A stretch of DNA of 37,143 nt from Myxococcaceae bacterium (lineage in GTDB: Bacteria; Myxococcota; Myxococcia; Myxococcales; Myxococcaceae): positions 1-37,143 of the forward strand of contig JADGHL010000040.1 in NCBI GenBank assembly GCA_019686135.1, written 5' to 3'. Every line of letters begins with the position of its first letter. Within the stretch, counting starts at the first letter, position 1. The notes under the pieces were generated by a model. It did not search any database and was not told the DNA's origin. It saw only the letters and a program-made list of their open reading frames with translations. Below are positions 1 to 37,143 of the stretch, piece by piece. A program made the translations under genes and the position numbers.

Positions 1-265
1 GCGAGGCGCTCGGCCTCCGCTCGTTGCGCGGCGACACGCTCCTCCTCGGCACGCTCCGCAGCGAGGCGCTCTTCTTCGGCGCGGCGACGCTCCTCCTCCG
101 CGGCGAGGCGCTCGGCGGCGAGGCGCTCGGCTTCGAGCGCGCGGCGTTCCTCCTCCTCGCGGAGCCGAGCCTCCTCCGCGCGCCGCTCCTCTTCGAGCCT
201 TCGGGCCTCCTCCGCGAACTGTCGCTCGGCTTCGAGCCGCTCCTCTTCGCGCCTCCGCCACTCCT
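1..265 (-). repeat. Low-complexity coding repeat (EER/AER coiled coil)
   Basis: Near-repeats built on gaggcgctcg and cctcctcg units fill this stretch. On the minus strand they encode degenerate EEERL/AAERLA heptads of the coiled coil in the DUF4388 protein. The periodicity is explained by the protein and is not an independent DNA element, although such tracts are prone to expansion and contraction. Confidence 0.6.
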
Positions 266-872
266 CGGCGGAGATCGCCTCCACCTTTCCGTCGAGCTCG
301 AGCACCTTCAGCAGCGCCCACTTCCGCGCATCGAGCAGATCCGGAACGGAGAACAGCCGGAGGCTCTCCAGCAGTGCGCGGTCAGTCTCGTCGGCGATCC
401 ACTCCTCGCACTGCTCGGGCTCGGCGCAGCGGAGCAGGACGTCCTCCGGCCCGGCGCCGACTTCGAATGCGGCGCGCACCGCGTCGACGCCGCGGACGCG
501 CCCCCGGGGGTCGATCTCCTCCTCCGCCAGCTCCACCGTCTCGCCCGCTTCGGCGATCTGCTTGACCGTCGCGAGCAGCCGCGCCGCATCCACCGTCCCG
601 GGATCGAGCTCGGCCTCCTCGAGCGCGTCCTCGTCCGGGGTGGCGCCGGATCCGCGCGCCCAGAGCGCGTCCAGCGTCTTGAGATCCAGCCTTCCGGCCT
701 GCAGGAGCGCCTGGGTTGCGGTCTGGTGGCCGAACCGCACGTCGGCGCCCACCAGGTCGCCGCGCTGGAAGTGGAGCGTGGAGATCCGGCCTCCCGCCGT
801 CACCTTGAGCACGCCGGTGACCTTCTCCTTGTGGATGTCGAAGAGCGCGCGGGCGACGGGGGTGACGGGCAT
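1..872 (-). CDS. DUF4388 (PATAN-like) protein with long charged coiled coil, partial
   Basis: The gene starts at an ATG at 872 and runs off the left edge, so only the first 290 codons are visible. Residues about 5-65 look like a DUF4388/PATAN domain: a GVLKV strand, a basic turn, LHFQRGDLVGAD, then a helix (ATQALLQAG). DUF4388 is frequent in myxobacterial regulatory proteins and is thought to be a protein-interaction module. The middle part is acidic and helical. From about residue 205 onward the chain is an almost uninterrupted Glu/Ala/Arg heptad-like coiled coil (EERRRAEEERLAAER type). No membrane segment is seen. No clear Shine-Dalgarno precedes the ATG; the start was chosen because the DUF4388 fold begins straight after it. 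The C-terminal domain lies outside the window, so the output function is unknown. Domain call fairly sure, role inferred. Confidence 0.75.
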   Translation of the reverse strand, partial: MPVTPVARALFDIHKEKVTGVLKVTAGGRISTLHFQRGDLVGADVRFGHQTATQALLQAGRLDLKTLDALWARGSGATPDEDALEEAELDPGTVDAARLLATVKQIAEAGETVELAEEEIDPRGRVRGVDAVRAAFEVGAGPEDVLLRCAEPEQCEEWIADETDRALLESLRLFSVPDLLDARKWALLKVLELDGKVEAISAEEWRRREEERLEAERQFAEEARRLEEERRAEEARLREEEERRALEAERLAAERLAAEEERRRAEEERLAAERAEEERVAAQRAEAERL

Positions 873-906
873 TTGGGCGGTGAGCTTAGTTCGCGTGGAC
901 CTGGCC

Positions 907-1392
907 TCAAGTGCCCGGCCGCCCGCCGGTCAGCTGCCCGAGCGCCTCGTACGTGGCGATCCCCACCGCGGTGGAGAGGTTGAGGCTGCGCACCCCCTCC
1001 ACCATGGGGATGCAGGTCACCTCGCCAAAGCCGCCCCCGAGGATGGCCTGCCCCAGCCCGCTGGTCTCGGAGCCGAACACGAGGTGATCGCCCTCGCGGT
1101 AGCGGATGTTCCAGTGCGGGGTGCCGCTCCGGGCGGTGAACAGGAACCGCCGCGCCTGCGGGAACCGAGCGAGGTAGGCCTCCCACGAGGGGAAGAGGTC
1201 CAGGAACACCTTGTCCCAGTAATCCAGCCCGGCACGCTTGAGCTCGCGGTCGCTGATGGAGAACCCCAGCGGTTCGACCAGGATCAACCGGCACCCGGTG
1301 ACCGCGCACAGCCGGGCGACGTTTCCGGTGTTGGGGGGAATCTGCGGGGCGACGAGGACCAGGTGGAGCGGTGACGAGAGCGGGCGGAGCAT
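907..1392 (-). CDS. trmL: tRNA (cytidine(34)-2'-O)-methyltransferase TrmL
   Basis: This 161-residue protein has the size and motifs of the single-domain SpoU/TrmD (SPOUT) methyltransferase TrmL, which 2'-O-methylates the wobble base of tRNA-Leu isoacceptors using S-adenosylmethionine. Visible motifs are motif 1 PPNTGNVARL at residues 19-28, motif 2 FGSETSGLG at 106-114 and the knot-forming motif 3 SLNLSTAVGI at 136-145. The family member closest in architecture is E. coli TrmL (YibK, about 157 residues). The ATG at 1392 lies 14 bases from the divergent GTG of the DUF192 gene, so the two presumably share a short promoter region. Nothing looks damaged. A different target tRNA cannot be excluded from sequence alone. 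Confidence 0.9.
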   Translation of the reverse strand: MLRPLSSPLHLVLVAPQIPPNTGNVARLCAVTGCRLILVEPLGFSISDRELKRAGLDYWDKVFLDLFPSWEAYLARFPQARRFLFTARSGTPHWNIRYREGDHLVFGSETSGLGQAILGGGFGEVTCIPMVEGVRSLNLSTAVGIATYEALGQLTGGRPGT

Positions 1393-1406
1393 GGTCTAGT
1401 CACCTC

Positions 1407-1763
1407 GTGCCATTTCGCGTCACCAACCGCACGCGCCAGGCAGTCCTGGGCGACCGGATCGAAGAGGCCCGATCCCTGGGCGATCGCCTCGTCGGCCTGA
1501 TGGGGCGCAGGACGCTCCCCTTCGGGGAGGGGCTGCACATCGTCCCCTGCAACTCCATCCACACCTTCTTCATGCGCCTGCCGATCGACGTGGCGTTTCT
1601 CGACGCAGAGCGGCGAATCGTCAAGCTGATGGCGGCATTGCCGCCGTGGCGGGCGACCTCAATATACTTCCGGGCGAAATCGGTGCTGGAGCTCCCTGCA
1701 GGGGTGTTTGCCGGGAGCGGGACCATGGAAGGAGACGAGCTGGTGTTCGAAGAACTCCGCTGA
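1407..1763 (+). CDS. DUF192 family protein
   Basis: About 118 residues matching DUF192: an N-terminal strand (FRVTNRTRQAVLGDRIEEA), then GLMGRRTLP, the hallmark CNSIHTFFMRLPIDVAFLD and the C-terminal strand SVLELPAG....G...GD. The family is a small beta-rich fold of unproven function, often encoded as a secreted protein; here there is no signal peptide, so a cytoplasmic form is expected. The GTG at 1407 was preferred to one at 1371 because the extra 12 residues are unconserved and would run across the start of divergent trmL. No strong ribosome binding site is visible, so the start is the least certain part. Confidence 0.8.
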   Translation: MPFRVTNRTRQAVLGDRIEEARSLGDRLVGLMGRRTLPFGEGLHIVPCNSIHTFFMRLPIDVAFLDAERRIVKLMAALPPWRATSIYFRAKSVLELPAGVFAGSGTMEGDELVFEELR

Positions 1764-1800
1764 AAGCTCTCCGACTAGTCCTTTCGGAGGATTCACCCTG

Positions 1801-1809
1801 TGCTAGCTT
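1801..1809 (+). promoter_or_regulatory. Possible extended -10 element before the PP2C gene
   Basis: TGCTAGCTT fits an extended -10 pattern (TGn followed by TAGCTT) 36 bases before the PP2C start codon. No convincing -35 hexamer is placed upstream. This is a pattern match only. Confidence 0.25.
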
Positions 1810-1844
1810 CCGCGCCGTCTCAGCCCACCCCTGGACCCTGAAGC

Positions 1845-2609
1845 ATGCGCATCGAGGTTGCTGGTTCCACACACGTCGGCATGAAACGGAACCACAACGA
1901 GGACAACTTCCTCGTGCTGACCGACGAGAACCTGTTCGTCGTAGCGGACGGGATGGGCGGGCACTCCTCGGGAGAAATCGCCTCCAAGATCGCCGTCGAC
2001 GAGATGGCCGAGTTCTTCCGGATGACGTCCCGCGACCAGGACAGCACCTGGCCGTTCAAGATGGACAAGACGAAGAACTACGACGAGAACCGCCTGCAGA
2101 CGGGGATCAAGCTCGCCAACGCGCGGATCTACGAGCGCGCCAGCAGCGAGGCGAAGTACCGCGGGATGGGCACCACCATCGTCTCGGTGCACTTCGCCAA
2201 CAACACCGCCTACATCGCGCACGTGGGCGACAGCCGGGTCTACTTCTTCCGACAGGGGCAGCTGAAGCAGGTCACCGAAGACCACTCGCTGCTGAACGAC
2301 TACCTCAAGGCGAAGAAGCTCACGCCGGAGGAGATCGAGGCGTTCCCGCACAAAAACGTCATCGTCCGGGCGCTCGGGATGAAGGACACCGTGCAGGTGG
2401 ACGTCAGCCGGCTCGAGCCGATGGATGGCGACATCTTCCTGCTCTGTTCGGACGGGCTCTCCGGCATGGTGCCGGACACGCAGATCCAGGAGACGCTGGC
2501 GACCGTGTCCGATCTGGAGCGTGCGTGCGGTCAGCTCATCGATCTCGCGAACGCGAACGGCGGGAACGACAACGTGACCTGCGTCATCACCCGGTTCAGC
2601 ACCCATTGA
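1845..2609 (+). CDS. PP2C-family protein Ser/Thr phosphatase
   Basis: A 254-residue stand-alone bacterial PP2C (PPM) phosphatase, a Mn/Mg-dependent enzyme that removes phosphate from Ser/Thr and typically opposes Hanks-type kinases. All metal-site motifs are present: NEDN at 18-21, VADGMGGH at 33-40, GMGTT at 107-111, HVGDSR at 126-131, CSDGLSGM at 201-208 and GGNDNVT at 239-245. There is an unusual insertion at about 58-85 (KMDKTKNYDENR region) between the DGMGGH motif and the following helix. No membrane segment or sensor domain is present, so it should be soluble. The last bases overlap the TTG start of a small downstream gene, which implies translational coupling. A Ser/Thr kinase lies elsewhere in the window (35986 onward), but no direct link can be shown. 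Confidence 0.92.
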   Translation: MRIEVAGSTHVGMKRNHNEDNFLVLTDENLFVVADGMGGHSSGEIASKIAVDEMAEFFRMTSRDQDSTWPFKMDKTKNYDENRLQTGIKLANARIYERASSEAKYRGMGTTIVSVHFANNTAYIAHVGDSRVYFFRQGQLKQVTEDHSLLNDYLKAKKLTPEEIEAFPHKNVIVRALGMKDTVQVDVSRLEPMDGDIFLLCSDGLSGMVPDTQIQETLATVSDLERACGQLIDLANANGGNDNVTCVITRFSTH

Positions 2610-2938
2610 GCGATCTGAGCCAAAGCGTTCCCAACGACGTGCTGGAGATGTGGCTGGCGGCCCTCGTCGAGGACGCGGGCGCGAAGGCTGCGTTCGTCAG
2701 CACGTGGGACGGAGAGATCCTCGCATCGCGCGGCCAGTCCGAGCAGCGCATCCACCCGCTGCCGACGCCGCAGCAGATGCTGACCGGCCCGAAGATCTTC
2801 GTCTCCGAATCCGGCACCGAACGCATCGTCGTGGCGCCGGCCGGCCCGGACCTGCTGCTGGTGGGCACCTTCGACATCAAGACGCGCGAAGACCTCATCC
2901 TCGCGGCGATCGCCGCGCTCACTCGTCCCGCGAGGTAG
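2606..2938 (+). CDS. Small Roadblock/LC7-like protein coupled to the PP2C gene
   Basis: A 110-residue open frame starts with TTG at 2606, which overlaps the PP2C stop codon (TTGA). Alternatively it starts at GTG 2639. The chain reads as helix (VLEMWLAALVEDAGA), two strands around a turn (AAFVSTWDGEILAS), then strands ERIVVAPAGPDLLLVGTFD and a closing helix. That order resembles the Roadblock/LC7 (longin-like) fold used in bacteria for regulating small GTPases or kinases. The family call rests on predicted topology and short motifs, not on a diagnostic signature. The overlap with the phosphatase gene argues that it is real and acts with it. It could instead be an unrelated profilin-like or PAS-like small fold. 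Confidence 0.6.
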   Translation: MSDLSQSVPNDVLEMWLAALVEDAGAKAAFVSTWDGEILASRGQSEQRIHPLPTPQQMLTGPKIFVSESGTERIVVAPAGPDLLLVGTFDIKTREDLILAAIAALTRPAR

Positions 2939-2990
2939 CCGCCACCACCGCCGCCTGCTGCAGACGGAAGACGGCAGACGGGAAACGCCT

Positions 2991-3599
2991 CTACGCATCC
3001 GCCTTCCGTCCCCTCTTCTTCGGCAACGGCGCCGGCGTCGGCTTCTTCCCCAACAGCCGTTCGTACATCTCGGGCGTGTCGATGTTCACCAAAACGCCCG
3101 GATCCCTCGTCGCCACGCGGCGCAGCTCCAGCTTCTGGACGATCGACGCGAGCGGGAGATCGCCCTCCATCCGCAACAGCCGCTCCGCGGCCTCGCGCCA
3201 GAGGATGACCGGCTGGCCAGGCGCGCCCTCGAAGTCCGGCACCACCCCATCCGCTCCGTCCATCGACTTGAGCAGCTTGTCCACCGTGGACGACCGCACC
3301 GCGGGGCGCTCGACGGCGTGAAGGACGATCGCCTCGGCGCCCTCGTCGAGCGCCGCCTTGATGCCCGCGCGGGTCAGCCCCTCGCCGTCACCCTCCACCA
3401 GCACCGCGTCCGGGTGGCGTTCCTTGATCGCCTCGGCCCCGCTGCGGATCACCCCGATGGTGCCCGCGCACCCGGCCTTGCTGAAGGTCGAGCTCAGCCA
3501 CTTGAGGAAGCTGCGACCCTTCTCGTACTCGAGATTCGCTTCCGGAATCCCCAGCCTGGCGCCATCGCCGGACGCCACGATCACCGCGACGGTCTTCAT
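2991..3599 (-). CDS. MobA-like NTP transferase family protein
   Basis: Predicted 202 residues with the Rossmann-like fold of MobA/MocA-type nucleotidyltransferases, which transfer a nucleotide to molybdopterin or to a sugar phosphate. Visible are the N-terminal loop VASGDGARLG at 8-17, a central IGVIRSGAEA, an acidic strand AIVLHAVERPAV where the metal-binding Asp normally sits, and the late NIDTPEMYERL motif that is typical of MobA-like proteins. The Lys that usually follows the glycine-rich loop (xPK) is replaced by PE, with the next Lys at about 27. The ATG at 3599 is preceded by GAGGAGG eight bases upstream, which settles the start; an upstream in-frame start at 3635 is unnecessary. It is convergent with the small gene before it. 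Substrate unknown; a molybdenum role is possible but no Mo-enzyme gene is nearby. Confidence 0.7.
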   Translation of the reverse strand: MKTVAVIVASGDGARLGIPEANLEYEKGRSFLKWLSSTFSKAGCAGTIGVIRSGAEAIKERHPDAVLVEGDGEGLTRAGIKAALDEGAEAIVLHAVERPAVRSSTVDKLLKSMDGADGVVPDFEGAPGQPVILWREAAERLLRMEGDLPLASIVQKLELRRVATRDPGVLVNIDTPEMYERLLGKKPTPAPLPKKRGRKADA

Positions 3600-3748
3600 C
3601 CCGAGCCTCCTCGCACGGCGTGCTTCTGCCTGCAAAAGCTAGGGACGGAGCGCGCGGCCTTGAACTGCCGCGCGTCCGGGGTACGGGCGCCTCGTGCCGC
3701 GGACCAATGGTCACTGTGGAGCGACCGACACAGCGGCGCGGCGGAGCC

Positions 3749-4159
3749 TCAGACTGTCGGCGAGGCGGAGCGATTGACGCGGGCGAGCAGGTCGGCGGCC
3801 CAGGCGCGCGCTTCGTCGAGGCTCTCGCACACGGTCCACGGCGTCGGCAGCGGGTTGACCATCAGCACCGTCATCGCGATGAAGCGGGTCAGCGGCGACA
3901 CCAGCACCTTGGCGGTGCCCAGGCACCAGGACCGGAGCGCGTCGCGGTGCTCGGTCTGCCACTGCCGGGTGCGCGCCCGCAGGTGGGCGGACACCTTCCC
4001 CATCCTACTGGCGTCCAGAATCACCACGTGGGGTTCCCGCCGGTAGAGCACCGCGGTCGCCTCCCGGATGTAGGCCTCGATCTCCTCGTGGCCCGGGGTG
4101 CCCTCCATGGAGTGCACCACGATCGGCCAGCTGCTCGTGTCGACGCGCCACGATCCCAC
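3749..4159 (-). CDS. STAS/SEC14-like domain protein, partner of the histidine kinase
   Basis: Predicted 136 residues beginning at a GTG three bases after the stop of the histidine kinase gene, with GAGG a few bases upstream. This spacing makes it the second gene of a kinase operon. The pattern is a beta-rich start (WPIVVHSMEG), helix (HEEIEAYIREATAVL), strand PHVVILDASRMG, a long basic helix (LRARTRQWQTEHRDALR), strand, helix LTRFIAMTVLMVNPLP, then a final ESLDEARAWAADLL helix. It matches a family of small STAS/SEC14-like proteins that I associate with myxobacteria; their biochemical role is not established. A longer version starting at 4213 would overlap the kinase gene and is not favoured. 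Involvement in the kinase signalling path is inferred from context. Confidence 0.7.
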   Translation of the reverse strand: MGSWRVDTSSWPIVVHSMEGTPGHEEIEAYIREATAVLYRREPHVVILDASRMGKVSAHLRARTRQWQTEHRDALRSWCLGTAKVLVSPLTRFIAMTVLMVNPLPTPWTVCESLDEARAWAADLLARVNRSASPTV

Positions 4160-4161
4160 GG

Positions 4162-5628
4162 TTACCTCGACTGATCCGAAAGCGGCAGCAGCACCTCGCA
4201 CCGCGTGCCGCAACCCTCCTGGCTCTGCACCCGCACCGTACCCTTATGTTCCTCGATGATCCGCTTGACGATCGTCAGCCCGAGGCCGCTGCCCCGGGGC
4301 CGGGAGGTGACGAACGGATCGAACAGCCGTTCCTGCATTGCGGGAGAGATCCCCACACCGTCGTCCTCGACCGAGAGCTTCACCTGCGCGCGGCCGGGGT
4401 CGCGTTCGAGCGAGACACGCAGCTGGCCGCCTCCGGGCATCGCCTGCACGGCGTTGCGGAAGAGGTTGGCGAGCGCCAGCGAGAGCAGCCCGGGGTCCAT
4501 CGGCACCTCGTCCGGCACGTCTTCGAAGGCGCGTACGACCTGGATCCGTTCCGCCGCCGCGGGGTCGCCCCGGAGCACTTCCGCGAGCACCTCGTCCACC
4601 ATCGGGCTCAACCGGCGCGGCACCAGCCGCACGCGTGTGGGGCCGACCAGCTCCAGAAGGTTCCGCACCAGCCCATCCAGCCGCTTGACCTCCTCGTCGA
4701 TGATCCTGCACAGCACCGCGTCGTCTCCGCCGCGCGTGGCGCTCCGGCGCAGGAGCGCGGCGGCGTTGGCGATCGACCCGAGCGGATTGCGGACCTCGTG
4801 GGCGATCACCGCCGACATCTCCGCCACCGCGGCGATCCGGATCTGCCTGGAGAGCGCCTCCTGCGCCTCACTCAGCTCCTGGAGCGAACGCCGCAGCCGC
4901 GCCTCGGTCCGCTTGAGATCGGTGACGTCCAGGTCCACGCCCAGAACGCCCAGCACCTCTCCTGCCTGCCGCACCGGCGCCATCGTCCGGCTGAACGCGC
5001 GCCGCTCGCCGTCCACCGTCCACTCGAGCTCGTCGCGCACGGTCTGTCCGCCCATCACCGGCGGGAAGCACCGAGCCCAGTGCTCCTTCGAGACCGCCGG
5101 CACCTCGAGCTCGTCGAACCTCCGTCCGAGCGCGTTGCCGACGTGACGCCGCGACGCGGGGTTCTGCAGCACCAGGCGGCCCTGCGGATCGCAGATCCAG
5201 AAGTCGAACGGGAGCGTCTCGCCCAGCGTCACCAGCCAGGACTCGAGCTCGCGCCACTGCCGTTCATTCTCCGCGCGGTTCGAGTCCTCCAGCATCAGCC
5301 CCACCACGCCACCCTGCGACCTGGTCAAGCTGGTGCGGAACCATGTCTCCCGCCCATCCGCGGCGATGCGCCGATGCTCCACCACCTTCGGCGGCCCGCC
5401 CCGCCCGACCTCCCGCACCGCCTCGAGCAGCCGGCCGCGCTCCGCCGCCGGGAGCCCGGGCCCTTCCAGCGCCGCGTCGTCCACCGCATCCCCCACCGTC
5501 TGATCGATGATCTGCGCCGCGCCGGCCACCACGGTGGCGCGATCCCCGTTGGGTTCCCAATGCAGCACCATGCCACCCGCGGCCGCGAGCAAGGCGAAGA
5601 GCTCCGCTGGGTCGGAAAGGGCATTCAT
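4162..5628 (-). CDS. PAS-domain sensor histidine kinase
   Basis: A 488-residue soluble histidine kinase without membrane segments. Residues about 1-115 form a PAS-like unit (ADGRETWFRTSLTR), 130-240 a second PAS domain (FDFWICDPQGRLVLQNPASR, ending VDLDVTDLKR), 240-265 a linker coiled coil, then HisKA with the phosphoacceptor H277 in AHEVRNP, and HATPase_c with N box NLFRNAVQAM (388-397), G1 DDGVGI (422-427), F box FDPFV and G2 GSGLGL (446-451). All catalytic residues are present. The start is an ATG preceded by AAGGATAGCAGG. There is no response regulator next to it; the following gene encodes a STAS-like protein. It probably senses a cytoplasmic signal and phosphorylates a regulator encoded elsewhere. 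Confidence 0.93.
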   Translation of the reverse strand: MNALSDPAELFALLAAAGGMVLHWEPNGDRATVVAGAAQIIDQTVGDAVDDAALEGPGLPAAERGRLLEAVREVGRGGPPKVVEHRRIAADGRETWFRTSLTRSQGGVVGLMLEDSNRAENERQWRELESWLVTLGETLPFDFWICDPQGRLVLQNPASRRHVGNALGRRFDELEVPAVSKEHWARCFPPVMGGQTVRDELEWTVDGERRAFSRTMAPVRQAGEVLGVLGVDLDVTDLKRTEARLRRSLQELSEAQEALSRQIRIAAVAEMSAVIAHEVRNPLGSIANAAALLRRSATRGGDDAVLCRIIDEEVKRLDGLVRNLLELVGPTRVRLVPRRLSPMVDEVLAEVLRGDPAAAERIQVVRAFEDVPDEVPMDPGLLSLALANLFRNAVQAMPGGGQLRVSLERDPGRAQVKLSVEDDGVGISPAMQERLFDPFVTSRPRGSGLGLTIVKRIIEEHKGTVRVQSQEGCGTRCEVLLPLSDQSR

Positions 5629-5721
5629 CCTGCTATCCTTGAGTTCCAGACAAACCGGAACACTCCCCCACTTAGCAGGCGCGACCGCAGAAGGTGAATC
5701 ACTGCGATCCGGATCCTGATG

Positions 5722-6741
5722 TCAACCGGCCGGGATGCGCTCGTCACCCCAGGCGATCACGTCCACCAGTTCCTCGCCGTCCCGGACCCGCGTGCCTTCC
5801 AGCACCGTACACCGGCCGAGCCGCGCGTGGGCGCCCACGTGGGCATCCGCTCCGACGTACGCCCCGGAGGCCACCCGCGCGGTCGGATCGACCGTTGCGC
5901 CCGCGTCGAAGAACGCGGGCCCCACCACGCCGGCGCCGTTCAGCTGCGCCGACGGGTGCCGCCACGACAGCTTCCCCTCACGCACCGCGCCCTCGAACGG
6001 GTTGGCCCCATGGAGCGCAGCGAGTGGCACCTGGCCGAAGAGCAGATCGGTCTGCGCCTGCAGATAGCGCGCGGGCGTCCCGAGGTCCGACCAGTATGCC
6101 TGTACGATGTGGCCTCGGACGGTCAGCCCCTCCTCGATCATCCGCACGTAGACCTGGCGGTTGATGTCCTCTTCGCCGCCGGGCGACATGAAGTCGAAGA
6201 CCGCCGGCGACATCACGTGCACACCGGAGAAGTGCCACGGGCTGAGGCGTTCGCCGCCCGGGCCGTGCCCGGCGATCCGGCGCACGCGCTGCTGCGCGTC
6301 CAGCTCCACCGCCGCGTACGACTCGTTCTGTGGCATCGGCAGAAGCACCATGGTGGCGGCGGCGCCGGACTCGCGGTGTTCGGCGACGATCGGGACGAGG
6401 TCGATGGCGAAGAGGATGTCGCCGTTGAGGACGACGAAGTGATCGTCCTCGAGGAAGCGGCGCAGTCCGCGGATCCCCCCGCCGGTGCCCTGGATGACCG
6501 GCTCGTGGACCACCTGGAGATCGAGGCCCATGCGCACACACTCCGCCTCGGCGCAGGCTCGCATCACCTCCGGCAGATGGTGGGTGTTGATGCCGACCGC
6601 GCGGACCCCGGCGGTGCGCAGCACCGACAGGTTGTAGCGAAACAGCGGTTGACCGAGCAGCGGGATCGCCGGCTTGGGCCACCGGTTCGTCAGCGGCCGT
6701 AGCCGCGTGCCCAACCCCGCGCAGAGGATCATCGCCCTCAC
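5722..6741 (-). CDS. murU: Sugar-1-phosphate nucleotidyltransferase, probable MurU (MurNAc-1-P uridylyltransferase)
   Basis: A 339-residue protein with the nucleotidyltransferase signature CAGLGTRLRPLT at 7-18, substrate lysine region PKPAIPL and metal-binding NGD at 106-108. The following AYWSDLGTPARYL motif is typical of GDP-mannose/UDP-sugar pyrophosphorylases. The C-terminal about 80 residues (VGPAFFDAGATVDPTARVASGAYVG and on) look like left-handed beta-helix hexapeptide turns, which the shorter Pseudomonas MurU lacks. The start is GTG at 6741, one base after the stop of an AmgK-like kinase gene. That pairing is what identifies MurU: AmgK makes MurNAc-1-phosphate and MurU makes UDP-MurNAc, bypassing de novo, fosfomycin-sensitive synthesis. 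A mannose-1-phosphate guanylyltransferase is the main alternative. Confidence 0.75.
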   Translation of the reverse strand: MRAMILCAGLGTRLRPLTNRWPKPAIPLLGQPLFRYNLSVLRTAGVRAVGINTHHLPEVMRACAEAECVRMGLDLQVVHEPVIQGTGGGIRGLRRFLEDDHFVVLNGDILFAIDLVPIVAEHRESGAAATMVLLPMPQNESYAAVELDAQQRVRRIAGHGPGGERLSPWHFSGVHVMSPAVFDFMSPGGEEDINRQVYVRMIEEGLTVRGHIVQAYWSDLGTPARYLQAQTDLLFGQVPLAALHGANPFEGAVREGKLSWRHPSAQLNGAGVVGPAFFDAGATVDPTARVASGAYVGADAHVGAHARLGRCTVLEGTRVRDGEELVDVIAWGDERIPAG

Positions 6742-6742
6742 G

Positions 6743-7777
6743 TCACGCCAGCTCCGGAACGTATTTCGCCACGATCTCGCGCAGGTCGTTCAGCTCCGGC
6801 TGCGTGTCCAGCGCCGCCTTCACGTAGCGGAGCGATGCGGGGATCGACACCAGGAACCCCGGGTTGCCCTTGACGCGGTGGATGTACTCGAAGCGGCCCG
6901 CGTCCTTGAGCTTGCGCTGGACGGTGAGCAGGTCGAAGAACGCCTTGAACCCGCGCGGTTCGATGCGCTCCCCGCTGTGTTCCGCGAACTCGGCGATGTA
7001 GCGGTCCAGCATCGCGTCGACGAACGGGCGCTCCAGCTCCACGTAGGAGTCGCGCAACAGCGCCACGAGGTCGTACTGCCGCGGCCCCTGCAGCGCGTCC
7101 TGGAAGTCGATCACCACGAGCTCCCCGTCTTTCACCATGATGTTGCGGCTCTGGTAGTCACGGTGGGTGAAGCCGCGCGGGGCAGCGGCGAGCTCGCGGG
7201 CGATCCGGCGGAAGATCTGATCGAGCCGCTCGCGCTCGGCCGGGGTGGGCTGCTTCCCGCTCCAGACCTCCAGGCCCCACTCGCGGAAGTGGTGGAGCTC
7301 CCAGTCGTAGAGGTCCTCGTCGAAGGCGCGGGTGAACGCGAGACAGGACGGGTCCTGTTCCCGCTCTGCACGCGCGCGCAGGCGGGCAAGGAGCGCCACC
7401 GCGCGGCCGTAGAGCTCCTCCTTCGGAATCTCCTTGAGCGCGGCCTCGAAGGTCAGATCCCCGAGGTCCTCGAGGACCATGATCCCCGCGGGTTCGTCGT
7501 AGCGGAGGATCCGCGGCACCCTCACCCCGAGCCGTTCGAGGTAGCGGTGCACGTTGACGAAGGGGAGCTCCTTCGGCGGATCTCCCTTGGAGGCCTCCTC
7601 CGACCGCTTGGAGCCCTCGGGCGGCATCACCATCAGCACGTAGCTGTCGGGCGGCGTCCCCACCCGGTAATACGAGCGGTTCGAGGCATCGCCTTTGAGC
7701 TTTGTGACCGGCGCATCGTCCACTGCGCGGCCGGTGGCGCGGGCCACCTGTGCGCGGAGCGCGGAATCCAGATCCAT
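6743..7777 (-). CDS. amgK: AmgK-like N-acetylmuramate/N-acetylglucosamine kinase (APH family)
   Basis: A 344-residue aminoglycoside-phosphotransferase-fold kinase. Recognisable are the N-lobe motif GDASNRSYYRV at 29-39 (AmgK proteins have GDAS.R.Y.R), hinge IMVLEDLGD at 99-107, catalytic loop FTHRDYQSRNIMV at 203-215, the metal-binding DFQDALQGPRQYDLVALLRD at 224-243 and an RKLKDAGRF segment near 305 conserved in this family. AmgK phosphorylates the anomeric hydroxyl of MurNAc or GlcNAc released during cell-wall recycling. It lies directly upstream of the nucleotidyltransferase gene with one base between them, forming a two-gene operon. The family and pairing are strong; the exact sugar is inferred. 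Confidence 0.82.
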   Translation of the reverse strand: MDLDSALRAQVARATGRAVDDAPVTKLKGDASNRSYYRVGTPPDSYVLMVMPPEGSKRSEEASKGDPPKELPFVNVHRYLERLGVRVPRILRYDEPAGIMVLEDLGDLTFEAALKEIPKEELYGRAVALLARLRARAEREQDPSCLAFTRAFDEDLYDWELHHFREWGLEVWSGKQPTPAERERLDQIFRRIARELAAAPRGFTHRDYQSRNIMVKDGELVVIDFQDALQGPRQYDLVALLRDSYVELERPFVDAMLDRYIAEFAEHSGERIEPRGFKAFFDLLTVQRKLKDAGRFEYIHRVKGNPGFLVSIPASLRYVKAALDTQPELNDLREIVAKYVPELA

Positions 7778-7792
7778 GCGGGGAAAGGTCTC

Positions 7793-8662
7793 CTAAAGGT
7801 CCCGGCGAAGCGGGAGCAGATCGAAGGGAAGCGCGACGAGGGTCTTGAACCGGTGCACCGTGGCGGGAATGGCGGCCATCGAGGCCTGGGTGAACCCGCG
7901 GCTGACCGAGACGACGATCACCGGTTCACCGGCGTCGTCGATCCCCGGACCGACGTGGTGGATGCCACGCACGCCGAAGAGCAGGCGGATGCACTCCTCC
8001 ACTGCCGCCGCGAGCTCGGGATCCTCGTCTTCGTCGCCGCGCTCGCCCTCCTGGTGCTGTTCCCGGAAGTAGACGCCCGGCTCCTGCGCCTGATTGAGCG
8101 CGCCGATTGCGTCGGCAGGCTGCCGACCGGGCGGCCACGCCGCCGGGGGCGGCACCGGGCGCTCGAGCGCATTCGGCGCCTCCAGCTTCGGGCGTGAGAG
8201 GGTGGCACGTTCGGCGGGCGCGGAGGATCCCTCAAAGCTGGAGGTGGCGCGCATGACCGCGCGCTGCCGGAGCTCCTGCGCGGCCGAAGGTCTTGCGCCG
8301 GGACGCTGCGCGGAGCGGGGCGGCTTCTGCGCGTCTTGCCGGGCGCCGGGTTTGTTGCCCACACCGCCCTTCGCGCGCTCGTTCTGCGCGCGGATCTCCT
8401 CGTTGCGGAGCTTCTCCTCGCGCTGCGACTCGGCGGACTCGAATGGGGACGGTTCGCCCCGCTTTCCCTGGAGCTGCTCGCGCACCTCGTCGGTGATCGC
8501 CATCATCTCGGCGAGCGTCACCGCGCCGGGCTTGAGGTTTCCCTCCCGCGTCTCGCCCACGTCGTGGGCCGGGCGCTCCGCCGCCGCCGCGCTCGGACTG
8601 TCGGGCTTGAGCGCGCGACGCGGGGCGGTGGGCCGCGGCGGTTGAGGAGCAATTTTCGACAC
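7793..8662 (-). CDS. Unrecognised protein with disordered N-terminus and conserved-looking C-terminal domain
   Basis: About 289 residues. Residues 1-200 are Pro/Ala/Arg/Glu-rich and probably disordered. The last 75 residues form a compact alpha/beta unit: a helix ELAAAVEECIRLLFGV, then GIHHVGPGIDDAGEPVIVVSV and MAAIPATVHRFKTLVALPF. The pattern of a helix, a 'GI..VG.GID..G.PVIVV' hairpin and an 'IP..V' turn somewhat resembles the small N-terminal domain found before some bacterial proteases, but I do not recognise the family. The start is set at GTG 8662 (VSKIAPQP, with AGGA upstream); an ATG at 8689 is in frame but would overlap the start codon of the divergent zinc-ribbon gene. It precedes amgK by 15 bases on the same strand and may be its operon leader. 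No signal peptide or membrane segment. Confidence 0.6.
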   Translation of the reverse strand: MSKIAPQPPRPTAPRRALKPDSPSAAAAERPAHDVGETREGNLKPGAVTLAEMMAITDEVREQLQGKRGEPSPFESAESQREEKLRNEEIRAQNERAKGGVGNKPGARQDAQKPPRSAQRPGARPSAAQELRQRAVMRATSSFEGSSAPAERATLSRPKLEAPNALERPVPPPAAWPPGRQPADAIGALNQAQEPGVYFREQHQEGERGDEDEDPELAAAVEECIRLLFGVRGIHHVGPGIDDAGEPVIVVSVSRGFTQASMAAIPATVHRFKTLVALPFDLLPLRRDL

Positions 8663-8687
8663 GAGCCGGGCTATCCTAACGGCCTCC

Positions 8688-8912
8688 ATGGGAATCGACT
8701 ACGGACGGGTGGAGTACGGCCGTTGCCCCTGCACCGGCCGGTACGAGAACCGCTTCGTGGAGGTCCGGTTGACGGTGAACGGGCGCGTGGTGGTCCTGAC
8801 CTCGGTCCCCCAGGGGGCGTGCCCGACCTGTGGCAGCCGGGTCTACAAGGCCGAGGTGCTCAACCGGATCGAGTCCCTGATGAAGAACGAGCGCTTCTCC
8901 AAGCGGACCTGA
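8688..8912 (+). CDS. Small zinc-ribbon protein (YgiT-like Cys motif)
   Basis: A 74-residue protein with CPC near residue 13-15 and CPTCG at 45-49, followed by a basic helix (KAEVLNRIESLMKNERF). The spacing resembles the YgiT/MqsA-type zinc finger, where a CxxC pair, a beta hairpin and a CPxCG knuckle hold one zinc. There is no toxin partner or HTH domain beside it, so an antitoxin role is not supported. The ATG at 8688 lies only 25 bases from the preferred start of the divergent upstream gene. Function unknown; a nucleic-acid-binding or structural role is possible. Confidence 0.65.
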   Translation: MGIDYGRVEYGRCPCTGRYENRFVEVRLTVNGRVVVLTSVPQGACPTCGSRVYKAEVLNRIESLMKNERFSKRT

Positions 8913-8949
8913 CGGACAGGCCGGCGCGTGTGTCCTTTGGAGCGGAGCG

Positions 8950-9738
8950 CTACTTCTTCGCCGCCGACGAGACGATCGCGAAGCTGCCGCCCTGGGGATC
9001 GACGCACTGGGCGACGCGGTCGCCGCCGGGAACATCCATCGGGCCGTTGACGATCTTGCCGCCCTTCTGCGGAATCCGCTTCACGGTCTCGTCCACGTTC
9101 GTCACGCGGATGTAGTGCAGCCAGTGCGGCGGCGCCTTCAGCATCTTCGCCGTGTTGGACATCCCGCCGAAGGACTTCTCCGGGCTGGTGCCGAACATGT
9201 AGTACTCGCCGTATTCCGGGCCCATGTCCATCGATTGGGTGGGCTTCCAGCCGAACAGGTTTGAATAGAACTTCCACGCCGCCTTCCAGTCCGTGGTGTT
9301 CAGCTCGGCCCAGGAGAAGTTGCCCACGTCGTTCGGGTTCTGCACCCCGTCGGGCCCCGCGCCAGGCTTCGGCGAGAAGATGGCGAAGACCGCGCCCTGC
9401 GGATCGGCGAGCACCGCGAAGCGACCGACGTCCGGGATGTCGCGCGGTTCGGCAAGGACCTTCCCGCCCAGGGACTTTGCCCGTTGGGCGGTGGCATCGA
9501 CGTTCCTGACGCCCACGTAGCCCAGCCACATCGGCGGCGAGCCCGCCTTCCGCGCCGCTTCGTCATGCGCCATCAGGCCTGCGTAGGACTTGTCGCCGAT
9601 CGACAGCATCCAGTAGTCACCACCCGGCCACTTCGTCGCCTTCCATCCGATGATGTCGCCGTAGAAGGCCTTCGCCCCCTCGACGTCGTGGGTCATCAGG
9701 TCGTACCAGACGAAGCCGCGGATCGAATCGTTTGCCAT
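8950..9738 (-). CDS. VOC (glyoxalase/bleomycin-resistance fold) protein with two domains
   Basis: The 262-residue protein contains two consecutive VOC units. The first covers about residues 5-120 (FVWYDLMTHDVEGAKAFY ... GRFAVLADPQGAVFAIF) and the second about 135-258 (FSWAELNTTDWKAAWKFY ... DRVAQCVDPQGGSFAIV). Each shows the FYxxxxGW helix and the DPQG.xFA strand of the fold. Members include hydroxylases' accessory proteins, glyoxalases and dioxygenases; the metal ligands here are not the classic glyoxalase set, so the reaction is unknown. The start is ATG at 9738; the open frame continues upstream but only as a shadow of the AIF-like gene. The gap to the upstream gene on the same strand is 56 bases. 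Confidence 0.85.
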   Translation of the reverse strand: MANDSIRGFVWYDLMTHDVEGAKAFYGDIIGWKATKWPGGDYWMLSIGDKSYAGLMAHDEAARKAGSPPMWLGYVGVRNVDATAQRAKSLGGKVLAEPRDIPDVGRFAVLADPQGAVFAIFSPKPGAGPDGVQNPNDVGNFSWAELNTTDWKAAWKFYSNLFGWKPTQSMDMGPEYGEYYMFGTSPEKSFGGMSNTAKMLKAPPHWLHYIRVTNVDETVKRIPQKGGKIVNGPMDVPGGDRVAQCVDPQGGSFAIVSSAAKK

Positions 9739-9794
9739 GGCGGCCCTCGTACCGGGCGCCGCCGGCCCCGGCAACCGTCCGCGCAACCGCCTGT

Positions 9795-11351
9795 CTACAA
9801 GGCCACACCGCGCAGGACCTGCTCCACCGCCGCGTCGTCGCCGCGCTCGAGCGCGTCTTCCAGCAGCAGGTGATCGCGATCGCGGTAGATCGACGCCACC
9901 GCCAGCACCTTGCCGCCGCGGCGGTAGGCGACGACGCAGTTGCGGTCCCGGATGCTCCCGTAGACCTGCGCCTCGTCCCACCGGTCCGCGAACCCGGCGT
10001 AGTTGATGGGTACGTCGTAGTGCTGGCTCCAGAAGAACGGGGCCGCGTTGAAGCGCTGGCGCCGGCCGAGGATGTTCCGCGCGGCGAGCGCCCCCAGCTC
10101 CTCGGCCACGGCCCAGTGTTCGATCCGCGCGGCCGCGCCGCTGCGCACCTCCGGGAAGCGGGCCACGTCCCCCGCCGCGTAGATGCCGGGCATCGAGGTC
10201 TGCAGGTAGCCATCGACGACGATGCCGCGATCGACCTTCAGCCCCGCCGCTTCGGCGAGCGCGGTGTCCGGCCGGACGCCGACGCCCGCGACCACCAGGT
10301 CCGCCTGCAGCGTGGTGCCGTTCTCCAGCGTGACCGTCCGCGCGTCGATCGCCTTCACGCCGGTACCGAGGTGGAAGCGGACGCCCTTCTCTTCGTGGAG
10401 CCCGCGGATGAACGTTCCCAGCTCGCGGCCCAGGACCCGCTCCAGCGGTACCGCCTCCAGCCCAACCAGGTCCACCTCGACGTTGCGCGCCCGAAGCGAC
10501 GCGGCGACCTCCAGGCCGATGAACGAGGCGCCGATCACCACCGCCCGCTTCGCCTGCTTCGCTGCCTCGATGATGGCCCGGCTGTCGGCGAGCGTGCGCA
10601 GGACGTGCACGTGCGGCAGATCCGCGCCGGGAACGGTCAGTCGCACCGGCTGCGCGCCGGTGGTCAGCAGCAGCGCGCCGTACGGGACCTTCGACCCATT
10701 GGAGAGCTCGACCTGCTGCTCCTTCACCCGGATGGCGGTGGCGCGCACGCCGCGGCGGAAGTCGATCCGCTGTTCGCGGAAGAAGTCCTCGCTGCGCAGC
10801 GGGATCCACTCCTCGGGCGCGTGGCCGGCGAGGTAGTCCTTGGAGAGGTTGGGACGATCCACCGGGACCGAGTCCTCCGCGCCCACCAGGGTGACCGGCC
10901 CGTCGTAGCCTTCGCGGCGCAACGTCTCCGCCGCGCACAGCCCAGCCGGACCGGCGCCGACGATGACGACGCTGGACGGCGGCGCCGCGATCGGTTCGCG
11001 CGCGGGCTTCACCTCCTTCTTGCCCTCCACGCGCACCCGCGTTCCGTCACGCCGGAGGTTCCAGCAGGACAGCGGCCCGAGCGGCGGCGCGCGCACGGGT
11101 TCTCCCGTCCTCACGTCGAAGCGCCCGTGGTGCCACGGGCAGCGCACCTCGTAGCCGACGAGGATGCCGTCCCCGAGCGGTCCGCCGTAGTGCGTGCAGG
11201 AAGCGCCCACGCCGAAGAACTCCGAGCCCACACGCGCCACCAGCACGGCCTCGCCGTTCGCGTGCCCGACGCGCATCCCGCCCTCGGGGAGGTCGGAGAC
11301 ATCCGTCCACTGAGTCCAGTCCGGCCCGGTCAGTGCCGAGGTTCCACCCAT
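9795..11351 (-). CDS. Rieske-FAD pyridine nucleotide-disulfide oxidoreductase (AIF-like)
   Basis: A 518-residue fusion. Residues 15-110 are a Rieske domain with the [2Fe-2S] ligands C52-x-H54 and C71-x2-H74 (SCTHYGG ... CPWHHGRFD). Residues 127-430 form a FAD/NAD(P)H reductase with dinucleotide loops VVIVGAGPAGLCAAETL and AVVIGASFIGLEVAASL, and the FAD-binding IYAAGDVARF. The last 90 residues are the reductase C-terminal dimerisation/interaction domain. This layout matches AIFL and rhodocoxin-reductase-like proteins that pass electrons from NAD(P)H; the partner is unknown. ATG at 11351 has AGGGAG seven bases upstream, which decides the start against an upstream in-frame codon. It is divergent from the NYN gene across a 125-bp region with an inverted repeat. 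Confidence 0.9.
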   Translation of the reverse strand: MGGTSALTGPDWTQWTDVSDLPEGGMRVGHANGEAVLVARVGSEFFGVGASCTHYGGPLGDGILVGYEVRCPWHHGRFDVRTGEPVRAPPLGPLSCWNLRRDGTRVRVEGKKEVKPAREPIAAPPSSVVIVGAGPAGLCAAETLRREGYDGPVTLVGAEDSVPVDRPNLSKDYLAGHAPEEWIPLRSEDFFREQRIDFRRGVRATAIRVKEQQVELSNGSKVPYGALLLTTGAQPVRLTVPGADLPHVHVLRTLADSRAIIEAAKQAKRAVVIGASFIGLEVAASLRARNVEVDLVGLEAVPLERVLGRELGTFIRGLHEEKGVRFHLGTGVKAIDARTVTLENGTTLQADLVVAGVGVRPDTALAEAAGLKVDRGIVVDGYLQTSMPGIYAAGDVARFPEVRSGAAARIEHWAVAEELGALAARNILGRRQRFNAAPFFWSQHYDVPINYAGFADRWDEAQVYGSIRDRNCVVAYRRGGKVLAVASIYRDRDHLLLEDALERGDDAAVEQVLRGVAL

Positions 11352-11365
11352 CGCTCGTCTCCCTG

Positions 11366-11398
11366 GTGAAGGGTTGAAGGTGCCACCCGGCCCTTCAC
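11366..11398. promoter_or_regulatory. 8-bp inverted repeat in the divergent intergenic region
   Basis: GTGAAGGG (11366-11373) and CCCTTCAC (11391-11398) are perfect inverted copies separated by 17 bases. They lie in the leader of the AIF-like gene, between its ribosome binding site and the divergent NYN gene. They could form an operator or an RNA hairpin; no protein or terminator T-run is implied by the sequence. Also in this region a short direct repeat ACGGTGA occurs twice between 11408 and 11422. Confidence 0.35.
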
Positions 11399-11476
11399 GA
11401 TGCCTGAACGGTGAAACGGTGACAGGCGCGCCGTTACAACTGTCCTTTACAGGGCGGACCTGAAAGAACCGGACCC

Positions 11477-12349
11477 GTGAACACCGTCCCATCCGAGCAC
11501 CGCATCGCGCTGTTCCTCGACTTCGAGAACCTCGTCACCAACACCGGCATCAGCGCGGGCAGCTTTGACTTGCAGCCGTCGCTCGATCAGCTCCTCGAGA
11601 AGGGCAAGGTCGTCTTCCGCCGCGCGTACTGCGACTGGTCACGCTTCCGGGAGGCGAAGGCGGGTCTTCACGCCCACGGCGTGGAGCTGGTCGACGTCCC
11701 GCCGTCCACGGCCGCGGGCAAGAACGCCGCGGACATGCGCCTGGTGATCGACGCGCTCGAGCTGTCGTACCTGCGCGAGCACATCGACACCTTCGTCATC
11801 GGTTCGGGCGACAGCGACTTCTGCCCGCTCGTCTACAAGCTGCGCGAGAACGGCCGCACGGTGATCGGCCTGGGCGTGCGCGGGTCCACGTCCCCGCTCT
11901 TCGTCCGCGCCTGCGACGAGTTCATCTACCTCAAGGGCGCCCGCGCGACCGAACCGGCCGAGGCCAGACGGCGCAGCGAAGGCGGCCGGCCGCGCGGCGG
12001 CGACAAGAAGAAGGGCGCCCAGGAGATCCCCGCGTTCGTCCGCGAGGGCGTCACGAGCCTGCTCGCCCAGGCCGACGAGCCGCTCAACCCGTCGCGGATC
12101 AAGGAGACGCTCGTCCGGAAGAAGCCCGACTTCGACGTGCGCGAGCTGGGCTTCTCCACCTTCTCCCGGCTGCTGGCGGCGCTGGAGAAGGAGGGCCTGC
12201 TGAAGCTGATCCAGAAGGGGCGGCAGACGTACGTGGTGCCGGCCGAGCCGATCTCCGGCAAGTCGCCCGGCGCGGACGTGGACGGGGACGAGGACGAGCT
12301 CGTCGAAGAGGAGATCATCGCCGACCCGGATGACGGCGGCCTGGTCTGA
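11477..12349 (+). CDS. NYN-domain (LabA/DUF88) protein with C-terminal OST-HTH/LOTUS domain
   Basis: A 290-residue protein. Residues 8-155 are a PIN-like NYN domain with the acidic residues expected of the metal-dependent nuclease site: D15 (FLDFENL), D86 (NAADMRLVID), D112 and D114 (GSGDSDF). A basic linker (RPRGGDKKKGAQ) leads to an OST-HTH/LOTUS-type winged helix at about 187-255 (VREGVTSLLAQADEPLNPSRIKETL ... LGFSTFSRLLAALEKEG ... TYVVP), followed by a highly acidic tail. NYN-LOTUS proteins are predicted RNA-processing factors; the LOTUS domain is reported to bind RNA, including G-quadruplexes. The start is GTG at 11477, placed just before conserved HRIALFLDFEN. RNA substrate unknown. Confidence 0.88.
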   Translation: MNTVPSEHRIALFLDFENLVTNTGISAGSFDLQPSLDQLLEKGKVVFRRAYCDWSRFREAKAGLHAHGVELVDVPPSTAAGKNAADMRLVIDALELSYLREHIDTFVIGSGDSDFCPLVYKLRENGRTVIGLGVRGSTSPLFVRACDEFIYLKGARATEPAEARRRSEGGRPRGGDKKKGAQEIPAFVREGVTSLLAQADEPLNPSRIKETLVRKKPDFDVRELGFSTFSRLLAALEKEGLLKLIQKGRQTYVVPAEPISGKSPGADVDGDEDELVEEEIIADPDDGGLV

Positions 12350-12359
12350 ATCGGGCGCA

Positions 12360-12373
12360 CGTTGCGCGCAACG
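12360..12373. promoter_or_regulatory. Perfect 14-bp palindrome after the NYN gene
   Basis: CGTTGCGCGCAACG reads identically on both strands and begins ten bases after the NYN stop codon, ahead of the decayed sugar locus. No T-tract follows, so a classical terminator is not supported. A binding site for a dimeric regulator is possible, perhaps left from the lost operon. Confidence 0.35.
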
Positions 12374-12396
12374 GACGGCGACAGCACCGTTCGGGC

Positions 12397-12938
12397 ATGG
12401 CCGATCTGCTCGAGCACCACGGTCTCATCGGCGACGCGACCTCGGTCGCCCTCGTCTCCCGAGCGGATCGATCGACTGGATCTGCCTGCCAAACATCGAC
12501 TCCGATGCGTGCTTCGCGAAGCTTTTGGGGACCAACGAGCACGGCTACTGGAGCCTGCGGCCCGCGGCGGAGATCCTCGGCGTCCGGCAGCGCTACCGCC
12601 CGGACACGCTGGTGCTGGAGAAAGAGCTGACGTGCCCCGGCGGGCCGCGCGGATCATCGACTTCATGCCGCCGGGCGCCGTCGAACACGACGTCATCCGC
12701 ATCGTCGAAGGGCCCGAGGGCGAGGTCCCCATACACGGCGACCTCAAGGAGCGCTTCGCCTACGGACGGCTGGCGCCGTGAATCCGCCTCGAGGGTCAGC
12801 AGGCCACTCTCACCTCCGCGCCGGACGCGCTGTCCGTCACCAGCCCCGTGGCGCTTCGACCCGACTGGGACCTGGTGCGCCTCGAGTCAACCTTCGTGGT
12901 CCGCGCCCGGCGAGCGGCTGCCGTTCGTCCTCGCGTGA
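12397..12938 (+). pseudogene. Broken GH15 (glucoamylase/trehalase-like) gene, N-terminal domain only
   Basis: Reading across frames reconstructs the typical N-terminal domain of GH15 trehalase/glucoamylase-like proteins. It starts MADLLEHHGLIGDATSVALV (12397), changes frame by one lost base near 12465 to GSIDWICLPNIDSDACFAKL and RQRYRPDTLVLEKEL, changes frame again near 12635 to ARIIDFMPPGAVEHDVIRIV and FAYGRLAP, then meets a TGA at 12779 where the family has Trp (P-W-V-R), consistent with a TGG to TGA mutation. The domain goes on with ALRPDWDLVRLESTFVVRA and, after another shift, GERLPFVLA before a stop at 12936. The catalytic (alpha/alpha)6 barrel is completely absent. Three frameshifts, one nonsense change and a large deletion make this a clear pseudogene. 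Such enzymes hydrolyse trehalose or alpha-glucans to glucose. Confidence 0.85.
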
Positions 12939-13150
12939 TGCGGCAGCTCGTCCTCAACAACCAGGTGGTGGTGGGGACCGTGAACGCCGGCCGGAGCGCC
13001 TTCCCCAACGCGCTGGAGCAGGCGATGGCGCTGTTCCCGGACAGCGTGCGACGGCTCATCACCGGGCGGAGCAGCCTCGAGGAGGCGCCCGCGCTCATTC
13101 AGAAGCGCGGCGGCATCAAGGAGGTGATGCGGCTGAGCACCTGGCCGTGA
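12938..13150 (+). pseudogene. 3' fragment of a glucose 1-dehydrogenase gene
   Basis: About 70 codons read LVLNNQVVVGTVNAGRSAF, ALEQAMALFPDSVRRLITGR, SSLEEAPAL and GGIKEVMRL. This is the C-terminal end of zinc-dependent, MDR-type glucose 1-dehydrogenases, where the LVLNN..VVGTVNA strand and the ITGR/HPLE segment are conserved. The N-terminal catalytic domain and Rossmann fold are missing. The fragment begins exactly where the GH15 remnant ends (stop at 12936-12938 overlapping the ATG at 12938-12940), so a single deletion seems to have joined two formerly adjacent genes. An independent peptide is formally possible but unlikely to be functional. It ends three bases from the convergent hydrolase gene. 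Confidence 0.78.
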
Positions 13151-13153
13151 GCG

Positions 13154-13795
13154 TCACGCCTGAAGGGTCCGCACGGCCGCGCGCGCCGGTGCGCCGTCGC
13201 CCCGTTCGACGCGGAGGGGAAGGCACACGAGCTCGTAGCGCCCCGGTTCGACGTGGCCCAGGTACAGGCCTTCGATGATCCACACGCCCGCGGAGAGCAG
13301 GGCGCGGTGCACCTTCGGCCCATCGGCGTCGCCGGCGAATCCGCCCACCGAGAGGTAGTCGACCCCGACGGCCCGCGGACGCCGTTCGGCCAGCCACAGC
13401 GCGGCCGCCACGGTGAGGTGGACGAAGTCCTCGCGGAACGGACGTTCGTACCAGCGGACCTCCGAGTTGCGCGTCCGCAAAAGGAGCCGCTCGCCCGGCT
13501 CGAGCCCCACCGCCGCGAGGTCGTCCGGGGTGACGGCCTTCGGCGAATCGATGCGGACCACGCGGGCGGGGCCGCAGGTGGCATCCAGCGGCATCTGGTC
13601 CAGGCTCTCGCCGCCTTCGACGAAGTGGGTCGGCGCATCGACGTGCGTGCCGCTGTGGCTGCCGAGCGTGAGCCGTCGCAGCTCGGCGGGATCGCCCTTC
13701 TCGAGCGAGGCCGTCTGCTCCACGCACACCGGGGGATCGCCCGGCCAGTGGATCATCCCGTCGCGGACGGGAACCGAGATGTCGATCCAGCGCAC
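13154..13795 (-). CDS. Cyclase/kynurenine formamidase-like metal-dependent hydrolase
   Basis: A 213-residue protein of the cyclase family (PF04199). It shows an N-terminal IDISVPVRDGMIHWPGDPP and the metal motif GSHSGTHVDAPTHF at 45-58 (H47, H51, D53, H57), followed by TRNSEVRWYERPFREDFVHL and VGVDYLSVGGF. KynB members hydrolyse N-formylkynurenine, but other members act on other amide or cyclic substrates, and no kynurenine pathway gene is nearby, so the substrate is left open. The GTG at 13795 sits right before the conserved region. An in-frame ATG at 13966 has a better ribosome binding site (AAGGAG) but would add 57 Arg/Pro-rich residues unlike the family. The product is probably soluble and dimeric. 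Confidence 0.8.
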   Translation of the reverse strand: MRWIDISVPVRDGMIHWPGDPPVCVEQTASLEKGDPAELRRLTLGSHSGTHVDAPTHFVEGGESLDQMPLDATCGPARVVRIDSPKAVTPDDLAAVGLEPGERLLLRTRNSEVRWYERPFREDFVHLTVAAALWLAERRPRAVGVDYLSVGGFAGDADGPKVHRALLSAGVWIIEGLYLGHVEPGRYELVCLPLRVERGDGAPARAAVRTLQA

Positions 13796-14182
13796 AGACC
13801 AGGTGTGGAGATCGCTTCGGGCGTTCGCAACGCGCACAGGTTGCGACCGGGCACGGGTCCGGGCGGGCGCCCCGTTCGCGCCTGCGCGCCCCGTCTGACG
13901 GGCTCGTCTGGCCGGCAATGGCCACCGGCCCCTGCGTTGGGGCATGGAGACCAGGAGGGCCGCCATCGTCCGCTCCTTCCGGCAGCCACTGGCCATTGAA
14001 CAACGCCCCATTCCACGCCGCCCGGGCCGGCGTGAGGCGCTGACGCCCCGGAAAGGGAGATCGCCGCAGCCGGCGTGGTCTGCATGCGGGCGGGAGGGCG
14101 ACCGCTCTCTCCCGTGAACGAGGTCCCTCGCCCATCGCAGAACTGCTATAGGCGGTCGGTCCGCTCCCACCGAGGAAAATTC
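13796..14182. other. 387-bp intergenic region between divergent hydrolase and CBS genes
   Basis: No convincing gene lies here. It contains a pair of 9-bp inverted copies (CAATGGCCA at 13916 and TGGCCATTG at 13989), a possible extended start of the hydrolase gene, and the presumed promoter of the cystathionine beta-synthase gene at its right end. Confidence 0.5.
14144..14152 (+). promoter_or_regulatory. Extended -10 promoter element before cystathionine beta-synthase
   Basis: TGCTATAGG fits an extended -10 (TGn-TATAGG) 31 bases before the CBS start codon, which would leave a leader of about 25 bases carrying the GAGG ribosome binding site. The -35 region is weak, as is common with extended -10 promoters. 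Confidence 0.4.
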
Positions 14183-15553
14183 ATGATCCACGAGAACATC
14201 CTCTCCGCGATTGGTCACACCCCGCTGGTCAGACTCAACAAGCTGGTCGGCCCGAACGACGCGACCGTGCTGGTGAAGTGCGAGTTCATGAATCCGGGTG
14301 GCGCCATCAAGGACCGGATGGCGCTGCACATCCTCAACAAGGCGGAGCGCGAGGGGAAGCTGAAGCCCGGCGGGACGATCGTCGAGAACACCTCGGGCAA
14401 CACCGGGATGGGCGTGGCGCTGTGGGCCGCGGTGAAGGGCTACAAGTGTGTCTTCACCATGCCGGACAAGATGAGCATGGAGAAGATCAACCGGCTCAAG
14501 GCGCTGGGCGCGCAGGTGGTGGTCACGCCGACCAACGTCCCCGCCGACTCGCCGCAGAGCTACTACGAGACCGCCAGGCGCATCGCGCGCGAGACGCCGG
14601 GCGCGTTCTACCTGAACCAGTACCACAACCCCGACAACATCGAGGCGCACTACCTGTCGACCGGCCCGGAGATCTGGGCGGACACCGACGGGAGGTTCGA
14701 CATCTTCGTCGCCGGGCTGGGCACCGGCGGGACGATGAGCGGCGCCGGCAGGTTCTTCAAGGAGAAGAACAAGAACATCCGCAACATCGGCGTGGATCCG
14801 ATCGGCTCCGTCTACGAGGGCTACTTCAAGACCGGGAAGATCGGCGAGCCGCACGTCTACAAGGTCGAAGGCATCGGCGAGGACATGCTGTGCGGGGCGA
14901 TGGACTTCAGCGTGCTCGACGACATCCGGCAGGTCGACGATCGCCAGTCGTTCATCGCCGCGCGCCGGCTGGCGCGTGAGGAGGGCATCTTCGCCGGTGG
15001 CTCCTCCGGTTCTGCGGTGCACGTGGCGGTGGAGGTGGCGAAGGAGGTCGGCAAGGGCAAGACCATCGTCACCGTGCTGCCCGACTCCGGGAACAGCTAC
15101 ATCTCCAAGTTCTACTCGGATGAGTGGATGCGGGATAACGGCTTCCTCCTCGAGGAGAAGGGCCCGGGCACGGTGCGCGACGTGATGAACGCGCGGCCCC
15201 ACGACGTCATCTCCGCGAAGAAGGGCGACCGGATCGGTACGGTGGTGGAGACGCTCCGCGAGCACCAGATCAGCCAGATGCCAGTGCTGGACGGGACTAC
15301 CGGCAGGGCGGTGGGCATGGTCGCGGAGATCGATCTGCTCAACGCGATGGTGTCCGGCGGCCACAAGCTGACCGATCCGATCGACCCCATCGTCGCGCCG
15401 ATGCAGGGCGTGGTCTCGCCGGGCGCGTCGATCCAGCGGCTCCGGGAGATCTTCGCCCAGGGCAACGTCGCGGTGGTGAAGGACGGAGACCGGGTGATCG
15501 GCATCGTCAGCCAGATGGACCTGATCGAATACCTGGCGCAGCGCGCGGAGTGA
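14183..15553 (+). CDS. cbs: Cystathionine beta-synthase with C-terminal CBS-domain pair
   Basis: A 456-residue PLP enzyme of fold type II that condenses serine and homocysteine to cystathionine. Visible are the PLP lysine K43 in NPGGAIKDRM, the phosphate-binding TSGNTGMG at 70-77, the GTGGTMSG loop near 185, and GGSSGSA near 273. Residues about 330-456 hold two CBS (Bateman) domains (VRDVMNARPHDVISAKKGD ... PIVAPMQGVVSPGASIQRL). This is the architecture of eukaryotic-like CBS and not the shorter CysK/CysM. The start ATG has GAGG eight bases upstream. A cystathionine gamma-lyase/synthase homologue at 29795-30937 could complete reverse transsulfuration, although the genes are 14 kb apart. Regulation of the Bateman pair by a ligand is not visible in the sequence. 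Confidence 0.92.
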   Translation: MIHENILSAIGHTPLVRLNKLVGPNDATVLVKCEFMNPGGAIKDRMALHILNKAEREGKLKPGGTIVENTSGNTGMGVALWAAVKGYKCVFTMPDKMSMEKINRLKALGAQVVVTPTNVPADSPQSYYETARRIARETPGAFYLNQYHNPDNIEAHYLSTGPEIWADTDGRFDIFVAGLGTGGTMSGAGRFFKEKNKNIRNIGVDPIGSVYEGYFKTGKIGEPHVYKVEGIGEDMLCGAMDFSVLDDIRQVDDRQSFIAARRLAREEGIFAGGSSGSAVHVAVEVAKEVGKGKTIVTVLPDSGNSYISKFYSDEWMRDNGFLLEEKGPGTVRDVMNARPHDVISAKKGDRIGTVVETLREHQISQMPVLDGTTGRAVGMVAEIDLLNAMVSGGHKLTDPIDPIVAPMQGVVSPGASIQRLREIFAQGNVAVVKDGDRVIGIVSQMDLIEYLAQRAE

Positions 15554-15888
15554 TTCGGGCGCGACCCCGTACCCCGGTCGCTACGCGGAAGGACTCCACT
15601 CCTCGGAGAGCCCCTGGGCCCATGGCAGGGGTGGCCGAGGGATGGCCGGACCGCAGCCTGCTGGGATCCGCAACGGCTCCGGGAGCAACGTGGACTGCGG
15701 CGGCGCTGAGTGCCCGCTGTGTCGAAACGATGGCGCGGCATCGGCTGTGGCAGGAGCTGCGCGACGAAGTGTGCGAACGGCCACACGGGCGGCTGGCCCT
15801 CCCCACGGCCCGCTCGTGGAGTCGAGCCGAAATAACATCGACGCCCAGTACCTCCCGGACGAAGGCCTCCGGAAAGCGAACGCGACCC
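15554..15888. other. 335-bp region between convergent genes, no intact gene
   Basis: Apart from the Cys-rich remnant described separately, no intact coding region is seen between the CBS gene and the convergent Cys-rich exported protein gene. No hairpin followed by a T-run was found. Confidence 0.5.
15660..15781 (+). pseudogene. Remnant of a Cys-rich 'GIRNGS..DVDCGG' repeat protein
   Basis: The plus strand encodes GIRNGSGSNVDCGGAECPLC and then, after a frame change, CGRSCATKCANG. This closely follows the Cys-rich motif common in exported proteins of Myxococcota and relatives (DGxxNGxETDVDCGGxCPxC, then a C-rich tail). No signal peptide, start codon with ribosome binding site or continuous frame surrounds it, so it looks like a decayed fragment. 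The call rests on motif similarity only. Confidence 0.45.
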
Positions 15889-16341
15889 TCAGCGGCAGAT
15901 CACGCCGTTGCCCTCGGCGTGACAGGACTCCCCCGCGGGACAGACCTGGTCGGTGTCGAGCCGGAGCCCCTCCGGGGTCTCACGACAGACGCCGATCTTC
16001 CCGTCCGCCGTGCAGGCGACGTTGCCGCCACCCGGCGGGAGCGTGCACTCCGGCGGATGCGCGTCGAAGCAGTCGACGATCTCGCTGTCGTTGCTCGTGA
16101 TGACCGTCCGGCAGGTCTTCGACACGCCGAGGGATGCGCCGAGTCGGGCGCAGTCGCGCGTGACGTACTCTTCGTGCTCGCAGTCGAGCTCGTTGCGGCA
16201 ATGCGTCGTGCAGCCCATCACCTTGTCGCCATCGCACCAGCGATCGCGCGCGCACAGGCCCGGGCCGCTGCCCGGGTAGCACGACAAATGCGTGATGGCC
16301 GCGCCGGCGATCACCGCGAGCAGTCCGGGCCTGGTCCTCAT
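15889..16341 (-). CDS. Small Cys-rich exported protein
   Basis: A 150-residue protein with an N-terminal hydrophobic signal (MRTRPGLLAVIAGAAITHLSC) and about 13 further cysteines spread through the mature part (CARDRWCDGDKVMGCTTHC, CTADGKIGVCRETP, CPAGESC, GVICR). The cysteine after THLS could be lipidated, but the box lacks the usual aliphatic residue at -3, so type I cleavage or atypical lipidation are both possible. The cysteine spacing suggests a disulfide-rich extracellular domain of the kind abundant in myxobacteria. Its ATG overlaps the stop of the acyl-CoA dehydrogenase gene (TGATG), so it is translated as the tail of that operon. No enzymatic motif is seen. Confidence 0.7.
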   Translation of the reverse strand: MRTRPGLLAVIAGAAITHLSCYPGSGPGLCARDRWCDGDKVMGCTTHCRNELDCEHEEYVTRDCARLGASLGVSKTCRTVITSNDSEIVDCFDAHPPECTLPPGGGNVACTADGKIGVCRETPEGLRLDTDQVCPAGESCHAEGNGVICR

Positions 16342-18134
16342 CAGGGCGCCTGGAGCTCGTCCAGCGGATAGCCGTCGCTCTCCAGCACCTCCTTCGCCAG
16401 CCGGCGCTTGGCTTCGATCACCTTCGTTGGCCAGTCCATCCGGAGCTTGTTGAGCAGATCCAGATGCTCGTTGAGGTTCGCCGGATCGCAGATGTCCATC
16501 AGTACGTGGCGGCCGGTGTGGACCACGAAGCCATAGGCACGCGGGGCGTACGCGGTGAGGAACTCCCGGGCGATGCGGGCCCGGCGTTCGTCGCTCCCGG
16601 CGGCGATCTGCGAGACCCGCTGCACCACCGAGTCGAGCGCGTAGGTCCGCGCGACCATGTCGGCGATCTCGCCCAGGATCTCCTGCTCCTCGGCGACGTT
16701 CACGTGGTACGTCTCGCCGGCGACCTGCATCACGTACAGCGTGATCCACTTGCAGAACTCGGCGACCTGCCGCTCCACGCCGAAGGCGCCCAGCTTCGCT
16801 CTGGGGATGTCCCCCGCCTGCAGGCGCTCGCGTACCGCCAGGGACTGCTCCATGAGCGGGATCTGCCCCTTCACCGCCCGCTTGAGCAGCGTGCCGGGGA
16901 CGATCAGCCGGTTGATCTCGTTGGTGCCCTCGAAGATGCGGTTGATGCGCGAGTCGCGGAAGATCCGCGCCACGTCGTAGTCCTCGATGAAGCCGTAGCC
17001 GCCGTGGATCTGCACCGCCTCGTCGGCGCAGAAGCTCAGCACCTCCGATCCGAAGAACTTGATGATCGACGCCTCGACCGAGAACTCCTCGATCGCGTCG
17101 ATCTTCTCCGCCGGCGTGTGCGCGCTCTGGAGCGCGTCCTCCACCAGCCCGATGGTGCGGTAGCCGATCGTCTCGCCCACGAAGATCGCCAGCGCCATCT
17201 CCGCCAGCTTGTTGGCGACGAGGCCGAACGAACCGATGGGCTTACCGAACTGCTGGCGCTCCTTCGCGTACTTCGCCGCCAGCTCGAGCGCGTACTTGGA
17301 CGCGCCGACCGTGCCGATCCCCAGCTTCATCCGGCCGATGTTGAGGGTGTTGAAGGCGATCTTGTGCCCCTTGCCGATCTCCCCCAGCACGGCGTCGATC
17401 GGGATCTTCGCGTCCTCGAAGCTGAGCGTGCAGGTGCTCGATCCGCGGATGCCCATCTTGTGCTCTTCCGGACCCACCACCAGGCCCGGCGTCTCCCGGT
17501 CCACGATGAACCCGGTGAACTTCTCGCCGTCCACCTTGGCAAACACGGTGAACACATCGGCGAACCCGGCGTTGGTGATGAACTGCTTCGAGCCGTTGAG
17601 CACCCAGTGCTTTCCATCCGCGCTCTTCACCGCCCGGGTCTTCGCGGCCAGCGCGTCGGATCCCGACGAGGGCTCCGTCAGCGCGTACGCCGCCAGCTTC
17701 TGTCCGGTGGCGAGGAGCGGCAGGTACTTCTGCTTCTGCGCCTCGGTGCCGAAATAGACGATCGGCATGGTGCCGATGCCGGTGTGCGCGCCGAGCGAGA
17801 CCGAGAACGATCCCAGCCGCGAGAACTGCTCGGCCAGCAGCATCGACGCGATCTTCCCCAGCCCTAGGCCGCCGTATTCGGTGGGGATGTCCACCATCAG
17901 CACCCCCAGCTCGCCCGCCTTCTTGAGCAGCGTGGGCATCAGCCCGGGCTTCTTCGCCTCGAGCTCCTGGATGCGCGGGAGGATCTCCTGGTTGGAGAAG
18001 TCGCGCGCGGACCGGGCAAGGGCGCGCTGGTCTTCGGTGAAGCGTTCGGGCGCCATCACTTCGCGGGTGCCAGCCTCCTCCCACAGGAAGCTGCCGCCGC
18101 GCGCCGGCGCGCCGTTCATGTCGGGTGATTGCAT
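16341..18134 (-). CDS. Acyl-CoA dehydrogenase (long form, FadE/VLCAD-like)
   Basis: A 597-residue FAD-dependent acyl-CoA dehydrogenase. The N-terminal domain covers about 30-140, followed by the FAD-contact strands YALTEPSSGSDA and WVLNGSKQFITNAG, the mid beta domain with KMGIRGSSTCTLSFED, and the C-terminal helical domain with QQFGKPIGSF, QIHGGYGFIEDYDVAR and the catalytic Glu in IFEGTNEINR (about residue 420). A 170-residue C-terminal extension makes it resemble B. subtilis FadE and mitochondrial VLCAD/ACAD9, longer than ordinary 380-residue members. A start at M6 (18119) is equally possible. It follows the NCS1 transporter gene by 51 bases; a role in pyrimidine breakdown is not known for this family, so co-location may be incidental or connect to downstream acyl-CoA metabolism. 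Confidence 0.9.
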   Translation of the reverse strand: MQSPDMNGAPARGGSFLWEEAGTREVMAPERFTEDQRALARSARDFSNQEILPRIQELEAKKPGLMPTLLKKAGELGVLMVDIPTEYGGLGLGKIASMLLAEQFSRLGSFSVSLGAHTGIGTMPIVYFGTEAQKQKYLPLLATGQKLAAYALTEPSSGSDALAAKTRAVKSADGKHWVLNGSKQFITNAGFADVFTVFAKVDGEKFTGFIVDRETPGLVVGPEEHKMGIRGSSTCTLSFEDAKIPIDAVLGEIGKGHKIAFNTLNIGRMKLGIGTVGASKYALELAAKYAKERQQFGKPIGSFGLVANKLAEMALAIFVGETIGYRTIGLVEDALQSAHTPAEKIDAIEEFSVEASIIKFFGSEVLSFCADEAVQIHGGYGFIEDYDVARIFRDSRINRIFEGTNEINRLIVPGTLLKRAVKGQIPLMEQSLAVRERLQAGDIPRAKLGAFGVERQVAEFCKWITLYVMQVAGETYHVNVAEEQEILGEIADMVARTYALDSVVQRVSQIAAGSDERRARIAREFLTAYAPRAYGFVVHTGRHVLMDICDPANLNEHLDLLNKLRMDWPTKVIEAKRRLAKEVLESDGYPLDELQAP

Positions 18135-18185
18135 GGCCCAAAGCGTAACGCGGGACGCGGGCTCCCGCGCGGATCGCGTGTGCGA

Positions 18186-19763
18186 TCAGCCCACGGACGG
18201 GGGCGTGCTCGGGGCGGTGGCCCCCGGCTGGGCGGTGACGATCGCCCCCACGGCGTAGACCGCGAAGGAGAGGATGAAGCCGGTGAACCACGCGTACGGG
18301 TAGATCGCGTCGAAGACGTTCGGCGGGCCGTCGAACGCGCCCGCGCTCTTGAGGAACCCCGGGACGTTGGGCAGAACGCCCACCACCAGCGCCACCATCG
18401 CCACCCGGTTGAAGCGCCTGTAGCGCCCGTCCAGCCGGTACAGATCCGCCACGTCCAGCTCGCGCCGGCGGATGACCCAGTAGTCGGCGATCATGATCCC
18501 GGCGATCGGCCCCAGGAGTGCGGAGTAGCCGATCAGCCAGTTGAAGATGTACGCGCTCGCGGACGAGAGCAGCTTCCACGGCATGATCAGGATCCCCACG
18601 ATCCCGGTGATGAGACCGCCGGTCTTGAAGGAGATCGCCCTCGGCGCGAGGTTGGCGAAGTCGTTGGCGGGGCTCACGACGTTCGCAGCGATGTTCACCG
18701 ACACGGTCGCAAGGCCGATCCCCACCAGCGCCAGCACCGCCACCAGAAGGCGCAGCCCGGCGGAGGCAAGCAGCGGCTCGGCCATCCCCGGCGGCGGCGT
18801 GGACGAGGTCAGCTGAGAGAGCACGTACTCGGGCTTCCACAGCTCCTCGAGCGGAGCGCCGCGGAGGATCGCGCTGGTCGCGCTGGTGATGATCACCCCC
18901 ATCGCGCTGAAGGCGATCATCGTGGTGGGCAGCCCCAGCGTCTGCCCCAGCATCTGCTCCTTCTGCCCGCGCCCGAACCGGGTGAAGTCCGGGATGTTCA
19001 GGGACAGCGTGGCCCAGAAGCCGATCATCCCGGTCAAGGACGGGATGAACACCTTCCAGAACGCGCCCACGGTGGCGAACTTGGAAGGCTGATCCAGCAT
19101 CGGCCCGACGCCGCCGGCGCGCGACACCGCCCACCCCAGCAGCACTGCCGCCATCACCAGCACGAGCGGCGCAGCCCAGTTCTCGAACACGCGCACCGCG
19201 TTCATGCCGCGGAAGATGATGAAGATCTGCAGGCCCCAGAAGAGGAGGAAGGTGATACCGCTCGGCAGCGACAAGCCGAGGAGCGAAAAGCCCCCGCCCA
19301 GCGTCCCGAAGCCCGGCCAGAGCGCGATGATGAACTGCTTCACCGCCTCGCCGCCGATGAAGGTCTGAATCCCGAACCAGCCGCACGCGACGATCGCCCG
19401 CAGCACCGCCGGGACGTTCGCGCCCACGGTGCCGAACGACGCGCGCGCGAGCACCGGGAACGGGATGCCGTACTTCGTGCCCGGGTGCGCGTTCAACAGA
19501 ATCGGCACCAGCACGATGATGTTGCCGAGGCCGATGGTGAAGAGCGCCTGCCACCAGTTCATCCCCACCGCGACCAGCCCGCCGGCCAGCATGTACGTCG
19601 GGATGCAGTGGGCCATGGAGATCCACAGCGCCGCGAAGTTGTAGGTCGTCCAGTTCCGCCGCGCCGCCGGCACCGGCGCGAGGTCGCCGTTGAACAGCGG
19701 CGACTGCACGATGTCCGGCGGGAGCGCGGCGAGCGCCTCCTCTGCCAACTTCGGGTCGTGCAT
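18186..19763 (-). CDS. NCS1-family nucleobase/hydantoin:cation symporter
   Basis: A 525-residue membrane protein with about twelve hydrophobic segments, typical of NCS1 permeases (Mhp1, PucI, FurE relatives). Family features are NWTTYNFAALWISMAHCIPT in TM1, GTKYGIPFPVLARASFG before TM3, the ACGWFGIQTFIGG motif of TM3, a conserved SLNIPDFTRFGRGQ in TM7 and the VVSPANDFANLAPRAI loop near the ion site. These proteins import uracil, allantoin, hydantoins or cytosine with Na+ or H+. The position immediately after preA (48 bases) strongly suggests uptake of uracil, thymine, dihydropyrimidine or hydantoin for the pathway encoded alongside. Substrate inferred from neighbours. Confidence 0.88.
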   Translation of the reverse strand: MHDPKLAEEALAALPPDIVQSPLFNGDLAPVPAARRNWTTYNFAALWISMAHCIPTYMLAGGLVAVGMNWWQALFTIGLGNIIVLVPILLNAHPGTKYGIPFPVLARASFGTVGANVPAVLRAIVACGWFGIQTFIGGEAVKQFIIALWPGFGTLGGGFSLLGLSLPSGITFLLFWGLQIFIIFRGMNAVRVFENWAAPLVLVMAAVLLGWAVSRAGGVGPMLDQPSKFATVGAFWKVFIPSLTGMIGFWATLSLNIPDFTRFGRGQKEQMLGQTLGLPTTMIAFSAMGVIITSATSAILRGAPLEELWKPEYVLSQLTSSTPPPGMAEPLLASAGLRLLVAVLALVGIGLATVSVNIAANVVSPANDFANLAPRAISFKTGGLITGIVGILIMPWKLLSSASAYIFNWLIGYSALLGPIAGIMIADYWVIRRRELDVADLYRLDGRYRRFNRVAMVALVVGVLPNVPGFLKSAGAFDGPPNVFDAIYPYAWFTGFILSFAVYAVGAIVTAQPGATAPSTPPSVG

Positions 19764-19811
19764 GGAACGGCCCTCCTCGTCCAGGGATGACGCGCGCGAA
19801 CCCCGCGGCCG

Positions 19812-21215
19812 CTACGCCTGCTTCGGAGCCTTCTTCGCTCGTACCGCCGCCGTAACGTCCAGCCCGCCCGGCACGAAGTCGGTCCCCTTCGTCACACGGT
19901 CGTTCCAGGTCTCGCCCGGCGGCCGGTCGGATGGGACCTGCTTCATGGAGATGGTCCCCGGCACCGGGCAGACCAGCGCGCAGAGGTTGCAGCCGATGCA
20001 CTCGTCGTCGTCGACGAACGGCACGCGCGCGCCGGGCGTCCCGGCCTTCGCGGTCACCACCCGGTCGGGTATCTCGCGCGGGAGGTGCGTGTGACCGGCC
20101 CTCCGGGCCTCCTCTTCGGACCGGCCGGGGAGGTGGATGCACTGGTGCCCGCCGTCCATGCACGCGACGTAGCAGAGCTGGCACCCGATGCAGGTCCGCT
20201 CGTCGATGTCCGCGACGACCCGGTACGAGAGATCGAGCTCGCCCCACTCCTTGTACTGGGGCACCGCGCGACCACGCAGCTCGGAGACGGACCGCATCCC
20301 CTTCTCGTCGAGGTAGTCGTTCAGCCCCTCGATCATGTCCTCCACGATCCGGTAGCCGTAGTGCATCACCGCGGTGCACACCTGGACGCTGGTGGCGCCC
20401 AGCGCGATGAACTCCGCCGCGTCGCGCCAATTGGAGATGCCGCCGATCCCCGAGAGCGTCAGCTTCGAACACTCCGGGTGCCGCGCGAGCTGGGAGAGCA
20501 GGTGCAGCGCGATGGGCTTGACCGCCGGGCCGCAGTAGCCGCCGTTGGTGGAGGCGTTGCCCACCTTCGGCAGCGGCACGAAGGTGTCGAGGTCCACGCC
20601 GACGATTGACTTCACCGTGTTGATCAACGACGCCGCCGGCGCGCCCGAGCGGACCACCGCCTCGCCGGGCTCGGTGATGTCGCCGACGTTCGGGGTGAGC
20701 TTGACGATGACCGGCGTCTTCGCGAACTCCACCGCCCAGGAGGCGATCTCCTGTAGGACCCTCGGCTCGTTGCCGACCGCGCTGCCCATCCCGCGTTCGC
20801 ACATCCCGTGCGGGCAGCCGAAGTTGAGCTCGAGCAGATCCGCGCCCGCGTCCTCGACCTTGTGGATGATCTCCCGCCACTCCTCCTTCGTCTCCACCAT
20901 CAGCGAGGCGATGACGGTGTGCTTCGGGTAGCGCTTCTTCACCAGCCGCATCTCGCGGAGGTTCACCTCCAGCGGGCGGTCGGTGATGAGCTCGATGTTG
21001 TTGAGCCCCATCAGGCGGGTGTTCCCGTAGTCCACGCCACCGAAGCGGGAGGACACATTGACGATGGGGTTCCCGAGCGTCTTCCACACCGCGCCGCCCC
21101 AGCCCGCGTCGAAGGCGCGCATGATCTGGTCGCCGGTGTTGGTGGGCGGCGCAGAAGCCAGCCAGAAGGGGTTCGGGCTGCGGACGCCGCAGAAGTCGAT
21201 GGACAGATCAGCCAT
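19812..21215 (-). CDS. preA: NAD-dependent dihydropyrimidine dehydrogenase subunit PreA
   Basis: A 467-residue flavoprotein subunit that reduces uracil and thymine to 5,6-dihydro forms together with PreT. Residues 1-320 form the FMN-binding TIM barrel, with LELNFGCPHGMCERGMG at 128-144 containing the general-acid Cys equivalent to C671 of the mammalian enzyme (C134) and its neighbouring His (H136). VKLTPNVGDI, NASTNGGYCGPAVKPIAL and SGIGGISNWRDAAEF follow. The C-terminal part has two [4Fe-4S] motifs, CIGCQLCYVAC and CIGCNLCALVCP. ATG at 21215 has GGGAG nine bases upstream; a longer start at 21251 is less likely. E. coli PreA is slightly shorter. The gene is 68 bases after preT and 48 before the transporter. 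Confidence 0.95.
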   Translation of the reverse strand: MADLSIDFCGVRSPNPFWLASAPPTNTGDQIMRAFDAGWGGAVWKTLGNPIVNVSSRFGGVDYGNTRLMGLNNIELITDRPLEVNLREMRLVKKRYPKHTVIASLMVETKEEWREIIHKVEDAGADLLELNFGCPHGMCERGMGSAVGNEPRVLQEIASWAVEFAKTPVIVKLTPNVGDITEPGEAVVRSGAPAASLINTVKSIVGVDLDTFVPLPKVGNASTNGGYCGPAVKPIALHLLSQLARHPECSKLTLSGIGGISNWRDAAEFIALGATSVQVCTAVMHYGYRIVEDMIEGLNDYLDEKGMRSVSELRGRAVPQYKEWGELDLSYRVVADIDERTCIGCQLCYVACMDGGHQCIHLPGRSEEEARRAGHTHLPREIPDRVVTAKAGTPGARVPFVDDDECIGCNLCALVCPVPGTISMKQVPSDRPPGETWNDRVTKGTDFVPGGLDVTAAVRAKKAPKQA

Positions 21216-21283
21216 CCAGAGTGCTCCCGGAAGAAGTGACCAACCACTCACCAGCCACTACGAACCGCCGCGTCGAGCGGCCG

Positions 21284-22636
21284 CTAAGGCCGTCCGCTCA
21301 ACGCAGCGACGATGTCGCGCACCGCGGTCCGCGCCTCCGCCGCCGCGTTGACGACTTCCTTGCCGCCGTTGACGCAGTCCCCGCCGGACCAGACCTTCGG
21401 GTTGCCGGTACGGTGCGTCTTCGGGTCGACGACCACCCGCCCCTTCGCGTCCAGCTGCACGCCGGGGAACGCCAGCGCCACCTGCGTCGCGCGGTTCTGG
21501 CCGATCGCCACCGCCACCAGGTCCGCGGAGATCACCTCGTCGGTCCCGGGCAGCGGGCGCCCGCCCTCGGTGCGCTGCACGCGCACGCCCGTCACCTTCC
21601 CCGCCTCGTCGCGGAGCACTGCCACCGGCTGCCGGTTCTCGATCAGCCGGACGCCGTCCTTGCGCGCGCCGTCGAGCTCGTGGCGATAGCCGGACATCTC
21701 CGCCTCGCTGCGGCGGTAGACCATGTCCACCTCCACGCCGAGCAGCGACAACTCGTGCGCGATGTCCAGCGCCGTGTTCCCACCGCCCACCACCACCGCC
21801 CGCTTCACGCCGCCCAGCGCGAACCCCGGCTGCGCCTTGATGCGCTCGATCAGATCGACCGCACCCCACACGCCGGGGCCGTCCTCCCCTTCGATGCCGA
21901 TCTTCGAGTCCGCGCCCAGGCCCAGCCCGAGGAACACCGCGTCGTACTGGGAGATCAGCTCCTCGGCGGAGATCTGCCGGGGCCCGCTGGCGCGGCCGCC
22001 CACCACCTCGACCCCCGTGCGCAGCTCGATGTCGCCGAGCGAGAGGATCCACTCCAGCTCGCGGATCGCGTCCGGGCCTTTCATCTTGTACGGCGCGATG
22101 CCCAGGGTGTTGAGCCCGCCGGGGAGCTCCTTGCGTTCGAAGATGACACAGGTGTGCCCCTCCAGCGCCAAAAGGCCCGCCGCGGCGATCGACGCCGGCC
22201 CGCTGCCCACCAGCGCGATCTTCTTCCCCGTGCGCGGATTCGGCTGGAACAGCCGGGGCGCCTTCTCCAGCGTCGTCTCCACCGCGAAGCGCTGCAACCG
22301 GCCGATCTGGATCGGCTCGCGGCCCCAGAGGTTGTAGACGCACGCGCCCGCGCAGAGCACCTCCACCGGACACGCCTGCGCGCAGGAGGCGCCGAGGATG
22401 TTGGCGGAGAGGATGGTCCGCGCCGCACCCTTCGTGTTCCCGGTGGCGATCTTGTGGATGAAGGTCGGGATGTCGATGCCGGTCGGGCACGCCGCGATGC
22501 ACGGCGCGTCCGAGCAGTAGAGACAGCGGTTCGCCTCCGCCACCGCCTCGGCGGCGTCATAGCGGGGCTTCTTGTCGTCGAACTTCTCCTCGAGGCGTCC
22601 CGGAGGCAGCGCCGGCCGCGGCTGCATCACGCGCAT
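21284..22636 (-). CDS. preT: NAD-dependent dihydropyrimidine dehydrogenase subunit PreT
   Basis: A 450-residue protein like the glutamate synthase small subunit. The N-terminal Fe-S region has CLYCSDAPCIAACPTGIDIP and CAQACPVEVLCAGAC; then comes a FAD loop (IALVGSGPASIAAAGLLA), an NAD(P) loop (AVVVGGGNTALDIAHEL) and the FAD-closing GDCVNGGKEVVNAAAEA. PreT takes electrons from NADH and passes them through FAD and iron-sulfur clusters to PreA. The start codon overlaps the stop of the aminotransferase gene (TGATG), so the two are translationally coupled. The cysteine pattern matches family members and nothing is missing. Confidence 0.94.
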   Translation of the reverse strand: MRVMQPRPALPPGRLEEKFDDKKPRYDAAEAVAEANRCLYCSDAPCIAACPTGIDIPTFIHKIATGNTKGAARTILSANILGASCAQACPVEVLCAGACVYNLWGREPIQIGRLQRFAVETTLEKAPRLFQPNPRTGKKIALVGSGPASIAAAGLLALEGHTCVIFERKELPGGLNTLGIAPYKMKGPDAIRELEWILSLGDIELRTGVEVVGGRASGPRQISAEELISQYDAVFLGLGLGADSKIGIEGEDGPGVWGAVDLIERIKAQPGFALGGVKRAVVVGGGNTALDIAHELSLLGVEVDMVYRRSEAEMSGYRHELDGARKDGVRLIENRQPVAVLRDEAGKVTGVRVQRTEGGRPLPGTDEVISADLVAVAIGQNRATQVALAFPGVQLDAKGRVVVDPKTHRTGNPKVWSGGDCVNGGKEVVNAAAEARTAVRDIVAALSGRP

Positions 22637-23934
22637 CAGTTCGCCCCCATCGCCGCGAAGGATTCGTCGAGGATCTTCAGCGACTCCTCCACCTCCGACG
22701 CCGTAACGTTCAGCGGCGGGGCGATCCGCACCGTGTTCCCGTACAGGCCGCCCTTGCCGATGAGCAGGTTGCGCTTCTTCGTCTCCTCGAACAGGCGCAA
22801 CGTGGCCTTCGGGTTCGGGGTGCGGTCCTTGATCGTCTCGTCGACGACCAGCTCGATCGCCTGCATCAGGCCCATGCCGCGGACATCACCGATCGTCTTC
22901 GGGTACTTCTTCTGGATCCGCTCCAGGCCCACGCGGAGCTCCTCGCCGCGGCGCGCGGCGTTCTCCACCAGCCGGTGCTCTTCGATCTCGTCCAGCACCG
23001 CGCTCGCGGCGGCGCAGCTGACCGGGTTGCCGCCGAAGGTGGAGATCGTCGAAGCCTTGAAGGCATCCGCCACGAACGGCGTGGCCAGCGTGGCCGCCAG
23101 CGGCAGGCCGTTGGCGATGCCCTTGGCCATGGTCATGATGTCCGGCTCCACGCCGGACATCTGCGCGCCCCACATCTTCCCGGTGCGGCCGAAGCCGGTC
23201 TGCACCTCGTCGATGATCATCAGCCCGCCGTACCGGCGGACGATCTCCGCGGCGATTTCCAGGTACTCCTTCGGCGGCACGATGAAGCCGCCCACGCCCT
23301 GGATCGGCTCGGCGAGCATCCCGGCGATGCGCCCGGTGGTGGTGGTCCGGATGAGCTCCTCGATGTCCCGCGCGCACTGCACGCCGCAGCTGCTCGGCTC
23401 GAGCTTGAGCGGACAGCGATAGCAGTACGGCGACATCGCGTGCTTGATGCCCGCCACCTGCGTGGGGACCGACCGGTAGTTCGAGTGCGCAGTGAGCGAC
23501 TGCGCCAGCATCGACCGGCCGGAGTAACCGTGGCGGAGCGCGATCACCTCCAGGTTCCCGGTGGCGACCTGCGCCAGGTTGACCGCGGTCTCGTCTGCCT
23601 CGGTGCCGGACGCGGTGAAGAACACCTTCTTGAGGTTGCCGGGCGCGAGCTTGATCAACTTCTCCGCCAGCTCGACCATCGGCACCGTCGGGTACAGCGT
23701 AGAGACGTGCGAGAGGCGCTGAACCTGCTGGATGATCGCGTTGTTGACGCGCTCGTTCGCGTGCCCGACCGAGACGGTGAGAATGCCGCCAAAGAAGTCC
23801 AGGTAGGTGTTGCCGTCGAGGTCCTTGATCCGCGCGCCCTTCCCCTCGTGAAGGACCACCGGCTCCTGGTAGTAGTTCGCTACCGCCGGGAGCATGTACT
23901 CCTTGTGCTTCGCGCGAATCGTCTTCGAGTCCAT
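22636..23934 (-). CDS. Class III PLP aminotransferase, probably acting on beta-alanine/beta-aminoisobutyrate
   Basis: A 432-residue fold-type I transaminase with the PLP lysine K271 in TMAKGIANGLPLAA, the aspartate D242 of IIDEVQTGFGRTG, TASGTEADETAV at 107-118, and a C-terminal RIAPPLNV. It is most like the AGXT2/omega-amino acid transaminase branch. A cysteine-rich insertion, CYRCPLKLEPSSCGVQC (171-187), resembles that in alanine-glyoxylate/beta-aminoisobutyrate aminotransferases. With preTA directly downstream, it is expected to turn beta-alanine or 3-aminoisobutyrate into malonate or methylmalonate semialdehyde, using pyruvate or 2-oxoglutarate. ATG at 23934 has AAGGAG six bases upstream, deciding the start over an in-frame codon at 24015. 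First gene of its operon. Confidence 0.88.
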   Translation of the reverse strand: MDSKTIRAKHKEYMLPAVANYYQEPVVLHEGKGARIKDLDGNTYLDFFGGILTVSVGHANERVNNAIIQQVQRLSHVSTLYPTVPMVELAEKLIKLAPGNLKKVFFTASGTEADETAVNLAQVATGNLEVIALRHGYSGRSMLAQSLTAHSNYRSVPTQVAGIKHAMSPYCYRCPLKLEPSSCGVQCARDIEELIRTTTTGRIAGMLAEPIQGVGGFIVPPKEYLEIAAEIVRRYGGLMIIDEVQTGFGRTGKMWGAQMSGVEPDIMTMAKGIANGLPLAATLATPFVADAFKASTISTFGGNPVSCAAASAVLDEIEEHRLVENAARRGEELRVGLERIQKKYPKTIGDVRGMGLMQAIELVVDETIKDRTPNPKATLRLFEETKKRNLLIGKGGLYGNTVRIAPPLNVTASEVEESLKILDESFAAMGAN

Positions 23935-23985
23935 CGACGCTCCTTGCCGTGCGGGGGACGCCGCTCTGTCAGTGTGGAAGAGTCG

Positions 23986-24015
23986 TACATAGTCCCGTTC
24001 GCGAAGCGGGGTCAA
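23986..24015 (-). promoter_or_regulatory. Promoter with palindromic spacer before the aminotransferase-preTA operon
   Basis: On the minus strand TTGACC (24015-24010), an 18-bp spacer and TATGTA (23991-23986) form a sigma-70-like promoter 52 bases before the ATG. The spacer carries a near-palindrome, CCCGCTTCGCGAACGGG (24010-23994), with an 8-bp TTCGCGAA core and one unpaired base. An operator in this position would block polymerase directly. The -35 resembles consensus well, the -10 only partly. Confidence 0.4.
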
Positions 24016-24075
24016 AACGGCCCCCCGTCACGGCCACGAATGACCGCGTTCGAACGCTCCGCCCTTTGGAGGGGT

Positions 24076-24840
24076 TCAGGGCGCGCAGCTGATGTTCGGG
24101 ATGTTCGTGGCGATGAACGGCGTGACGCAGAACGCTCCGGCTTCCGAGGCCTGCGGAAGGGTGCAGCACTCGGTGTAGCTATTGAGCGGGTTCCCGCTGG
24201 CGTAAGGCGCGCAATCGGCGCGTGCGTGGCACCGCACGATCTGCGCCTGGGTGTCGCAGGAGAGCGGGATGTTGGGCGTACAGGTCGCGCTGCACGAGGC
24301 GATGGCGCTTTCAGGCGGGCAGTTGGGCAGCGTCCCCGGCCCGGTGGTCAGCGTGCCACAGCAGACCGGCGTCCCGCCGTCGCAGTCCTCCGGGCCGTCG
24401 CAGGCGAAGACCACGCCCGCGTCGCCGCAGCTCGGCGCGCACGTGAAGGTCGCCGTGCTCCCGTTGAAGTCGCCGCAGCACACGTCGCCGTTGAGGCACA
24501 CGTCGGTGCCGCACGGGATGCCCTCGAAGCCGGCGTCCGCCGGGCCCGCATCGATGGCGCCCCCATCGACACCCGCGTCCGCTTCTCCCCCATCCATGAA
24601 GACGCCGCCGTCCTCACCCGCGTCCATGCCGGCGTCGCTGCCAGCGTCCATCCCGGCGTCGACCCCCGCGTCGATGCCCGCATCCGTGCCGGCATCCATC
24701 CCTGCGTCACCGCCTCCACCACCGCCCGCGTCGACGCCCGCATCCGGAGGGACCGGCGCCGGGCCGCTGCACGCCCCCACGCCCACAGCAGTCACGGCAC
24801 ACAGACTGAACACCAGCGCACGCAATGACGAGCCGTTCAT
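24076..24840 (-). CDS. Lipoprotein with Asp-Ala-Gly repeat linker and Cys-rich domain
   Basis: A 254-residue protein with signal peptide MNGSSLRALVFSLCAVTAVG and lipobox VGAC, so C24 is probably lipidated. Residues 33-104 are a low-complexity linker of D-A-G-x units, a hallmark of surface lipoproteins in Myxococcota. The rest (105-254) is Cys-rich (CGTDVCLNGDVCCGDF, CAPSCGDAG, CCGTL, CPPES...CSATC, CDTQAQIVRC, CCTLPQ), suggesting several disulfides. ATG at 24840 has GGAGGG upstream, which fixes the start. No known catalytic motif. It sits between the HHE-PilZ gene and the aminotransferase operon with its own 360-bp upstream gap, so it is probably transcribed separately and lies in the pyrimidine block by chance. 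Confidence 0.8.
   Translation of the reverse strand: MNGSSLRALVFSLCAVTAVGVGACSGPAPVPPDAGVDAGGGGGGDAGMDAGTDAGIDAGVDAGMDAGSDAGMDAGEDGGVFMDGGEADAGVDGGAIDAGPADAGFEGIPCGTDVCLNGDVCCGDFNGSTATFTCAPSCGDAGVVFACDGPEDCDGGTPVCCGTLTTGPGTLPNCPPESAIASCSATCTPNIPLSCDTQAQIVRCHARADCAPYASGNPLNSYTECCTLPQASEAGAFCVTPFIATNIPNISCAP
24529..24744 (-). repeat. Coding minisatellite, Asp-Ala-Gly-x units
   Basis: Imperfect 12-base units (gatgccggcatg-like on the coding strand) translate to DAGM, DAGT, DAGI, DAGV, DAGS and similar. They form the flexible linker of the lipoprotein. The tract is prone to unit-number change. Confidence 0.75.
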
Positions 24841-25202
24841 CCGATTCCCTCCCGAAAAAGTGGGCAGAGCATCCCCTCTCCGGTTGCGCCGCGGCAAGTC
24901 AACGAACGCACGGGGCGCGAAGCGTGACGGCGCCTGACCACGAATCGCTGCGCGGTCGCGGAGGACGGCAACGGCCTTCGGCCGACGAGCATCCAGACAG
25001 CGGCGGCCCCGGACCTGCGACGGCCACGCTTCATCCGCGCCCAATTGGTGGGTGGATCCGCCAGTGCTTTGAATCACACGATCACGCGCCCGGTGCCGAG
25101 CCGGATGACGGAGCACACTTCAGCGCCCGCCTGAGCACGTGGAGTGCTGTGCGCGCTGACCACGTCAAGGAACGGATCAACCCGCGCGCAAATCGCAGCA
25201 GG
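24841..25202. other. 362-bp intergenic region
   Basis: No gene with a plausible start, ribosome binding site or family motif is seen on either strand. It is expected to contain the promoter of the lipoprotein gene at its left end and the 3' end of the HHE-PilZ transcript at its right end. No terminator hairpin with a T-run was found. Confidence 0.5.
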
Positions 25203-25952
25203 TCAGGTCGCAGCGGCCCGCCGGCGGCGCAACGATTCGGTGGCGACCCAGCTGGCGATGGCGAGGCCCGCCTGGGGCGGGAGGTTGACGAACCGTGCCC
25301 CCACGCCGCGCTTACCCGTGGCTCCCTCGCGGCCGAGCCACCGGACCTCGGCGCAGACGTCGATCGGCCCGGGGGCACCGGGGAGCAGGAGCCGTGCGTC
25401 GATGAACGAGCCGACCGGCAGCGGTCGATCCAGCTCCATCCGCATCCCGCTCAGGGAGAGATCGCGCAGCGTGGCGACCGGCTCGCCGTCGCCCTTGATC
25501 ACCGCCGGGCAGTCGCAGCTCACGCGCGGCATCTGACGGCGCTCGGCGCCGGCGCCCTCGGCGTAGCGGTCGAGCAGCGCGAACTCCTCGGCGAGGAGCG
25601 CCTCCACCAGGTCGCGCGCGGTCATCCACTGCTGCAGCGTGGCCGGACTTCCGGCGCCGGCCTCGAGCGGCGCGAGCGACTGACGCACGGACCGCTCGAA
25701 CGACTCCAGCTCGCGGGCGAAGGCGCGGACGCGGTCGGCGCGCTCCGGCTGCCCACGCACCGCGTCCAGGCGGGCCAGCTCCGGGAGCACCGTGCGTTCG
25801 AAGGCGATGTGCCCCAGCAGCACCGCCGACAACTTCCGCGCCGCGATGGCCACCTCAGCGGGGCGGCCGGCATGGACAGCCGCCGCCACCGAGAAGAGCA
25901 GCCGCTGGATCTGGAAGTGCTCGGAGCGGAGCTGCTCGATGAGGAGTTTCAC
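25203..25952 (-). CDS. Degenerate hemerythrin-like (HHE) helical domain fused to PilZ
   Basis: A 249-residue two-domain protein. Residues 1-130 are a four-helix bundle like the hemerythrin/HHE family (LRSEHFQIQRLLF with H12; LLGHIAFERTVLPEL with H48 and E52). The second half lacks the expected His ligands; the place of a late H-HxxEE is taken by EALLAEEFALLDRY. Residues 137-240 form a PilZ domain with both parts of the c-di-GMP motif: RxxxR (R139-R143) and DxSxxG (D164, S166, G169), plus WLG and GVGARFVNL. The gene begins 15 bases after the dihydropyrimidinase gene on the same strand, so it is likely co-transcribed. The PilZ call is strong; iron binding is doubtful. Confidence 0.82.
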   Translation of the reverse strand: MKLLIEQLRSEHFQIQRLLFSVAAAVHAGRPAEVAIAARKLSAVLLGHIAFERTVLPELARLDAVRGQPERADRVRAFARELESFERSVRQSLAPLEAGAGSPATLQQWMTARDLVEALLAEEFALLDRYAEGAGAERRQMPRVSCDCPAVIKGDGEPVATLRDLSLSGMRMELDRPLPVGSFIDARLLLPGAPGPIDVCAEVRWLGREGATGKRGVGARFVNLPPQAGLAIASWVATESLRRRRAAAT

Positions 25953-25967
25953 GGTGCCATCCTTCCA

Positions 25968-27350
25968 TCAGCTGCGCGGCGAGCGGCGCAGGTACTTCCC
26001 TGCCCCGGCCCTGCCGGTGAACTTCCCCCCTTCGACGATGATATTGCCGCGCGAGATGACGATCTCGGTCATCCCCTTGGTGGTGCGGCCCTCGTAGGGA
26101 TTGTAGTCGGCGCGGCTGTGGTGGGTCGCCGCGCTCCAGTGGGTCGACTGGTTCGGATCGAACACCACCAGGTCCGCGTCCGAGCCCGGGGCGATGGTCC
26201 CCTTGCGCGGGAACATGCCGAAGATCTTCGCCGGCGCGGTGGAAGCGATCTCCACCCAGCGGTTGAGCGAGATGTTCCCGGGGACGACACCGCCGTCGAA
26301 CAAAAGGCTCATCCGCGTCTCCACGCCGGGCGCGCCGTTGGGGATCTTCGAGAAGTCGTCCTTGCCCAGCTGCTTGTCGGTCTTCATGCAGAACGGGCAG
26401 TGATCCGTGGAGACGACCTGCAGGTCGTTGTTGCGCAGGCCGCGCCACAGATCCTTCTGCGTGTGCTTCGCGCGCAACGGCGGTGACATCACGTACTTCG
26501 CTCCGCCGAAGCCCGGCTCTTCGTAGTTCTCGTAGGAGAGGAAGAGGTACTGCGGGCAGGTCTCCGCGTGGACCGGCAGCCCGCGGTCGCGGGCCTCGGC
26601 GACTTTCTCCAGCGCCTCGGCGGCGGAGAGGTGGACGATGTACACCGGCACATCGGCGATCTCCGCCATGCAGATGGCCCGGTAGGTGGCCTCCGCCTCG
26701 GCGCGGGCCGGACGGGTGAGCGCGTGCCACTTCGGCGCCTTGTGTCCTTTGGCGATCGCCTGTTGGGTGAGGACGTCGATGACGCCGCCGTTCTCCGCGT
26801 GCATGGAGATGGTGGCGCCGATTTCGCCGGAGCGCTGCATCGCGCGGAAGATCGACGCGTCGTCGAGCATGAACACGCCCGGATAGGCCATGAACAGCTT
26901 GAAGGAGGTGACGCCCTCCTTGACCATGTCGCCCATCTCGCGGCCGAGCGAGTCGTTGTACTCGCGCATGATCATGTGGAAGCCGTAGTCGATGGTGGCC
27001 TTGCCCTCGGCCTTGCCCATCCAGGTCTCCCACGCCTTGCGCAACGACGATCCGCGCTCCTGGATCGCGAAGTCCACGATGGTGGTGGTGCCGCCGAACG
27101 CCGCCGCCTTCGTGCCGGTCTCGAAGTCGTCCACCGAGTAGGTGCCGCCGAACGGCATGTCCATGTGCGTGTGCACGTCGATGCCGCCGGGGATGACGTA
27201 CTTCCCCTTCGCGTCGATCGTCCGATCCGCCTTCACCTGAAGGTCGGTGCCGATCATGGAGATCCGCTCGTTCTCCACGAAGATGTCGCCCACATACGTG
27301 TCGACCGCCGTGACAATCGTGCCGTCCTTGATGAGCAGAGTCCGGTTCAC
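25968..27350 (-). CDS. Dihydropyrimidinase (hydantoinase family)
   Basis: A 460-residue amidohydrolase that opens dihydrouracil/dihydrothymine to N-carbamoyl-beta-amino acids. The binuclear zinc site is complete: HTH at 60-62, the carboxylated lysine K151 in TSFKLFMAYPG, H184 in ISMHAENG, H240 in VYIVHLSAAEA, and D316 in STDHCPF. The hydrophobic and substrate loops (GGTYSVDDFETGTKAAAFGG, MSPPLRAK) also fit dihydropyrimidinase rather than allantoinase or dihydroorotase. It is between the ureidopropionase gene (74 bases upstream) and the PilZ gene (15 bases downstream). D-hydantoinase activity is the main overlapping alternative. Confidence 0.93.
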   Translation of the reverse strand: MNRTLLIKDGTIVTAVDTYVGDIFVENERISMIGTDLQVKADRTIDAKGKYVIPGGIDVHTHMDMPFGGTYSVDDFETGTKAAAFGGTTTIVDFAIQERGSSLRKAWETWMGKAEGKATIDYGFHMIMREYNDSLGREMGDMVKEGVTSFKLFMAYPGVFMLDDASIFRAMQRSGEIGATISMHAENGGVIDVLTQQAIAKGHKAPKWHALTRPARAEAEATYRAICMAEIADVPVYIVHLSAAEALEKVAEARDRGLPVHAETCPQYLFLSYENYEEPGFGGAKYVMSPPLRAKHTQKDLWRGLRNNDLQVVSTDHCPFCMKTDKQLGKDDFSKIPNGAPGVETRMSLLFDGGVVPGNISLNRWVEIASTAPAKIFGMFPRKGTIAPGSDADLVVFDPNQSTHWSAATHHSRADYNPYEGRTTKGMTEIVISRGNIIVEGGKFTGRAGAGKYLRRSPRS

Positions 27351-27385
27351 CAGACCAACCTCCAGAAAAGGGTCCTACAAACGCC

Positions 27386-27415
27386 GAACGACGAACCACC
27401 AACGAGAACGACGAA
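27386..27415. repeat. Pair of 10-bp direct repeats between ureidopropionase and dihydropyrimidinase genes
   Basis: GAACGACGAA occurs at 27386-27395 and again at 27406-27415, a 20-bp period close to two helical turns, in the 74-bp gap upstream of the dihydropyrimidinase gene. Such spacing places both copies on the same DNA face and would suit a regulator dimer. Chance cannot be excluded. Confidence 0.35.
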
Positions 27416-27424
27416 TGCGGCTGC

Positions 27425-28297
27425 CTACGGCAGCTGCCGCAGCATGTCGCCGTAGGTCTCCGGGCGGCGGTCGCGGAAGAACTGCCAGGTGCGGCGGACC
27501 TCTTCGATTATGTCGAGGTTCATCTCCGCGACGACCAGCTCGTCCTTGTCCTCGCTGCCCATGGCGAGGAAGTTCCCGCGCGGATCGCAGAAGTACGACG
27601 TCCCGTAGAACTTGCCGATGTTCCACGGCGCCTCGGTGCCGACGCGGTTGGACGCGGCGATGAAGTAGCCGTTGGCGACCGCGTGGGCCGGCTGCTCCAG
27701 CTTCCACAGGTACTGCGAGAGTCCGGCGACGGTGGCGGACGGGTTGAAGACGATCTCCGCGCCGTTGAGGCCCAGAAGTCGCGCGCCCTCGGGGAAGTGG
27801 CGGTCGTAGCAGATGTACACGCCGATGGTGGCGTAGCGGGTCTTGAAGACCGGGTAGCCGAGGTTGCCGGGCTTGAAGAAGAACTTCTCCCAGAAGCCGT
27901 TGGTGTGCGGGATGTGGTTCTTCCGGTACATCCCCAGGTAGCTGCCGTCGGCGTCCACCACGGCGGCGGTGTTGTAGTAGACGCCCGCCATCGCGCGCTC
28001 GTAGATGGGGATGATCATCGCCATCTGGTACTTCTTCGCGTAGGCGCTGAGCTTTTCGACGGTGGGCCCAGGAATCGGCTCGGCGATGTCGCACCACTTC
28101 GGATCCTGCGAAGGACAGAAGTACGGGGCGTTGAACACCTCCTGCAGACAGAGGATCTGCACGCCCTTCTTCCCCGCCTCCTCGATGAACGGCAGGTGCT
28201 TTTCGAACATCGCGTCCCGGATCGTCTCGACCTTCGCGTTCGGGTCGTTGATCGGGTTCGAGCACTGGATCAGACCGCCGATGACCTTACGTGCCAT
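27425..28297 (-). CDS. Beta-ureidopropionase (nitrilase superfamily)
   Basis: A 290-residue carbon-nitrogen hydrolase that releases CO2 and ammonia from N-carbamoyl-beta-alanine or N-carbamoyl-beta-aminoisobutyrate, the third step of reductive pyrimidine degradation. The catalytic triad is visible: E53 in CLQEVF, K126 in YRKNHIPH and C163 in YICYDRHFPE. NPSATVAGLSQYLWKLEQP and AASNRVGTE follow as in eukaryotic-type ureidopropionases; the length fits the bacterial branch. The start ATG has GAGGGA five bases upstream. It is the first gene of its operon, preceded by a candidate promoter. D-carbamoylase is an alternative but the neighbours favour ureidopropionase. Confidence 0.92.
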   Translation of the reverse strand: MARKVIGGLIQCSNPINDPNAKVETIRDAMFEKHLPFIEEAGKKGVQILCLQEVFNAPYFCPSQDPKWCDIAEPIPGPTVEKLSAYAKKYQMAMIIPIYERAMAGVYYNTAAVVDADGSYLGMYRKNHIPHTNGFWEKFFFKPGNLGYPVFKTRYATIGVYICYDRHFPEGARLLGLNGAEIVFNPSATVAGLSQYLWKLEQPAHAVANGYFIAASNRVGTEAPWNIGKFYGTSYFCDPRGNFLAMGSEDKDELVVAEMNLDIIEEVRRTWQFFRDRRPETYGDMLRQLP

Positions 28298-28335
28298 CCG
28301 TTCCCTCGCAGGCAGTGAGTGAGTGGAAGTCTGCC

Positions 28336-28365
28336 GAATTAGCCTACTCGGCGACTGCGGGTCAA
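28336..28365 (-). promoter_or_regulatory. Promoter candidate before the beta-ureidopropionase gene
   Basis: TTGACC (28365-28360), 18 bp, TAATTC (28341-28336) on the minus strand, 39 bases before the ATG. The -35 with its flank TTTTGACCC and the spacer length match those of the promoter before the aminotransferase-preTA operon, which supports both. The -10 is imperfect. Confidence 0.4.
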
Positions 28366-28413
28366 AAGCGCCCCGGGGATTGCGGCAAGCCCGGCGAGCG
28401 TTAGCGTCAACGC

Positions 28414-28656
28414 GTGTCGATCATCCGCTCGCTGATCCGCCTGGTGGATCCAATCCAGCACCGTGAAGAAGAGGCGAAACACAAGCGCTGGATGCAGCAG
28501 TTCGCCACGCCGGATCCGGACGATGGCGATCCGCCCGAAGAAGCCAGCCTGATGCAGGACGTCCCCATCCCCCGGCGCTGCCGGGTCTGCGGCCGCGTCG
28601 AGAAGGAGGCCCGCTACTGCCCCGACTGCCTGGCGGACACCCTCACGCCGATCTGA
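28414..28656 (+). CDS. Small zinc-ribbon protein
   Basis: An 80-residue protein starting at GTG 28414. The N-terminal half is helical and charged (IRLVDPIQHREEEAKHKRWM), followed by an acidic stretch and a C-terminal CRVCGRVEKEARYCPDCL motif that should bind one zinc through two CxxC pairs. No known partner is beside it; the SnoaL-YHS gene follows 80 bases downstream on the same strand. Function unknown. The start is the only suitable one before the conserved-looking helix but has a weak ribosome binding site. Confidence 0.65.
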   Translation: MSIIRSLIRLVDPIQHREEEAKHKRWMQQFATPDPDDGDPPEEASLMQDVPIPRRCRVCGRVEKEARYCPDCLADTLTPI

Positions 28657-28736
28657 TCCACACGGCGGCTTGTCCCATGCGTAATGCCGATGGTGCGGCT
28701 GCGTCCATGGAGACAGAACCCGACCAGGAGAGTTCC

Positions 28737-29249
28737 ATGAGTCACGCCAGAGCCATCGTCGAAAGCTTCCTCGACGCCTACCACCGGGGCGATGAGAAGC
28801 GCGCCCGGGCACTCCTTGCCGACGACTTCGCGTTCATCGGTCCCGCGGTCCGCTACGACAACGCCGACAGGTACCTCAAGTCCTCGGCGCACGTGGCCGC
28901 CGGCTTCCGGGGGCTGGAGATCCAGCGGATGTTCGAGGACGGCGACGACGTCTGCGTCTTCTACGTGCTGCGCGTGAACGCCGAGCCCTACGCAATGCCG
29001 ATGGCGGAGTGGTTCCAGCTCACCGGCGACCGCATCTCGGCGATCCGGTTGATATTCGACACCGGCCCGTTCGTCGCCCCGCGGCGCGAGTCGAAGGAGA
29101 CGGCGATCGACCCGGTCTGCCAGATGGTCGTGGACAAGCGCTCGCCCCCGGCGACCTGGGTGCACCTTGGGGAGACCTACTACTTCTGCAACCCCGGCTG
29201 CGCGGAGGCGTTCAGGAAGGATCCGGAGGCGTATCTCCGTCCATCCTGA
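28737..29249 (+). CDS. SnoaL/NTF2-like domain fused to a YHS domain
   Basis: A 170-residue fusion. Residues 1-112 have the SnoaL/NTF2-like fold pattern (AIVESFLDAYHRGDEKRARALL ... DDVCVFYVLRVN ... AEWFQLTGDRISAIRLIFD). Residues 124-168 are a YHS domain, DPVCQMVVD with the following YYFCNPGCAEAFRKDPEAYL. YHS domains bind metal (often copper or heavy metal) through Cys, and occur in membrane ATPases and hydroxylases. ATG at 28737 has AGGAGA seven bases upstream; a start at 28677 is less likely. The combined role is unknown; a metal-dependent small-molecule or stress function is possible. Confidence 0.78.
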   Translation: MSHARAIVESFLDAYHRGDEKRARALLADDFAFIGPAVRYDNADRYLKSSAHVAAGFRGLEIQRMFEDGDDVCVFYVLRVNAEPYAMPMAEWFQLTGDRISAIRLIFDTGPFVAPRRESKETAIDPVCQMVVDKRSPPATWVHLGETYYFCNPGCAEAFRKDPEAYLRPS

Positions 29250-29260
29250 AGCGCTCCGGC

Positions 29261-29770
29261 TCACCGGCGCTCCGTCGGGTCGCCCTTCTGACGATTGAGC
29301 TCTGCCGCCTGGCGGATCAGGTGGTCGAGCTCTTCGATCGGCACGTTCTCCGGGTCGGTGATCTTCACGTGCTTCATCCGGTCGCCGGTCCCCTCGAGGA
29401 TCCCGTACGGATCCTCCAGCTCGGCGCCGCGCCAGAAGCCGAAGCCGACGTGCCGGCAGAACGGCTTCATCCACGCGAACGGTCCGTTGAGCTCGTAGAC
29501 CGGCTGGCCCCACTTGATGCACTCGTTCGCCTCCGGAACTGCGGTCTTCACGGTCATCCGGAGCTCGGCCATCACCCCCTTCCACGGGGGCGGGACCTTC
29601 TGGGCGATGAAGTCTTCGACCGTCATCTCCCGCTTCTGGAGCGGCTTGCGGGCCGGCGAGGGACCCACGCGCCCGGGCGCCGCCTTCGAGCGCGCGGTCT
29701 TCTTCGCGGTCGTCTTCTTCGTCGTCTTCTTTTTCGGTGCCGTCTTCTTCCTCGATGCCCTGGTCGCCAT
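29261..29770 (-). CDS. DUF1801 protein with histone H1-like Lys/Ala/Thr tail
   Basis: A 169-residue protein. The first 45 residues (RKKTAPKKKTTKKTTAKKTA and on) are rich in Lys, Thr, Ala and Pro like the tails of histone H1-type bacterial proteins and should bind nucleic acid unspecifically. The rest is a DUF1801 domain (VEDFIAQKVPPPWKGVMAEL, CIKWGQPVYELNG, FWRGAELEDPYGILEG, HVKITDPENVPIEEL), a fold of unproven function found in YdhG-type proteins. ATG 29770 is preferred to a GTG at 29791. It is convergent with the SnoaL-YHS gene and follows the transsulfuration gene by 24 bases on the same strand. Confidence 0.78.
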   Translation of the reverse strand: MATRASRKKTAPKKKTTKKTTAKKTARSKAAPGRVGPSPARKPLQKREMTVEDFIAQKVPPPWKGVMAELRMTVKTAVPEANECIKWGQPVYELNGPFAWMKPFCRHVGFGFWRGAELEDPYGILEGTGDRMKHVKITDPENVPIEELDHLIRQAAELNRQKGDPTERR

Positions 29771-29794
29771 GGAGCCGGGGACACTAGGCACGGG

Positions 29795-30937
<1,143 letters not shown>

Positions 30938-30983
30938 AGCGTGCGCACACTAATGGAAACGCAGCGGCGCGCCACCGGCAGTG

Positions 30984-31502
30984 TCAGGGCTCCTGTCGCG
31001 CCAGGCCCGGCACCACGAACACGTGGACGTTGAGCGTGTAGATGCCGGTCTTCGGCGCGAGCAGCACCTCGATCCCGCCGATCGCCCGCCCGTCGCCCTG
31101 GAACTTCCCCCAGTACAGGCGCCTCGTGGCGCCGATCGGCACGCCAGGGGTCCGCCGGGAGCCACCTTCGACCGCATGCGGCGGCTTGAACGGCACGGTC
31201 CGCGCGCCGCTGGCGTTCTCGTCGCCCTCCACGACCAGCTCGACCGGCGCCCAACCGGTCAGCCACTTCGCATCCCGAAGCGCCGCTTCGACGTCGGCGT
31301 CGAGCTTCTTCTCGCGGTCGGGCGCGTCCTCCGGCGCATGTGCGTAGTCGCGGAGCGCCTTGTCCAACTGTCCTTCGAGCAGCCGGAACTGCGCCGTGTG
31401 CCCCAGCATCACCGAACGCGCCCAGTTCTCGTCGATGGGCGGCGCCTTGCATCCGGCGACGGCGAACAGGCCAGCCGCGACCAGGAACGTGCGACCAAGC
31501 AT
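30984..31502 (-). CDS. Predicted lipoprotein of unknown function
   Basis: A 172-residue protein with signal MLGRTFLVAAGLFAVAGC and lipobox VAGC (C18). The mature part has a helix rich in Ala/Glu (RLLEGQLDKALRDYAHAPED), then mostly beta segments (APVELVVEGDENASGARTVP, RRLYWGKFQGDGRAIGGIEV, TGIYTLNVHVFVVP). No family is recognised. The ATG at 31502 has AGGTGG six bases upstream; a GTG one codon before is also possible. It follows the UdgX gene on the same strand with 13 bases between, so the two may be co-transcribed. Localised to a membrane, probably facing the periplasm. Confidence 0.65.
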   Translation of the reverse strand: MLGRTFLVAAGLFAVAGCKAPPIDENWARSVMLGHTAQFRLLEGQLDKALRDYAHAPEDAPDREKKLDADVEAALRDAKWLTGWAPVELVVEGDENASGARTVPFKPPHAVEGGSRRTPGVPIGATRRLYWGKFQGDGRAIGGIEVLLAPKTGIYTLNVHVFVVPGLARQEP

Positions 31503-31515
31503 CACGGTCCACCTA

Positions 31516-32202
31516 TCACTTCTCCCCGAGGACCGCCGCGACCTTCTTGAGGTCTTCGATGAACTGCGCGGTCTGCGCGTGCCGCGCCCGGTCGTCGGGA
31601 GCGCGCAGAATCGACGAGGGGTGCACGGTCGCCATCACCCGGGGCGCGAGCGGCGAGGAGCGGATCCACTCGCCGCGCCGCTCCGTCACTCGGAAGCTTC
31701 TGCCGAGGAGCGCCTGCGCGGCGGTGGCCCCGAGGCAGACGATCAACTTCGGCGCAATCACCGCCAGCTCCGCGTCCAGCCACGGGCGGCAGGCGGTGAT
31801 CTCCTTCTGGTTCGGCTTCTCGTGGAGGCGCCGCTTCCCCCGGGTCGCCGTCCATTTGAAGTGCTTCACCACGTTGGTGACGTACACGTCCCGACGATCG
31901 AGGCCGGCCGCCTCGAGCGCGTTGTCGAACAACGCGCCCGCCGGTCCGACGAACGGCCGGCCCATCAGATCTTCGCGATCGCCCGGCTGCTCGCCCACGA
32001 AGACGACCCGCGCGTCCTTCGGCCCCTCTCCGAACACCGTCTGCGTCCCGCGCTCCCAGAGGTCGCAGGCCTTGCAGTCCGCCGCGGCGGTGCGAAGTTT
32101 GGCGAGCGTCGGTCGCGACGGGACGAGCGGCGCCGCCGTGCCTTCGGCGAACGGTCCCTCCGGTCCGGGTGGGCGCTGGTTCGGCACGGTCCGAAGTTCC
32201 AC
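31516..32202 (-). CDS. udgX: UdgX-type uracil-DNA glycosylase (family 4-like, Fe-S)
   Basis: About 228 residues of the uracil-DNA glycosylase superfamily. Motif A is GEQPGD at 70-75 followed by DLMGRPFVGPAG; motif B is HPSS near 194. The loop RGKRRLHEKP (121-130) matches the diagnostic insertion of UdgX (KRRIH), in which the His forms a covalent bond to uracil-containing DNA after excision. Here the loop reads KRRLH. Fe-S cysteines are present as C43-x2-C46, C138 and C156. The start is uncertain: GTG at 32202 or 32187, both facing the divergent methyltransferase ATG at 32213; the ATG at 32271 would overlap that gene. The product should act in DNA repair in the cytoplasm. Confidence 0.85.
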   Translation of the reverse strand: MELRTVPNQRPPGPEGPFAEGTAAPLVPSRPTLAKLRTAAADCKACDLWERGTQTVFGEGPKDARVVFVGEQPGDREDLMGRPFVGPAGALFDNALEAAGLDRRDVYVTNVVKHFKWTATRGKRRLHEKPNQKEITACRPWLDAELAVIAPKLIVCLGATAAQALLGRSFRVTERRGEWIRSSPLAPRVMATVHPSSILRAPDDRARHAQTAQFIEDLKKVAAVLGEK

Positions 32203-32212
32203 ACCTCGTGCG

Positions 32213-33175
32213 ATGAACGCCACCTCCGCCTTCGAGAACCGTCTCAGGAAGAACGCTCGCCATTTCCGCAAATGGGCGAAGACCCATGGGCTGAGCGCGT
32301 ACCGGATCTACGACCGGGACGTCCCGGAGTGGCCCTTCTCGGTGGACTGGTACGACGGGCGGGTGCAGCTCGTCGAATACCCGCGCCGACGGGCGATCCG
32401 CTCGGGCGAGGCCGCCGCGCTGCGCGACCAGGCGATCGAGGCGGTGGTCCGCGTCCTGGAGGTCTCGCACGCGCGGATCTACGTGAAGACGCGCGAGCCG
32501 AAGGTCTGGGGCCGAGAGCAGTACCAGCGCTTCGAACGCCACCCCGAACCGTTCGTCGTCACCGAACAGGGCCTCAAGTTCGAGGTCGACCTCGCCGCGC
32601 ACCTGGACACGGGGCTCTTCCTCGACCACCGCATCACCCGCACGATCGTCCGCGATCAGGCGAAGGACACCCGCTTCCTCAACCTCTTCGCGTACACCGG
32701 GTCCTTCACCGTCTACGCCGCGGCCGGCGGCGCCCGGGAGCTGACGACGGTCGATCTCTCCAACACCTACCTGGACTGGGCGGAGCGGAACCTGCGCCTC
32801 AACCGGCTCTGGATCCCGGAGAAGCACCGGCTGATTCGCGCCGACGTGCTCGCCTGGCTGCGCGACCTCGCCGCCCGCGGGGACGAAAAGTTCGATCTGA
32901 TCGTCCTCGATCCGCCCTCGTTCTCCACGTCCAGCCGGATGCACGGCAGCTTCGACGTACAGCGCGATCAGGTGAAGCTTCTCCGCGCGACCGCTGCGCT
33001 CCTGGCGCCACAGGGCACGCTCTACTTCTCGACCAACTTCCAGGGCTTCGAGCTCAAGCAGGCGCAGCTGCCGGAGCTTTCGTTCGAAGAGCTCACGCCG
33101 AAGACGATCCCCCCGGACTTCCACCACAAGGAGATCCACCGCTGCTGGCGCGTACGCCACGCCAGAGGAGCGTGA
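32213..33175 (+). CDS. RlmK-like 23S rRNA methyltransferase domain protein
   Basis: A 320-residue SAM-dependent methyltransferase. The N-terminal RLRKNARHFRKWAKTHGLSA and YRIYDRDVPEWPFSVDWYDG match the start of the RlmK domain of E. coli RlmKL (23S rRNA m7G2069). Then come the SAM loop FLNLFAYTGSFTVYAAAGG, DLSNTYLDWAERNLRLN, and the DPPSFSTSSRM motif of the rRNA methyltransferase clan. The RlmL half (THUMP and m2G domain) is absent, so this is a stand-alone RlmK. ATG 32213 is 10 bases from the divergent glycosylase start. RlmI is encoded 0.6 kb downstream. Substrate assignment is by family. Confidence 0.85.
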   Translation: MNATSAFENRLRKNARHFRKWAKTHGLSAYRIYDRDVPEWPFSVDWYDGRVQLVEYPRRRAIRSGEAAALRDQAIEAVVRVLEVSHARIYVKTREPKVWGREQYQRFERHPEPFVVTEQGLKFEVDLAAHLDTGLFLDHRITRTIVRDQAKDTRFLNLFAYTGSFTVYAAAGGARELTTVDLSNTYLDWAERNLRLNRLWIPEKHRLIRADVLAWLRDLAARGDEKFDLIVLDPPSFSTSSRMHGSFDVQRDQVKLLRATAALLAPQGTLYFSTNFQGFELKQAQLPELSFEELTPKTIPPDFHHKEIHRCWRVRHARGA

Positions 33176-33180
33176 GTCCT

Positions 33181-33687
33181 TCAGCGCGAGAACAGCGCGT
33201 CGACGACGAACCAAACCACGGCCACGAGGCCGATCAATCCGAGCGCCACCTTCGTGCCGGGCTTGAGGCCCGTCTCCGGCGGGCCGAAGGAGGCGAACAC
33301 CGCCTCCGGCACGCCCATCATCTCGCCCGCGTAGCGCGCCGTCGCCAGGAACGAATTCGCCACCACGCCGTCGTCCTGCGCGCCGAGCGTTCGCGACAGC
33401 TGCGGGTCGTAGAGCCGGGCGCCCGCCTCCTCGGCGAGCGCGGCGCCCTGTTGCACGAGCTCACGGATGAGGTCCAGCTTGTCGGAGAGCGGAACCCGGA
33501 GCTCGGTCGCCACGGTCGTACCGCCCTCCACCACCGCACGCACCTCCACCTCCCCCGCCTTCAACTTCCACACGCGAAAGCCGTCGCCCCGGTCCGTCAC
33601 ACCGCGCGCGGCGAGCGCGGCGTCGACCTTCGCCACCTCGTAAGGCAGCCCGGCCTGGGAGGTTTGAAGCAGCAACTCGTAGCGCAC
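33181..33687 (-). CDS. Predicted tail-anchored protein of unknown function
   Basis: A 168-residue protein with a C-terminal membrane segment (VALGLIGLVAVVWFVVDALF, about 146-165) and no signal peptide, so the body should face the cytoplasm. The soluble part is alpha/beta: RYELLLQTSQAGLPYEV, VEVRAVVEGGTTVATELRVP, KLDLIRELVQQGAALAEEAG and a second helix. I do not recognise the family. The start is GTG 33687. It is convergent with the RlmK-like gene (5 bases) and divergent from rlmI. No catalytic motif seen. Confidence 0.6.
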   Translation of the reverse strand: MRYELLLQTSQAGLPYEVAKVDAALAARGVTDRGDGFRVWKLKAGEVEVRAVVEGGTTVATELRVPLSDKLDLIRELVQQGAALAEEAGARLYDPQLSRTLGAQDDGVVANSFLATARYAGEMMGVPEAVFASFGPPETGLKPGTKVALGLIGLVAVVWFVVDALFSR

Positions 33688-33760
33688 GGCCGTCGAGTAT
33701 AAGCGCTCCTTGCATGGTGCTCAGGCGCGGCGAGATCGCGGTGACGGACGAGGTGGCGCG

Positions 33761-35002
33761 GTGACGCCGCGGAAGGAACACCGGAGGCGCGTGCGCCCGG
33801 AGCACCCCGTGCGCGTGGAGAAGCGCACCGGCCCCGGCGGCCAGCCGGAGGTGATGCTCACCCGCCGTGGCGTGGAGCGCTGGCGTGCGGGTCACCCGTG
33901 GATCTACCGCGCCGACCTGCAGGCGGATCCCGGCCTCAGCGGCGGCGAGGTGGTGCGGGTCGTCGACGGACGCGGGTGGCTCCTGGGCCAGGCGTTCTAT
34001 TCGGCAGCGTCGAAGATCGCCCTGCGCTGGCTGAGCTGGGACGACACGCCGGTGGACGAGGCCTTCTTCCGCGAACGGATCGCCGCCGCCGACGAGCTGC
34101 GCCGGCGCGCGCTGCCGGGCGACACCACCTATCGCGTGGTGCACGGCGAGGCGGATCTGCTCCCCGGCCTGGTGGTCGATCGTTACGGCGATTACCTGTC
34201 CGCGCAGTTCCTCGTGAAGGGCACCGACGCGCGCAAGGAGCAGATCGCCGATGCCCTGATGGCCCACTTCGGCGCGAAGGGCCTCGTCAACCGCAGCGAC
34301 GTGAACGTCCGCACGCTCGAGGGGCTGGAGCCCGAGAAGGGCATTCTCCGCGGCGAAGTCCCTCCGACCGTCGCGTACCAGGAGGGCTTCATCACGCTGC
34401 GGGCGGACCTGCTGCAGGGCCAGAAGACCGGCGCCTTTCTGGACCAGCGCGAGAACCACATCGTCGCCGGCCAGTACGCCTTTGGCGAGGCGCTCGATTG
34501 CTTCTCCTACGTGGGCGGCTTCGCGCTTCAGCTGGCCACCCGCGCGCAGAAGGTCACCGCGGTGGAGATCTCCGAATCGGCCGCGGCGCTGATCCGCGCC
34601 AATGCGGAAGCAAACCGACTCAACAACATCGACGTCGTGGTCGCCAACGCGTTCGACTTCCTCCGCGACGCGGTGGACGAAGACAGACGGTTCGACACCG
34701 TCGTGCTCGACCCGCCGTCCTTCGCGAAGAACAAGGCGTCCGTGGACGCGGCGCTGCGCGGCTACAAGGAGATCAACCTGCGCGCGATGCAGCTCATCAA
34801 CCCCGGCGGGCTGTTGATCACCGCGAGCTGCACGTACCACGTCGACGATGCGGCCTTCGAGCAGATGCTGGCCAGCGCGGCGGCAGACGCGAAGCGGCGC
34901 GTGCAGATCGTCGAACGCCGTGGCGCCGGTAAGGATCACCCGGTCTTGTTGGGCATGCCCGAGTCCCGCTACCTCAAGTGCTTCGTGCTCCGGGTGAGCT
35001 GA
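33761..35002 (+). CDS. rlmI: RlmI-like 23S rRNA (cytosine-C5)-methyltransferase
   Basis: A 413-residue protein. Residues 20-100 form a PUA-type RNA-binding domain (VMLTRRGVERWRAGHPWIYR ... GEVVRVVDGRGWLLGQAFY), followed by a linker domain and a Rossmann methyltransferase: GAFLDQRENH, CFSYVGGFALQLA (SAM loop), VEISESAAALIRANAE, LDPPSFAKNKASV and the catalytic Cys in TASCTYHV. This fits RlmI, which methylates C1962 of 23S rRNA. GTG at 33761 has GAGGTGG five bases upstream, which decides the start. The YkgJ-type gene begins three bases after the stop, so they are likely co-transcribed. Confidence 0.9.
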   Translation: MTPRKEHRRRVRPEHPVRVEKRTGPGGQPEVMLTRRGVERWRAGHPWIYRADLQADPGLSGGEVVRVVDGRGWLLGQAFYSAASKIALRWLSWDDTPVDEAFFRERIAAADELRRRALPGDTTYRVVHGEADLLPGLVVDRYGDYLSAQFLVKGTDARKEQIADALMAHFGAKGLVNRSDVNVRTLEGLEPEKGILRGEVPPTVAYQEGFITLRADLLQGQKTGAFLDQRENHIVAGQYAFGEALDCFSYVGGFALQLATRAQKVTAVEISESAAALIRANAEANRLNNIDVVVANAFDFLRDAVDEDRRFDTVVLDPPSFAKNKASVDAALRGYKEINLRAMQLINPGGLLITASCTYHVDDAAFEQMLASAAADAKRRVQIVERRGAGKDHPVLLGMPESRYLKCFVLRVS

Positions 35003-35005
35003 GCG

Positions 35006-35485
35006 ATGCGACCGGACGACGACGAGCGCGATCCGAAGACGTCCGGCCTGCCGCCGCGTCACCGGGTGCGGGCGGCGCTCGCGGCGTTGCGCGCGCTGTA
35101 CCGGAAGGCGGACGCCGCCTATGCGCCGTTCTCCTGCCCCGCCTCGGGCGAGTGCTGTCAGCTTTCGGTCACCCGGCGCGAACCGTGGCTCTACCTCCCC
35201 GAGTGGCTGGCGCTGATGGAGCGCACCGGCGGCACCGTCCCGCCGCCACGCGCGGACGGCGGCTGTCCGTTCCTCGACGCCTCCGGCAGGCGCTGTTCGG
35301 TCTACGCAAACCGCCCCTTCGGGTGCCGGACCTTCTTCTGCGCGCGCGTGCGCGGTCCCGCCCGAGAGCCGATCGAGCAGATGGCCGCTCTCTCACGACA
35401 GCTCCGCGTCCTCGCCGAGAGCCTGGCGCCGGACGATGCGGCCCCCCAACCGCTCTCCGCCTGGGTGGCCCGCATCCTTATATAA
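35006..35485 (+). CDS. YkgJ-family Cys-cluster protein
   Basis: A 159-residue protein with the cysteine pattern of YkgJ-type proteins: CPASGECCQ at about 44-52, CPFLDASGRRC at about 86-96, then RPFGCRTFFC. The family is predicted to chelate zinc or iron and is of unknown function. The N-terminal helix is Arg/Ala-rich. It follows rlmI by three bases and precedes the GYF_2-like gene by seven, forming a compact three-gene run. Start ATG 35006. Confidence 0.8.
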   Translation: MRPDDDERDPKTSGLPPRHRVRAALAALRALYRKADAAYAPFSCPASGECCQLSVTRREPWLYLPEWLALMERTGGTVPPPRADGGCPFLDASGRRCSVYANRPFGCRTFFCARVRGPAREPIEQMAALSRQLRVLAESLAPDDAAPQPLSAWVARILI

Positions 35486-35492
35486 GGCGCCC

Positions 35493-35867
35493 ATGCGCTA
35501 TCGGGTCCGCAACGAGCACGGCGAGCTCACCTTCGAATCCTTCGACGAGCTGAAACAGGCGGTGCGCCAGTCGCTCGTGGACGCCAGCGACGAGGTGCAG
35601 GAGGAAGGGAGCACCGTGTGGCGGCGGGCGGACTCGCTCCCCCGTCTGATGGCCGCGAAACAGGAGCGGCCGCCGCTCATGGAGTCCGAGGGCCGGTGGT
35701 ACGTGATCGCCGCGCTGGTGCTGCTGGTCGGCATCGCGCTGACGCTCGCACTCACCCGGGCGCGGACACCGAGCCAGGCGCTGGTCGCCTTCGGGATCGT
35801 CTTCGCCCTCGCGCTCTTCGCGACGAGCATCTTCGTGTACTTCGCCGGCAGGAAGAAGCGCCGGTAG
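35493..35867 (+). CDS. GYF_2-like small membrane protein
   Basis: A 124-residue protein. Residues 1-55 look like a GYF_2-type interaction domain (YRVRNEHGELTFESFDELKQ and TVWRRADSLPRLM), followed by two membrane segments (WYVIAALVLLVGIALTLAL and ALVAFGIVFALALFATSIFV) and a basic end. The cytoplasmic N-terminus probably binds partners at the membrane. ATG 35493 has AAGG seven bases upstream. Exact function unknown; the GYF_2 call is from pattern only. Confidence 0.65.
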   Translation: MRYRVRNEHGELTFESFDELKQAVRQSLVDASDEVQEEGSTVWRRADSLPRLMAAKQERPPLMESEGRWYVIAALVLLVGIALTLALTRARTPSQALVAFGIVFALALFATSIFVYFAGRKKRR

Positions 35868-35985
35868 ACGCACATCCGCACCGTTTGCCCCGGCGCACCC
35901 GGCCCCGAGGGGCTGTTGGACAGGTAGCGGATCCGGCGCGCGGGCCCATGGCGCCCAGGAGCCCGTCCCTACAATTGCCGCGCCC

Positions 35986-37143
35986 ATGTCCCCCGCCTTC
36001 GAACAGGCCGGCTCCCTGCGCGCGTCGGCAGCTATGAGCTGATCCGGCTCATCGGCGAAGGCGCGATGGGGCGCGTCTATGAGGCGCGCCACACCCGGCT
36101 CGAGCGGACCGTGGCGATCAAGCTGCTCCGCCCGGAACAGGCGAAGGACGCGGGACTGGTGCAGCGCTTCTTCCAGGAGGCGCGGACAGTCAACCGGATC
36201 AACCACCCGCACATCGTGGAGATCAGCGACTTCATCGAGGACACCGACGACGAAGGCCGCCCGCGTGCCTGGTGCGTGATGGAGTTCCTCGAGGGTGAGA
36301 CGCTGACGGCCATGCTCGCCCGCGGACCAATGCCGCTGGAGCGCGCGCTCCGGATCGCCGATCAGGTGTGCCGCGCGCTCTCCGCCGCGCACGGCGTGGG
36401 CGTCATCCACCGCGACCTGAAGCCGGACAACATCGTCATCACACGCGGGCCGGACGGGCGCGACTTCGCCAAGGTGCTCGACTTTGGCGTGGCCAAGCTG
36501 ATGATGCCCGATCCGGCGATCCAGGCGGTGGAGACACACGAAGGCGTCATCGTGGGGACTCCGCGGTACATGCCGCCCGAACAGGCCGCCGGGCTGGAGG
36601 TCGATCCTCGCGCGGACATCTATGGCGTGGGCTGTCTGCTCTACGAGATGTTCGCCGGCCGGCCCGCGTTCGACGGCACGTCCTTCGCGCACCTGATGGC
36701 CCGGATCATCACCGCGCCGCCGCCACCGCTGGGGCCCATGACCGCATCCGGCGAACCGCTCGCGCCCGAGCTGCGCACGCTCGTGCTCCAGTGCCTGGAG
36801 AAGGATCCCGACCTTCGGCCGCAGTCCTTTGACGAGGTGCGCGCCCGCCTCGCCTTCCATTCGACGCGGCATCCGCGCCGCGCCGTCCCCAGAGCGCTGG
36901 TCGCGAGCGCGGGGATCGGCACGCTTGCGCTTGCGCTCGTGGCGCTTCGGCCGGCGCCCCCTCCCGAGCCCGGGACGAACCCGCCGGTGCCAAATCCCGT
37001 CGTCGCGCAGGAGCCTTTTGTCCTGCCGGCGGAGTGGGTCGCGACGGCCGCCACGACCGAAGCCCCGCCGCCGGTGGGTGCGCTGGAGGAGCGCGGCATG
37101 AACGCATCGTCCCCGCCGGCCACGAGCGCGGAACGCCCGCGCC
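35986..37143 (+). CDS. Hanks-type Ser/Thr protein kinase, 3' partial, with apparent 5' frameshift
   Basis: From 36027 one frame encodes a full kinase domain: GEGAMGRVYEA (P-loop), VAIKLL (Lys), IHRDLKPDN (catalytic loop), VLDFGVAKL, GTPRYMPPEQAAG (activation segment), DPRADIYGVGCLLYEM, and RPQSFDEVRARL. A single membrane segment (ALVASAGIGTLALALVAL) and a Pro-rich outer part follow, cut by the window edge. This frame has a TAG at 35925 and no ATG, GTG or TTG between there and the P-loop. The likely start, ATG 35986 (MSPAFEQAGSL), is in another frame. Loss of one base near 36010-36020 would explain this; continuous reading would give MSPAFEQAGSLPARVGSYEL. It may be a sequencing error or a true mutation. 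TACAAT at 35970-35975, ten bases before the ATG, could be a -10 for a leaderless transcript. Confidence 0.82.

Follow-up and report, generated by a model that had tools for sequence, protein, structure and literature searches.

GH15 trehalases occur in bacteria and archaea (PMC10969515). GH15 genes lie adjacent to genes for glucose 1-dehydrogenase (gdh) in many genomes, in some of them together with a gene for a PF04199 hydrolase ('cyclase'); our literature search returned no paper on this gdh/cyclase/GH15 cluster. Within a 37,143-nucleotide stretch of Myxococcaceae DNA, referred to here as the window, a preliminary description had recognised a GH15 gene fused by deletion to the tail of a gdh gene, and had proposed that the two were once paired. 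The adjacency of these genes elsewhere supports the former pairing. We find that the segment is very probably a non-functional remnant of a gdh/cyclase/GH15 cluster, of a type that is intact in related bacteria.

GH15 genes and their neighbours in related genomes

The intact GH15 proteins of relatives contain both a TREH_N domain (PF19291) and the PF00723 catalytic domain. The curated models scoring highest for them are archaeal trehalase models; the best model, TreH1, gave 392-417 bits, below its cut-off of 820, and a PDB search with the GH15 alignment (E<=1e-10) returned no match. Because the best matches are to trehalase models but fall below the cut-offs, naming stops at 'GH15, trehalase-like', which seems a reasonable statement of the farthest point that the sequence evidence reaches.

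Cluster order among the relatives is fluid (gdh-cyclase-GH15, cyclase-gdh, cyclase-GH15, or gdh and GH15 divergent). Intact gdh followed by GH15 on the same strand was found in G017, G034, G080, G105, G110, G111 and G113, and G036 has the order gdh, cyclase, GH15. All eight intact same-strand sets of the close kin, subfamily A, thus have gdh upstream of GH15, opposite to the window, in a sample of relatives that includes none from the host genus and outside which the intact ancestor of the relic locus, with its gene order, lies. In G032, an intact GH15 gene is preceded by a gdh shortened to its last ~105 codons. Subfamily B, which is more distant, shows gdh-cyclase-GH15 in G008, G028 and G007, and likewise, with a gap, in G011. 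L093 (Polyangiaceae) has gdh-cyclase-dehydratase with GH15 divergent. The order GH15 then gdh occurs at about 14 distant loci of other phyla, mostly actinobacterial, with gdh about 33-41% identical.

Subfamily A GH15 genes (L216-L223) were present in 8 of the 96 genomes of the family, yet they are 87-98% identical across three genera, and this combination of patchiness and similarity suggests that they moved horizontally in recent times. Beside gdh/GH15 in L057, L052 and L093 are genes for an IlvD/Edd-family dehydratase and a 2-hydroxyacid dehydrogenase, with an aldo/keto reductase gene in addition in L052 and L093; these neighbours look like a non-phosphorylated gluconate route.

The window holds a GH15 relic joined to a gdh tail

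The window belongs to a draft genome of 5.5 Mb (245 contigs, 97% complete), and the relic lies in the interior of its contig. Upstream, and outside the relic, is an intact nuclease-like gene encoding NYN and OST-HTH/LOTUS domains (11477-12349, + strand; Pfam NYN 8e-34, OST-HTH 2e-7), which is present in 40 of 60 relatives. The downstream flank is formed by an intact PALP and CBS gene, cystathionine beta-synthase-like by Pfam (about 14186-15553). Between them, the + strand carries two head-to-tail gene fragments, GH15 and gdh, and a promoter and terminator scan gave no signal above chance. Identity of this locus with the NYN neighbourhoods of relatives was ruled out. L058-L063 and L065 have no gdh, GH15 or cyclase near NYN. 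A subfamily B gdh or gdh/GH15 set lies within about 10 kb of NYN in G008, G017 and G032 (and, by coordinates only, in G030 and G023), upstream of NYN in G008, G017, G032 and G030. Elsewhere in the window, 18186-28297 (- strand) is likely a reductive pyrimidine catabolism cluster, with genes for a cytosine/purine-type permease, dihydropyrimidine dehydrogenase subunits, a class-III aminotransferase, and dihydropyrimidinase-like and ureidopropionase-like proteins (permease and aminotransferase assigned by Pfam, the remainder by eye). Two stretches of about 1.1 kb each (8690-9795 and 24015-25200) contain no convincing gene, and the frames tested there had no Pfam match.

The GH15 relic (12397-12936, + strand) comprises the first ~180 residues, the N-terminal quarter, with the TREH_N domain kept. 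Read in frames c, b, a and b in order, it translates as MADLLEHHGLIGDATSVALVS / GSIDWICLPNIDSDACFAKLLGTNEHGYWSLRPAAEILGVRQRYRPDTLVLEKELTCPGG / ARIIDFMPPG...YGRLAP*IRLEG...ALRPDWDLVRLESTFVV / GERLPFVLA. Its first piece (12397-12461) runs from the ATG at 12397 to the first frameshift and is 67-71% identical to amino acids 1-21 of the relatives' intact GH15. The second (12459-12645) matches TREH_N positions 32-86 (Pfam E 6e-11), with 71-78% amino acid identity to relatives, and the third (12644-12905) shows 64-69%. By DNA alignment, the fourth (12905-12936, GERLPFVLA) follows a 1-base gain and stops at the junction. Aligned with the DNA of five relatives, the relic has 1-base losses near 12460-12462 and near 12645, and the 1-base gain near 12903-12908. 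A TGA at 12779-12781, in the third piece, replaces a TGG present in all five aligned relatives; this is Trp171 of the protein alignment, which is invariant across its four intact relatives. The GH15 part therefore carries four disabling changes, three frameshifts and one nonsense, as the preliminary description had read them, and its reconstruction of the N-terminal domain across three frames is confirmed by the alignment with the five relatives and by the Pfam match to TREH_N. Residues ~180-614 are missing: the PF00723 catalytic domain was absent from the window by Pfam, and a search across the genome found no subfamily A GH15 C-terminus outside the relic. The other GH15 genes of this genome are intact paralogues, 39-55% identical.

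At 12936, GH15 homology (...GCGT) stops and gdh homology (TGATGCG...) begins, which places within 12936-12940 the direct passage already noted there. The two homologies overlap by at most 1 bp, and the join is therefore non-homologous; no convincing recombination-mediating repeats were found at the junction, only weak inverted repeats of chance-like quality. The tail (12936-13150, + strand) consists of the last ~68 codons and the stop of gdh and matches PF16912 (Glu_dehyd_C) positions 143-210 (E 4e-9), all that is left of the C-terminal-domain profile. It stays in frame up to the gdh stop codon (13148-13150) apart from a single in-frame loss of 9 nt, and it shares 56-59% amino acid identity with the gdh of relatives (tblastn 76 bits), one of which, at full length, matches archaeal glucose dehydrogenases. 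Residues 1-290 are missing. By Pfam, the tail is without the GroES-like catalytic domain and most of the NAD(P) domain, and the gdh N-terminus is absent from the genome, where the sole other gdh-like match is a distant dehydrogenase (33%).

The translated search that had been proposed recovered the remains of both genes. In tblastn against the window, the relatives' GH15 matched pieces at up to 120 bits (79%, 67% and 65% identity), far above the 26 bits that were reached at most when the region was codon-block shuffled 200 times. Chance similarity is ruled out by the real matches of 120, 76 and 207 bits (GH15, gdh and cyclase) against 26 bits for shuffled sequence.

An intact cyclase gene adjoins the relic

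A third member of the former cluster, missing from the preliminary description, is an intact PF04199 hydrolase gene (kynurenine-formamidase-like; 13154-13795, - strand; Pfam E 3e-27), which runs towards the gdh tail, the two stop codons lying 3 bp apart. The encoded protein is 51% identical to the G036 cyclase that lies between gdh and GH15, and homologues occupy the same position in G008, G028, G007 and G011. Since this is the single PF04199 cyclase gene of the genome (E<=0.001), its location within 1 kb of the relic would arise by chance in only about 4 in 10,000 cases.

Over its full length, the cyclase aligns with kynurenine formamidases of solved structure (PDB 4cz1, E 1.7e-34), and in alignment with PDB 4cz1 and 1r61 it keeps the motif HSGTHVDAPTHF, matching HxGTHxDxPxHF, which we take to be metal-binding. 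Against the KynB model TIGR03035 it scored 148.5 bits, below the curated arylformamidase cut-off of 223, and tryptophan dioxygenase is found in 90 of 96 genomes versus 34 of 96 for the cyclase, counts that do not discriminate for or against a KynB role. In a cyclase tree, the window protein sits on a long branch, without firm placement as operon or lone type. G066 (L198:3688-8010, - strand) has a row of cyclase, GH15, glucose-6-phosphate dehydrogenase and gluconokinase genes. The clustering of the cyclase with these genes and with gdh in relatives ties it to glucose oxidation. From this gene context, the cyclase is a conceivable, though rather doubtful, candidate for a lactonase acting on gluconolactone, which would have been retained for another lactone source after gdh was lost; our literature search found no report of a PF04199 lactonase. 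If the proposal is true, repeated loss of gdh beside the cyclase would provide natural knock-outs of the lactonase's partner. The surviving gene hints at an as yet unassigned enzyme of glucose oxidation and gives a concrete substrate proposal for a PF04199 hydrolase.

Decay of the locus and repeated loss of gdh

With intact copies of the two genes present in relatives, and the lost halves found at no other place in the genome, the segment is judged a real pseudogene. Intact homologues of GH15 and gdh exist in eight related genomes, and the window shows product-abolishing changes as well as the loss of most of both genes. Conservation of the short open frames among relatives would have pointed away from decay; the relatives instead carry intact genes. 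Window-specific substitutions in the GH15 part, only 27 in all, split 7/10/10 over the codon positions; the corresponding sum for four relatives is 37/14/50, which gives a second-position excess with a Fisher p of 0.011. This even spread would fit relaxed selection, the numbers being small.

Against reading the segment as a remnant it can be said that the frame of the gdh tail is intact up to its stop, that the relatives compared are all from other genera, that the codon-position comparison covers just 27 changes, and that the genome is a draft in 245 contigs. The draft state leaves room for an assembly or sequencing error, in which the genes are really intact and the contig is chimeric or indel-bearing. 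We consider this improbable, because four disabling changes and the loss of two gene parts fall within 0.75 kb while the conserved neighbours are intact, the missing parts are on none of the other contigs, and the locus is away from the contig ends. Poor assembly overall is also unlikely, since conserved genes elsewhere in the window form long open frames. As for the tail, a 100-aa frame (12848-13150) runs open through the junction with high GC3, and it could be imagined as a functional new chimera of a GH15 part and a gdh part. Such a protein would, however, be without the GH15 catalytic domain, the gdh catalytic domain and most of the cofactor domain; its middle (12905-12936) is outside the GH15 frame, and the joined GH15-gdh arrangement was found in none of the relatives searched. 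We therefore give a new chimera hardly any credence.

Loss of gdh beside a cyclase is seen elsewhere, and the parallel decay of gdh in G030, G073 and G032 supports the reading as a remnant. In genus g26, gdh lies on the same strand as the cyclase, 3' of it, and is intact in G078 (L210, taken as the reference). Compared with G078, an internal 0.8 kb of gdh is deleted in G030 (L084:7085-7335), where the gene also carries a frameshift. In G073 (L205:7688-7784) gdh is reduced to about its last 80 nt, and in G077 it is gone, with contiguous flanks. Thus gdh has been lost repeatedly while the cyclase was retained, and the window shows the same outcome as genus g26.

Origin of the join

That GH15 and gdh were 'fused by deletion' stands in part: the join and the losses are real, but a single event sits uneasily with close kin, which have gdh first or divergent. 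Illegitimate recombination probably produced the join, by one of two routes. A single deletion of about 2.2 kb, in an ancestral operon with GH15 then gdh, would make the join, which is without long homology, in one event. The order GH15 then gdh does exist at the distant loci, and a deletion within gdh is plainly visible in G030 versus G078. However, the eight intact subfamily A sets and G032 have gdh first and L093 is divergent, and a single deletion therefore needs a GH15-then-gdh ancestor, an order not seen among the close kin. In addition, the cyclase is inverted relative to gdh, so that at least one more rearrangement is still required. We rate this route at nearly an even chance. By the alternative route, the gdh-GH15 order would have been duplicated or rearranged and a deletion would have come afterwards. 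The segment would then be what is left of a gdh-(cyclase)-GH15 cluster after partial tandem duplication or inversion, the join being a duplication or rearrangement junction and the outer copies having been lost. Duplication or inversion accounts for an order that is reversed and a cyclase that is inverted, and the fluid cluster order of relatives speaks for it, but it requires more events, and searches of the genome gave neither a second copy nor an outer remnant. We see it as a serious contender that falls somewhat short of even. Overall, rearrangement or duplication plus later deletion is as open as a single deletion.

We propose that the cluster once split a glucose sugar, probably trehalose, and then oxidised the glucose to gluconolactone. 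The relic pieces would at present be drifting, yielding no working product.

Comparison with known systems

As decay of a gene cluster of known kind, the relic is unremarkable. It indicates the loss of a glucose-oxidation capacity by this genome and points to a gdh/GH15/PF04199 cluster that is loosely ordered and patchily kept within the bacterial family. Compared with GH15 trehalase-like genes (PF19291 and PF00723), the relic shares TREH_N, with 64-79% amino acid identity in its two longer pieces, but consists of the N-terminal ~180 residues only, with three frameshifts and a stop and without PF00723. The tail shares the last ~68 residues of medium-chain glucose 1-dehydrogenases (PF16912; relatives of known structure, PDB 2b5w and 2cd9), whereas the N-terminal 290 are lost. 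As in the gdh-cyclase-GH15 cluster of relatives (L057, L085, L087 and L088), the three families stand side by side in the window, but order and orientation are altered and, of the three genes, only the cyclase is still intact. Like G030 (L084) and G073 (L205), the window has a deletion-reduced gdh next to a retained cyclase; in those genomes, by contrast, gdh comes after the cyclase in the same orientation, without any GH15 fragment.
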